From positions 67,473,554 to 67,537,553 of the forward strand of contig OX485803.1 in assembly GCA_950295325.1 (NCBI GenBank): a stretch of DNA of 64,000 nucleotides, written 5' to 3'. Within the stretch, counting starts at the first letter, position 1. The number at the start of each line of letters is the position of its first letter. The notes beneath the pieces are model-generated. The model had not been told where the DNA came from, made no database searches, and was given only the letters and a program-made list of their open reading frames with translations. This DNA comes from Polytrichum commune. Lineage: Eukaryota > Streptophyta > Polytrichopsida > Polytrichales > Polytrichaceae. Both the position numbers and the translations under genes were made by a program. Below are positions 1 to 64,000 of the stretch, piece by piece.

Positions 1-228
1 TGAATATCATGAGTTATCCAAAATAGCCTAGTTCAAGCCTTTGCATAACAAGCTAGCCTAGCTTGAACTACTGAGAATTCTCTCTATAGAAAACATAAGG
101 AAGAGAAGTGTCTTATGGCATGAACCACCCCATCATAGAGCCATAAGAACGATGGCCCCTTGCCATGCAAACCTTCCTCATGCACAGTGCTCACCTCCAT
201 GCCAATCTTCAAAGTTCAGAGGAGTTGT

Positions 229-523
229 CACTAGTTAATTTTCACTAGCTGGATCGCCACCAATCCTTACAGCTAAGGCTCTTTGATAGCCTTGCTCACA
301 CTACTAGTGATAATATGGCTTTGCCACTAGTTAACTCCCACTAGTTGGATCACCACCAATCCTTATGACTAAGGCTCTTTAATAGCCTTGCTCACATTGC
401 TAGTGGTATATATGGCTTTGCCACTAGTTAACTCCCACTAGTTGGATCATCACCAATCCTTATGGTTAAGGCTCCTTAATAGCCTCGATCACACTACTAG
501 TGGTACTATGGCTTCATAACGGC
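229..523. repeat. Minisatellite, three ~97 bp units
   Basis: Three head-to-tail units share a block that begins CTAGTTAA(C/T)T, continues with a shared CACCAATCCTTA block and ends near ACTAGTGGTA. The units start at about 231, 327 and 424. The rest of 1-2361 is AT-rich and non-coding by eye; short ORFs there show no recognisable domain. A pyrimidine-rich CT stretch at about 2096-2132 is probably LSM6 promoter or 5' UTR. Confidence 0.8.
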
Positions 524-2361
524 CTTGTTCACAATACCAGCGCGTTACACTTTGCATGCACATTGACATGTGTTTAGTCTACATAGTTTCATTTTGAGGT
601 GTTTGTGCGAAACATGGCTTTGTGTAAAATCAACTCATTCATCAAATACAAATTGAAAATTTGGTTGAATTACTTTAAGTAGTTAAAGAATCGAGTGCAA
701 ATATGAGACACGTATATCCTTGAATGAAAATAAATATTTGGTATATTGATCATCGATATCTCGTATGATGATTAAATAATAATAATAAATCTTGACATAA
801 CACTATAACTATATCAAAATTGAAACCCCTCCGTATAGTAAAATCAATTTTGATGTTGGTAAGGATTTGTAGGATTGTATCCACATGTTGTGCATTGAGC
901 CCCTTGGACCTTAAGGGTCAAATGAAAGAATAGATTTGTGTGACAACATCCCATAATGTCCTATTTGTTGCAATGTGGAACTTTTTAGGATGGCATTGCA
1001 AATCCCTCTTCACATGGTCGGTGGAATGCCTTATTGATGACAACCATGTCTTTTATAATCCAACTTCTCACAAGTAACCACTTAAGCTAAGACAGAAATG
1101 CCAAACAACTAAGTATTTGAATGGGCATGTATAGTAGAGGCACCCGTTGCCAATCAAGACTCCACTAGCAAATTATAGAGCACCGGAATTTCAATCTAAG
1201 TGTGACTAAATTTCGATATGATCGGAACCAACAATGTCATGACACATTCTTGGTTTTGAGTTCTAAAGTGAAGAAGATTGAGCAATTAAAATGAGAGGTT
1301 ATCAAAATTGTAGGTACCAATCAAGATTGGACCTCAACTTGAAGATTGGTTTCTCGAACTAAGAGGAGTATTTTCTTGAATGGACATCACAAATTTTTGG
1401 CGGGAAAGTGATGCCACATTACCATTAACTTCATTCTTTCAAAGATAAACTTAGGTCATAATGTAAACCTCGTAGGTCCAAGAGAAATCTCTCAATTAAC
1501 AAGGGCCTAACCACACAACATGCATTGAGTTAACAACTCATGGCTAGGAACTAGCCTATGAATCTGTGAAGACCCTTATCTTTTTGAACACCCATCATCA
1601 CAAGACTTAAAGGCTTTTCGCCTATGTGATTGCACTTTTTCAATTGCAACCTCTTATTCCATGCATTTCTCCTTGGAAGCTACTGCAAAAGTCATGGGTG
1701 CCACTTCTAATAACAATTCATTCAATAACGACTTCAACTTCCAGTTGTGTGGTGGTTGTTAGAAACCCTAAACCAATCACTGCACAAAGGTGTGAGTCAC
1801 TATCGCCCATGTGGTTAGGCCCTAAGAAACCTCGATTTTGGAGTTTCTTTGGTCTTGACGGGCCTAGTGTAAACCCACCCTTGCACTTACTCCACATTGT
1901 GCAAACAACTTGATGAATCAGTGCTTTGATCTCACGCGGATGCACTAGAGTTTAGTGCCTACATTGTGGAAGAAAAAGCTCCGTTCACACCTTGGAAACT
2001 AGATAATTAGTATCATCATCATCATCATATATGCAACGAGTGACCCGGTGTTCGCAAAACCCTAGTTCCTGGTTTTGGTGTCCCGTATCTCGATGCTCTT
2101 CTCTCTCCCTCCAACTTTCTCTCTCTCTCTCGGATTCAGAATCGAGCTCGCCTCGCGGCAATCATCACGCAACGGCCCCGCCAGCCGCACTACACACATT
2201 TTGGGAGCTCAAAATTCCGTTACTGCACACCCTGCACACATTTTTTGAGAAAAATTCCAGGGGTTTAGTGTCGGGCATTGGAGGTGAGAGGGTTAAGAGG
2301 GGGTTAAGAGACACATTATTGGCAGGGTTTTATTGGAAAGGAAAACAATAGAATCATCATC

Positions 2362-3483
2362 ATGAGTGGAACAACAACAGCAGCGCCACCGGTAGGGTCA
2401 GCGAAGACGCCGGCAGATTTTCTTAAATCAATCAGGGGCCGGCCTGTGGTGGTGAAGCTGAATTCTGGAGTAGATTACCGAGGTTCTATTTCCTGTGCCT
2501 TTTCTATGATTGATGTTCATCCCTGACAAACTATCAACCATGAACTTACTGGGCAGACTCACCTGAGTGGGATTATAGCTGTAATGAATGAGCTTATTGA
2601 AGTTTTCCGTCATTGCTTGTCATGTCCCAGCTGCTGGGATTTAGGGTTGGATTAGGTCAAGCCAGGCTGTCCCATATAATTTTTTCTTAAGAGTTTTCTT
2701 CACCAATGTATCGTGGATTTTGTATCTCCACACAAAATAAGGATGATATCTGAAGTTATAGGCATTTAAATGGTTCCGGGTGGGAACATCATGTGGTGCG
2801 GATACAAGAAGTATGGATAAACAGAGAAAAGGGTCACATTGGTCACTTAGTGGTCGGCAAGTGCATGGGTTGATGATTATCCTGTTACGCAAGCCCTTAG
2901 GTGTTGCTTTACTCTGTTGCCATCCCTTTACAGAAATCGTAAGAAGTCAATGAGAGCTGAGTGCCCTTTCAAATTCCTACGGATCTATTATAGTCAATCA
3001 TGCACGGAGCAGACGATGCTATTACCAGACTTAGGAAGGACATCACATATTCGATCCATGTGGCTGAAATGGCTTTGTTTTCAAGAAATGTGTTTGGCAT
3101 TTGCAGGAATTTTGGCGTGTTTGGATGGCTACATGAACATTGCCATGGAGCAGACAGAGGAGTATGTGAATGGGCAGTTGAAGAATAAGTATGGTGATGC
3201 TTTCATTCGAGGCAACAATGGTGAGCGCTCTTTTCGCTTTGAACCATCATCGTGATTCCACTCATTGTCCTCCCTGCTTGCTGTCTTGTTGGATTGCACT
3301 CCAAATTAGTCACTACGGCAGTTCTCCTTACGCTCAATCGCCTGTGCCCTGATTGTTAAGATACTGGTATTCTGCATGCATTTGCAAAAACGGCTGAGAG
3401 TTTCTGACAGTGTATTTTATAATGTTGTTCCCCATGCAGTATTGTACATCAGTACAACAAAGAGGACTCTGGGAGACCAGTAG
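2362..3483 (+). CDS. LSM6: U6 snRNA-associated Sm-like protein LSm6 (3 exons)
   Basis: LSm6 is a subunit of the heteroheptameric LSm2-8 ring, which binds the U6 snRNA 3' end in the nucleus, and of the cytoplasmic LSm1-7 ring, which promotes mRNA decapping and decay. Exons at 2362-2482, 3107-3220 and 3440-3483 have GT-AG borders and join to 92 aa, the usual plant LSm6 length (about 91). The Sm1 motif (residues 20-55) contains VVVKLNSGVDYRG followed by ILACLDGYMNIAMEQTEEY. The Sm2 motif contains FIRGNNVLYIST, with the conserved RGNN RNA-binding loop split by intron 2. The short N-terminal extension is rich in Ala, Pro and Thr. The start is the first ATG and fits the family length. The gene converges on MurF downstream. 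I see no lesion. Confidence 0.96.
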
Positions 3484-4613
3484 CAAGGTGAATGCAATGT
3501 ACGATGACCGATGGATAATCTCCGAGTGTATTAACGTGCCGGTATTAAAGGTTTTGGTGAAATCTATAGGTGTGCTTATCCAAGCACATGTATTTTGGTT
3601 TGACGGGTATTTTTTAAGCCCTTCACATAGGTGCTTAAAGTTGACAAAACATTGCTATATTTTGTGTCTTCTGCACCAAGGCAAATGTGCTTATGCACAC
3701 AAACTGTGTTGATGTACTTCTTATAGACTTTGTAAGATTTTATTGAAAGAAGTTGGCTACTTTACCATTCTGCAAGGGAGTTTTTAATTTACATGGAAGA
3801 CTTTGGATGGCTCGAGTATAATATTGGGTGTTGTTATGTACAAAATGTAAAATATAAAAAGTAATTTAGCAGTTCTTAATCTAAAGAAGAAAGTTCTTCA
3901 GGTACAACTAAGTCTTAATGTTTTTTTCCCCCTGCCCCTCTACCCATCCTGAATCAGCCACTCTGACCAATAGGTCTGCAAACATGGAAACATATTAAGG
4001 AACAAGAGGTTGCCCTGCCAGGCGTATCAGGTCCGCAAAACCCCTTCTGGAAAAAAGATGCTGATGGTACTCTTATAGACTGATAGTTATCTCTTGTTGA
4101 TATGAGACCCACCGCTGGGAGTGAAGTGCACTTCATCATCAGAGTTGATGATCTTCACTGCATAAATGTGCCTCCAGAATATCTGTCAAAAACAGGATTC
4201 TATACAAGTGAGCAGGGCACAGGATATCCATTGCCTAAAAGATACGATTGACTGCCACTGCCGTCCATAGGACATGCAAGATTCATGACACATCTGGGCT
4301 CAAAATCTCAGAATGTAAGTGGTACATGTAAGCTGGAACTCCTATTCAAATCTTGGTTGGTTTCCAGGAAAATATACCATGAGCCTCTGATTTTGGATCT
4401 GGTGTGGTCACGCTCTTGATTTGACTAAAGATACCTGAGAAGCCAATTAAACATGGCCACACACCTACTTGAGCGAAAAAGTTCAACTCATATTGTGTTG
4501 TTCCATCAAATTTCAGTATAAGTATAGATGGCAAGATATATTTAAGACCTATCTAACAAGATCTATCACCAATTTCTTGAGCCTTAAACCCTAAATCTCA
4601 TGTGCCATGCAGT
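3484..4613. other. Intergenic, LSM6/MurF convergent spacer
   Basis: This spacer between two convergent genes must hold the 3' UTRs and polyadenylation signals of both. ORFs here are short, and I recognise no gene, RNA or repeat. Confidence 0.5.
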
Positions 4614-7600
4614 CTACCAAGATTCAGCATGAGTTTTTATGGCATCCACAAGCACTTCCATCTGCATTCCTCGGCTTCCCTTCACTAGAACTGCGTCTCC
4701 TAGGTTGATAAATCTTGCAATATGATTAGCGAGTGACGATGTATTCCGAAAGGCTATGATGCTGTCCCTTCCTTTGAAATTCTCTGCTGCCTCTGAGAAA
4801 CATGTGCCAACCACTATCACCAAGTCAAGCTGAAATTCGCTGACACACAGCTGCAGAATCTCCTTATGAGAGCTTAGAGAAAACCCACCAAGCTCTAGCA
4901 TGTCACCTAGCACTGCGATTCGGCGCCGGTTTGTGTGCATGGAATGCAGAAGCTGAAGGGACACTTTCACACTCATTGGGTTTGCATTGTAGCAGTCGTT
5001 GATCACCAGTGTTTGCACATCCCCTGGTGGACCTGCTTCCTCTATCTGACACCTCATTTCAACAGGTTTGTAGAGCGACAATGAGTGCGCCACAGAATGC
5101 AAGGAAATACCCAGACTCGTAGCGATTGCAGCAGCTGCACATGCATTAGATGCTAAATGGAGACCGGCCTTTGGTATCTCAAATTCAGCCCTGGTTCGTG
5201 TAATGGTATGTGTGGGACTGATACACTCCACCTTTTCAAATTCATTGTTGTAACCGGATGTATGTGTCACCCCACTTGGCTCATCCAAGGGCTTGCTGTG
5301 AGATGTGTGTTCCAGAACAACATTTACACCAAGACCTCCTCTTGTGGCTTGTGCTGCTACCAAGCGCACATCCGATCCTTCTTTTGCGCCAAACTGCACC
5401 TGCACAAGATAACACGAGTCTAACTTTCAAATTTCTTTTTGTTCAAAGAGATCAGGAGGTTTGCATGCAGCCTCAAACCCTGGTAAAACTCTGTTTGAAA
5501 GAAGAGCAGTACTAAAGGCACTTGGATACCTTGCTCATTCTTACTCATTCTATCAGAATTGGGGCTTCGCTCTGTATCCTTATCCATTTTAATCACAACT
5601 TGAATGCTGAACAGAATTGTCAAGACCTTTTTAGAATCCCTTTGACATGATGGATTCTAAACCCTAAATTTGCTAAGGTAAACTTGATATTTGCAAACTT
5701 TCAGGTTTTCTGATGCTATCATGTGATTCCCAAAAAATCTCAAATATCACGCCAGCATTGTTTTGCATCACAACCATCCTGCTGTTGAGGTGTTTTCACA
5801 TAGCAAAGAAACTAGGTTATCCTGCGGATAAACATACTCTGTTCTGGTCTCTATTGCTGCAGTAGAGTTGAGAGGACAACTCAAACAGAGAAGAAGTGCT
5901 ATTTAGAGCAATGAGAAACAGACATGGGTTCACTGTATTATGATTATAACATCTGAACAGGAAGTATCTGACGTATTCAGTGACAGCAAGAAAACAACAA
6001 ATGACAAGGAAAATTATTCCTACGTAAAGGGATGATGAACAGACATGGGTCTAATATAGTTTGATAGAAGTCTGAACAGAATGTATCTGAGGCATTTGGT
6101 GCCACAAAGCAACAGAAATTGACAAGAAGAACTGCTATTCAAACAGATGACGAATAGACATGGGTTTAGTAGAATATGATAGGAAATCTGAACAAGATGT
6201 GTCTGAGGCATTCAGTGCCAGAAAGCAACAACAATTGACAAGGATAAATGCTATTCAAACAGATGATGAATATACATGGGTTTAGTACATTGTGGTAGGA
6301 AATCTGAACAGGAATTATCTGAGGCATTCAGTGCCACAAAGCAACAACAATTGACAAGGACACAAACACTATCCCGAGAGATAATGAATAGACATGGATT
6401 TAGTGTATTATGATAAGAAATTGTCAACAGGCAGTATATGAGGTATTGGGCACCAGAAAGCAACAGTAATTGACAAGGAGAATCCTTCCTAGTCAGAGAG
6501 ATGATGAATGGACATGGGTTTAGTATATTATGATGGAAATCTGAACAGTAAGTATCTGAGGCACTCGGTGCCAGAAGGCAACATCAATTGACAAGAGAAG
6601 CATTCCTATTCAAAGAGATGATGAGTAGACAAGGGTTTAGCATATTATGATAGGAAATCTGAACAGGAAGTATCCGAGGCATTCGGTGCCCTAAAGCAAA
6701 ACAGCAATTGACAAGGCAAGAAGACAGTTTTGAAGGTGAGGGTGAAGGAGAATACAGACCACTCTCACACCTGCCGGAATAGATATGGCCATGGCAAGCG
6801 GGTCATCCGCATTCACAACACAAATGTCTCCCGGCCGCGCAGTTTTAAACATCTCTCCCTTCGCCATAGCCACCTCCTCTAAACCCCCTCTAAAATTCTC
6901 CATGTGTGCCGGCCCCACATTGAGCACCACTCGGACATTCGGCCTGGCGATCTCAGCAAGCTCCAGAATCTCCCCTCTGTGGTTCATCCCCATTTCCAGC
7001 ACACATGCCACGGACTGCGAGTTCAATCGCAACAGAGTGAGCGGCACTCCCACATGGTTGTTCAAATTCCCCTGGGTTTCGTGCACATGACCACCTAACC
7101 CTGTCAATGCGAGTGCAGTCATGGCACGCACCGTTGTCTTCCCCACACTACCTGTAATGCCTACCACTGGACCCCGGAATCGTGCTCGCACATTTGAAGC
7201 TAAACCCTGCAACGCCTTCAATGTGTCACCACCCTCCACTTGCACAAAACCACGAGACCAGCCATCCGGGACATGGTTTGCGATCACACCGGTGCAATTT
7301 TTCACATCTGCTTGATAAATAAATGCATGGCCATCGAAGTTCCGCCCTGTGAGGGCCAAAAACCATTGCCCATGTCGCAGGCTGCGTGTGTCAGTGCAAA
7401 TGCTGCCCATTGTGCCATCGCCATCCGCTACCACCTTGCCATTCACAGCTTCGGCTATGGCATGTGCATCCCATAGAACCCCTCCCTCATCGCTACTCCA
7501 ACCCCCAAGGGTTTGTTGCCAACTGCTGCCCCAGCCAGGGTTTATGTTTCCAGAGCCCTGGCTCGCATCCTCGGAGGTTGCGAACCACTTGCAAACATTT

Positions 7601-7809
7601 GGACGGAACCATTTGGAGATGGAAATTGTTGAGGAGGAGGCCCCCCTCAGTATGTGCAAACTTCTGTATCCATAATGCAACCGGTGGTGCCTTTGAGGCT
7701 GCCATCCATCACCACTACACATGCTGATGCGAGGGATTTCCACGTTCCTCCCATTGTTGCCAGAAACCCACCTCTTCCCCAAATCTGCGACGGCGGCAAT
7801 GGTGCACAT
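4614..7809 (-). CDS. MURF: UDP-MurNAc-tripeptide--D-Ala-D-Ala ligase, plastid type (2 exons)
   Basis: MurF adds D-Ala-D-Ala to UDP-MurNAc-tripeptide using ATP, the last cytosolic-type step of peptidoglycan precursor synthesis. In seed-free plants it acts in the plastid and supports plastid division. Exon 1 is 7809-6760 and exon 2 is 5399-4614. They join in phase 0 to about 611 aa, against about 450 for bacterial MurF; the excess is mainly an N-terminal extension of ~100 residues rich in Ser, Arg and His, consistent with a transit peptide. The N-terminal Mur domain follows (GSICTDTRSLRHGQWFLAL), then the ATP-binding P-loop GITGSVGKTT (about residue 215) and the central motif LEMGMNHRGEI. Exon 2 carries the C-terminal domain with NDCYNANPMS, VLGDMLELG and VKGSRGMQME. 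ATG 7809 is the first in-frame ATG after a stop. A longer out-of-frame ORF begins at 7874, so an alternative 5' end is possible. Confidence 0.95.
5914..6716. repeat. Intronic minisatellite in MurF, ~117 bp x 7
   Basis: The single MurF intron (5400-6759) contains about seven imperfect tandem units with a period of about 117 bp. Each has a core like AGACATGGGTTTAGTATATT, then GAAATCTGAACAGGAAGTATCTGAGG (variable), then CAACAATTGACAAGG. The cores lie near 5922, 6042, 6157, 6274, 6391, 6511 and 6628. The array ends about 40 bp before the donor-side exon, so it fills more than half of the intron. Confidence 0.88.
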
Positions 7810-10032
7810 CTTGCATGCTTAGTCCTCCGCTCTCTCAGCATCAGTAATCTACGGTTACCCTTTGATAGCCCCACCGCCCAAGTTCACGCGATCATCACCA
7901 ATTCATTCACTGGGCGAGGAGGAGAATTCGGACGTCGTCATCTACGGGCCTCCGTCTGGAGGTGATATATTGCTCACCATTTCAAGAATGGGATCCAGTT
8001 ATTTAAAGCCTGAGATGCCGATACGGTGAGAAGAGTTTGTGGGTGCTGTGGCGAGCTCCGTTATAAACAAGGATGGGAAGGGACAATTTAAGTGAGGGGT
8101 TCAAGAATATCTGAATCCACAACAAACAAGTACTTCCGAAGTGTGAAAAACTGGGATTTGCTCACGAACACTGGGGCATATTCAACGTCTTCAAAAGAAA
8201 GAGAAGAAAAATGCATTGGGATGCACAATATGAATTGCACTTCTGTTAGTGAAAAATGCGAGCCAGTAGAAAGAAACGTCAAGAATAAGTAGTCAGGTCT
8301 TAGTTCATCCTCCGAAGATTGTGCACATGAGGAGAATTCTATATTGTCCCAAGCACAGGGCATCAACCTTCCCGATGGTCTGACTAATAATGACTTGAGT
8401 AATTCTCTGAACCCTGCATGTCAAGAGTCCCCAGCAACGCACTCGCAGTCACATGTAGCCTGGAGAGGATCCTCAAGATGCTCCTTAACCAACAGTCAAA
8501 GAGGACATGGGAAATACGGATGTCTTTCTACAAAAATGGAGGAAGGAAACTGAAAACCTGAACCAACAATCTGACTACATAACTGACATACCACCATAAA
8601 TTATTAAAAAAAACCTGATCCAAACAAATACCATCTAGGCCCAAACTTATCTTCCCTCTTCAATATGCTGAAATACATTATATACTTACAGGTCCTGTTC
8701 AATACAATACCCCCTCATCCTTCCGAGTTCGTTGTTACTGAATGCTGCATGTGAAGGTGATCCTAAGCATCTATATCTTTCGGATTGATTAATTGCATTT
8801 TGTGAATCATTCAAAAGAAGCCCTATGAGTTTGTGAGCAAATCATTTAGGCCAAGTATGTAGAGTAGATCGTACAGACAATACTCGATACTCGCCAGACC
8901 TAGATTGATTGAAAAAGTGAACCTTGTGACTTGTTGCACAGTAAGGTAGATTCACATATCATGACACAAGACATAATGCAGACCATTAACCTTCTGAATA
9001 CCGATGCAAGACAGGATTATCTTTCTGCACTGCACCACAATCACCCTGTTTAGAACCAAGGCACCTATGCAGAACTCATACCTCTACAGAATCTGATTGA
9101 AAAAGCATTCACATTTCAGCTGCAATATTGAGCAGCTGAGAAAGAAATAGATAGTACAAAAATTGAAGCTGACAGCCTCGACCAGATACCTATCAAGTAT
9201 AGGGCCACAGACAATAATTTTTTGTCTGACATGAGGCAGAGTGATTGGCACCCAGTTTCGTTCATCCAAGAGGTCACAACAGTTTTTCCTCTCCCAGCTA
9301 CCAGCCAAACTTCAGCAACTAGAAGCAGCTTAAAGAGCAGATGTGTCAAGCACGTACAATCTGACCAGTATATACAACGTCTACATCCTGCTCTAGAGCC
9401 TGGCAGTTCCTGGAAGCTATCAATGGCCTAAGAGCCAAACTAGGATAATGGCAGCATATGAAACTAAAACTAACAGCAATCTGATATGAGTCCTTCTAGA
9501 GTAATGTCACGTCTGATGGGGTAGGATCACTGCTTGCCCTAGTCTATAAAGTACTGCCTCTTGGTAAATTGTGTGCCTTGTGATATTTCCAAGAGTAGAA
9601 AGAGAGATTATTAAGTCACTAGGCACGCCAGCTGAGTGCAATTGCCACTGGTGGATTGCAAGAGGTATGCTTCTTGATCCCTCGTGAATATCTCACACAT
9701 TAGGTACCCAACTTTTGTGTTGAAGCCTTTTGTTTTTTTAATTTTTTAGGAGCAAATAACAACCAACTGCCCAGGCCAAGAAAGTGTCCAGATTCTCAGG
9801 CCATCTCTCAAGGACAAATACATCTCTCTGAACAAAGAGGAATTCCACCTGAAACCACAGGTACCAGCAGAACTGCGGCTAGTGAACGTTTGAACCTTAT
9901 ACTTCATCAGTCCAAAGCAAGTGGGCAGCTAGCCTGAGGACATGTCAGACCATTTGAGGTTGAAGGGCTTTTAATCTGGCGCCCCTGCAATGCACCAGTT
10001 CAAAATGTCCGAGGCAGCTGAGAAATAAAACC
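7810..10032. other. Gene-free stretch upstream of MurF
   Basis: The MurF promoter should lie at its left end. On the minus strand, TTTAAATA at about 8000-8007 lies roughly 190 bp upstream of the ATG and could be a TATA box. The remainder has only short ORFs without recognisable domains, and I see no clear repeat. Confidence 0.4.
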
Positions 10033-11508
10033 TCAAACACGTAATATTTGGAGCTTGGTAGAGAAGGCTATTGCAACCCAATCAGGTTGAGTTGAAGACC
10101 ACTGTAATTGGTTAATTTCTGCTCCAGCTGTGTAAGCTAGAATTGGATCCAGATTCCCCTCCACAGGCTGGCTGATTGAGGACAAATCCCAGATGAGAGC
10201 CTGCAAGAAAGAGCAGTTGGTTAATATAACCACCAAGCAGCGCTAATATCACAACTTCCTTCTAGTTTTGCATGAAAAACCGTCAAGACCTCAATGTATC
10301 ATCGGTTGATTCTAGAGTTACTTCAATATATACCTGAGAGTCATCTCCAGCAGTACAAATATGACAGGGGCTGTGAGGAGCCCAAGCAACAGAATTGACA
10401 CATGCTTGATGTCGCTGCAGCTCTGCAACAGGGACTGTGGGAACACGGATGTCCAAGACCACCACTTTTGAGCTGTCCATCAAAATAGTGGCCATGTAAC
10501 GGGGGTCTTGTTTGTTCCACCCAAGACGCAAGAGGGGTGTGTCAGGTTGTGCACTCTCATAGATAATGGTCGAATGCTCCTTATCTCTCAGGTCAAACAC
10601 CCGTACAGAGCCATCTGCAGAGACAGAAGCAAATACACCGGCACCACCCCACGCTATATCGTATACTTCTTTGTCATGTGCAATAAGCTGGGTGTCTACA
10701 ACTTCTTTTTCAATGTCCCAAATAGTACATGTTGTGTCTATGCTTGATGTTCCCAGGCGCTTTGGCTCGGCCTCGTTCCAATCAAAAGATGTCAAGGGGG
10801 CACAATATTCACTGTACTTATTGTTGTTCAAGAGGCTCTTCAGTTCTACTTTGTCATCATGGACCTGTAAAAGGGCTCTTATCAGAACATTCACCCGCTC
10901 ATGTGGATATTCCTTATGCAATGACAACTGTGAGATAATGAAAATTTGTCTAGGTGTTGATTGAGCTGAGTTCCTACAAAAATTCTTAACTTTTCAAACC
11001 CTTGTGATCAATTCGAGATGAAATTGCAAAAGGCATTTTCAGCACAAACACGAACCCCGGGATGCACCTGCAACATAAGGTCGCCAGGATTGACATGTGC
11101 TATACAAATATCTCTTTACACCCATCCCAGAAGCGAGGATCTCACTAACAAACTAGGGTAATCAGATGAACATACCTGCCATATCCGCAAATAATCCCCT
11201 GTGGTAGCCAATAAGTCTGGCTTTTGGCATTCTTTGTCAGGGATGAACATGATCTTCGTGGTGGGGTAGGGATGCTCAAAAGAGAGCTTCGGGTCCGCCT
11301 TGAAATCGCATGTCTCATCATCCAGTTGCACAATCTCCACTTTGTTGCGATGATCCTCAATAAAAGAGCCAATGGCCAAACGCATGTTCTTGTCCTTGCG
11401 AACACTCCAATTCATGCCATAGATAAGCCAAGGAGCTTCATAAGTATAGATTTCCGACCTCCGCTGAGGCTCCTGGCCGTACATATCCATACCTTGGTCA
11501 TGTGCCAT
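10033..11508 (-). CDS. LWD1: LWD1/2-type WD40 repeat protein (3 exons)
   Basis: This is a WD40 scaffold of the TTG1/LWD group. In Arabidopsis LWD1/2 are nuclear clock components that help activate CCA1, while the TTG1 sister clade acts in MYB-bHLH-WD40 complexes. Exons at 11508-11176, 10864-10334 and 10200-10033 join in phase 0 to 343 aa, the family's normal length (341-346). The N-terminal signature [20 protein letters not shown] is followed by WD blades ending [48 protein letters not shown] and [16 protein letters not shown]. The extreme C-terminus [16 protein letters not shown] is typical. Blade and tail wording fit LWD1/2 better than TTG1, though a seed-free lineage may hold an ortholog of both. 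No lesion is seen. Confidence 0.95.
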
Positions 11509-11774
11509 GATGCCTGCCGAAATTTCTTAAAGAAACTAAGATTCCCTTCTGATCACAGAAACCTGATTACCGTCATAATGAAACCGTTCCTGCAGCAGAA
11601 TGAACACACGCATGAGATAAACAGATTACCAAAACCAAGCAAGCGACGTGGAAACAGAAGGTTCATATTGGTGGCCTCTGATTCCTGAAAAAAGGAGGAG
11701 GAGGAGAAACATGAAGGAAAAAGAATCATGGTTGCAGAAACAGAGTCGCGTCACAGTACCTGACAAGAGTGACA

Positions 11775-11819
11775 AATACATATCCATATATATATTTATA
11801 TATATGTATACGTATGTAT
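11775..11819. repeat. AT-rich microsatellite upstream of the LWD-like gene
   Basis: An irregular TA/ATATGTATACGTATG simple repeat lies about 270 bp upstream of the start codon, in the probable promoter or 5' leader. Confidence 0.7.
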
Positions 11820-13370
11820 CAAACGGCCAAAGTTCGACGCCGGAGTGGAGTGCAGCAGCAATGGCAACACGAGACTTAGGGTTGAGGACCTCCAGAGCTC
11901 CGATACTGGAACTCCTCCCACTAGGAGCTCCCTCGGGCCTTGGCGAGAGAGACGATGTTCCCAACGCTCCCTTCATTGGGTACTAACCCTTCATATAGAG
12001 CAGACAGCCCTATTTCCGATAACTTAAGCAATTTCGCGTTAGGAATTGTTATATTGACCACATAGTTTGTTAAAACGACCAGAGAGAAGCGCCGCACGGT
12101 CACATGACTTGTCAAAATCTGATTTCTCATTGCACACATTAAGAGGAGGAGTAAGTATTGGCTCTGTGTTGAAATTAATAAACTTGGTCAACTCGGATGC
12201 CAATTTCGAACCTAGTCGACATCTTACATATTGATTGTGCTCGTTTTAACAATCCCCTTTCGCATGAGTGTAGTACATGTGTGATATTGGGGTGATTCTT
12301 CACAAGTTTGGAAATTGATATCACAACATTTAACAAACAAATCACAATTTATTTCCAAGTCTTAAATTACTATAAATTTTCAAAGGCAATATTCTCTCCC
12401 AACCATATTCACAACATCAATTGACCTATTCTTGATAATTGGGAGAAGCAAACTTGAATATAATTAGTGTCATTTTGTCAACAACAAAAAACCCAAATAC
12501 TTCACGACTTTAGGGGACTCTATATAATAAGATTGGGGAGGGGGGGCTACCAAAGATGGGTATATCTACTTTGGCTCTAGGGTAATATTTGAGCCCCCAC
12601 CTAAGTTAAACTAGTGTTTGGGGAGAATTTTGTGCACAATCAATCAATATCCTAGTGTTTTAAGTCCAACTAGTTACATGTTGACATCTTTTGGGTTTTC
12701 TTCATTAACTTCCCAAATATTCTATAGATTCCTCTAAAATGATGGGTAATTATCCTGAAGTGTTAAACGTCAACCGATTATTTCCCAAACTCAACTGGTT
12801 CATTTGTAACTAGTGGCCGGTTCTCCTCGTTCATTGAAGGGTGCAACCCTAAACACCACGACTTCGATTTTACCCATAGGGAACCCCTAGTTTCATTGGA
12901 ATGTTTCATGAGCAAAGAATTGCTATAGTTTTCTATGAGCCTCTACCAAACAACTATTACATATAAACAACAACAATACCAAGGACATATTCTCTGATCT
13001 TTAGCATGTTTTGGCACACCAACAACAAAGAGCTAAGGATATGATGACAAATGATCCAAATTCTATGTACGTTCGTTCTACATACATTTGGGATGCTATG
13101 AATGGCACACAACCTCGTATGCTTGTAGCAATTCAAAGTCTTCACATGTATATCCTACATGCTACATAGGCATGACTGTATCAAAACTACATCCACACAA
13201 ATGGAAGGCATATGTTTCTCAAAAAAAAAAAAAAAAAATTGAAAAAAATGATTTTATTTAGGGGGGTGGTCATTTGTCTAGATCCACTATCCTATTATAA
13301 TGATCCATGGTCATCACCATAAAAGAGTTCGTAATTTTAAACATTGAGCCTCGTTTACATCTTGGTGCAC
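11820..13370. other. Gene-free stretch
   Basis: AT-rich, with no ORF showing a recognisable domain. It has a run of about 16 A at 13220-13235 and a short G-tract near 12537. It includes the 3' flank of the glucanase gene. Confidence 0.4.
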
Positions 13371-14565
13371 TCAAGCTGTCACGTTTAGAGAATACACAGG
13401 TTCCCTGTTCGGGTACAACAAACCCCAATGTTTCTCACTACTTGGCCCTGTCTTCAAATCCTCATTGAACAACGCAAACAAAAACGTTGGCACAAACGTG
13501 TCTGGATGCAATGGTGTGCCGTGAGCAGATAAGACTTTGTTGATCAATCGTTGGTTGTAAGCTTGTGCGTTGGCAATGCTAGGGCCGACTTGAGTCGAAT
13601 CTCCTGCTGTAGGCCACCCGGTCTCACTTATGGCAAGTGGTAGCTCTCCGTAGCCGATTTTCGCCAAAGCTGAGTAGACCGCATCCAACTGAGTTTCAAA
13701 AATGTTGGTATACACATGGTTTCCATCAGTGATTTGGTTGATGGAAGGCTCGAGCATGTAGTAGCTTAAAGGGTATTGAACACGTTGGGTCCAATATGTC
13801 CAGATGGGGTGCCAGTTCAAAAACAGATAAGAATCTGTGGATTGCAGAAACTCAAACAAGGGGAGGAGGTATTGTTGGAGGTTAGAGCGAACTGTTGACG
13901 ACGAGGGTGTTGTAAGTGGAGGGATGGATGTCAACATCTCGAGCGTCACTGTGGTTGTGAGCTTCATTTTCTTTGCCCAGTTTCGCTTCACAAGTGATGT
14001 TTGTAGGTTTTGCATGGCCGGAACCACTGATTGCTCCATAGCCGGGGTTGTTTGGCCCCGAAAAACTTCATTCCCGACCACGATCATGACGATCTCAGCG
14101 GCTGGGTAGTAAGGCGCAATGTTTTCTTCGATCCACGTGTCAGCTGAGGCGGCACTTGAGGCAAGCTCCGTGATGTTTCCATTAGGGATGCCCACAACCA
14201 CCTCCAAACCCGAGTTTGCAAGTGCCGCGAGGATTGCTGCATCGGGTTCAAAAAGCTTTACCTTCTTGAAACCCATGGATTGGATCGAGGCCACGGCGTC
14301 GACCGGCTTCGGTAAATTGTCGCCAAGAGTTCCATAATTGATGCCCATGTTTGGGCTATTCAATATGCTCGCTGTGCAATACAAACAACGATTGTTTCTC
14401 ATTCTTCTTAATTAAAAGCAAATAACAGAAATATGATTGTATGTACATTCCATGCATGACTTAGAAAACTTCAAACACTTGGATAGTAGACAAAGTACCT
14501 GCATTACATGCTTGTGCACCAAACAACATCAAAAGCATGAGAAACACCATCCTAGATCCCTCCAT
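13371..14565 (-). CDS. Secreted glucan endo-1,3-beta-glucosidase, GH17 (2 exons)
   Basis: This is a family GH17 endo-beta-1,3-glucanase, which hydrolyses callose or fungal-wall beta-1,3-glucan in the apoplast. Exon 1 (14565-14499) encodes a hydrophobic signal peptide beginning MEGSRMVFLMLLMLFGAQA. The intron interrupts an Ala codon, and exon 2 (14371-13371) encodes the whole catalytic barrel, giving 355 aa in total. Visible landmarks are the mature N-terminus MGINYGTLGDNLPKP, the acid/base Glu in IVMIVVGNEVFRG, the nucleophile Glu in ISETGWPTAGD, and the terminal HWGLLYPNREPVYSLNVTA. It ends right after the catalytic domain, with no X8/CBM43 module and no GPI-anchor tail, so it resembles soluble pathogenesis-related or callose-remodelling enzymes. 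A signal-peptide intron at this place is common in plant GH17 genes. No lesion is seen. Confidence 0.94.
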
Positions 14566-15269
14566 AATTTGCTTGTCGGCTAATGAAGAAAGTCAGTACG
14601 TTGTGACTTACGTGTTCATGGTTGTTGTAATTTATAAGGTGCAAAACTTTGAAGGAACTTTACTTAAGTTTATTTTAAACATCAAATGTTTTCCTAATAT
14701 AGTTTATTTGATCCAAAACAATGTAGAATATATAACATTTGTACTTGTTTTAATAGTCACTTCACATTTCCTCTATATATCACAAGTAAAGTTTCACATA
14801 TACTTTAGCTCGACATACTATATTCCTATTTTTGTACCCTATTTATAAATTGAAATATAGCATACATGTTTAATCCAAAATTTAGGGTCTTCGGTCTTCA
14901 AAATGAGTCACAAGTTTAGATTTTCATACTTTGCCACAAGTAATATTTTCATAATAACACATGAAACATACACTAAACTTGGTTAATTAAATTGTTGGAC
15001 CAACCTACAGAGAAATGCATGGTATGAATACACAATACAAATTTTTCTATGAAAGAATATATGCAAATGATATCAAAATTGTAACTATCTTATAAATCGT
15101 TATTTGAACTCTCAACATGTACATAGGTAGAGTGATGTTTGGTGCACCATTTTGAGAGCCAAACATATTTGCACATTGGATTGAGCACTACCTCGATCAA
15201 TTGGAATACGACATGCGGAAAATTTATTTCAAAACATAATTACTCTACGAGTATTCATCAGAACACTCA
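14566..15269. other. Gene-free stretch upstream of the glucanase
   Basis: AT-rich sequence that should contain the glucanase promoter. I recognise no gene or repeat. Confidence 0.4.
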
Positions 15270-15768
15270 GGACCACTTCACACACGAGCCAAGAGCTGTG
15301 ACCATAAAATTGTGAGAGCCCAAAAGAAAGTGTCCAAAGACCGTACCAAGACACCTCCAAAATCATGTAGGGTGGTCACATGCCCTCAAGTGTATTGTGA
15401 AGTCATATGTGACCAGACCCTCAACCAATTGCTAATTTAATAAATTTCTATTCATGCGGGTCCTCACACATGGTAGAATAAAATAAATCAATGGTTGTGA
15501 GCATTTGGATTGCTATGGTCTCCCGGTGTTGTGTTAGGCCTACATCCAAGAGGTGATTTTTGAAAATAGTCCAAGGAACTATGAATCATGATCCATTTGA
15601 TGCCATGTAGAATTTCATGTAGATTTGACATCCATCTTGCATTCACATACTCCGTTGGTTCCTCAAGCGTGGTGTGAAGCGAACTTGGACCGGCTCCGCC
15701 TTTTCCACCAATGAGTGTGCTTGAAGTGCAATGGTCACGGGCTCTCAGTCTCGTGTATGAAGTGGCCC
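15270..15768. mobile_element. MITE copy 1 (TIRs, TCA target duplication)
   Basis: A 499 bp non-coding element whose ends are imperfect inverted repeats of about 35 bp. The left end reads GGACCACTTCACACACGAG, and the complement of the right end reads GGGCCACTTCATACACGAG. It is flanked by TCA on both sides (15267-15269 and 15769-15771). A diverged full-length copy lies at 29182-29683. A 3 bp TNA duplication with GGG/GGC-starting TIRs is typical of the PIF/Harbinger superfamily; CACTA is less likely because the ends do not start CACTA. Confidence 0.87.
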
Positions 15769-16099
15769 TCAGAGCGAACACGTCCCAGCAGGGATCATAT
15801 TCTCTATCCAAGCGAAAACCTAACCCTAACTCAGCCCTCTTTCTCCATATAGAGAGGCTTCACATTCCTCGTTTCATCATCGGCCGCGCTCGGTCTGCAC
15901 AAGTGTGTGTTGAAGCGTCATCTAGAGTACCGTCAAGCTGTTGGAAGTAGTTAAATCTTCTGACGAATGTGTCATTTTATTGGGTGTACAAGTTTGCACC
16001 GTATTGGTGTTCGGAACGGCAGTCACAGGTGTAGAAGTCTTCACGAGTAGTAAGGTTGGGATGCAAAATATGGCCGATGATTACAACACATCAATATAC

Positions 16100-18400
16100 C
16101 ATCTTTCGGATCGTAGTTCACCTCAAGGTGGTGACGATTTTGTTACGTATGATGGCCTCTGATGTCTGCAATGTCATTTTATCTGCTTGGTTTCTTTTGA
16201 TGTTTGTGTTCTCGAGTTGTTGCTTCTGAGAAATCCTGCACCAGAAGGCTGAGGCCGGGGATCATCATGATCTGATCTCTTCAATGGTTGCAGGTACAGC
16301 AACTGCATCATTTTTAGGTGGTGAGTCAGTGGCTATCAATGTCACCAGGTTCAATCCGTGGTGCTATAGTGTTTTGGTAACTCTGTACTCTTTGTGTCAT
16401 TTTGTATACCTTGGAGCTTGGGAAAAATATGGCGACCCAAAGTTCAGGGTTTATGGCTTTGCTACTCAGGCAGTGGCTTTGGTATGATGAAGAGTGGCGA
16501 CAATTATCAAAATTGAAGATTGACTTAAGTTGCGAGTTGCAAATTGCTGAGGAGCTTCGTGCTCACAGAGTGTTTTCCTTTCTTCCCTGATCTGGGTTCA
16601 TGTTGAAAATACTCGTTGACCACGGAACCCATCCGCAATATGTTGAAATGGTAGAAACAGCAAGAGGACTGGTCTTGAAGAGATTACCGTTTCTATTGTG
16701 AAACGGAAACGAAACAGTAAAAACCTAACTAGCTCTCAGATCGTAGTGCAGATCCGGGTTGTGGTGATTTTGTTACATATGATGGCCTCTACATCCACAC
16801 TTATCAATTCCTGGGTGTTTCAGTTTTCTGTCTTCTCGAGTTGTTGCTTCTGAGAAATCCTGCACAAGAAGGCTGAGACCAGGGATCATCATGATCTGGT
16901 CTCTTCAATAGTTGTAGGTACAGCAACTGCATCATTTTTAGGTGGTGAGCCATTGGCTATCAATGTCAACAGGTTCAATCCGTGGTGCCATAGTCTTCAC
17001 CTAGCTGTGATGTATTCTACTATCTGTGCAACGTCGACTGAAATCTGTCAGTGTGTGGTATCTTAATACTCTAAAGTCCGGGAATTAAACTAACTGATGT
17101 GATACGAATACAGCAATGTGCTGAGATGGTAGAAACCATTTGATAAGTGTTCATGCATAGGATGCATTTAGAAACGAATCGAAACATTGCAAAAATATGG
17201 TCGATGATTGCACATCCAAATACCATCTTGCGGACTATAGTTCACGTTTGGGCAGTGATGGTTGTGATGGCCTGTGATGTACATTATCAATTTCTACGTT
17301 GGTCCTTCATTTTTTCTCATTTGTATTCTCGCGATGTTGCTTCTGGGGATCCTGCGTCAGAAGGCTGAGGTCAGGGATCGTCATGATCTGGTCTCTTCGA
17401 TGGTTGTAGGTGCAGAAACTGCATCATTTTTAGGTGGTGAGCCACTGGCTATCAATGCCAACAGGTTCAATCCGTGGTGCTATAATCAACACTTAACTAT
17501 GATATAGTCTATTTGTGCAACCTTAACTAAAGAATCTATAAGTTTTGAGACTTGCATAAGATTCCGTTTATTTAAGTTAGGGTTTAATGGTTCTGCTACC
17601 CAGTCAGAGTATGATATGATCAGAGTATCAATAATCGTCAACTGAAAATTTACTTCGAATTACAAATTGCTAAGGACCTTCGTCCTTACAGAAGGTTTTT
17701 TTTCCTTCCTTCATATCTCTTAGGACATGTTGTACTCATTGACCTCAAAACCAATTCTCAATAAATTGAGATGGAAGGAGCAATGGGTGGAAACAATGTT
17801 GAGGAGAGGGTAAGAACCATGGTTTATGGTAGAATGGGTGATGATATATGACCATCATCATGCCATCTTTCAGATTGCAGTTCACCTTAGGGCGGTTACG
17901 ATTTCTTCTCTTATTGACGGCCCCATCATTTAAACATTGTTCGACGCTTTTTTATGTTATTGTTGAAGTCCTCTTGTAGGTTTAGGTTGGTGAACGATGT
18001 TGTGTCAACTTCGTTACTTTTTTGTGCAAGAATTTGTCTGGTGTTTTCGTTCGTCACATCCTGTACCGGAAGGCTGAGTCCAAGGATTACATGATCTGGT
18101 CTCTTCAACGGTTGCAGGTACAAGAACTGGATCATTTCAAGGTGGTGAGCCACTGTCGGTCAATGCCAACAGGTTCAATCCGTGGTTCTACATTTGTGAA
18201 ACTCCGCTACCCTTACTACCCTTTCATGTCTAAACCCTAAACCCTAAATGCATGCATTGGTTTTGCACTGACATTACTGGCCCAGAAGGCTAAGTTAAGG
18301 GATTCTATGCCCTGATTTTTTTAATGATTGCATGTATATAAATTCCTTCATGCTTAGGTGGTGGGTGTCTCTCAGGTTCATCAGGTTCAATCATTGTGCA
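16100..18400 (+). repeat. Five-copy degenerate repeat array of unknown nature
   Basis: Five blocks, near 16235-16370, 16860-16995, 17350-17485, 18062-18190 and 18283-18395, share AGAAGGCTGAGG, CATGATCTGGTCTCTTC, AACTGCATCATTTTTAGGTG and AGGTTCAATCCGTGGT in the same order. Wider homology (for example GTTACGTATGATGGCCTCT upstream, and a downstream block around AGTTGCGAGTTGCAAATTGC) shows segmental tandem duplication with a pitch of roughly 490-650 bp. The last copy is the most decayed. GTTCAATCC fits an RNA polymerase III B-box (GWTCRANNC), but I cannot fold a convincing tRNA. No frame stays open across the units. Confidence 0.8.
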
Positions 18401-18545
18401 ACGTTGAAATCCATCTCGAAAATTCATTATCACTTTCCCATGGCAAAACTTCCCTCCAATCGCAAAATCTAGAATTGGGTACCCCAACCTCTGCAAATCA
18501 AACTTAGATCAAGGATGGTTGTTTCTAAAATCCACATTTGTGCTT

Positions 18546-18713
18546 ATGCTTGTGCTTGTGCTTGTGATCTCAGACCCAGCAAGCTGCAACCATTTACCAA
18601 ATTTCATTGTCACATACCCAGCCTGGAATCAAGCCTGCCCGTTAAGAGGAGAAAACAAAGACCTTGTTATGATCAAAGGAGAGGAGTGTTTTCTTGAAAG
18701 AGGGTTGTCCTAA
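18546..18713 (+). CDS. Possible small secreted peptide (weak)
   Basis: An ORF of 55 aa starting MLVLVLVISDPASCNHLPN has a short hydrophobic start followed by a polar segment with three Cys. The reading frame is open further upstream without an ATG, and a leader exon could exist. I do not recognise the peptide. It could equally be a chance ORF, because the CTTGTG repeat encodes the hydrophobic stretch. Confidence 0.18.
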   Translation: MLVLVLVISDPASCNHLPNFIVTYPAWNQACPLRGENKDLVMIKGEECFLERGLS

Positions 18714-20688
18714 ACTTTGCGCAACTGCCTTCCATTGCTGAAGTGACTTAAAGGAGGTGTCGGAGTGACAGACACCTCTTTGTGGTGACAACCATAATTA
18801 TCGACCTGTTTTCACCGACCTCTTGTTTAATTGAATCGATAAGTACAATGGGATAATTTTTTTCTTGGCTTCCATGCCCCCAATAAAAACAAGATCCAAT
18901 TTCACAATCTCAATTTTACATGACATCTACATCATGATCAATATCGCGAAACAATTCTAGTTTGACAGCACACTTACAATATGTTAATTGGAAATTCACT
19001 TCCAAGTTTCTCATGTCTCAGGAATACCTAACGACAACCCAATCCTTCAGTTGGAAACTGCAAGAAAAATGGATGAGAATGCTTGAAACTATTTTCAAGC
19101 CTTTATTCCTTATCATGGAGTTTATCGTATCCAACAGACTAGACTACCTGTACTAAGGTACAGGGTCCTTGAACCAACACTTTAAGCTGTGGCACATACA
19201 TATGGCTATGTGGTTGATGCAGAAAATATATACTCATTTTAGCCTTTGAGCTAAACATAGGTATAAAGAATGTAAAAATATTTTTAACCCTTAATTGAAT
19301 ATTTGATCAAATCCACTAGCTTTCTTAAACCGATCCCAGGGGTCAGTGTATGATGACCTTGCATATGATGAGGATACCCCTCTTCATTGCCTAGAATCGA
19401 CACAAGCTTGCCTAGAACTAACACAACATAGTTGGGTACTAAACCTAACCTAGATCAAAGCTCAACATGGTCACCTCCATGATCCCACCCGGTTGGGTTG
19501 TAAAACCATCCCCTTGCATCCAAGGTACCGGCCTCCCTTTGTACTTATAACCAACCCCTGTATAGAATGGCTTTTGGGTGGAGTCTTCGTTTTAACACAT
19601 TCTACCTTAATATGCACTGCTTTCCATATAATGTAATCAATAAAAACAATTCATAAGATGCTCTGGCCACATGGAGCCATGTGTCACATTCAATTGTGTA
19701 CTGTGTGATGACTATAATCTAAAAGGCCCTCAATAGACCTCAATCCATTGCAAATATTTGAAGTCCATATGATGTTATGATCCATCTCTAGTCGTTCAAA
19801 CTTGATACTTCCACATGTAATTTGCCGTTAATTTTTGGCAAGTGTCGGGTATGTGCCTACCTTTGAAAATTGTTGTGTACAATTCATTGAGGGGGTTCAA
19901 GAACAAATGATTGTTCACCTGCTCAAAATTGCAACCAAAAAGAGTTGAGAAAAATATGGTTACTAGCTCTTTAATATACACTTAACCTCTAAAGACCATG
20001 CTCCCAAATTTATGATGAGATAGTTCATAATTTACTTGTGATATATGAAGACCTTCCTTAAAATTATATAGTTTGAATTTTTGAAAGATGACAAGATTGA
20101 AGGAAAGTGTTCATGGGATCTAATCAAATGTTATCAATTACAACAACACCATCTATCTAAACATTGCTAAAGTGACATTGCAATTCTTGTGAGTAATTCT
20201 TAGCATTAATCCCTTAGAAAAGATTTATAAAATTTGATTACACATTTAACAAGCTACTATGTTCTATTTAAAATACAAACAAGGGAAACTTAATGCAAAA
20301 GGGTGTGCAGACAAGTCTAGTATAAAAATGTATAAGTAACATGCAATATAGGTACAAGCTGAAGAAAATTATAGGAATGGTTAAAAGCTTGCTTTTTATG
20401 TTGATTTCCCAAGACATCTCAACCAAGTGAATCAAGCATTCAATCAATGTTGAACTCTAGGCTTTAGTCAAAATATGACATTGCATCTAGATCGAATGGT
20501 ATGCATTTCCAATTGACAAACATAACATTATTGAACTACCTCGATTTGTTTTAAGGTCCCTAGGAACCGGAGGGATCCTAAACATGTTCAACTCAAATTA
20601 AACATGTACAGGATGCTTAGCATCTTTAGCTTTCGGTGCACATATGAGAAGCCTAGCATGGGTATGATTATTTATGGAAGAGAATATG
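18714..20688. other. Gene-free AT-rich stretch
   Basis: No ORF with a recognisable domain, and no clear tandem or inverted repeat seen. Confidence 0.4.
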
Positions 20689-21937
20689 CTAGACTTGAAG
20701 TTCAATGATGTTATTTATGTTTCCTAGCAACACTTGACCTTTGATGTGTCGCAACTCTTTGCAAATGTTGTCAAAAGTAGGTCTAATACCGGGTTTGACA
20801 TCCCGACATCGCACAAGAAGGGCCGCCAAGCTGATTAAGCATGACTCGGGTAACTCGGGCCGCCAGTGCTCCTCCTTCACACTTCGCTTCATTTCATTGA
20901 ACCACGGGATGCCATGAAAAGGGTCTCGACCTCTCAAGATTTCGTAGCACGTCAAAGCAAAACTATACACATCCACTTTAAACGGGAAGCCGAGCGTCTC
21001 GAGCGGAATTAAGTGGAATTAAGTCGATGTTTGATCCATCGCTAGCTCTTGATGCTATAAAGCTCGGGCGCCATCCACCTTGAGGTCCCTATGTTTTGTG
21101 GGTGTTGGGCAGTTGTTCAGTTCCGTTCCTTCGATTTTGAAGGCCCGAAGTCGCCGACCTTGAGGTGCAGATGAAACGATTCAGTGCTTGAACCGCGCTT
21201 CACTAGCACATTACTCGATTTGAGGTCCCGGTGCACCACACGGCGCTCATGCAAGAACCGCATGCCTCCGCAATTTGGAGCATTTAATCTAGGGCGATGT
21301 AGAGAGGGAGGAACATGTTTGCCGTTTTTTCCGAGTAAAGAGACCGTTCAATAAAAGTTTGCAAACTCTCGTCCATTTTCTCCATCACAAGCCGCCCGCT
21401 CTTGTCCTTGTCGATTGCCGTGCAAAGCGCTTGCACAACATGGGGGTGTTTAAAGCTCGTTGCGATCGCCGACTCTTGCTCGAATGCTATTTTGTCGGTG
21501 TGTGGGAATAGCTTTACAGCCACCATTCGCCCCATCCAATTGGAAAGATACACTTTCTCTGCGACTTTGGCTCCCAATGTGAGTTCATTCGGGTCCACCG
21601 TCCACGCGGGAGCCTCGTGACGTGATGCATCGCTTATATTTTTTGGAAGACAACTCGCATCACGTATCGCGAGCGCTTCCAAATTATTAGATATGATCAT
21701 CAACTTTTTCGACCACGTCTTGACAAGAGACTTATTAGTCGGAGATACACCCTTTGTTGTTCCCTCCAGCGCGTGCTCCACCTTCGCTCTAAAGCCATCC
21801 CGGTCCTGCTCTTGAAGATTTTTCATAAGAGAGTACTCGAATATGAGTCTTGTTACATTGATTACCTTCCAAGAAAACTCCCTGAAAAGTTCTTGGTATC
21901 TATTGATTTTCGTGGGAGCCACGGAGATTACAGTCAC
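20689..21937 (-). pseudogene. Broken Ser/Thr or Tyr-like plant protein kinase
   Basis: The pieces of one kinase lie in three frames. The first ORF (21937-21284) has an N-terminal helical region of about 110 residues, then a degenerate Gly-rich loop, the ATP-binding Lys in MVAVKLFPH and the start of the C-lobe (VMEKMDESLQTFIERSLY). It stops after LPLYIALD. The next piece, in another frame, keeps the catalytic loop HRDLKSSN (about 21215-21238) and the metal-binding DFG (about 21150), then hits a stop, continues through APELY and hits another stop. The last ORF (20976-20689) holds DVYSFALTCYEILRGRDPF and the C-lobe end. A 10 bp tandem duplication (GGAATTAAGT twice, 21005-21024) lies at the final break. 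Several independent lesions argue for a pseudogene rather than missed introns. Confidence 0.83.
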
Positions 21938-24562
21938 TACAGCCTCCTTGGCTCTTCGCCTTAATAAGTTGAAAATTCGCTACTGGAGTATAGTGGGCTT
22001 AATTAGCGTCGGAGGTATGAGGCTGGTTCACAGTCCCTCTGCCTATCTCTGAAGGTGTAAGGGAAGCATCTTCAAATGTCAAAGGAGCGACGTTTGTTCC
22101 CATCTGCTACTTTTAAGGCGCCGGCACTGTATGGCAGCGATTAACTCGGAGGGTTACGAACCTCTCCTAAGACACGCAGAGCGTGTATAAACATGCATGG
22201 AACATTTACTACCCTGAAACTCCGGTACTGTTAATGCGAAACAACTTCATTTACCTGGACACCTCCTCGATACGTCGAAAAATGTTAGTCACGAGCACCA
22301 CAGAATTCACGGTATGAACCCCCCTACTTACTAAGGACTAGGTGCACACAACTACAGCCACTAAATTTACAACAACTTGCAATGAGTTCACTTAAATGTT
22401 AAGCACCTCTCTCGGCAGATTATACGTCAAGAATAGCTAAATGACTTTTACAATGCCGAGCACACCTAGGTATCGAATGCCACGTTCTCTGACGCTTAGC
22501 CGCTGGAAGCAGTGAAGTCGTCCTTGAGCATACTGTAGAAACCCAAAGTTAGGAGCAATCTCCTCTTGCTTCAGTTTTCAATGTCCATGCCCAGGTTCCA
22601 GCAATGAGCAGCCTGCGAAGAAGACGGTTGCACTTCAAGAATCCGAGTGTGGTTCAAGACGTTTGCCCTGATGGCCTCCCTGTCGGCGCAGGTTTGAGAA
22701 TTCCGAAGCTGGAGAAGAATTTCAGCAGTGGCGCAATTGATCGAGCTTGCAGGCCTCTAGCACTCTTTCGGCAATTTCGATTGCACAGGAAACGGCCTCC
22801 TTCTCTGGATACTCACGTGTAATATTTGAAGCGGTCAAGGGTGGGCCAGCCATCTCATACCCAACACAATCATAGGGTAGATGGTTGCTCGTCTTGACAC
22901 AGACAACTCTCCTCGGCCAGAGCCGGCAGCCAGAGTAAGCGACCAAAATTTTTTATCACTCTCTTCTTTGCTTTGAATGTTGGATACTGCTGTAGAATTG
23001 GGCACCAATGACCCCACTGTTGGAAATTGAATCTTCTTTTAGACACGCATCATTGTGATAAAGTCTAGTTTTTCCGAGGGGTGGGACAACATGATCAGGA
23101 TGACAAGGTCGCACAGTAGATTTGCCGCCGAATTTGTTGTTTAAGAGGCAGGAGCTGAAGGGACCGAAACCATGCATGGCCAGGAGTCTGTCGGCAATGG
23201 CAATATCGACATCGAAGAGAGTATAGACAGTAGTAGTGTTTCATTTCGATGTGCACGTCGAGGATAGGTGATTATAGCAGACTTGTACTTATGTGGCGGG
23301 AGAAGGATTGCAGCTGTGTAGGCTATCGAGTATTATGCCCCTTCACCTGGCTCTAACTAATACCAGTGGGGAACCTAAAACCTAGAGGCCACCTCGGAAG
23401 TGAAACTATTCACAGCGCACTCAGGGTCGGAGCAGCTTTTCGCAGCAGACCTACTATTTTGGTGATAATACTTTACTTTGTTTTCTCACCTGGTCTGCGT
23501 TATATGTTCATCAGCAACCACCTAGGCAGATACAAATAGAAATTGACTCACCTTCTTACCTGAACGACATCATGTAGTTACGCTCGCCTTCTCTCCTCTG
23601 TCCACCTGTGCTTCGGAGTCTTCAATGCCTTCATTAATATGAGATGCAAGGTAGAGAACAGACTCGAAGTAGGATTTTCCTGAGGATTGTGCACATCTGA
23701 GACCGTAAAACGAAATTGCTGAGAATTTAGAGCAGCTGCCATGGTTCAAAGAGATCTGAGACACACAAGAAACCAATCACAATCACAGAGGCTTGGCTGA
23801 AATCTGTGACGCTTGAAATTCCAGATTGAGGCTTCATGAAAATGTGGATAGCTGTGTAGAAATCGCCGAGGCTTCATAGGCATCTGGGCGTTTCATTTTC
23901 ATAGGCATCTGTGAAAACAAGTTAAAACAGAGGTCAGGCTTCATCCACGTGAGCTTAGATACCGACCCCATGGCTCTGTCTCGGCCAACACAGGTAGGTA
24001 GGCCAGCTGCAACCTTAAATAAAGATTTATTTTTTCAAGACCTGGCCTGACATTCTAATGAAATCTGCATCACCTTCAAACTGATATCTTGAGCTGCATC
24101 CAACGCCGTAAACGAGCAGGCACCCAGCTCCGAGCTCGTTCCTCGGTGCTGCCACAACCTGCAGTCACCGGGCACAACTTCGATTCGACCGCAACCACCC
24201 TCCTTCCACCTCGCGCTTCGATGCAGCGACACCCTTCAATTGCAATTGCAGCCTATAAGCGACCTCCTGATAGAACACCCGTTTGCTTCGCAAGCAAGCA
24301 AGTCCTTTCTTCGGATGGAGCGATTCAGAGCTTCGCAGATACACGACAGCGGGTCACGCCTTTGGTTATGGGTTAAATTGAGGTCATGGCGATGAAGGTG
24401 CGTGTGCAAGTTCTCATTTTTGAACTGATGAATTCGACGCAGGGGTGAGGGGCTGATCACACCGGCCACTACTGGCACCATCCGCCGGCATCTCCAACTG
24501 TAATACAGTCTAACTTACGATACTCACACAATTTTTGCATGACCAAATTTTTTAGTTCAAAA
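21938..24562. other. Gene-free stretch of mixed composition
   Basis: It is less AT-rich than its surroundings. Short minus-strand ORFs between 22722 and 23177 and at 23570-23776 are tidy, but I match them to no family. They may be old exons or chance. Confidence 0.35.
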
Positions 24563-25047
24563 CTCCCTCTTTTATACAACTACGACACTCGATAGTGTCA
24601 CATTTAGATTCTCCGTTTTGTCATATTAAAGAGGGATTCAATGCTAAACTTCCTTTCCTCTATGTTATGTACATCTAAAATACATCCATTTTCACTTATC
24701 AACTACTTGGGAACTTCACTTATCATTGGGAGCTTTATGATAATTAGGGTGACTAGTGCAAAATGGACATGGTTAGGGCTAGAGTGGCGTGCAACACCAG
24801 AGATCTTTGAACTCTTATTTCAAGAGCTCTTGAAAATATTTGTATTTTTTTGGAGTAATAAGTTATCTTTCATACCACCTATATTGCTTAAGCTTGTTGT
24901 ATATATTTTTAAGCTCATATTACTTATGTTTTTGTATTCCCTCGATAATACAACAACTTTACGTCATTTGTCATATTAATGATAAGACAACACGTCGATA
25001 ATACAATTTTTTTTGTGTTTCCCAAACGTGTCATACTAAAGAGGGAG
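24563..25047. mobile_element. Non-autonomous mariner/pogo-type element
   Basis: A 485 bp element bounded by CTCCCTCTTTTATACAAC at the left and, complementary at the right, CTCCCTCTTTAGTATGAC. Its right ~270 bp match, in inverted orientation, the end of the pogo-like element at 37149-37420; shared blocks include TCTTTGAACTCTTATTTCAA and the terminal TTTGGGAAACACA region. It has no transposase, so it looks like an internally deleted derivative. I could not confirm a TA target duplication. Confidence 0.75.
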
Positions 25048-25529
25048 AATACTAATGTGAAAAGTGATGGACCAACATCTAATTCTCAATTTAATCCCCA
25101 ACAATTTCACGGCTGGAATCGAATGAAAATTTTGGTGTGATCGGGGCATGAGAGTTGTCTTAAAGGAGCAAAGGAGTGGTTGTTGCGATGAATGCTCAAT
25201 GGAGCCTGCCACATGACATTGGCAGTTGCCTACAAACTTGGGCCCCTTTTGGATGTTTAGTAAACTCACCATATCAAGCTAGTTTAGCTAATACGGGGCC
25301 TGGCCAATGAGTGGGTTTGCATGTGGGTTCCTTTGGGTGCCTGAAACTCAGGCTCAAATATAAGTAGCACCTGCATGTTCGGTAAATGATGCTTAAAAAC
25401 TTTGGTCTTAGTAACGCCACCTAGGATTGCCACCTAGGATGCAAGGGAGGAGCGAAACTCAGGTAGGCATAACAAACTTCTAGGCTAAAACTTTTCAAAC
25501 CTTGGACAACTAACCAACTAATTCAACTA

Positions 25530-26003
25530 TTAGTTAACAGTTGCCTTTCGTAACTATAGTTGTTCGTGATTTGATCTACCAAAAAATGTAGTTAACTATA
25601 GTTGTTTTAATTTTGGTCTACCAAAAAATCTAGTTAACTATAGTTCTATCTAGTTAACTAAAGTTGAGCGCAGCCTGCAATGTAGTATTAGGACAAATCA
25701 AAACATCTATATCTTTTCCTTTCTCTTTTCATTCAAAAATTGTAAATTTGGGGCCTAATTCCATTTGTGACTTGGACTTAATCAACACCCAATGAGCACA
25801 CCCTATAAATTAGTTATAATAATTATAAAATAGGGTGTTATATAGTTACACACAAAAATCAACTATAGTTGTTTTTGAATTTGGTCTTGAATTTTTCTAG
25901 TTAATTATAGTTGTTTTTCAAATCGGTTTGAAAATATTCCACTTAACTATATTTGTTCCCTAAAATGTATTGAAAAAAAAATAGTCAACTATATTTATTT
26001 TGG
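25530..26003. repeat. Clustered TAGTTAACTATAGTTG motifs
   Basis: At least eight copies or variants of (T)AGTTAACTATAGTTGTTTT occur in two clusters (about 25530-25670 and 25850-26003). Many are followed by TTTGGTCT or CTACCAAAAAAT. The core GTTAAC is itself palindromic. Possible subterminal repeats of an unrecognised DNA transposon. Confidence 0.7.
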
Positions 26004-29000
26004 CAATTGTCCAAGGTCTGAAACTTTTGGAGGTAGAGTCAGGTGAGGAAGGGGCATTAGTGGAGCTCGTATTCTTGGAGAACATTTCAGAATCAAGCAT
26101 CATTTGCACCATCAATAATTTTTTGATTGTCATCGTGTAGTTCCTGGGTAAATCATGTCAAATGGTAATTTTTGCAAATGTTCATAAACATATAACGGTA
26201 AACTTGTTAGTGCATGTTAGTTTAGATGTGGTAAATTCCACCATTCTGGAATACACTATTGTAGCGAAATAGGTAGGCAAACTTTTACAAGTTATTGCAG
26301 GTAATATCATGCATTGGAACACTAGAAGTAGGAGCAAAAGAAAAGGTTTTGACAATGATCTTTACAACATAATTTGACAAAGGGCCTGCCACACTCCAAC
26401 TTCTTGGCACTTATAAACACTGCATTGTTATAAGGTAGTGATCCACAATGGATTAGGTTATTGGCATCCCTAATGACAATTACTAAAAACTCTACAAAAT
26501 TCCCTATAAGCCCTTGTAATGTTGTGGGATACAACAGTAATTGCACCCATACCCACTAGTGACTGATGCCAAGTATTTGCATTGGAATTTATTTAATTGG
26601 ATGGCCGTCAAGTTGGAAAGCATATGTTGCACCAAACCATCGGCATGCTCCACGGCTAGTTGGAGATAGTGTTATGTCGTTCCATCCTCTAACAACTAGT
26701 GGATGCAACGTCCAACTAAAACCGAACCTGCAATCCATCATTATAAATTGAGTTAATCTCTTACTAAGCTTATAGTACATACTAGTATAGGTACATGTCA
26801 AGTTCAAGAGGAAGCAACCATGAACGCCACATTGCCTGTGACATTATTCAGCAACATAAGCATGGTCTCTTAGCCTCATGAGGAGTGATGCTTGAATTAA
26901 TGTTGTTGTGATGCTCACAAATCTCATATATCATTTTGCTAAACCTTTGAAGGATTGATGTAGCTCTGACCTTGGTTTAGAAAACAACAGACATTATAGT
27001 CATCATCATAACTGTGAACTACCCAAGAAGACTGACATGCCCTAAGCTCATTATTAATGTGTAATAATGTAGTAGAACTTGACCTTTTGTAAGTAACTTA
27101 AAATGTGAGAAACTAGAGGAGGTGCTTGAAGAGATTAAAAAACTAAACTAGGTCATTATACTTTGAAGGTTTTCAAATGCTCAAGAGATGTGAACACCGT
27201 TAAACCAACTTCATCATTTTCCATGCCTACAATATAGATCATGTTAAAGAAGTGAAGCTAATGATCATCTAAAACCCTTGAAGCCAAACTTAAATGAAGG
27301 GCAGGTGGGGAAATCTATTGTCGTTGCGATTTTCTGTGTACTTTGATGTTCTGATGATGCATGAGGTTGTTTAATTAGCTTCTACTGCTGACCAAATACA
27401 AATGTACTTCTAATCACTACACCAAGGACTTATGAACGTTGTAACAACAATACAAAAAACATTCATCTTGGATTAATGAATTCTTAATATTTTAATGTCA
27501 TCAATTATTCTTGAACGAACAAAAATGTTTGAACCTCCAAAAGAGGTCCATGGCATAGTATTCCTTGTCGACCTTGTTGGTCGCCTACAATGGATGGAAG
27601 AGGTATTGGGGGAGGTAGTTGGCAATTATGTTAATTGATTTATGGTATTTAACACGTTAAAAGAATCATGTATGAACATTGAAGCTAAATTGTAACCCTT
27701 ATGTGATGTACTAACTTATATGAACGTTTATTGAGATGTGCCAATACAATCTGAACACAAATTAAATGAAGCACAAGGCTATTAAATTTTTTGCATCATG
27801 ATCATTTAAATTGCAGACCTTAAACCAATGTTGGTTGATCATCAACTTGAGTAACATGTAATAATGGATTTTAGATATGTGGGTCCCAAACATTTGATAA
27901 TCTGATCATTAGTGAAGTCAAACACACATAAGTTGTCAAATCATAGCTATAATTGAAAGCTTGTTCATTCTTTGAAAATACTGTCAATAACAAAAGCCTC
28001 CAATCTCACTTGATCAAAATATTACTTAATATGATGTCATTAGTTGCCTTCTCCAAAGACACTATGTAGAGGGGATAAGGTTAAGTGAATCAATGATTCA
28101 AAACTGAATATAAACAAAATAAATTGTATTGAGATCAAGATGGGCAAGATCAAACATTCATAACCGAGGCTTTGAAATAAATGCTTGTCTTAAAAAAAAA
28201 CCATTACTTGAAATTACGAACTTCTCCTCAATTTGCACAATATACAACCATGACAATCCAAATACTTAAATTACTAACCAACACTCCTTCAAAGTACGTA
28301 CAAAATTTTCATGCTTTTATGCACATATATTGAAAACAAGAGAGTTAACTAATATGACTCAAGCATAATGTTATTGAAAGAACAAAGAAAAAAAAGCTTA
28401 CAATAGTGTTGAAAAACAAAACCTGAAACTTGCAAATTGGGCACTCGGGGAGCTCAATTGCACAAATTTTGATCTGCAAACAATTTTAAATTTGGGCACC
28501 GTCAACAAGACCTCAAGTTATGTTCTTTCTACTTTTCACTTCCCCCTAATTCCAATGGTATTTAGACTCGGGTTAAATGCTAGTAGTTCAAGTATATCGG
28601 ACCGAGTTCTAGAAACTTGATAAGCAAAAGATGAGAATGACCGACTAATTTTCATAGTATTCGGAGACGGGTTAAGTGCTAGCATGTTAACTTTATTGAA
28701 CCAAATTCCCGAAACTCAAGAAGCATTAGATGGAAATCACTGACTAATCATAATACTAGCACACTTGAAGTATAACAGCGCGGAACCGGATTGTGGAAAC
28801 TTGAGAAGCATAAGATGGAGATGAGCAAAGCACGGCTTTGGGTTGCAAAAGTGCTAATTTATACACAGGTGACAATGAACTAGACCACTGAACTCTGGGT
28901 CCACATTAATTATAATACCGACAGAAAATGAAACACAGTGAATTTGAGTCTTCCACACTCTTGAGTGCAGGAAGGTGATGTCCACCTGGGGACTTCACGG

Positions 29001-29181
29001 GTCTCGATCAATGTGGACATGCCATGTGGCGCACAATTTACTCCAAAAATTTGTTGAAATAGGCAACTGTCCTCGTGCGGTTTGAAGGCAAGTTTTTACT
29101 TCCACGACGACTCATTAACAGTGTCTAAAATAAGGCAGCGGGCCATGAGTTATATGATTCAGGCGGATCAATGGATAATAA
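26004..29181. other. Gene-free AT-rich stretch
   Basis: Very AT-rich, with short ORFs only. I see no domain, RNA gene or strong repeat. Confidence 0.4.
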
Positions 29182-29683
29182 GGGCCACTTCACACACAAG
29201 CCAAGAGTCGTGACCATGAAATTGTGAGAGCCCAAATGAAAAGTGTCCAAAGGCCGTCCCAAGACACCTCCAAAATCATGTAGTGTGGTCACAGATCCTC
29301 AAGTGTAGTGTGAAGCCATATGTGATCGGGCCTTCAACCAAATGCTATTTCAATGAATTTCTATTCACGCAGGCCCTCACACATGATAAAATAGAATAAA
29401 TCAACGGTTGTGAGTGTTCGGAGTGCCGTGGTCTCCCAATTTTGTGTTAGGCCTACACCTCCAAGAGGGGGTTTTTGAAAATGATCCAAATGACCATGAA
29501 ACATGATCCATTTGATGCCATGTAGGAATCCACGTAGACTTTACATCCATCTTGCATTCACAAACTCCACTGGTCCCTCAAGTGTAGTGTGAAGTGAACT
29601 TGGACCGGCTCCGCCTTTTCCACCAATGAGAGTGCTTGAAGTGGGATGGTCACGTGCTCTCAGTCTCGTGTGAGAAGTGCCCC
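29182..29683. mobile_element. MITE copy 2 (TIRs, TAA target duplication)
   Basis: A 502 bp element collinear over its whole length with the element at 15270-15768, in the same orientation. It starts GGGCCACTTCACACACAAG and ends CTCGTGTGAGAAGTGCCCC. TAA flanks both sides (29179-29181 and 29684-29686). The different target duplications of the two copies show independent insertions, not a segmental duplication. Confidence 0.87.
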
Positions 29684-29775
29684 TAAGAATCAAACCTACA
29701 AAGATTATGCTTATCAAAATACTAGAGCCAGCAAGGCAACCATGGGAGAAAAGCACAGCAATATCACGATCTTAC

Positions 29776-29891
29776 GTAGGGAAACTTGTGCAAGTCTCGT
29801 ACTCTTGGTGAAATCGAGCAAGCTCAACAAAGTCTTTTGATGCTTCACCCCTTTCCTGCAGAAGGTTCAATTGTGATTCTATCACATCAAC
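29776..29891 (-). other. Possible orphan exon
   Basis: A 116 bp open segment has a good acceptor (polypyrimidine then GGCAG) and a perfect donor (CTAC|GTAAG). It reads VIESQLNLLQERGEASKDFV and continues LARFHQEYE, an amphipathic helical pattern. It abuts MITE copy 2 downstream, and I find no convincing partner exon. It could be the remnant of a gene broken by the MITE, or chance. Confidence 0.25.
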
Positions 29892-32800
29892 CTGCCAGAA
29901 GAAAAGATGAACACCATACTGAAACTTGCATCCATCAACACCCACTACAAAACATGCAATCAAACACCCAAGATAGAAACCCAAGCTTCACTTCATGCAA
30001 TTCTGTTAATACCAGAAACACAAGGGCGATTTACAACATTCCTTCTTGGCACAATTCCCTCTTGTGTGTGGGAGAAACGTAAGAATTCCCTTCAAAAGGA
30101 AGGAATTATGTCAAAGTGGGAATGTTCATAGTGGAAAAACCATCCCTTTTCTCATGCGGGAATTTCCCAAATGCTCCTTGTGAAAATCGGAGGCTTTCAA
30201 AATGGGGGTTTTGCACTGAAATCCTGAATATAGTCTAACAACAGAAACCCACAAAAGCTTACAAACTTACAAGAATTTGAAACAAGATTGGTATTCAAGA
30301 GCAGTACGTGAGAGATGATGTTTGCAAGTGTACTTAGGAATTGAGTGTGTGGCTGCCTCGCCAACTTTGGAAAGTTGAGCTTTGTCATGCCTTGTTCAGG
30401 GACCGCAAAAGAAAACACAAATTGGTGATTTGTGTGTAGCGGTGTGAGCTTGAGATTGAGAGAATGGCCAAGCAAGGGAGGGAAGCCAATCCTTCAAGAG
30501 GAACTTGAGATAGGGATTTATATTCAATCGTTTTATATTTCCCTCTAGTGTGGGGTGATGCTGAGACAATTCCTCTACCACTTTATCATCATCATGACCT
30601 GAAACAATGCATTGATCAGTGAGACTCCATTGTGTCTCAAAGCATTAAATTATTGTTGCTACCCACCAAGAGAGCGTGGATTGACCACACAAGGTGGATT
30701 GATTGCCGATAGGTGTGCAACACATGTAAGAGGGAGAAGACCAAGGTTCAAGATTAGGGTTTAGGTTTTAGAACTAATCCTCGTTCATAAAGAAATAAAT
30801 AACCAAAGTCAGGCAATCTGACGTGAGTTCGAGCCTGTTGGCCCTACCCTGCTCAAGAATCCTCTTGGTGTAGGATCTAAAAAACTAATCCTCACATGAG
30901 AAATCTATGGTATCATAACATATGATCCATCTTCACATGTCAACCTCCCCTTGGCCTTCCCATGCAATGTGATAGATCCATACACCAACAATTCAACAAG
31001 TGGCATAAGAAGAAGGAAAAGAAGAAGAAGACACTCCACATATCGACACATGGCGCAATGCGAGGGTGTGGGTTGACGACTTCTTTCACGGTTTGCATTA
31101 ATGGCCAAATTCATGATGTAAGGGAGAAAAATGTGACAATAAGGAGTGGGATTTGAACTAAGCACAATCGTTCCCTAGGGTTCAAGATATTAGAAAGCCC
31201 ATGATATTATGGAGATTGATATTAAAGAGTTTAGGGTGTAGTTGTAGGTCATGTACAAGATGGCCTAGGATGTTCACCCTCTATCCTTTCTTTTTCTAGT
31301 ATGCCTGCTCCCATGGGCCCATACACTAGTTTACACAACATAAAATTTTCACAAATACATCAAAAGTGTATTTATTATTGTAATAAAAATAAATATATTT
31401 TCAAGCATCTACTGTTTGGATTCCTAAAATTCTACAAACATGTGTTTTATGTACGCAAATGCTATAATTGGAGTGCTTCATAGTTGCGCATAGAACAAGG
31501 CCCCTGGACCACACAAATTTTTTTAAATCATTTTTTATTGTTATTTTTTAATTTTACTAGTGATTTGTCATGAACTCCACAAAATGGATATGATGGGGAG
31601 ATGTCACCCCAAAAAAATCATAATGAAACCACGGCCCCATCAAAGTCATTTCTTGAAGTTAGGGCAACTATCCAATCCCGATGGACCATGGAGATGCCCA
31701 TCAATTTCAATGGGCTAAATGCACACATAGGGATGGATATTTTTTACTAAGGTACTTGAGAAAGGTAGCATCCAATCCATAAGGCTAAAAACCAATAATT
31801 GTTTGCCACACCCCACACATTGTCTCATACACAAAAGTGTATAATTTTCCCTTGAAATCGTGCAATTTCATGCTTGGTTCTTTAAGGGTTAAGTTTTCAA
31901 CCCACTTGGTTCTACTATACCTTACAAAGAGAGATGTTGCATACGAGCATACCTCTTATTTGTTCACATTAGAAATATGCATTGGTTTGTGGTTGTTTTA
32001 TTTCAATGTGTTTCAATAATTGAGTTGGGGTCTTTGAATGAATCTTGGTGTCAAAATATCTAAGTATTTAACCACGACATACTCTAACAATTTGCATGTC
32101 TAGAGGAGTTTATGTGGCACGAACCACCCAACCATGAACTATGGAGAGGAGGCTTGAGAGCAACATTGTGAAAGATGAGGATTAATGAATGTCAAATGTA
32201 TGCTCCCCTCCACTCTGCTTCTATATCTCCCCTTGTGCCTCAGAGAATTGGAGTTCTTTGTATCTTTGTATAGTTCCAGTTACACATAAACTTGCACATG
32301 GCATGTGCATTATCCTAAGTGTGGAGTTCTGATTGGGTTAGTAGGGTTCTTAGTGTAATCCCTTTTACATGGGCCTTACATGTCACATACACATAGTAAT
32401 TTATGATTTTTTTTGTTGGTCTTAATGAGCTTGAGCATCACCTAAACTTGTCCATCTTGGCATGGTCAAATGTGTTTTTTTGGATCATGCATTTCAGGTT
32501 TAACATGTTTGTTTAGGTTTTAATTGTTTAACTTTGTAGGTGCCTTGACTTAGTGTTTGTCCTCCTCTTTGTCCTATTACTACTTAGGTGAAGTTGCCCA
32601 ATCCAGGCCCAGTCTACACCACTAGGCTTTGTTGTGGGGCATATATTGAATTGGCCAACCATGGCTCATAAAATATATAATTTCTTGATTATATCTACAC
32701 TAAATAGCCCTATTAGTGTGGGTAAAAATAGTGTGGAAATAATTAATGTGGGCCACTCTAATTGTCTAGTTGGGGTGGAACTAATGTTGGTCCAAAGCTC

Positions 32801-34697
32801 TGGGTCATCCCCTCAATCTCCCTTGAGAATTCCCACCAACATCTTCCTTAAATAAAATAATCACCTTACAATAGAAGTAGTGAAAATTAAATATTCACCC
32901 CATCAATTTCCTAGAAAAAAATTTAGTGTGGTCCACATTAATTCAAAACTAGAGATTTGGCATTGGTAGAAATTTAATTTGGGCTCCAAAGAATTGCCGT
33001 GGCACACGTTTTAGGACTATTTAGTGTTCGTTTCTATGTAGGCTGATTGCCCACCATATTCTAGTGGAAATGTATGCCATTAGGTGGAGTCTACATTTCA
33101 TGTACAATTTGGTGGGTGAGTGGCCTATATGGTACTCTTGCCTTAAAGTAACACTGTCCTTTTGGTGGCACCTACTTTTAATCCTCAAGTTGTCAACAAG
33201 TGAGTGCAACAATGCCATCAAGTAAGTCATTGTTACAAACAATTAATCATGCGGCATTCAATATGAAATAACATCACTTTGGCCATTCATAAAGTGGTGT
33301 AAGAAAGATGCAAGAATGCTTTTAAAAGAGCACCAACTTTGGCCAATCACAACGGCTAATTGGGGATCTATGTGCTCAACGAGGCAGTGTAAGAAAGGAT
33401 CCACAAAAGGGGGACAACACCTTCATTTAAATGAAGATCCTCACCCGCAATAAGGCTAATTTTGTGATGATTCTCACTTAGCAATCCAACATCAATAAAC
33501 CCCCTAGTGGAGAGTAAAAGGCTCTTTCCTCAAGATGACTTTGCGAATTTGTGTAAGTTGCACTTGAATTTCTTAATTTTTTAATGTTTTTGTAAACTTT
33601 GTATAGATTTTCTATTCTAAGATTTTTTAATAAATAAAAATTTCCAAGCTAATTAACCTTCCTAAAATAGAAAAGTATCTTAAAGTGTCACATTCAGGCC
33701 TCAATACCTTTATGCATGCTATCTCCAGGAAGTTGGATATCTTCTTCTACACTAAAATGTGCTATTAGTGGTTCTCACTTTCCATCCACTTCTAATATAT
33801 AGATATCTTATTTGTTGAGGTGTTGCACAGTATTTTCCATCCACAGAAATGCACATTTCAGTGTAGTAGTTTATCACTTAAAAGCATGTTAAGTTAAGCT
33901 ACCACAACCAAGATAAAAAAATCAATGAGTATTCTACTTTGTCTTAAACAACCAGGCTATCTACATAAGTTCCAAACATTTCTTTATGATCGCCCTGGTA
34001 CAAGTTTTCCATTCCAAAGTGGGAATGCCCTTGGTAAGAGGAAGCCATCAACAATAAATGCTGTAAATGAGCCCTGAGCAATTGTATTTGTCACTCCCCA
34101 CTTTAGTTGATGCCAGAAAATAGGTGCAACCAGGTTGGTCAAGTTCTGGATTTTCCATTTTTGAAACACAACTCACTTCAGGGTTTAGATTTCATTACTC
34201 ATGAGTAGGCATTGGAGTCAGCGGTGTTCTATGCATGATTCGAGGTTCGCTTCCATGCTGTCACTTCTCCATGTGTCCAGATTGTTGAGTGAATTTGACA
34301 TACCTGCTCTTCAAGTTACGTAGATTTGAAGAAACACAAACAGTATAAAACTTCTACGTTCGTAGGCCATAATATACACCTTATAATAACAACTCCTATG
34401 AAGAAAGCGGAAGAGAGCAGAAAACAGTAAGGACATGTAGTGCGCATATTGAAATGCAAGCATTCAAGTTACTTGTCACCTCGAAAAAACTTGTTTAACC
34501 CACCACAGCCCATTGAAGGGTGTTCATAGCATCCCTGGGCAGTGCTTCATATTTGGAACACATACAACCGACCATCAATGTCAATTGTGCATTGCTGCTG
34601 TTGAGATCATGTGAATGTTTATCAGATGGCTAAAGCTTCGGTGACACCACACCTCCATATACCTAATGCTTATGAGAATGCAACTTGACTTTGGAGA
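29892..34697. other. Gene-free stretch
   Basis: AT-rich, with short ORFs without domains. Around 30800-30890 a segment has a weak pol III B-box-like GTTCGAGCC, possibly an old SINE, which I could not confirm. It includes the 3' flank of PSMG4. Confidence 0.35.
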
Positions 34698-36855
34698 TTA
34701 TAGATTGTAACTTGGTGGTGCTGGTACAGAAGCAGCTCCATTGGAAGCTCTGATGGCTGGCTTCACATATCCCAAAGTTCGAAGTTCTTGAAACAACCGC
34801 TGCTCTGCAAAAGCCTGCAAAGATGATATCAAAATAAGATTTCAATGGCACATAAGAGACATGAGCCTCATTTGGTCCCTCTTAATCGGACACCTATATT
34901 GGAGTGGTATATGGCAAGGCTTATAGTTAAGAAAGGACACAAAAAAGACATTGTTACGATGAGTTTGGGCTATGTTCTCAGAATATAGACGACATTCTAG
35001 GTTCAATACTGAACAGAACTGAGAGCGTGTATGTGATCGTTTAAAGAGAAGAGTATCTTCAATTTGAAATCTTATCAGATTTAACATTCCACTCCAATTC
35101 TGAAACTGGAAATGACAATCTTTGTGATTAGTCGCAATTGCTAACCGGATGAGACAATTTCTGAGCCAATCCAATGGTTAGAAATGTCTATGGAGTGGGC
35201 ATTGCCACAATAGGGGCCCATACCTTAGACAACAAATCACAAACTGCAAACATGGCCAAGAACACACTCTAGAAAAAGCACTTTGGCACGAACTTGACAA
35301 GAATGGCCCGTAAATTCAGACCTAATTTTGTAGTGGACATGCGGATTCTCACAGCTTCTGCTCCCTGTTGGGAGAGTGATGATTTTTTTCTTAAGAATTG
35401 AACTTGGCTTGTGATATGAATCAAGAGCCTGAATTGCAGGAGATCATTATGTGGGTAGAAAGTGTACCTCCAGCGAAGGTGCATTCGACACTATATTGGA
35501 AGCCAAAATTATGCTCCACCCAGTCTTCATGGCTGCAAGTACCAGATCGATACTCTGGAGTGAATGATTAGGGAGCAATCTGAACCACAGTAAGGTAAAG
35601 CATGCTAAATTCATTACGCCACCGGAAACTAACACCCTAAATCTTGCACGGTAAGTACATGTTATTTTGAGAATGTCCACCATCTTAACAACAGGCTCCC
35701 ATGATGGTTCTTGGGCCATCTACGAATAAAACCTTACTAATAAGTACGAAGTTTATAAGACTATGCAAGCAGACTCAATAAACATACTTTGGTGTGTTGG
35801 AATCCCCCGTCAATTTCTAACAAGAGTCATTCAAAAACTTTTAGCACCATCTACCTTAAGACAGACTTTCATGTAGATCACGAAGGTCAATCCAAATGGG
35901 AAGAGGGCACATACAAAGCCGACGAGCCATGCTAGCTCCAGTGCTGTCCGCTCCTCCTCCAACTAAAGCTGCGACACTTGCAGTTTTTTCCTGCAAACCA
36001 TTGCGGAACCCTAAATTAAACTTGTGAAAGCTAGGATAGGCATTATTTCATCTCAACACAACCACTGTAGAGCACGTCGTCTTTACAGTTGTGTATAAAG
36101 GAATTTTGTTTGATTCCGATTTTCGGCGTATGGGAAGCAAGAGCTACATGAAATAAGCAGAGGATGAGTTTGCAGAAACGACCAAGCCCTCAAATTCTTA
36201 GAGAGAGAGAGAGAAAGAGAGATAGCTGACGGGGCGTGCATGAGAGACGCTTCACACTCCATCAAAGCCATCTAATGAGAACCCGAGGAGGATTTACGGA
36301 GAAGGGCTACGGGACAATGCCTACTGCTTCCTATCCGAGGTGGACTCTTTTGGTCTTTTTTGCCCTCAAATTATTGGTCTACACCATCAAGTGTGGCAAA
36401 TTTGTGAATTGAAGCTACTCTAAATGTAACCAAAATACCAGCAATAAGTTGTTCAAATGTTGTTTCAAATCTTACCCAGCGAGATGGCAGAGCCGCATAG
36501 AGGTTACCCATCCGAGCTGAGTTGCACCCAATCCATATATACAGCTGTCCCATCCTTCCAACACTGTCAATCAAAAAATTCCTGAATACACACATCTCAA
36601 ATTCACCTGTAATCCAATCACCCACACTGACACGGCCTTCACAACACAAATGACCGAAAACCTTAATCACTAAACCTCAGGGCATTAAAGCAGAGCACAC
36701 AACTGCCATCCGAGACATGAGTGCAAGGTATACAAAACAAGCTTCAGACTGACCTGATCGGTTAGTTGCAAAATCTGGAAGTGAAAATTGGCGTCCTGGA
36801 ACTCATCGGAGAACTGTGTCATCTGTAATGCAGATTCGCCCTCTGCAGCCTCCAT
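34698..36855 (-). CDS. PSMG4: Proteasome assembly chaperone 4 (5 exons)
   Basis: PSMG4/PAC4 pairs with PSMG3 and chaperones assembly of the 20S proteasome alpha ring. Exons at 36855-36754, 36544-36476, 35990-35915, 35532-35468 and 34814-34698 all have GT-AG borders and keep frame, giving 142 aa. Exon 1 holds FQDANFHFQILQLTDQ. Exon 2 holds the family hallmark LYIWIGCNSARMGNLYAALP, a beta strand plus the conserved GN-L. Exon 3 carries VAALVGGGADSTGASMARRL, exon 4 KTGWSIILASNIVSNAP, and exon 5 the C-terminal helix FQELRTLGYVKPA. Short proteins cut into small exons like this are easily missed by ORF calling. Its start codon lies only about 290 bp from the end of a pogo-type transposon, so the promoter may be partly transposon-derived. 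Confidence 0.9.
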
Positions 36856-37148
36856 CTCCAAAACCCTAATGAAAACCTTCACAAGTACTCAGATGCCTAA
36901 ATGAACACGAATGCTTCTGAATGAGCTGCAATTCAACCTTCTCGTGAGTTGAAGCAGATGTTTGAATGCACAGGGAAGTTATTATGATATGCATGGATGT
37001 CGACGATTCGGAGGAGGAATGGAGAGGGACAGGGAAGCTTGGAGGGTCCAGAGGGTGGACGAAGAGTGGACGAGACTTCCAAAGCGACGAACGAAGGTGA
37101 CGACGGAGGTGTACGCGTTGTCCCTCCTTACGGTATTTTACTACTGTT

Positions 37149-38370
37149 CTCCCTCTTTAGTATGACATATTTGGGAAACACAAAAAATGTCGTATTATCG
37201 AGGTGTCGTCTTCTCATTAGTATGACAAATGGCTTAAAATTGTCATACTATCGAGGGTATACGAAAACATAAGAAATATAAGCTTTAAAATATATACAAT
37301 GAGTTCAAGCAATATGGATTGTATGAAATAACAACTTATAATTCCAAATAAGTACAAATCTTTTCAAGAACTCTTGAAATAAGAGTTCAAAGATTTATGG
37401 TGTTGTCTACCCAAGTTAGCAATTGTCATCTTATCTAAATTCCCTACAAGCTTTTAAAAACTAATAAGTTCATTAACACCAGAATATAAAGAGTTGTCTA
37501 ATAAGAAATTAAACAACAATGATGCATGACGTTTAGCATCACAAAGCTTTTCTATAGATGGAGTAACATCATCCACATCTATTGAATGTAGATCAATATT
37601 AAGATCAAAGCCTTGTGCATAATTGATTCCCGAAGCAACATGCACCAACTCAATAATACTCAATTCTAGCTCAATAATCTCTTCCCCTTCGATCTGAATG
37701 TAAGTCTTGACTGACATCTCATCATCACCCCATCGCAACTTTGAAATCATAGCACCAAGTTCATTTGATTCTTCTTGCATTTTATTCTTCTCCATTTCAT
37801 CAACTAGGGCAAAAATCAACATTCCATGTTGCAGGTAATATATGCGCCATCCTCCAACAATTCTTGACTATTTATGCTTCCAACTCACTCCATACTTCAT
37901 AACTCCACATAATATTATGTTTGATATTGGGCACCACCTTCTTTAAGTCCTTCAATGTAGCATCATCATACCGTGATAAAACCCATTGCAAAAGTTTCTT
38001 CTTATATTGAATTATGGCCTTATCAACTAAAATGAGCCAATTGTTCCACTCAATTTAATGTAGGGAACGTAATGGGAACGTAATGATGGCCGGTTGATAC
38101 GAGAGAATACCCATTAAGGGTTCTTAAAATACAACTCAACCATTCCAATACACCCACACATGTTTATAAAGCCATGCAAATAATCAATTATAATATGGAA
38201 GATCTCATCAATTGTGATAAAATGATTGTGCTTACACTCCATGGGTGAATCCCGTGGATTGTTTGGGACCACCATGCACATTGGATGACTCCCAAACATA
38301 GAGAACATGTTCGCAAAATATTACAATGCACATGAAAGTTCACATCAAAGATGCCAATAAAAATGATAAT
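37149..38370 (-). mobile_element. Pogo-like (Tc1/mariner superfamily) transposon remnant
   Basis: The right-hand end of a transposase reads on the minus strand. A segment KLLQWVLSRYDDATLKDLKK, then NIMWSYEVWSEL, a stop, IVKNCWRMAHILPATWNVDF, and finally an open acidic ORF at 37822-37454 follow the order of pogo/Tigger transposase C-termini, where a DDE core leads to the NCW-x5-LP motif. Upstream sequence to about 38370 is decayed with stops. The terminus CTCCCTCTTTAGTATGAC lies at 37149, and the adjoining 270 bp are shared, inverted, with the element at 24563-25047. I could not place the other terminus. It is not autonomous as it stands. Confidence 0.72.
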
Positions 38371-38386
38371 GTGAACACCCCTAGAC

Positions 38387-39715
38387 AAATGTCAATGTGT
38401 GGGGCTCCCTAATTTATACTCGCATTTATCAAAATTGAGCATCAAACATGATAGTCCGTGTCCACCTCGGGTGCTGTGAGCCCAAATCGATGCCCACATT
38501 GGTTGTTAACACTTGTAAAATATTACAAGTGGTGTTTTGGTGATTTATGATTATTCACAAAAATATAAAAAGAGTGAAGTTTGAAAAAAACTTAGTTTGA
38601 AGCATTAGGCTTTTGTGGAGTGGATTTAAGTAGGAGAAGGACAAACATTGGTAAAGTGTGGTAGGTAGAAAGCCAAAGTTAGTTAAATATTTGAATTAGG
38701 ATCCTTGTTGATCATTTGAGGGAGGAAGGCTTAGAAGATAGGATTAGAGCCTACAAAGTAGGAGGAGATCTCGAGGGCTTATCGTGAGTCTTGAGGGTGC
38801 TCACCCCCTCAAACTCACTATATAATCCCTCATTATTCCCTCACTCATCCTCTCTTTCCTTCGTGCTCCAAGGCACCCCATGTGTTATAAGTGTGGGTGT
38901 GTTGGAAGTAAGATTGGAGCACATGTGTGTGCTTAGTTTTTAGTTGGAGAGCCAAGGCTAGTTGGCCTTGAAGAGGGCTTGACCTCTTGTTAGAATTAGT
39001 TTTGGTGTGAATAATTTTAAGATATTTTATGGCTTCAAGTTGTAGTACTTGAGTTCATATTTCTTGGATATTTCTTGAGTAGTCAAGGTTGTAAGGGGCA
39101 TAACTTCCGAGCAGAAGAAGATACTTCGTTGAAATTTAGAGGGTTAGTAAACAACTTGTTTTATATGAACATGGTCAAAATCTGAGGATGTTTGGAGTAC
39201 TGGAGCAGCAGTTATAACATTTTGAACTTCGCCTACATTTTCGAGCTGAAATGGGCATAACTCCTGGACAGAGTCTTGGAAACGCATGAAATTTTGAGGG
39301 ATGCTTTGTTCTTAGGTTTCCTAGTTGTGGTACAAATTTCAAGTCATTCCGAGTAGATGAGAAGGAGATATATCATTCTGAAGTGTTTTCAAGAGTTGCA
39401 GACTAAAAAGGCCATAACGTTTTGGCAGAAAATGAAAATAGTTTGAAATTTCAGGGGGTCATAAACAATTAATTTTTTGTAATTGCTCCCAAAATTTGAA
39501 GTTCTTTGGAGCCTGTGAGAGGAAGTTATAACATTCTGAAATCTTGGTAGACTGACACACTAAAATGGTCATAACTGTCGGACAGAAAATGGAATAGGCT
39601 CACAAATTGGTGAGATGTTTTTTGCTTTGTCTCCCTAATTACAGATAAAATTTTAGGACATTCCGAGAAGTAATGGGAAAGTTACACTATTAGCTAGTAA
39701 AGTCTAGGGGAACAA
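38387..39715 (+). mobile_element. LTR-like segment with degenerate internal repeats
   Basis: It begins TGTGAACACCCC, and a promoter-like TATATAATCCC lies at about 38820, followed by a CT-rich leader, as in plant retrotransposon LTRs. From 39085 to 39690 four degenerate units with a pitch of ~156 bp carry a motif like GGCATAACT(N)4-5GGACAGAAAATG (near 39096, 39250, 39408 and 39564). I could not find a matching second LTR, a clear CA end or a target duplication, so solo LTR is only a suggestion. Confidence 0.4.
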
Positions 39716-40208
39716 AGGAAGTTTGCTTGGTTCCATTAGAGATAACCATTAGTTCATTAAACCAATATAGTGGTTGAAGCGTGAGGAGAAAACTACAATA
39801 AGTGACAAGTATTTATCAATACTTAAACTTGTGTAATTCATGGAATCAATAAGCGAGAACTCATGTAGTAGTGTGGAGTCGACGGCAAAGACTCGCTTCA
39901 TAAGAGGGATATCTTTGAAGGCATGCGTGACCAAAGCGGCCATGTGGACTTTAGAGAAGTACAAGGATGTGACATTACCCAAGATTAAGGAGTGTAAGAA
40001 GACATAGTATAGACTTGGCTAAGTTGTGTATATTCCAACGATAGATTGGAATCATACATTGTGTTACAAAGAGAGAAATCTCTACATGTCATTATAAACT
40101 TCTCCATTCGGGCTAGGACGAAATTGAAGGGTGGAGGCTTTTTGATGACAGGTGCCCACCACGGGAGTTCATCCGTGGATACCAAGGATTGAGCAATGCA
40201 TATTCAAT

Positions 40209-42530
40209 CTACAGGCCTTCTATTGATACCCCATCCGAGTCAAATTGATCTCCACCGGTCATATATTCACCTCTTGTGCATCGATCTAAATTATCCTTTG
40301 CGAAAAGAATTTGCATCGCTGGGATGACCACATTGTCATCGGACGCATTCTTCTGTCTTGCCCATCATGCCACAACACAATCTAGATATTGACAAATTGG
40401 AGCATATTCTATGAGCCTCGTCCATCTAAAAGGTTTTGCCGTGTCCCATTCCTCATAACGTTCATCCAAGGTCTTCTTGTTCATTGTGCCAATGACAAGT
40501 ACATAATACACAATCTCAATGGAACGAGCATGAAGACCGACATGTGCCAAATTAGGCTCGGAAATCACTCGTCCCATCTAGACTGGATTAACACAATCCT
40601 CACTAGGACGTAGTAAGACATAATGGCCGACCCTGATATGTGCACCAGGACAAAAGGTCTCAGGGGGTCGAGAACTTGCTGGTCCGACATAAGCATAGCC
40701 AGTGATGTTTTCCTCAAATAGATGCACATTGTCGACATGTAGGGCAGTTGCAATGGAGAACCGTGTAGAAGGCCAAAAGGGCTCGCTAAGTTCAGATGGA
40801 GTTGGGGATAAAAGATGATCCATAGCCACAAGCATATTCTCCCAATATAAAATTGTTGGCGCAATGGACTCCATATATTGACCGGAACTATCTTGATCTA
40901 CCGTATCCTTCCAATACTTAATAAAACCTTTCAATCCAAGCTTTATGTTCACGGAATCTTTCATCTTCCTTTTTGGAACGGCACGGGCACAACCTACAAA
41001 AACAAACATACATTGAGCTTAGGGCAAAACCATGGACTAACGGCCCATGAGTGATCACCCGGGGGCCACGTACATCACACCTTGTATTTTCTAGTGCACT
41101 TCCTAAGCAATACGAACCAGACACCCACTAACCTGGTGGGAACATGGTTTTCTTTGTGACAGGGTCCACATTCTATAGAGCAATTCCTCCTTTTGGCGCC
41201 CAACTTGGATTTGTACAAAACACTTTATATTGGATCAATGGCACTCCTTGAGGGTCTACATAAAAACGGAATTGGTGTGCCTTGGAATGCCTTATAAGTC
41301 GGTCTTGACCAAACTCATGGTAGTATCCCTTCACTCATTCCTTGAAATCAACAACCTCATGAATCAAGGACGGGACAATAGTGGGATCCCCAGCTTCCAT
41401 GAACGATGCCATGAGGTCTAGGAGTGTATGACAATCCTCAATCTTCAACCTTTGTCCAAACCGGCTGAACATTGCATCCACATCCTCATGCGTATGTCCA
41501 ACAATAAGGAAAGAAACCCGGACTTCACGAAAGATTCCCTTTGTGGTCATAGCATACCAAAACAACATGTTGTTTTTTGATTTGTTATCCTTTGCACAAT
41601 TGTCCATCTTAATAAGCAAGAGGTATGGCAACCCCGTAGGTGGAATAATTTCGGGCGGTGGCATTGGAAGTGTTTTTGAACACTTCTCTATGCCAACCAC
41701 TAGTGCATCGTGCAAAGGGTCACCTATGGAAGAAACATGAATGTGTTGACTGTAGCAGACATGCGGGACCTCAAGTTGACAAAGCAACCTCATGATGGAT
41801 GTGATAGTGAAGTTTTCATCGGATGAGTACATATCAAGAACATAATGTGCATAATTCACATTAGAGTGACCATGCGCAATCATCCCTGCAATGGATATTA
41901 GGAAACGCTCATATTTGTCAACACGTTTGTTTTTGTGCACAAAAACAAAAAGCGCCGTTTTCCCATAATCCATTTTGTCATGGATGATAGAAAAGACCTC
42001 TTTCGGAGAATACTTTGACAAGATCCTATCTTTATAGTAGTTGTTTCTATGAGCTTCTTGCAATGCTAAATGCCGATGGCTAGCCTTCGAGATGGCCAAG
42101 TACCCAATAGTTTTTTTTTTTGTGTATTCGCAACAAATCCTTGAAAGTTGCGCAAGTTCTACAACGCGAGAAGTTGTCGCCAGGGCTCTTCACAACATAT
42201 TGCTTGAAATGTTGTCGATGTAAGTGGCTAAAACTTGACATTGAGACAGGCGTGTACCCGAGGTCTTTGTCCAAGTTGTTTACTTCCTCCAGTAGGTTGG
42301 ACCAAGTTGTTCCCACATGGAGCATCTCCGTACCTATCTTTTTACCAGTTGGAAGAGTCCAAGTCATATGGGGCATGGAGTCCGCTCTACCCTCAATGAA
42401 TACTCCAAAAGTCGCTTGTGCCTGCATTGTATTCGCCCTTGGCTTTCTGGTTCTTGTATTTCCATGATCTCGAGATCTGACCCCATCAAGTTGTCGGCCT
42501 TGTTCCTATTAAATTGTGCCCCTTGATATC
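40209..42530 (-). pseudogene. Decayed DUF7869-like mobile-element gene, copy 1
   Basis: This is homologous over most of its length to the gene at 55688-58824, in the opposite orientation. Pieces in order are ADSMPHMTWTLPTGKK (42427-42080), then 42099-41335 with SIIHDKMDYGKTALF, GMIAHGHSNV, IKMDNCAKDNKSKNN and SFLIVGHTHEDVDAMFSRFG, then 41009-40578 with FIKYWKD and YVGPASSRPPETF, then 40577-40209 with AKPFRWTRLIEYAPI and a C-terminal stop at 40209-40211. Breaks include a frameshift beside a poly-T run (about 42109-42121), a stop after VVDFKE and a stop in the final segment. The core residues (DN of MDNC, HTHEDVD) persist. The 5' part beyond 42530 is not recognisable. Confidence 0.82.
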
Positions 42531-44128
42531 ATATAGATGTTAACCATTCACAAATGCAAATTGTTCTTCCTTCCACAACAACCGTTTCCCTACCGTTGTG
42601 CTCTTGTTTCTGGATCGTTTGAAACATTGTAAGGGCAATAAGTTCCGAGCATTGAATGGCAAGGCAAAGTAGTGTTCCCGAATACTAATCAACAAAGGCC
42701 TTGGATCTCGGGGAGGTGACTATCGGAATTTTTAAAAACCACGTGAGATAAAAAAATAAGGTCAATTTAATTCGTTGAGGGTAAATTTTATAAATTCGTT
42801 AGATCTACCATAGCATTGGAAATATGTCCCCTACATGATTATATGTAAAATAGGGTGGTGAATAATTCCTCCATTTTAGAGTTCTGTAGAAAACAAAATA
42901 GGGTCATAGATATTGGACTCCCCCAAATGTGTGTAGTAAGATCAATAGAATAATTATGGATTTGACTACGTAAATGAATATTGTGTGAATTCTATCCAAA
43001 TTTGAATGAAACGCGTTAGTATGGTAGGAAATGTTGTGGATTTTATTGGGGGAAGGAATGTTGTGACTTCTCAATAGCCCTTGGGCTTGCTTAGGGTTTG
43101 GGCAAGCATAGTGGCGTGAAGGCGGTGAAGCGTTCAGGTAGAAGGTCTTGCATTGGTAAAGTGTGAAACAATGAAGCGGCACAAAGACAGTAGGTAAGAC
43201 ACATTTTTTGGAGTTTTTTTCTTAGCTCCATAGCATTCACACAGGGTGTTTCACGAGAACCGAAGATTTGGCTTGCTCCGCTCTCGCGCAGTAAAAGTCG
43301 ATTTCAAACTCCAACTCCTTGATTTTCCCCTTCCACTGACCAATTTTCGACAACATGCTATTGATTTCCGACACCCTCCTAAATGTGAGATATAGAAAGA
43401 TGAATATTTACAAGACCTGAATGTGAGTATAGAAATATGAGATGTTGATGATTACATCAATGCTTCATATTCTACAGAATGAATGTTGTTGGATCTTAAG
43501 ATGGATTGTGGAGTGTATTTTATGCAGAGAAGTACGACAACTGTTTCATCTACAGTTAAATCAATTGTTAAAAAGACTAGGGAAAAACCTTCTAAAATTT
43601 TGTAAACTACACGTAATCTCAATGGAGTTGACCAGGGCATGTGGTGTATATAACGAGTTTAGAAAACGAGACGGAAGCTTATACAAGGTGGGGAAGTTGC
43701 AAGCATTCCATTGACCTTCTTAATCAAACACTATATTCGGTAATTGGAGACTTTTTGTTGATTATGAGACTATATAAGGATGCACATTTCAAAATTGGAC
43801 CAGTAATGACGACTAAAAATCCCATATGTATAATGGTATGCTACTATTATTATACATAAAGGCATGAAAGTGAACAAAAATGTGAGGCATACATGAAAAT
43901 AGTTACGTATGAAATGACAACTTGTTATGAATGGAAGGGAAGATGCGAAGAATGAATGGAAGTTGAATGAATTAATTGGGATTGAAATACAATTATAATG
44001 GAAATACCATCAATGTCTTGAGTAACTTGGAATAGCATAGAAAGTAAGCACTTAAATATGTTCTACACCTAAGCCCATTTAGGGAGTCCGTCCCACTAAT
44101 ACGCTTCTAGTCACACTAGTCCGACCCA
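42531..44128. other. Gene-free stretch
   Basis: AT-rich with short ORFs. The 5' remains of copy 1 may extend here but are not recognisable. I see no palindromes of the type found at 46-55 kb. Confidence 0.35.
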
Positions 44129-44145
44129 CTATTTTTTTTTTGCGG

Positions 44146-45099
44146 CTAAGTCCTTTTTTTTGGCGGCCTCCATGGCTCTAAAAATCTCAGGCCCACGACT
44201 GTATCCTTGTGTGTTGCCTGGACAGGAATATGTGTTGTTCTTGAATGTTTCAGGACACGCTCCCGAATTGTACGAGGTGGTATTATAAGTAGAATACGAG
44301 GGCGTTTGCGAAAGGGAACGTCTTGCGCTTCTTCGGAGGGCCAGACAACTATCGGACTCGGAAGATGCGGCCTTGAGGGCGTGCCTATCCAAGGAGGACG
44401 TGGAGGAGGGCCGGGCACCAAGCAAGCGGGTAGCCACCTGCGAAACAACGTCATAGGAAGAGAAGAATGGGAATAGAGTGGGGAAAATAATGAGGGCGGT
44501 TTGGGATGGGCGCTTGTAAAGAGAACGGCATGCACACGGAAGACAAGCAAAGCAAAAGCGGGAAAGGGGTTTAGGGTTGAGGAGGGCACCTTGGCTTTGG
44601 GGACGTCCATGCGGGGAACGGTGGGAACGAGGGGGGCGTCGACGGGAGCATCCGGAGCCGATGGAACTATTGCACTGTTGGATGGCGGGGGGGAGTCGAG
44701 GCCTGGAGGGCCCACGATCGCGGAGGACGTTGCAGGGGGAGGAACGGAGTCGGCGGGGGCAAAGTCCATGCGGAGACGCCGGCTCGGCCCATGACGAGTG
44801 ACGCCGTCGTCCCTAGAGGGCGAGAGGTGCCCCAAACGAACGAGCGTCCATTTCTCCTTGGAGAGGGGGGAGGGCGACGGGGCGTAGGCGCGGGCGACAA
44901 GTGCGGGGGGCGGGCTGTTGACGACACCGTCGTCGATGCTGACGTCGCGGGAGTAATCCACGGCCGAGGCCGCGTCGACCGCCGAGAAGTGGTAGAGGGA
45001 TGGCATTTGGGAGTCCGTGACGTCGCGGGAAGGGGAGGCAGGGGGCGAGAGGGGACGGGAAGGGCCGTCGACCACGGGGGCGTCGCATATTGGGGCAGA
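44146..45099 (-). CDS. Pro/Ser-rich low-complexity ORF, uncertain
   Basis: A GC-rich frame of about 318 codons, open from a possible acceptor (TTGCCCATAG|TCTGCC, 45100) to a stop at 44146, with no ATG near its start. It is rich in Pro, Ser and Arg (for example PLSPPASPSRDV, DSPPPSNSAIVPSAPDAP) and disordered, with no domain. The matching antisense frames are also open because of the GC-rich composition, so coding is not certain. It could be a downstream exon of the phosphatase-like gene beside it (a donor such as AAT|GTATTC lies near that ORF's end) or a separate gene. A GTT-rich simple repeat lies at 45108-45150 in the would-be intron. Confidence 0.35.
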   Translation of the reverse strand, partial: SAPICDAPVVDGPSRPLSPPASPSRDVTDSQMPSLYHFSAVDAASAVDYSRDVSIDDGVVNSPPPALVARAYAPSPSPLSKEKWTLVRLGHLSPSRDDGVTRHGPSRRLRMDFAPADSVPPPATSSAIVGPPGLDSPPPSNSAIVPSAPDAPVDAPLVPTVPRMDVPKAKVPSSTLNPFPAFALLVFRVHAVLFTSAHPKPPSLFSPLYSHSSLPMTLFRRWLPACLVPGPPPRPPWIGTPSRPHLPSPIVVWPSEEAQDVPFRKRPRILLIIPPRTIRERVLKHSRTTHIPVQATHKDTVVGLRFLEPWRPPKKRT

Positions 45100-45212
45100 C
45101 TATGGGCAAGAACAACAAAAACAACAACAATCACAACAACAAAAGACATCCAAAACAGAGCAAGCATTAGATATGTGAACCACACGATAACAAGCAAAGA
45201 CATGGAGGAATT

Positions 45213-45967
45213 TCAAATCAATTTATTGAGTTTAGCGAGCCTCATGATGCTCTTGAATACATTATCACGGGGGCTTAAACCCACATTGCCGATGGGGTTG
45301 GACCTAACAAAAAATGGTATGCTACCGGCGTGGACAACAAGCCTTCTAAGGTAAGGCGCTAGCGTATCGACCAAAAACGTGTCGTTCCTATCGCCGGTCC
45401 AAGTGGCGGGGAAGATGACGTTCCCCGGGGGGTTCAAGACGCTTTTGGTGGGGCTGTCATCGACGAGGACGGTGTTCTCGGGGGTCAGCCACCACCCGTG
45501 GGGTACCCCCTGCAACCGGGGGATGCCCCGCCACAGTACTCTTGACCTCAGGACCTTGAGGAATTGTTGTCCTCCGCCACGACCGCCGAACTTTGGAACC
45601 GGCATACCTTTTTCGTCAAGCAATTCATCGCAATCCTCTTGGCCGAGGATGAGGCAAGGGCTCAGAAGATCGCGGAAGAGGAAGTCGACGATTGGCTCGG
45701 TGTTCTCCATGACCATGGAGCTCCACACAATGACGTGAGCTACATCGAGCACCTCTCGAAGGAAGTCACGCAGACCGGGACGGGTGCGAACATCCTTGCG
45801 GTTAATGAGCGTGTCGAGCTCTCCGTCGTAGTCCCTTTCGTCGGGGTGACGGAAGGGACGCGTGGGGACCCGGGGGATGTGTTCGGTGTGACACAACACC
45901 CCATTTAGATCGAACACGACGAACGGTTTGTTTCGGGTAAGACGTCCACTGGTCGAGGGTTTCCGAC
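45213..45967 (-). CDS. FCP1/SCP-like HAD phosphatase domain ORF, 5' end unresolved
   Basis: It resembles the FCP1 homology (NIF) domain of CTD-type phosphatases in the HAD superfamily, which dephosphorylate Ser/Thr residues using an Asp nucleophile. Motif I is FVVFDLNGVLCHT, motif II is HVIVWSSM, and motif IV is NTVLVDDSPTKS. The nucleophile Asp is present, but the second Asp of canonical DxDGT is Asn, so the general acid/base is changed. There is no ATG before motif I: the frame opens after a stop at 45990 and a possible acceptor lies at 45968, so an upstream exon is missing or the copy is truncated. It sits in the palindrome-bearing region, on the same strand as the three-exon gene, and may be cargo of the same element. 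Confidence 0.68.
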
Positions 45968-46097
45968 CTATCTCCGGGGGATCATGTGATTAACAACTCG
46001 ACTAGTTTAATTCTATGATCCAATAAATAACATTGCATCAAGGAAAAGACGATTATGCGAGGAAAATAATGCTAGGAGAATGTGGTCAAGTGCAGAC

Positions 46098-46209
46098 TTG
46101 CGAACGAGCGTTCGTGAATGAAGGCTGGGGTGGCGCATCATTTACGAACGCTCGTTCGTGAAGGAGGTGGACAGATGGTCGCACCCTTTTACGAACGGGC
46201 GCTCGTTAA
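46098..46209. repeat. Three 22 bp palindromes, intergenic
   Basis: Copies of the palindrome (arms TTTACGAACG and CGTTCGTAAA around two free bases) lie at 46098-46118 (centre AG), 46141-46162 (centre CT) and 46187-46209 (degenerate). They sit between the phosphatase-like ORF and the three-exon gene. Confidence 0.93.
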
Positions 46210-46519
46210 TGAGGTGGGTGTGAAAGTGTAATGATGCGCATGAACATACATAATACAAGATGCGCTACGATACAATAAGTTTGGGAGATGCGACGCAGAG
46301 ATCATCTGCTCATATATTAATTCGGTGAATATTTACAATTGTCTCACGTGATAATTTTTCACAGTTTCCTATGGCAAATACATGCCGTGTTCTACAAAAT
46401 TTATCGGGCTAAGGGTCAAAATTTATTGGGCTAAGGGTCCACGTAGAGAAGGGTCCTCGCACGCCTCGTGATGCTGATGGACAGGAACCGCCAAGAACAC
46501 AACGCGCATGGGTTAGTGG

Positions 46520-46645
46520 TTACGAACGCGCGTTCATCAAATGAGTGGTATTCTCAGAGGAGAGTTACCTCGTCATCGGGGGGAGGGGCAGCGGCGCTGG
46601 ACCGAGCAGTTCCCTCCTCTTCGATTAACGAACGCGCGTTCGTAT
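46520..46645. repeat. Two 22 bp palindromes at the 3' end of the three-exon gene
   Basis: Copies at 46520-46540 and 46625-46645, both with centre CG. The second overlaps the end of the ORF: it encodes RTRVR and its outer TTAA supplies the TAA stop on the minus strand (46625-46627). Confidence 0.93.
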
Positions 46646-47017
46646 CCCCATTGGGCCAGCCGCCTCTGTCTCCATGGCATCTGTGGCACGCTCCGACTGT
46701 GACGCTTGGGTCTGCACAATGTGGTCCGCGTCGTCGTCGTCGTCTCCGGCCAGGTCAAGAGTGTCCATGCGGACATCCTCCATCTCCGCGGATGGATGTC
46801 GTCCCAAGTCAGGGCTCTCAACGTCCATTCCTTGGACAGCTGCCGCGTCATTGGGGCTCCCCTGCGTTTCCTCCACAATGACCATGTCAGTGTGTTGTGC
46901 AGATTCATCGGCCTGCCTATCCACTACCCTCGGGACGACTGTCAAAGAGGCGGTGTCAGTAACTGAGGCCAGTCCTACCCTTGGAGGGGGAGGGGTTAGG
47001 ACTGCCGGACCTGAGGA

Positions 47018-47039
47018 TTCACGAACGCGCGTTCGTAAA
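47018..47039. repeat. 22 bp palindrome inside coding exon 3
   Basis: A full copy with centre CG lies in the middle of exon 3 of the three-exon gene. It is read in frame as LRTRVRES in a disordered Pro-rich region, without a stop. Confidence 0.93.
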
Positions 47040-48050
47040 TCTTCGTCCTCGCGTATGGCAGCCCTTATCGCATCGTGGGAGTTGGCGGGGGTGGCAGTCA
47101 TTTGAGGGGGCGGAGGACTCCCAGCTGGCGTTGGGTGTGGTGCTGGTGGGTGCGAAGGTCCTCCGGGGAACATGCCTGGAGGGGGGGAATGGGAGGGGTA
47201 TCCTCCGGGGAAGGGGTAAGGTTGTTGTGCTGGCGCCGAGAAGCTCTGCATATTTCTGAGCATCTCAAATATGGCGTCCGTCTTTGCTGCGGACTCCCGC
47301 AGCGCCTCCTGCATGCGGGCCATATTTCTTGCACTCTCCTCTGCCGCAGCCGCCATTTCCTCCTTCATTTTTTGCTCTAGCTTGGCATTCAACTCGGCAA
47401 CTGTCAGCGCCTCCTCCTTCACCCGCTTGTTCTTGTCGTAATCGACCCCCAGCTCCGCCATGATGTCCATGTCCCCCTCGTCCTCGTCGGACACCTCGAT
47501 GATTGCTCCCTCAGGCAACTCCACGTACGGCGTCTTCTTCATCCTCCTCCTCATGTTTCGGAAGAGGTCCAAGGATGGACGCGAGCATTGGTCGAGGAGG
47601 TCGAGGGTCTCCATCCTCGGAACAACGACGGGCCTTGGAGATACTGAAGTCGAGCAGCCTCCAGGCGTGCCGAAGGGTTCCGCACCAGACACTCTTGCGG
47701 GGAGGACATCCTGGGTGGCACCCGCCGAGGATCCAGTACATCCAGCCGGGGTCCCTTGGTATTCCGAAGGCTCCCCCGATGGGGCCAACAACCGGAGAGG
47801 AGTGACATCCAAAGCCTGGAGGATGGCATCGACGTTGACGGAGGGGCTAGGCTCGTCGTCGTCTGTTTCCATGGGAGGCATGCCTTCGTCGGCCTGCATG
47901 TTGAAGTCCATTCTGGGCACGGATATGTCAGCTAGGTCCATCGTCGACGCTTTTGTCCTATGGAACTTGTAATCCTCCTCGTCGACGGCGTCAACGTATG
48001 TGTTCACGCACAGCCCCAGCATCTGAGATACAAAGGCAAAGATTCAGTCA

Positions 48051-48072
48051 TATACGAACGCGCGTTCGTAAA
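48051..48072. repeat. 22 bp palindrome, acceptor side of intron 2
   Basis: Centre CG. It lies 28 bp upstream of the exon 3 acceptor on the minus strand, near where a branch point would be. Confidence 0.93.
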
Positions 48073-48167
48073 CATAAAGGCTTCGAGCGAGGAAATATTA
48101 ACAAAATAATTCACAAAACAATCATAAGTATCGGTTGCCCATGATAAATTGTTTGGAGCATGCAGTG

Positions 48168-48189
48168 TTTACGAACGAGCGTTCGTAAA
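48168..48189. repeat. 22 bp palindrome, donor side of intron 2
   Basis: A perfect copy with centre AG, 20 bp downstream of the exon 2 donor on the minus strand. Confidence 0.95.
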
Positions 48190-49569
48190 AAGTGGTGTGA
48201 GATGGCTTACCATGGCCGAGTATATAAATTTGCTGCCCCCAAATACGTTGTAGACAGTCTCGCCAGTCATCGCCAAACCCTGCAATATGGAGATGTAGAA
48301 CTCCATCCTCAGCTCCAGCGCTGGGAAGACAGTGTACAAAGTCTCCTGGAAGAGATCCTTTGGAGGTGGGTGAGGGATGCTGTATATCTTCTTGAATGTG
48401 TTGTTCGTCTTTATGGGTGCTCACCCATTCCTAAGCGCATTGTACGTCAAGAAGATGAGGCTCACCGCTCCCACCTGCTTGTTGCCTCTGGCCTCGTTTA
48501 CGGCAACAATCCCCTCCGTCTTCGCTGGCACGTATGTGCTGTGGAAGATGCTGTACTCGAACTTGATCTTGTTCTCATACAAATCGATGACGTCGGATTG
48601 CTTCTCCTACTCCACAATCCACAGCCATACGTGCGGCTCCCTCATGGTCGGAGATTTGTGCTCCATGAATTTCGCCATGAAAGGGTTGTAAAAAGGCTCC
48701 CCCTTCATGCCCTGTCGCGAGGCACCGGGGATCCCTCTGAAGTCGATGACCGCGAAGGGACAACCCCTTCGATCCTCCCTGACCTCGGACCTGCTGAAGG
48801 TGCCATCCCACTTGGAAAACGTGGTCCTCTCCAGCCCCGTGGTCACCACACAAAATCTGGCAACGCCCTCGAATGTGGCATTACGCTTCCTCTCCAAGAA
48901 GGAGATGTACCGCTGCAGCTCCTCGGGTTCTGTCTCGGTCTTCTTGGCCCTCTTATTGCCCTTGAATTTCAGAACGGCAATGTGCTCTTTCACTAGGCTT
49001 CGCATTGAGGCCCCGTTGATGTTGTAACGCGACTTGAACACCTTCCAATTGGCCCAGTTGATGTCGCCGTCGGCAAGGAAGAGGTGCATCTCTGGCACGA
49101 GAGCGCTAAGCTCTCGCATCGCAGATGTCTTCATCTTCCTATGCTCACACCACTCTTTGATGGAGTATGTTCCGGGCTTATGCTTGGGCCTCTTCAAAAA
49201 AATCTTGGGATATGGGATTGTTCTCCCAACTGTGTTCCCAAGTACATGAACCGCGCAACGCTGAAGTTCGGACTCCGTGAGTCCTTGCAGGGACCTGAAA
49301 AACTCCCTTAGGAGTGGAGGGGCCTCTCCGGTCTTGTCCGAGCTGTATTTCTCCTCGGTGTCGGGGTTCACGAGATCGCCCGAGCTATGCGCGTCAAAAA
49401 ATTGGGTCCACAACTCCCAAGTGTCCCTGTTGCAGCAGATGAGACGGAACTCACCCTTCAGCTCAAGTACTGACTTTGTGGTGGTGGACTTCATATCGAT
49501 AGAGGAAAATTTGTCCACCATCGCATCGCAAAATGCCTACAATGCGAAACAAATGTCAGTGTTGCTCTA

Positions 49570-49591
49570 AATACGAACGCACGTTCGTGAA
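49570..49591. repeat. 22 bp palindrome, acceptor side of intron 1
   Basis: Centre CA, 33 bp upstream of the exon 2 acceptor on the minus strand. Confidence 0.93.
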
Positions 49592-49633
49592 ATGGAAACT
49601 TCATGAAAAATAGAAAATTGAAATGCAGTGACT

Positions 49634-49655
49634 TTTACGAACGTTCGTTCGTAAA
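49634..49655. repeat. 22 bp palindrome, donor side of intron 1
   Basis: A perfect copy with centre TT, starting 5 bp after the exon 1 donor on the minus strand. Confidence 0.95.
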
Positions 49656-50987
49656 CATACCTTCCACTGAGGAGACTAGGTCTTCGCATTCTCTCTTTCT
49701 TTTGGTGGGCAACCATGTGCCACCCAGACATCTCGTGCAGCCACTATGTTTGCTGCCCAGGACGCCTCAAACGCCTTTATCTTATTGCCGGAGTTCAAGA
49801 AAGTTGAAATCTTTCGGAGCTTGTCCCAGTCGTCAGACCACACCAAGAAGGCCTTCCAGTAGCGCAGGTCCGCCTTCGGTTCATGCTGGAAGTTATCGTC
49901 CTTCAGGATGAGCTGCGACGCCTCTAGGCTGTGCTGTCCATCTATGATCCAGAACTCACCATTCTGGATCCGGGGCCAATCTTTCTCAGTCGGACGGGAC
50001 GTGAAGCCCTTCGGCATCACGCAAACGGTCTGCCTGTCCCACTTGACGTTGTTCATCAAATTGTTAATTTGCCACTTGACACCCCCGCTCTCACGAGACC
50101 TCACCACCCACTTGTTTGGCGATTTCTCGCACTTGAAGCAATCAACGTTGAATGTAAAGTGCCTCCCCATGGGCCAGCAATCCTTTGAGTAAGTGTTGAA
50201 GTCTCTCAGGATTCTGGTAGCCTTCACGGCGTCCGGGTTTTCTCCCTTCTTCAAAGGAATTGGTATAACGGGAGGCGAGCTCACCTCCGCCGTCTCTGTT
50301 ACACCCGATTTTTCCAAGTCATCCCTTGTCCTTTTGGATGGCGTGGACTGTCTGTTGGGCCCGTCCGTCCCCCGGCTCACGGATGGCACAGGCCGGGGTG
50401 CACTTCTCGAACCTCCTGCCCCGGACACAGAAGGTTTTCTAGGACTCTTCTTCTTCTTGTTCGCCTCGGCGACCACACTGTTATACTTGGAGATGTTTAA
50501 AGCCAAGGCAGTTAACTTTCTGGCTGTCCAGTACTGGCTCAAAGCGTACTTTGTGAAGTGATTCTGCAGGTTGAAATGCTTGGCCTCTTCTCCCACGGTC
50601 AGAATGGCGTAATTGTGGGAGAAGGAGTGCTCCATGTAGTGCAAGAGGAGGTTGATGTGGTCCTTCTTGTTTTTCATATCCAAAATGACGTAATCCCCCT
50701 GGGCCTCTATTGACTCTATTTCCCATGTCTTCATCTGCACCCATTGTTCTGGCTGGTCCGGGCTCGTCTCCAGCTCGTAGGTGAAGCGCAGGACAAAAAG
50801 ACCGTCTTCGGTTTTCTCTGGCAGCGCTGTCCACTCCCCCATGAAGTCAATCTTTGGGACGTAATTGTCATTGTCGTTTGTATCCGACACTGACTGTGGC
50901 AGGCTGTCCACCTTCACTGCGAACATCTCGATGGCACTCCTGGTTGATCTAGCCATCTGCACAATGATGTACACTTTTAGTGAAGTA

Positions 50988-51009
50988 TTTACGAACATTC
51001 GTTCGTGAG
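50988..51009. repeat. 22 bp palindrome just upstream of exon 1
   Basis: Centre TT, 31 bp before the CAG|ATG that opens exon 1 on the minus strand. This is the same distance as from the acceptors of exons 2 and 3, so an upstream leader intron may exist. Confidence 0.9.
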
Positions 51010-51099
51010 TGGTACAACTAGGCCGCAGACAATGTTGTTTGCATTGTTGGTTTGGTTGTATAACATTTCATATATTTGATCTAGAGGCCTTTGATCATA

Positions 51100-51433
51100 T
51101 TTACGAACGATCGTTCGTAAATAGTTGTTGGTCGGTTTAATTTACATTTCACGTTTTTACGAACGTGCGTTCGTAAGATTGATATTTGGTTTGAATGATT
51201 TCACAGTAGTGTGTTTATCACTGACAGTATGTTGGTGTATGTTGTTTTGTATCGTATATTACAAATGAGCGTTCGTAAAGTTTTGAATTTGTGTTGTGGG
51301 TGAAGGGTATTTACGAACGCGCATTCGTAAAACTCCTTCGCATGGGCTTTGGGTACGGGTATTTACGAACGAGCGTTCGTAAAAATGGTTGGGTTAGGCA
51401 ATGCATTCGCATTTACGAACGCACGTTCGTAAA
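51100..51433. repeat. Regularly spaced palindrome array (~51 bp pitch)
   Basis: Copies start at 51100 (perfect, centre AT), 51157 (TG), 51259 (right half only), 51310 (CG), 51362 (AG) and 51412 (CA). From 51157 on, the starts step by 102, 51, 52 and 50 bp, so one slot (about 51208) is empty. Spacers of about 28-30 bp resemble one another loosely (TTTGGGT, GGTTGGGTTAGG). This is the 5' side of the three-exon gene. Confidence 0.93.
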
Positions 51434-52149
51434 TGTGGTTGGTTTGGCTGTTCACATATTGTCCGTACATATACGGTTTCGTATATATACAAATACATAT
51501 AGGGTAGAATGTGCTTATTCATGTGTAGAATGCTTGCAAGTGCGTGGTCAGAACGATTGAATTGAACAAAAAATAAAAAACACAACATATCTGAGCTTCA
51601 GAATGATTAGCAAAGCTCAGATTGCATGCAAAACCTGCCAAGGCTCACCTTTCAAACAATGCCAAAGGAAATCTACAATGAACCAATTCAGGATGTGGGT
51701 TGTGAGGCAAGTTGGATGGAATGTACTCACATTGAAGTGTTCCTTGACAAAAATTGGTTCTCCCTTGCTGAAAAAACCACACAACAACACACAAATCTAC
51801 AATGCATGTTGTTGAAATGCACTCTTGCACCACTCATTCCTTCACCACACTTTCAAGGCCTCATTCTTTATGTACAAACCCTAGCGCCTAATCTGGTGCA
51901 GCTACAAGCTTCAAGCTTCAAGCTTTCAAATCCCAATATTCAAACTGCAGGTGAGTCTACTAGCGCTCTTGCAACCCTCAAGCTCCCTATTCACAATAAG
52001 TCACCTCTCAAGCGAAATATGCAACTCAAACACAACTTCAAGCAAAGTAAAACAAGGCAGACTACAATCCGGCAGAGCTTCGCTTCGAATATTCTAAGTT
52101 CTCCTCTCCTCCTCCTCTCTGTTCCAAATGAGATTGAGGAGAAGTGAGA

Positions 52150-52323
52150 AGGGCCGCGGGGTGGTGGCCGGCGCCGTTAGGGTTTACCCTTGGCTGCCAC
52201 GTGGCGTTCTGCCAATGGCGACGGCCCAATGCCGTCCTTTCATTGGCGACGCTCCACGTGGGGGGATGGGGGGATGGGGGGAAATGCAATTGGAGATGGA
52301 TGTAGATGTAATGAAGGGGGGGG
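52150..52323. promoter_or_regulatory. GC island with G-boxes and G-quadruplex motif
   Basis: A palindromic G-box GCCACGTGGC lies at 52196-52205 and a second CCACGTGG at 52254-52261. CCAAT and ATTGG pairs lie between them. Then come G-runs of six at 52260-52265, 52268-52273 and 52276-52281, with a run of eight at 52316-52323. Each feature is visible directly. A promoter for a transcript on either strand is inferred only. Confidence 0.5.
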
Positions 52324-52517
52324 TGTAAAACATGTGTATATGTATTATATGTAATGGAAGCATTAATCACATTAACTTAAAGAACTTAGTATGAAGACAT
52401 GAATTTTGATTACCGTATGCCCTTAGTACATTTACTATTAGATTCCTTGTAAACATATTTTCAAAACAGCCTTAAGTTAATTCGTATTGCACAATATATG
52501 CATTTTGTGCGATTGCG

Positions 52518-53010
52518 ATGAAGAATCCACCCCCAAGGATGTGTATATGGTGTTCTACAGTATAGAGTTTTCATGAACGAGATAACTTTAAGATTGAACC
52601 GTCGTTCTTCAGGTATATATGACATAGTACTTAAAGGACCCAATTTGAGATTGTTTAGAGGCCCTATTCACTTATTTACAAGAGGTGGAGGAAAACTCAA
52701 TCTCCAATAGGACGTCAATTGAATCATTTAATTGGGCGTCAACTTGAACTAAAAATTGTACAGTGCATTGAACTTTAGTTTTCAACAATGATGGGATTGC
52801 ATTTAACCAATGAGCCATATGGTCAGATATCTCGCTAGCATCAAATGTATGGAATAGGTTTCCAACGAAGAACACACCCCTAAGGATGTGTATATGATGT
52901 TTTCAAATAATATACAGTTTTCGTAAACAATATAATATCTTTCAATTCGAACCATGGTTTTTCAAATCACTATTACATTCATAAAAGACCAATTTGAGAT
53001 TGTGTAGAGA
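52518..53010. repeat. Diverged direct repeat, two ~145 bp copies
   Basis: Segments 52518-52662 and 52866-53010 share AAGGATGTGTATATG, a GTTTTC(A/G)T block and CAATTTGAGATTGT(G/T)TAGAG, 348 bp apart. AT-rich and non-coding. Confidence 0.75.
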
Positions 53011-53112
53011 GGGTATCATCAACTTTGAGCTTGCATAAATTAAGTTAGTGCAGTACGGGTTTTTAGGAGTCAATATTGTTTGTGTGTGTGTGTAATGTAT
53101 CGTACTAATGAC

Positions 53113-53157
53113 AAAACCCTAAACCCTAATACACAACTATCACAAACCCTAAACCTT
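53113..53157. repeat. Short interstitial telomere-like repeats
   Basis: Two pairs of CCCTAAA units (ACCCTAAACCCTAA, then ACCCTAAACC). Similar short tracts occur at 18231-18247. They are too short to suggest a chromosome end. Confidence 0.7.
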
Positions 53158-53756
53158 GCATCCCTACATTTTTTTTATACCATGCCAATTGTTATTTTGA
53201 GATTCAACATTAATAGATTTCGGGGAAAGCTTTGGTTTGGGCGAAAAGTGAGTGTTGAAATGCTCCATCTTCCCCCTTAATACTCTTCAGTGCTATTTGA
53301 TCACATAATCCAAACATGGGATCATTATAACATGCATGTCTTAAGACTATACTATAACTCAACACTTTTATCTAATACAAGCATCCACATACTTCTGACA
53401 GGATGTAAAACACATAATTTTAAGTGTGACTTGTCATAAGTATGGTTTCATTTCTTATGATTACTCTATCATATTGATCATTCCAACTTAATTAAACATT
53501 TCCACACATGCTATTTTAATTCATTATTCCTATACCTATGGTTACATTTGAATTTAGTCCTAACTTACATCTAGTTACAATTAGATTCATATTATCCTCA
53601 ATCTACCCTAGTACAAGCCATTATGGATTAACCCATCTTTTTAATGGTTTTCACACACTTGTGAGCATATTACGGGCGTGATTCGATGTGAATCATATGA
53701 GCATTCCTATAATTTTAGGGGCCTCCACAACTTGTTTTTAATTGAGTTTACCTTAG

Positions 53757-53791
<35 letters not shown>

Positions 53792-54301
53792 ATCACATTC
53801 ATTCATAACATATATTAGGTTTCCATTGTCAATTAACTTGGACTTCACAACTTGGTCGCAAATCATTTAATATTCTATATTGACCAGCATCATATTCTGA
53901 TATTCTGTATTTATTATATACATATTTATATTCATGAGACCTTGGTAACACCTAAGGTTTGCGACCGATTTACATATTTTCAATATCAAGTTGCGTGCAT
54001 GCAATACAGGTTCCTTACATAATGCTATTTAATATATAATTGCGCATGGATGGAATGACATACTGGTAGGTCAAAGTAGGCGGCGGGAATCGGCTTTTTT
54101 AAGAGCATCCAAGGAATTTTGAACCATCGTAGACAAGTACTTAAAGCTCTTCCCCCCACTGCAAAGCTCTTTTCTGCGGCACACGCCGGGTGCGCTCCAG
54201 AGACCCGACGGAGCTCGCGGAAGGCATTTTCGTGTGCGCCAACCCCCACCTCCCAGGTACACGACAACCTTCACACCCGCATATACCGCCGTAAATACCG
54301 G

Positions 54302-54920
54302 GATTTTACGAACGCGCGTTCGTAAAGCACACAATCTGGCACATATATAAATGGGTCTGATAGATGATGGTGGGTAGTTTACGAACGCACGTTCGTAAGT
54401 ACCGTATAAGCAGTCCGAGTTCAGAGACCTATAGATACACGTGCACATGGGTAGTCACAGGCAGTGCATATGGATAGGCATATTCATATTGTAGATGTCA
54501 TTGATATACGAACGCGCGTTCGTAAATATGTACACCAGCCTCATAGAAATGTATACCTGTAGTTCAACCATTTTCCAGTTCTCTCCACAAGCGCGCATAT
54601 AGGATGGACGGGTATTTACGAACGTGCGTTCGTAAATCACACGATCTGGCACATATATAAATGGGTCTGATAGATGATGGTGGGTAGTTTACGAACACAC
54701 GTTCGTAAGTACCGTATAAGCAGTCCGATTTCAGAGACCTATAGATACACGTGCACATGGGTAGTCACAGGCAGTGCATATGGATAGGCATATTCATATT
54801 GTAGATGTCATTGATATACGAACGCGCGTTCGTAAATATGTACACCAGCCTCATACAAATGTGTACTTGTAATTCGACCATTTTCCAGTTCTCTCCATAA
54901 GCATATAGGATGGACGGGTA
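54302..54920. repeat. Tandem duplication, ~310 bp unit, with palindromes
   Basis: Units 54302-54611 and 54612-54920 are nearly identical (for example GGCACATATATAAATGGGTC and ATACACGTGCACATGGGTAG in both). Each carries three palindromes at the same places: 54305, 54378 and 54505 in unit 1; 54615, 54688 and 54815 in unit 2. Another starts the next block at 54921. The centres match or differ by one step between units (CG/TG, CA/CA, CG/CG), so the duplication is recent. Confidence 0.92.
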
Positions 54921-55550
54921 TTTACGAACGCGCGTTCGTAAAAGCCACATGGGATTATTGTGCACGCAGGCATCACCATCACTGATTGTTTCTGGACTTT
55001 CAATATGACAGTTATATGCGAACAAACGTTCGTTTTTCCTCACGGCCATTTCAAACGTATACTCGTAGATTCATCAAATTTCCGAACGTTCGTTCGTAAA
55101 TACAACCTGGGACTATGTTTGCCGCATCCGATATTTTACTTAGAGACAAACATTGCTGCATGTAACCCCACAGTAGGGCAGAGAACTTACGGACGCACGT
55201 TCGTAAATATGACGTTCACTGATTTTCAAGTGAACGCCGGGATGTGGTACCTGTCATTTGCCATGACAGACAGGGTGGCATGTCTTCAGGTATCGTATGG
55301 CCTGAATTATTGGAATTGCGCCAGGTCCAAGTGTGATTTACGTATATTGTTTTGGGAAGAGCTTACGAACGGTTGTTCGTATATTTAACCTGTCCTTGGT
55401 TGGTGTGCTATCCTCGCTATGGTTGTGCAAACCATATGATCACCCTTCACGAATGATATATATCACAATTTGCTGTCGGTGTCAATTGCCATGGGATTTC
55501 CATGCAGTGTTTCCATGTCTTGGTATTCTTTTCGAACGTGCGTTCGTCTA
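54921..55550. repeat. Palindrome cluster upstream of the DUF7869-like gene
   Basis: Copies at 54921-54942 (perfect, CG), 55015-55034 (degenerate), 55079-55100 (TT), 55186-55207 (CA), 55362-55383 (degenerate) and 55529-55550 (TG). The last ends about 140 bp before the start codon of the gene at 55688. Together with the tandem duplication they put 12 palindromes in the 1.4 kb 5' flank. Confidence 0.9.
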
Positions 55551-55687
55551 TTTTTGTGGAGCCTTCCGTTGGTGCCCTTACAGTTGTTTGAGTTCTGGGC
55601 CATATATTTGGACATCTAATTTGCGCGCTCTTCTGAACATTGCGATGGTTTTTGTTTGTTTAGGTGTTGGTGGTTTGTTTAGGGACA

Positions 55688-58600
55688 ATGGAGATGCATT
55701 TGGGAGATATTTCATTGGAGTTGTCTACTAATGCATCGTCCGCCGATAGTGAATGCAAACTATCTTTCACGTCGGTGGATGGTACTGACGTTACAAACGT
55801 GGTGGGGGTGCCTGTGGATGCATCCCTTGATCAGACATTTGAAGGGCTCGAACAATCTCTACATTCCGGGGATGACCACGGTGACATTCCGTTGTCTGCA
55901 GGTTTTGGAAGAGAGCAATGGGTAGGCCTTGATGTTGTTCTACTTAACGACCTTGGGGTACCGGTGGCAAATGGCATATGTCGAAATTCCGATCCCCGTG
56001 ATTGTATTGATGCCAACCCCCTCGGTGACGACGATGTTGGTGTTTGCATCTTGAATTCTTTGCTTCCACTTGAGGTTCCGGTGACATGGAGATTTTCCTT
56101 GCGTCGATGGCCCCTTCGTCGAGTTCTACATGAAGAAGTAAGTTTGTGGAATCATGGGCGGCGGCACAAACAAACGCAATCAATTTTGTTGGCCAAATTA
56201 CCTCCTCGCAAAGGCCTTCGCAGATATGATTCTAACCGCGTGCCTCGCGGTGATAAGGAGCGACGACGGGATCGCATATTGGGAGACGATTCTATCCGTC
56301 TCGTGTCCGCCAAGGACTGTTGCGCGAGGAGATGTTGCCAATTTTTTCCTCGCGAAAACATTAGGTCTCTTTGTGTAGAGATGTGGCTTGCCGATTTCCG
56401 TATGAGATCGGCAAAGAAACTCGAGGTCCACAGAAATGTGCACATTGACACCCATGGGCACAAGGTGGTCACACTAGAGAATGTGGAAGTGTGTTGTACC
56501 GCGTGGTATACCATCCATGCCGTGTCAAAGTCTGATTTTTATAGGTTTCAAAAGTATTCATCGTTGGGTCGCCGCTCTCGATTTCATGGAAATTTGGGCA
56601 CAAAGAAACCTCGGGAGGCTACACTCCAAGCCTCGGCGACACTCTCCACGATCATAGTGCCATTGGCCGATGCAATGCCCCACAAGACGAGGACATTGTC
56701 ATCAGGGGAGAAAGTTGTTCAAATGGTGTTGCCCACGGGCACAAAATGGAAGAACATATTAACGGACATCAACGAAGTGGGTCGCATAGCGGGATGTGAG
56801 CCCATTTCTTTGTCCAAATTGAGTGTAATTAAAAACCAACAGTTTGCGGAATACATTTTGAAGAGACCCGGAGACAAGTTCGCTAGGTGTACGACGTGTG
56901 AAAAATACAAAGGTCTTCGAGACGCCCACCCCATAGGCACTGAATCTCATACCAGACACCAGACAAAATATATTGAGCATGTCAACAACCAAGAGGCACA
57001 CCGTCAAGATTACTACAAAAATCGTGCTCTATCTATAATGAGGCCCACAGAGGTTCTAACAGTTATCCATGATAAAATGGACCACGCTAAGACCGCATGC
57101 CCTTGTTATGCACACAAAATAAAGGCCACGGATGGTCTTTTCAAGTTGCCCGTGGTTGTCACATGTTCGTATGAAATCACAACGACGTGTTCAAAGTCTA
57201 TCAAATTTTCTTGAGTGTGTTTGGCAAATGTTCAACTCCATACATCCATTTAGTAGTTATTCCATTTCATCCAATTTTGTTCACGCATCGTTTGTTTTTT
57301 TCAGGTATGATTGCGCATGGCCATGGGGATGTTAAGTATACCCATTATGGTTTGGATTTTTACCCTGGAGATGCTAACCACACGGTGGGTTCATTTGCAA
57401 GACTCTTGCGCGATCTTGAGCAGCCACCGGTACATTCCTCCCGTGCACTTTTTGATGGTTGTGGAACGACACCCCTTTATGAGGCAGTGCTTGTGGGTAA
57501 GGAGGTTTGTATGTCGTCATTACGGGAACCACCTAGAGAACCCATTTGTGCAAAACCATTGCCTCCAACTCTCCACGTTCAACTAGATAATTGTGCGAAG
57601 GACAACAAATGTCGATACGTATTTTGTTTTTGGTCATTGCTCGTGGCAAAAAGAATCTTCAAAGAGGTGTTTGTATCTTTCTTGATGGTGGGACACACAC
57701 ATGACGACATTGATGCGTCATTTGGCCGTTGGAGCATGAAGTTGCATGAGGAAGATTTTCCGACAATACCACTTCTTATGAAATCATATATGGATTTAGA
57801 CCATATGCCGGTGATACCGCACATGATTGAGGAAGTACCAAATTTCAAGGCCTTCATCAAGCCATACATGTTGAAGGGAGTGGACCGTTTGGTGGGATAT
57901 ACCAAAGCACAACAATTCCGATTTTATATGAGGGATGATGGTGTCCCGGCCATGCAGTTCAAGCTTTTGTGCACATCTCCTAATTGGGGCCCGGATGATG
58001 GTATACTCGTATGGCGTCAAGACAAGGATGGGAAATGTTTGGTCCCAGATGGGGAACCAAAGCCTTGCAAACCCGAACCCATGAGGAATGGGCCGGAAAT
58101 CATCAAAGGCATATCCGGATTCATTGAATATTGGAAAGAGTTGTGCGAGGAGGACATCACAAGACGTGTTAGAGATACCCATGAACCGTTGAACGCGTAT
58201 TTGGATCGCATTCGCTCAGCCTTGATGACACTTGGTGGCGACACCCGTACGACTTTGACACAAGGATTTTGGCCACAAAGTCGTTTGACAGTTGTTGAGT
58301 CCGATACTATGTTTTTCAGCAATGGAGACGTTCGTGAAGAGTTCGCAATGGACGAGCATTACGTTGGCCCTGCCCGCAATCGACCGGCACCGTCGTTTCG
58401 TGTAGGTGTTGATTGCTATGAAGGTTATTTGGTCCTCGTACGAGCAGGGGATGAGGAGCATCCCAAGCCAATTTGGTTGGTAAAAACATTGTCTTCACCC
58501 AATTTTGTTCGAACTAGCCCCAACTTTCGTCAAATTGAGGTGAAATATTGTCGTCCAAGCACTAAAGACCAGAACGTGCTCCGCACTTATTTAGGTTGGG

Positions 58601-58824
58601 ACACCAAAAAGAATTTTAAGTGGACAGTGGACTCAGCGTACGCACCGGTTTGGATAAACACGGATACTATACTTTGTGCTTGGAAGCCGCGCAAAGGTTC
58701 CAACACAGAAACAATGACCATCCCCCAAAAACATATAGATTTTGCCAAAAACAACTTGGCACGTATTGCAGCTGCGGAAAATGACGCCGAGAATGGATAT
58801 GAAGCGGAAGATGGAGATGGGTAA
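55688..58824 (+). CDS. Intact DUF7869-like mobile-element protein (2 exons)
   Basis: Exon 1 (55688-57164) and exon 2 (57305-58824) join through a 140 bp GT-AG intron to about 998 aa with no lesion. The function is unproven. The family (DUF7869-like) occurs in many transposon-like copies in plants and other eukaryotes. N-terminal 200 residues are acidic. Then come a Cys cluster DCCARRCCQFF (Cys211-217), a second Cys pair RCTTCEKY (Cys401, 404), HDKMDHAKT (Asp462/465), LHVQLDNCAKDNK (Asp587) and SFLMVGHTHDDIDASFGRW (623-629), and an acidic tail. The spaced Asp residues recall an RNase H-fold transposase core; this is inference. ATG 55688 is the first in frame. A reading frame continues upstream to an acceptor-like TTTAG at 55663, so a leader exon is possible. 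Relatives lie at 40209-42530 and 60780-61329, and 12 palindromes lie upstream. Confidence 0.82.
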
Positions 58825-60779
58825 ACATAACATAGGTGAAAGTTAACGGCGGGAAAAAATATTAATGCTTAGTAGTCTTGGTTTTTAATAGACTTAGTAG
58901 ACTTGTCACACTCCATTGTGGTATACGTTTGGGATGTGCCATCCAAAACCATAAGAACCTTACTTATGGGATGCGCACCCCAAACTCTATAATGACATAA
59001 ACCATTTGTTTTTTAGATTCGCTTGTTATTTTCTACATGGAGTTCACGTTTTCATTATAATTGCAATTTTCTATTTTTAGCATTAAGAATATTCTTTACG
59101 TGCGAATTTTTAAATTGTCATGTTCTTGATGTTCCCAACATTCCATATGCCCACAATATTGGCATCCCAAACTATGGGCATATTTTATTTTGAGACTTTC
59201 AAAAGTCTCCGATTAACGAATATAGTGTTATCAAAAGGTGAACAATGATTAAAAAAAACAAGTATTGTTATATCTGGTTTTATGGTTAATCTTTATTATT
59301 TAAAAAAATCCTTGGATACTTCAAATTCAAATATGACCACTCAAATTTTATTTGGGTTGATGTAGATAGTGTAATTTGCACAATCACTATGTCATTTGAT
59401 GTAGAGAGGGATGTCTTTGAGCTTGATCCGGTTGAAGGAAACTCTTTAAATGAATTTGTTCAAAAACCTACATGAAATTAATAACAATGTAGGATATTGG
59501 TTGTGACCCCATACCCATATCACAAAATGATTAATTATCTTTCTAGTGTACAAATTATGAATGATTGGTGTAGAAAATGTTTTCTAAGTTAGTAGGTGTT
59601 ATTTAATCTATGAAGTTCTCTTGCTTCATTCAAAGATATCGTTTATTAATGAGCATTGGATGGTTGAAGTGATAAGCATGTATTAGACTTTTCAAATACA
59701 TGAAGATGATGAGTTAACTTTCAATCCAAATTCGGAGGAAACTAGGTACTATGTTTTCCTAAACCTTGAATTTGCACATTTTCTTATTGTTTGGTCTTGT
59801 ATAGATTTTTGAATGAGCATGTTCAATTCCCTAAATTTAAAAACCTAGTTTTCAAGCCATGAAATTATGAAAATTAAGGTTGGCTTGTGGTTCATTTTTC
59901 ATCAGTTTTTGTTGTTCTCTTATTTGTTTTTCTAGTAGTGTCCAATATGCCAACATTCTATTGATTGCATTTTTGCTACAACTACCTTTTGTACATGATC
60001 GATGGTGCGCTACAACATTTGGCAACCTCACCGTGGTAGATTCAGAGGATTACGCTTTGCCTTGGAGGAAGACATTGTGGAGTGGTTGGAAACTTTAAAA
60101 GTCATCCGCCTCATGCCAACAATTAATTTTAATCATTTCTCATGATTGGTTTTAAACCTCTCAAATTTTTTAGTCTAATCATGACATTGTAGAGGATATT
60201 GACATGTACCCTGACATTTATTGGGAGGTGCATAGTTATATCCTAACCCTCCATATTGTAAATATTTGGTACAAGGTTGAATGTGTTTGTGAACATAATT
60301 AATGGAAATGTTTTAAATTTTTGTATTTAGCTTTCTTTCATTTGAATGCAATTTTTAATTTTTGGAGTAGATAGTTGTGCAAAATGTCATATATTGTGAT
60401 TGTATTTCTTGTTTTTTTCTATCTGCGTTTACAACTTGTCTATATTAGCTTGTACATTTTGTTATCTCCATATTGTTTGGTAACCTTTTAATTAGTATCC
60501 AAATGCTATTGGTTGTGTCTTAAATGGCACATTGAATGGTTTAGTATTGGTATACCTAATTGAGACTGATTAAATGACAAGATGGATGATATGGAATGTT
60601 TGTTGCTCACATAGTCGATTTTGCAATGCTATAGATTTCCGTTCATTATTTGATACTTATATGATTTATAAAAAAAAATGGTGCCAAAAATTAACCTCTC
60701 TAAACAATTACAAGTAAAAATAGGGTGCTAAAAAATAAGTCAAAATAGCTTTATATCTACAAATAGGGAGGGAAAAAGT
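58825..60779. other. Gene-free AT-rich stretch
   Basis: Very AT-rich, with no ORF carrying a known domain. It separates the intact DUF7869-like gene from an inverted fragment of a relative. No palindromes seen. Confidence 0.4.
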
Positions 60780-61329
60780 ATTGAGAGGTGCATAAATATC
60801 CCCCCATTAAATACCCCATTATCGCACGTGGTTACAAAATGTAATGGGGGTGTGATCCCCCCGAGCCTTGGATATTCCTGGCAACAATGCTCCTTGCAAC
60901 AATCCACCGTGGATAACATCCGTGCTCCTTCCTCAGTGGCCCTACAAGTTTTTTCCCAGGTGCCTGAGGTGCACATATCCTCACAGTGTTGTATCGGCGT
61001 TTTCCAAGCAAACGCCCACAACTCTCATCTTCGCGGGTCGCATTATAATGGACCAACAATATTTCCGCCAATGTGTGTCCTTCAAATTTCGTGAGTGACA
61101 GGGGCTAGCGGTGTAGAGTATTCTCCCAATCCATCGAAATGACATTGCCAGTTGGGTTCAAGATAATAACTCCAACATCTTCATCGCCAAGGATGTTATT
61201 GTCAACACAATCTAGCGGATTGGTATTGCAAATTAACCCATCACACAAGGCACAATCCTCATCATCAAAGAGGATAACCGCCTTACCCTTCAAGTCCTTC
61301 CTCAACAATCCAATGTAATGCGGAATCTG
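60780..61329 (-). pseudogene. N-terminal fragment of a DUF7869-like gene, copy 3
   Basis: After an acceptor-like ACATTCAG the frame reads LKGKAVILFDDEDCALC, then NTNPLDCVDNNILGDEDVGV and IILN. This matches residues about 85-125 of the intact gene (DCIDANPLGDDDVGVCILN) in order. Further along, in shifted frames, DCCKEHCCQEYPR matches the Cys cluster DCCARRCCQFFPR. The rest of the protein is absent. It lies in opposite orientation to the intact gene and differs substantially from it, so it is an older or separate subfamily. Confidence 0.72.
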
Positions 61330-61452
61330 AATGTAAACATTAAAGTATATTAGTGCATCATATCACTATAGCTAGAACACATATCATCACCTAGTCCCTT
61401 AATAGTCAGAACTCCCATGCTCATGAAAAGTCATTAATGTAGGTGCACGTCA

Positions 61453-62200
61453 ATATGAAGGTTACATTGACTTGAAATTTCTAGGTCATATTCACTATAT
61501 GCACTAAGTTCCAATTTTAATGTTCTAATTTCAATGATATCATCGTAACCAACATTGTAATACATGTGTCAACTCCCACTTCATAGTCACGTGTCCTAAT
61601 TACCCATGGACTACAAAATGACACCTAATTCTAGAAGTTCACAAATAGGCATGGAAGTACAATTATAACACCCATGAAGAAATGCAAGACATAGGGAGTA
61701 ACTTATTCCCACACACAAGCAAAGAGCTTTTAGTTGGAAAAAAAATATAATTCATATACTCTCACGGGCAAACGCCCGTGAGGGCTCCCAATTGGTGGGC
61801 AGAGTCTTGCACAGGCGATCGTCCGTGGGCGATCTTAACTGGTGGACGGAGTCTCTGACATGCGAATATGAAGGTCACATTGACTTGAAACTTCTAGGTT
61901 ACATTCACTATATGAACTAAGTTCCAGTTTCAATGATATCGCCTCAACCAACATTGTAATACATGTGTCAACTCCCACTTCATAGTCATATGTCCAAGTT
62001 TGACATGGACTACAAACTGACACCTAATTCTTAGTCCTACACAAATAGGCATGTAAGTATAATTATAACTCTTGTGAAGAAACACACCAGACATATGGAG
62101 TAGTTTATTTCTACACATAAACAAAGAACTTTAAGCATAACATAAATACAACCTGGGACTTCCACGGGCGAACGCCCGTGAGGGCTCCCAAGTAGTGGGC
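61453..62200. repeat. Tandem ~410 bp duplication with a second palindrome family
   Basis: Two copies (about 61453-61800 and 61868-62200) share ACATTGACTTGAAA, TAATACATGTGTCAACTCCC and the closing GAGGGCTCCCAA. Each ends in a 22 bp palindrome: CTCACGGGC-AAAC-GCCCGTGAG at 61761-61782 and a CACGGGC-GAAC-GCCCGTG version at 62161-62182. A degenerate third lies at about 61813-61830. A line like GGTGGGC(A/G)GAGTC follows each. This lies 5' of the DUF7869-like fragment (minus strand). Confidence 0.85.
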
Positions 62201-62660
62201 GGAGTCACCCACTGTAACAAACCTCTCACAGGTTTGTCACCTACTTTCACAATCACAATTATCAATCCAAATGACAAGTTTAACACTCAGTTTATTTTCC
62301 TTGTAACGTCAAATTACAATCCTAGGCCAAGTAGGTCTTGGTCTAAGCTCAACCACCCGACCATAGGAGAGAGACAAAAAAGATCCTCTCTCCTCCCCCG
62401 AGCTTCCTCTTATGCCGAAGCACTACATTCACTTTCTATTTTTTCATATAGTAAAAGTATTCTATTTATAGCTCTATCTTCTAGTTCTACTATGAATCTG
62501 TTATCTTTGGTTCTTCTAGAACCTTCTCCCATCTCTTATCTCAATCTCACTCTTCCAATTGGAATTGTCTAATACCAATTGGATTCATCTATCCTTCTTT
62601 CTAGTTGGAACTATCTAATTCCAACTTGGTTCATTCAACCATTCTTCTAGTTGGAACGGT

Positions 62661-64000
62661 CACTATGCCAAATACAGGCTTTTTTGACTGGGGTTTTCGA
62701 CTAAAAATGGTATAAAACCAGGTACTTGACTAGGACTACTGTAGTGGCAAAGTGAGTCAAATGCTTGTCAGGTCGGACCAGTCGCTTGCAACAAGTTGAC
62801 TATGGTTTATTATGTGGGCATTTCGTTCCCTATGCACGTTCCCAATGACCTTTTGGGACCTCGATTGGCACCGCCCTTGGGACCTCCTGTGTCTCGACTA
62901 CATATAGTCAAGTATTGTTGACTACCAGTAGTAAACATGTAGTGCCCACTCTAGTAAAGATAGTTATAATATCTTGACTATACCTAGTAAAAGCTTAGTC
63001 ATGTCAATAATTATGTCGCTTCACTAAGTCTAGTCATAATGATTTGTGTATAATCCAAATAAAACATAGTCATCTTTGCTACAACGTTCCACTATATTTA
63101 GTCACATTGGTGTGACTAAGATTAGTCAAGGGATTGTTCATGGTGGACACTCCTGGGTTTACCTTGACTAAAACTAGTCACACAATTGGCATTCAGCTGG
63201 CCTTAAAGATTGTCTTCTTCACTACTTGCAATCGTTTTAGTAATTGTTGTCAATTGGAAACTACTACGCATAGTCAACTCTCCTCATTCACTTTAGTCTT
63301 GCATTCTAGATTCATGACTGACTCTAGTCAGCCCATGTAAATTGTTCTGGTCTTCATTTTTAGCATTGCTATCACAAGTAGTCAAATTAATACGACTAGT
63401 GATAGAATTAGATGCATATCCATGTATGTGCAATCTGTACTACATGTATAACAAGCTCAGCTGCGACATGCGCAAACATTCTATAGAAACATTCACTTCT
63501 GGCAATCCATACACTGGTTCAAAAAGCATTTTATATTCAAAATAATCGTTCCTGGGTGTAGTCCTCCCATAAGCACATGCGGGTTCCTAGAACTAGTTCA
63601 AAACTAAACTGGTGGAGGCCGGCGCAAACATTCTGTGGGCCACAAAATAAACTGACCAACGGCATCACCGATTTTCGAGACCGGTGGATCATCTAGCATT
63701 AAGGGTTTATATAGCACATATCCGTCATCGTAGCTCTGCAGCACTGCCAAGGACACAGTTCCTTCAGCAATTACTACTCCGTGCAAAGTCCCCCCCGGAA
63801 GAGTCGTGACCCTCCCTTCCCCTACTAGAAGAGATTCCTCATCAACTCCTATTCCCATGATCTGTACTACGTCTCCTGCTACAAAGGGTAGCATTGCTTC
63901 AACCTCCTTCAATGTTTCTTTCTCCTACAAAGAAATTGACATGCTTCGGAGTTAGTATGAGCTACAACCATGGATACATGACTTGTCATTTGATTAATAA
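62661..64000. mobile_element. Left end of a CACTA (En/Spm) transposon, runs off window
   Basis: The terminus CACTATGCCAAATACAGGC at 62661 begins with the diagnostic CACTA. The next ~750 bp are packed with short motifs GACTA(N)TAGTCA in both orientations (for example near 62732, 62900, 62935, 63022, 63120, 63172, 63385), the kind of subterminal repeats that bind the CACTA accessory protein. A transposon-type exon follows at 63604-63924. The right terminus and target duplication are outside the window. Confidence 0.8.
63604..63924 (-). CDS. CACTA-associated ORF exon (DUF8039-like, tentative)
   Basis: An exon of 107 codons runs from an acceptor (TTCTTTGTAG|GAGAAAG) to a stop at 63604. It contains LPFVAGDVVQIMGIGVDEES, then GTLHGVVIAEG and the end KIGDAVGQFILWPTECLRRP. 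The ending (G-D-A-V-G-x-F-I-x-W-P) resembles the small domain at the C-terminus of plant CACTA transposon proteins. Upstream exons would be to the right, beyond the window. Confidence 0.5.
   Translation of the reverse strand, partial: EKETLKEVEAMLPFVAGDVVQIMGIGVDEESLLVGEGRVTTLPGGTLHGVVIAEGTVSLAVLQSYDDGYVLYKPLMLDDPPVSKIGDAVGQFILWPTECLRRPPPV

Follow-up and report, generated by a model that had tools for sequence, protein, structure and literature searches.

VANDALs are Mutator-like elements, subterminal repeats act as transposition enhancers in CACTA elements, and in the bacterial ParB-parS system a dimeric protein with a DGQH-like motif reads short palindromes. Sequence-specific anti-silencing by transposons has been described for the VANDALs of Arabidopsis, where short motifs within noncoding tandem repeats, located in introns and upstream of VANA, are bound by VANC proteins and co-evolve with them (PMC5735166, PMC10398659). 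A giant DNA transposon of 21.5 kb, Sola1-1_Ec32, has been presented from the brown alga Ectocarpus, and it has an accessory gene oriented against the transposase gene, whose product contains ParB-like and amino-methyltransferase domains and was proposed to bind the transposon that encodes it and to modify it (PMC12477816). The Sola superfamily is portrayed in the cited accounts as having 4-bp target duplications and inverted ends, with some members longer than 15 kb and representatives in the moss Physcomitrella (PMC10741241, PMC3627910, PMC9033089).

Herein, a window of 64,000 nucleotides (the whole stretch of Polytrichum commune DNA that was analysed) is compared with these systems. It carries a large DNA transposon with a dispersed palindrome, whose counterparts in related families differ in their letters by changes that are largely symmetric and concerted. 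Like the VANDALs, as far as the reports cited above depict them, the element is a DNA transposon with genes beyond the transposase; in both, a short family-specific motif recurs in noncoding DNA, ahead of the transposase gene as well as within introns, tandem arrays change together, and related families differ in the motif and in a diverged protein. Unlike the VANDALs, the element has a presumed DUF7869 transposase and 4-bp duplications, which are not those of a Mutator-like element, and its motif is a 22-bp two-fold palindrome with a free centre in place of the 9-base motif reported for VANC. Binding and demethylation are described for VANC; in the DGQH system presented here, binding is a prediction from sequence. 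With Sola1-1_Ec32, as described, it shares the large size and an accessory gene, here the DGQH gene, that runs against the transposase gene.

The element and its copies

The palindromes are hosted by a high-copy DNA transposon and not by a single locus. The limits 46098-55550 given in the initial annotation were too narrow, since the element reaches from 43727 to 59229, with the following ends and genes.

43723..43726, plus strand: 4-bp target-site duplication ATCA, left, read from the sequence
43727..59229, no strand: family-I DNA transposon, 15.5 kb, ends AACACTATATTCG...
43727..43757, plus strand: left terminal inverted repeat, about 30 bp, 90% matched in copy A
45213..45989, minus strand: ORF of a NIF / NLI-interacting-factor-like (CTD-type) phosphatase, Pfam PF03031, E 5.5e-16
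46625..48022, minus strand: DGQH gene exon 3, hydrophilic, an ORF with splice borders inferred by eye
48023..48210, minus strand: DGQH gene intron 2, with two palindromes, 48051 and 48168
48211..49536, minus strand: DGQH gene exon 2, putative borders, possible degenerate amino-methyltransferase domain
49537..49660, minus strand: DGQH gene intron 1, with two palindromes, 49570 and 49634
49661..50956, minus strand: DGQH gene exon 1, an ORF with the WIIDGQHS motif, putative borders
55664..58824, plus strand: DUF7869 gene, presumed transposase, two ORFs, Pfam PF25273, E 5.1e-40
59199..59229, minus strand: right terminal inverted repeat, read from the sequence
59230..59233, plus strand: 4-bp target-site duplication ATCA, right, read from the sequence

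Copies of 16.1 kb, one each on C5, C3 and C1, are collinear with the window element, whose end segments match them at 92% (3.6 kb) and 91% (2.5 kb) identity; among themselves these copies are 99.3-99.5% identical. Genome-wide, the left end was matched 412 times and the right end 440 times at up to three mismatches, corresponding to about 400 occurrences. Target duplications, a matter already raised by the initial annotation, were looked at on the element ends, where a perfect 4-bp duplication was present in 12 of the 16 copies examined. These duplications and the terminal inverted repeats (about 30 bp, 90%) are features also described for the Sola superfamily, to which the element may belong; DUF7869 was the sole Pfam family above cut-off in the transposase ORFs of the window.

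The 18-bp core of the palindrome, searched genome-wide at up to one mismatch, gave 6,957 clustered matches as compared with 14 for the reversed control. Among the matches listed, from which all pattern-match placements were drawn, seven clusters (all on C1) each fell within a copy or derivative of the element, six recognised by BLAST and one by a DGQH match together with the right end. The earlier view that the repeat belongs to this locus and not to the genome background is thus right in tying it to a gene set, but the repeat is present in thousands of copies in a high-copy transposon.

One copy of 9.5 kb, which retains both ends and a duplication, has 46 sites at up to four mismatches although BLASTN gave no match to the DGQH exons in it, and a 9.7-kb derivative has only five. 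Such element-specific sites, retained in a copy without DGQH exons, are what would be expected if the palindromes were bound by the transposase or were transposition enhancers in the manner of the CACTA subterminal repeats, serving excision instead of expression. In full copies, however, the palindromes are internal and absent from the end regions (in copy A they stop 2.4 and 3.9 kb short of the nearer ends), and the DGQH introns bear sites as well.

The palindrome and its placement

The palindrome TTTACGAACGNNCGTTCGTAAA is built of a 10-bp arm, two free bases and a second 10-bp arm (22 bp). A scan of the 64-kb window at up to three mismatches detected 28 sites at 46097-55550 and none elsewhere, and the chance level was 0 sites in 100 dinucleotide shuffles. 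With a 29th, degenerate copy at 55015 (6 mismatches), the count of 29 copies in the initial annotation is recovered, and so are their confinement to about 9.5 kb of the window and the variable centre, all 16 possible central dinucleotides being present in 166 family-I sites. Of its proposal of a homodimeric binder at a single locus, the first half is supported by the form of the sites: symmetric arms around a free centre would be expected from a DNA-binding protein with two-fold symmetry. Outside the introns, the sites are distributed as follows.

46097..46540, no strand: four palindromes between the DGQH gene and the NIF ORF
46625..47039, no strand: two palindromes within the exon-3 ORF, 46625 and 47018
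50988..51433, no strand: seven palindromes 5' of the DGQH gene
51471..54284, no strand: gene-poor 2.8-kb core between two divergent promoters, no palindromes
54305..55550, no strand: eleven palindromes 5' of the DUF7869 gene, part of them in a 310-bp duplication

ORFs occupy half of the element, and yet 26 of the 28 palindromes lie outside them (p 8e-7). Intron 1 has diverged apart from its two palindromes, both of which are kept, as seen in the four alignable family-I copies of seven tried. In each of the five families sampled at length, both the transposase gene and the DGQH gene are preceded by sites on their 5' side, and further sites lie where exon 1 ends or in intron 1, so that the association with both genes noticed at the outset is borne out. 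The densest arrays directly precede the two divergent genes, a layout which would suit operators through which a protein of the element, DGQH or other, acts as a plain autoregulator, be it repressor or activator, without any anti-silencing role. This is the most serious competitor, albeit an unlikely one: introns and the stretch that separates the DGQH gene from the NIF gene also bear sites, long arrays persist in the copy without DGQH exons, and the number in one array of families III and IV, about 15, is far above what an operator needs.

The inverted symmetry might alternatively reflect selection on structure instead of sequence, as in RNA or DNA hairpins, or the palindrome might be a very small satellite or mobile repeat. 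Identical changes in both arms of one site are in excess (14 observed versus 5.1 after shuffling), an outcome expected from a hairpin as well, so arm compensation does not cleanly discriminate protein from hairpin. Changes in one arm, in contrast, amount to 158 in the 166 family-I sites, the letters themselves are kept within a family, and the sites mostly avoid ORFs. TRF revealed no satellite with the palindrome as its tandem unit, its sole find being the 310-bp duplication, and Rfam gave no match. Explanations of this kind are accordingly hardly credible.

Palindromes of related families

Palindromes of the same layout but with other letters occur in every related transposon family sampled. 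The DUF7869 relatives in the genome display eight 10-2-10 arm types, each belonging to one element group, which has a DGQH protein of its own; the arm types were read from the loci first and then used for assignment, which makes their table descriptive. The matrix of motif against family counts for five families is diagonal, barring 9 for IIIb on the sister motif III. Also off the diagonal are two family-II sites in the first 43 kb of the window, where a family-II remnant is located. Sister families have arms one or two letters apart, for example CCCACGGGTG to CCCACGGGCG in both arms. In two arrays separated by about 12 kb, this conversion has affected 8 of 8 and 11 of 13 sites. The changes between sister families are thus mostly symmetric across the half-sites and common to distant arrays. 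Host transcription-factor sites captured by the transposon would account for the promoter-proximal location, but one arm type for each of eight element groups, with such small steps between sisters, makes this origin very improbable.

Symmetry and concert are not strict. Many sites of L051 and L052 join a CCTCTCG half to a CCTCGCG-type half, L046 (7+4) and L047 (6+3) each mix two arm types, and the IIIc element has the arm GATCCACTCG 5' of its transposase gene as opposed to CTTCCACTCG 5' of its DGQH gene; the array ahead of a IIIc transposase gene (L067) gave 0 sites with the eight arm types, and the GATCCACTCG sites were seen only by a free palindrome scan.

The letters of the arms vary with the DGQH protein. 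Arms are unchanged at exon-1 identities of 78-93%, differ by one or two letters at 63-75%, and by two or three at 58%. Motif divergence correlated with exon-1 divergence with a Spearman coefficient of 0.835, reached by 0 of 5000 permutations in a Mantel test that ignored kinship among 14 exon-1 proteins, from which the stop-bearing L045, L048, L049, L052, L057, L058, L059 and IIIb, as well as L060 and the family-I copies B, C, L002 and L003, were omitted. Co-divergence alone does not tell which of the DGQH protein, the transposase and the phosphatase is the reader, because all parts of the element diverge together: the DUF7869 protein co-diverges with the palindromes too, which speaks for the transposase as reader, and the NIF phosphatase ORFs of families I, II and IIIb share 31-36% pairwise identity. 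In families III and IIIb the transposases are 84% identical over 628 aa despite a two-letter difference of the arms, whereas DGQH exon 1 is 58% identical. Recognition by the transposase is rather improbable, and the DGQH protein is the preferred candidate.

In a second organism, relatives are accompanied by 10-3-10 palindromes with a 3-base centre, beside DGQH-like genes on other contigs.

The DGQH protein

The DGQH protein showed no match above the curated cut-off in Pfam or NCBIfam, nothing better than E 0.1 in the PDB, and no relevant match to a ParB/sulfiredoxin-like (DGQHR) profile or fold in these three collections. Aligned by hhalign with one DUF262 protein, it matched over just 29 columns around the motif (P-value 0.0028, probability 11%), and AF2 models of the domain, alone and with three relatives, were of low confidence (mean pLDDT 37 and 40). 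PADLOC matches to CARF (exon 1, E 0.0014) and HamA (exon 3, E 0.0019), as well as the Pfam and NCBIfam matches of exon 3, were weak and put down to chance. The ParB-like assignment, which is our presumption, takes the DGQH motif as its sole basis.

The exon 2 frame is closed at 48607 in the window copy and open in copies elsewhere. PF01555, the N4/N6 amino-methyltransferase family, gave its best match in the relative L064 (E 0.033; 14.6 bits against a cut-off of 26.7) and none in L063, in the three exon-2 proteins scanned from the genome that contains the window, or in the window; hhalign of exon 2 to one methyltransferase was likewise negative. In contrast with Sola1-1_Ec32, the methyltransferase part here is thus at best degenerate. 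A PF01555 locus elsewhere in the genome that contains the window (C1:9662150) was rejected as a relative, having another gene neighbourhood and no repeated 10-2-10 palindrome.

Protein relatives were taken as the best-scored candidates. A viral origin of the DGQH domain was considered and set aside, none of 154 matches in a pattern-based scan of IMG/VR being confirmed, and the same kind of scan found no relatives of the DUF7869 ORF there. Prokaryotic relatives were limited to non-significant phage and plasmid matches (E 0.6 and 1).

Proposed function and significance

We infer protein binding, the identity of the binder and an anti-silencing outcome from the observations above, and assign a probability of about 0.55 to the reading that the palindromes are sites of an element-encoded, two-fold symmetric binder, probably the DGQH protein, through which the element recognises itself, most likely to resist silencing. 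The palindromes would serve a large DNA transposon as cis-acting recognition sites, and every transposon family would encode a two-fold symmetric DNA-binding protein, with the DGQH gene product as the likeliest reader. Each of its two subunits would contact one half-site, chiefly the seven inner bp of the 10-bp arm, with the free 2-bp centre lying between them. Because the promoters of the transposase and DGQH genes, the introns of the latter and the region 5' of the phosphatase gene all contain sites, binding would mark the element's own control regions, which it most likely keeps transcribed despite host silencing. Most likely the protein would also act in trans on all copies of the same family, including those that lack these genes.

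A more far-reaching and rather doubtful version would regard the system as a eukaryotic counterpart of ParB-parS, in which a dimeric DGQH clamp loads at the family palindromes, spreads and shields the element from silencing, with the dead methyltransferase-like domain and the CTD-type phosphatase as accessories and with divergence of the code leading to private trans-activation. If true, it would explain how a few short sites might govern 16 kb. The present system differs from ParB-parS in having tens of sites per element as opposed to few parS, and no significant homology was found.

A second, apparently unrelated transposon lineage that follows the logic of the VANDALs but uses clean two-fold palindromes would suggest that this strategy evolved more than once. 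Moreover, the palindromes provide candidates for the sites that the ParB-like accessory proteins of algal giant transposons would bind. With eight pairs of protein and code in one genome and two in another organism, the families would offer a series of putative DNA-binding proteins and target codes, single-letter steps apart, in which the joint change of a specificity and of 10 to 25 dispersed sites may be studied.

Palindromes of the window and the transposon that carries them

The palindrome TTTACGAACGNNCGTTCGTAAA occurs at 28 sites between 46097 and 55550 when the whole window is searched with up to 3 mismatches, and a degenerate 29th copy lies at 55015, in agreement with the initial annotation, which had counted 29 copies within about 9.5 kb; its absence from the remainder of the window was likewise confirmed at this threshold, and 100 shuffles of the window gave 0 sites. 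A tandem satellite was considered and set aside, since TRF reported just a 310-bp duplication holding a few copies. Comparison with copies on contigs C5, C3 and C1 that are near-identical to each other (99.3-99.5% over 16.1 kb) revealed that the palindromes are part of a transposon, termed family I, at 43727-59229. Its ends, AACACT...AGTGTT, have an inverted repeat that is imperfect and about 30 bp long. The initial annotation had proposed a search for target duplications, and at the element ends a perfect 4-base duplication was found around 12 of the 16 copies examined (5 of 6, the exception being C1:5765316, and 7 of 10 further ones, the exceptions being L014, L016 and L018). With up to 3 mismatches, 412 left and 440 right ends were detected genome-wide (controls 0); among the matches listed, 100 per end, 45 left-right pairs lie at most 40 kb apart, 25 of them spanning 16.05-16.53 kb.

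Among the genes of the element are those for a DUF7869 protein (PF25273, E 5.1e-40), the presumed transposase, and for a NIF-type phosphatase (PF03031, E 5.5e-16); a further gene, divergent from the DUF7869 gene, is read as three exons with a DGQH motif in the first. The DGQH exons have numerous copies in the genome, and many are stop-free (exon 1, 92 scored of 1,083 candidates; exon 2, 128 of 1,066); the exon 2 frame of the window closes early at 48607, and open copies are present elsewhere. The NIF/CTD-type phosphatase ORF at 45213-45989 is a third gene common to families I, II and IIIb (31-36% identity), with no match in 19.8 kb of family III, a stretch that may end before it.

Palindromes in the family-I element of the window
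5' of the DUF7869 gene: 11 sites
5' of the DGQH gene: 7 sites
DGQH introns: 2 sites per intron
Upstream of the phosphatase: 4 sites
DGQH exon 3: 2 sites
51471-54284 (2.8 kb), core between the two divergent promoters: 0 palindromes, gene-poor

Altogether, 26 of the 28 sites fall outside ORFs, which occupy 7,958 of 15,503 bp (p 8e-7). Both palindromes of intron 1 are retained in all four alignable family-I copies (3 of 7 sources gave no intron), and the intron outside them is hardly alignable between these four. The palindrome-free core is partially conserved between element copies.

Distribution in the genome

The 18-bp core of the family-I palindrome has 6,957 matches genome-wide at up to 1 mismatch, versus 14 for the reversed pattern. 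The 100 matches listed, all on C1, form 7 clusters, every one inside a copy or derivative of the element; the earlier view that the repeat belongs to this locus and not to the background holds for the element, but not for a single locus. The cores of the related families II, IV and III total 1,246 (control 6), 12,615 (2) and 295 (2). Among the derivatives, the 9.5-kb copy C1:639070-648560 keeps both ends, a CATA duplication and 46 sites at up to 4 mismatches; BLASTN found no match to the DGQH exons in it, and neither the DGQH nor the DUF7869 protein was recognised among its ORFs of at least 110 aa. A 9.7-kb derivative with broken DUF7869 parts and a NIF ORF has only 5 sites.

Family-specific palindromes

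Further families were reached from another, second fragment of a DUF7869 gene within the window.

Best repeated palindrome of each family sampled at length (left arm given; two free bases and the complement as right arm follow)
Family I: TTTACGAACG
Family II: CCCACGGGTG
Family III: CTTTCACTCG
Family IIIb: TTTCCTCTCG/CTTCCTCTCG
Family IV: GTTTGGGTCG

At up to 4 mismatches, the five families contain 28 (I), 21 (II), 20 (III), 14 (IIIb) and 25 (IV) sites of their own motif, and all cross-counts are 0 except 9 for the IIIb sequence with its sister motif III. All five have sites at three places: 5' of the transposase gene, likewise 5' of the DGQH gene, and where the exon-1 frame ends, a position read as intron 1. 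Seven of eight arm types end in CG beside the free centre, and that of II in TG.

The second fragment, at 41335-42505, is a DUF7869 remnant of family II type with degenerate family-II palindromes nearby (40158 and 41044), which accounts for the two family-II sites (up to 4 mismatches) in the first 43 kb, and IIb-like palindromes lie beyond the family-I element at 61761-62161. Remains of a transposon of family II type, with degenerate family-II/IIb palindromes, lie at 40158-42505 and 61761-62183, on either side of the family-I element, which is probably nested in this old element. Unrelated repeats at 225-514, 5920-6716 and 15269-15773 with 29181-29688 comprise tandem arrays (97-bp and 116/237-bp) and a directly duplicated segment of 508 bp.

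Stepwise and concerted change

The gaps between families were filled by 16 additional stretches around exon 1 of the DGQH gene. In clade II, all four copies whose protein is 81-93% identical to that of II retain CCCACGGGTG, and two at 70-73% carry CCCACGGGCG in both arms. In clade III, the arm CTTTCACTCG is retained at 90%, CTTCCACTCG is found in four copies at 61-64%, CTTCCTCTCG in two at 58-59% (one being IIIb itself) and GTTCCTCTCG in two at 56-59%; the family-I arm is retained in the last two stretches, L059 and L060, and in the clade-I copies. Protein distance and half-site mismatches of 14 proteins correlate with a Spearman coefficient of 0.835, uncorrected for shared descent (0 of 5000 permutations).

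Palindrome change is concerted within elements: in one IIb element, 8 of 8 sites 5' of the transposase gene and 11 of 13 sites 5' of the DGQH gene are of IIb type in arrays about 12 kb apart, and 5 of 6 sites in the distant array of a IIIe element are of its own type. Three observations speak against strict symmetry and concert. Many sites in L051 and L052 pair a CCTCTCG half with a CCTCGCG-type half; two arm types occur side by side in L046 and in L047; and the distant array of a IIIc element has GATCCACTCG instead of CTTCCACTCG, two arms that share the inner seven letters and differ in the outer three, which fits the family-I arm, where positions 1-3 are most variable.

Within family I, half-sites mutate largely singly, 166 sites showing 158 one-arm, 14 identical two-arm and 3 differing two-arm changes; the 14 identical ones nevertheless lie above a shuffled mean of 5.1 (0 of 2000 shuffles reached 14). 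Of 43 changes seen at the arm's four CpG letters, 42 are C to T or G to A, the spectrum expected of methylation-driven decay, which hints that at least some family-I copies are CG-methylated.

Relatives in a second organism

When GTDB contigs were scanned with the DGQH alignment, three loci (L063, L064 and L065) emerged, all in a single metagenome bin with a cyanobacterial label, "uncultured Synechococcales AVDCRST_MAG81". All three have the exon-like frames of the DGQH gene; we infer that they are stray eukaryotic contigs, and because they resemble pieces of eukaryotic transposons the bin is probably contaminated. At up to 4 mismatches, L063 and L064 carry 5 sites each of ATTCAGCTCG NNN CGAGCTGAAT and L065 carries 5 of TTTATCCTCG NNN CGAGGATAAA, with a three-base centre and no cross matches. 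The sites lie 5' of exon 1 in L063 and L065 (the L064 stretch begins too near exon 1); all three loci also have them at the end of exon 1, and L063 and L064 at that of exon 2.

Putative reader and function

A dimer encoded by the element would bind the palindromes and impose their symmetry and free centre. The two-fold symmetry with a free centre, the constancy of letters within families, the mostly symmetric changes and the element-wide concert are all expected under such a dimer; the dimeric protein put forward in the initial annotation is consistent with these features. The DGQH protein is the likeliest candidate and quite probably reads the palindromes, because it diverges faster than the transposase (58% versus 84% identity between III and IIIb; 87% versus 95% between the window and copy A, a comparison family-I copy) and because a giant Sola transposon of Ectocarpus has an accessory ParB-like/methyltransferase protein, which was proposed to bind its own transposon (PMC12477816). 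A sub-threshold PF01555 match near the C-terminus in one of two relatives (E 0.033) suggests that exon 2 is methyltransferase-like, but hhalign against one methyltransferase was negative. A link of the DGQH protein to ParB would be through the motif alone. Another repeated gene set, at C1:9657500-9665500 (L061), has an N4/N6 methyltransferase-like 577-aa ORF, with further 577-aa frames at C4:44111740 and C5:16865322; repeated 10-2-10 palindromes were not found in L061. Strong N4/N6 methyltransferase matches on C10 and C12 (98.5, 68 and 55 bits) possibly reflect bacterial contamination.

The term DUF7869 was absent from the searched literature, and no description of such palindromes was recognised in its titles and abstract openings, most subscription papers lying outside this search. 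There is a close likeness to VANDAL transposons of Arabidopsis and their VANC anti-silencing proteins: VANDAL motifs form noncoding tandem arrays, lie both within introns and upstream of the gene for the transposase, change in concert and differ between related families (PMC5735166, PMC10398659). The same placement of arrays, concerted change and family-to-family differences are seen here, whereas the DUF7869 transposase, the 4-bp duplications and the palindromes with a free centre set the present elements apart. Duplications of 4 bp are shared with Sola transposons (PMC10741241, PMC3627910).

The palindrome system is real and strongly patterned. Judged from sequence, the palindromes would constitute a self-recognition code read by a protein of the element (probability about 0.85), and by analogy with VANC the chances are even that the job of this system is anti-silencing.
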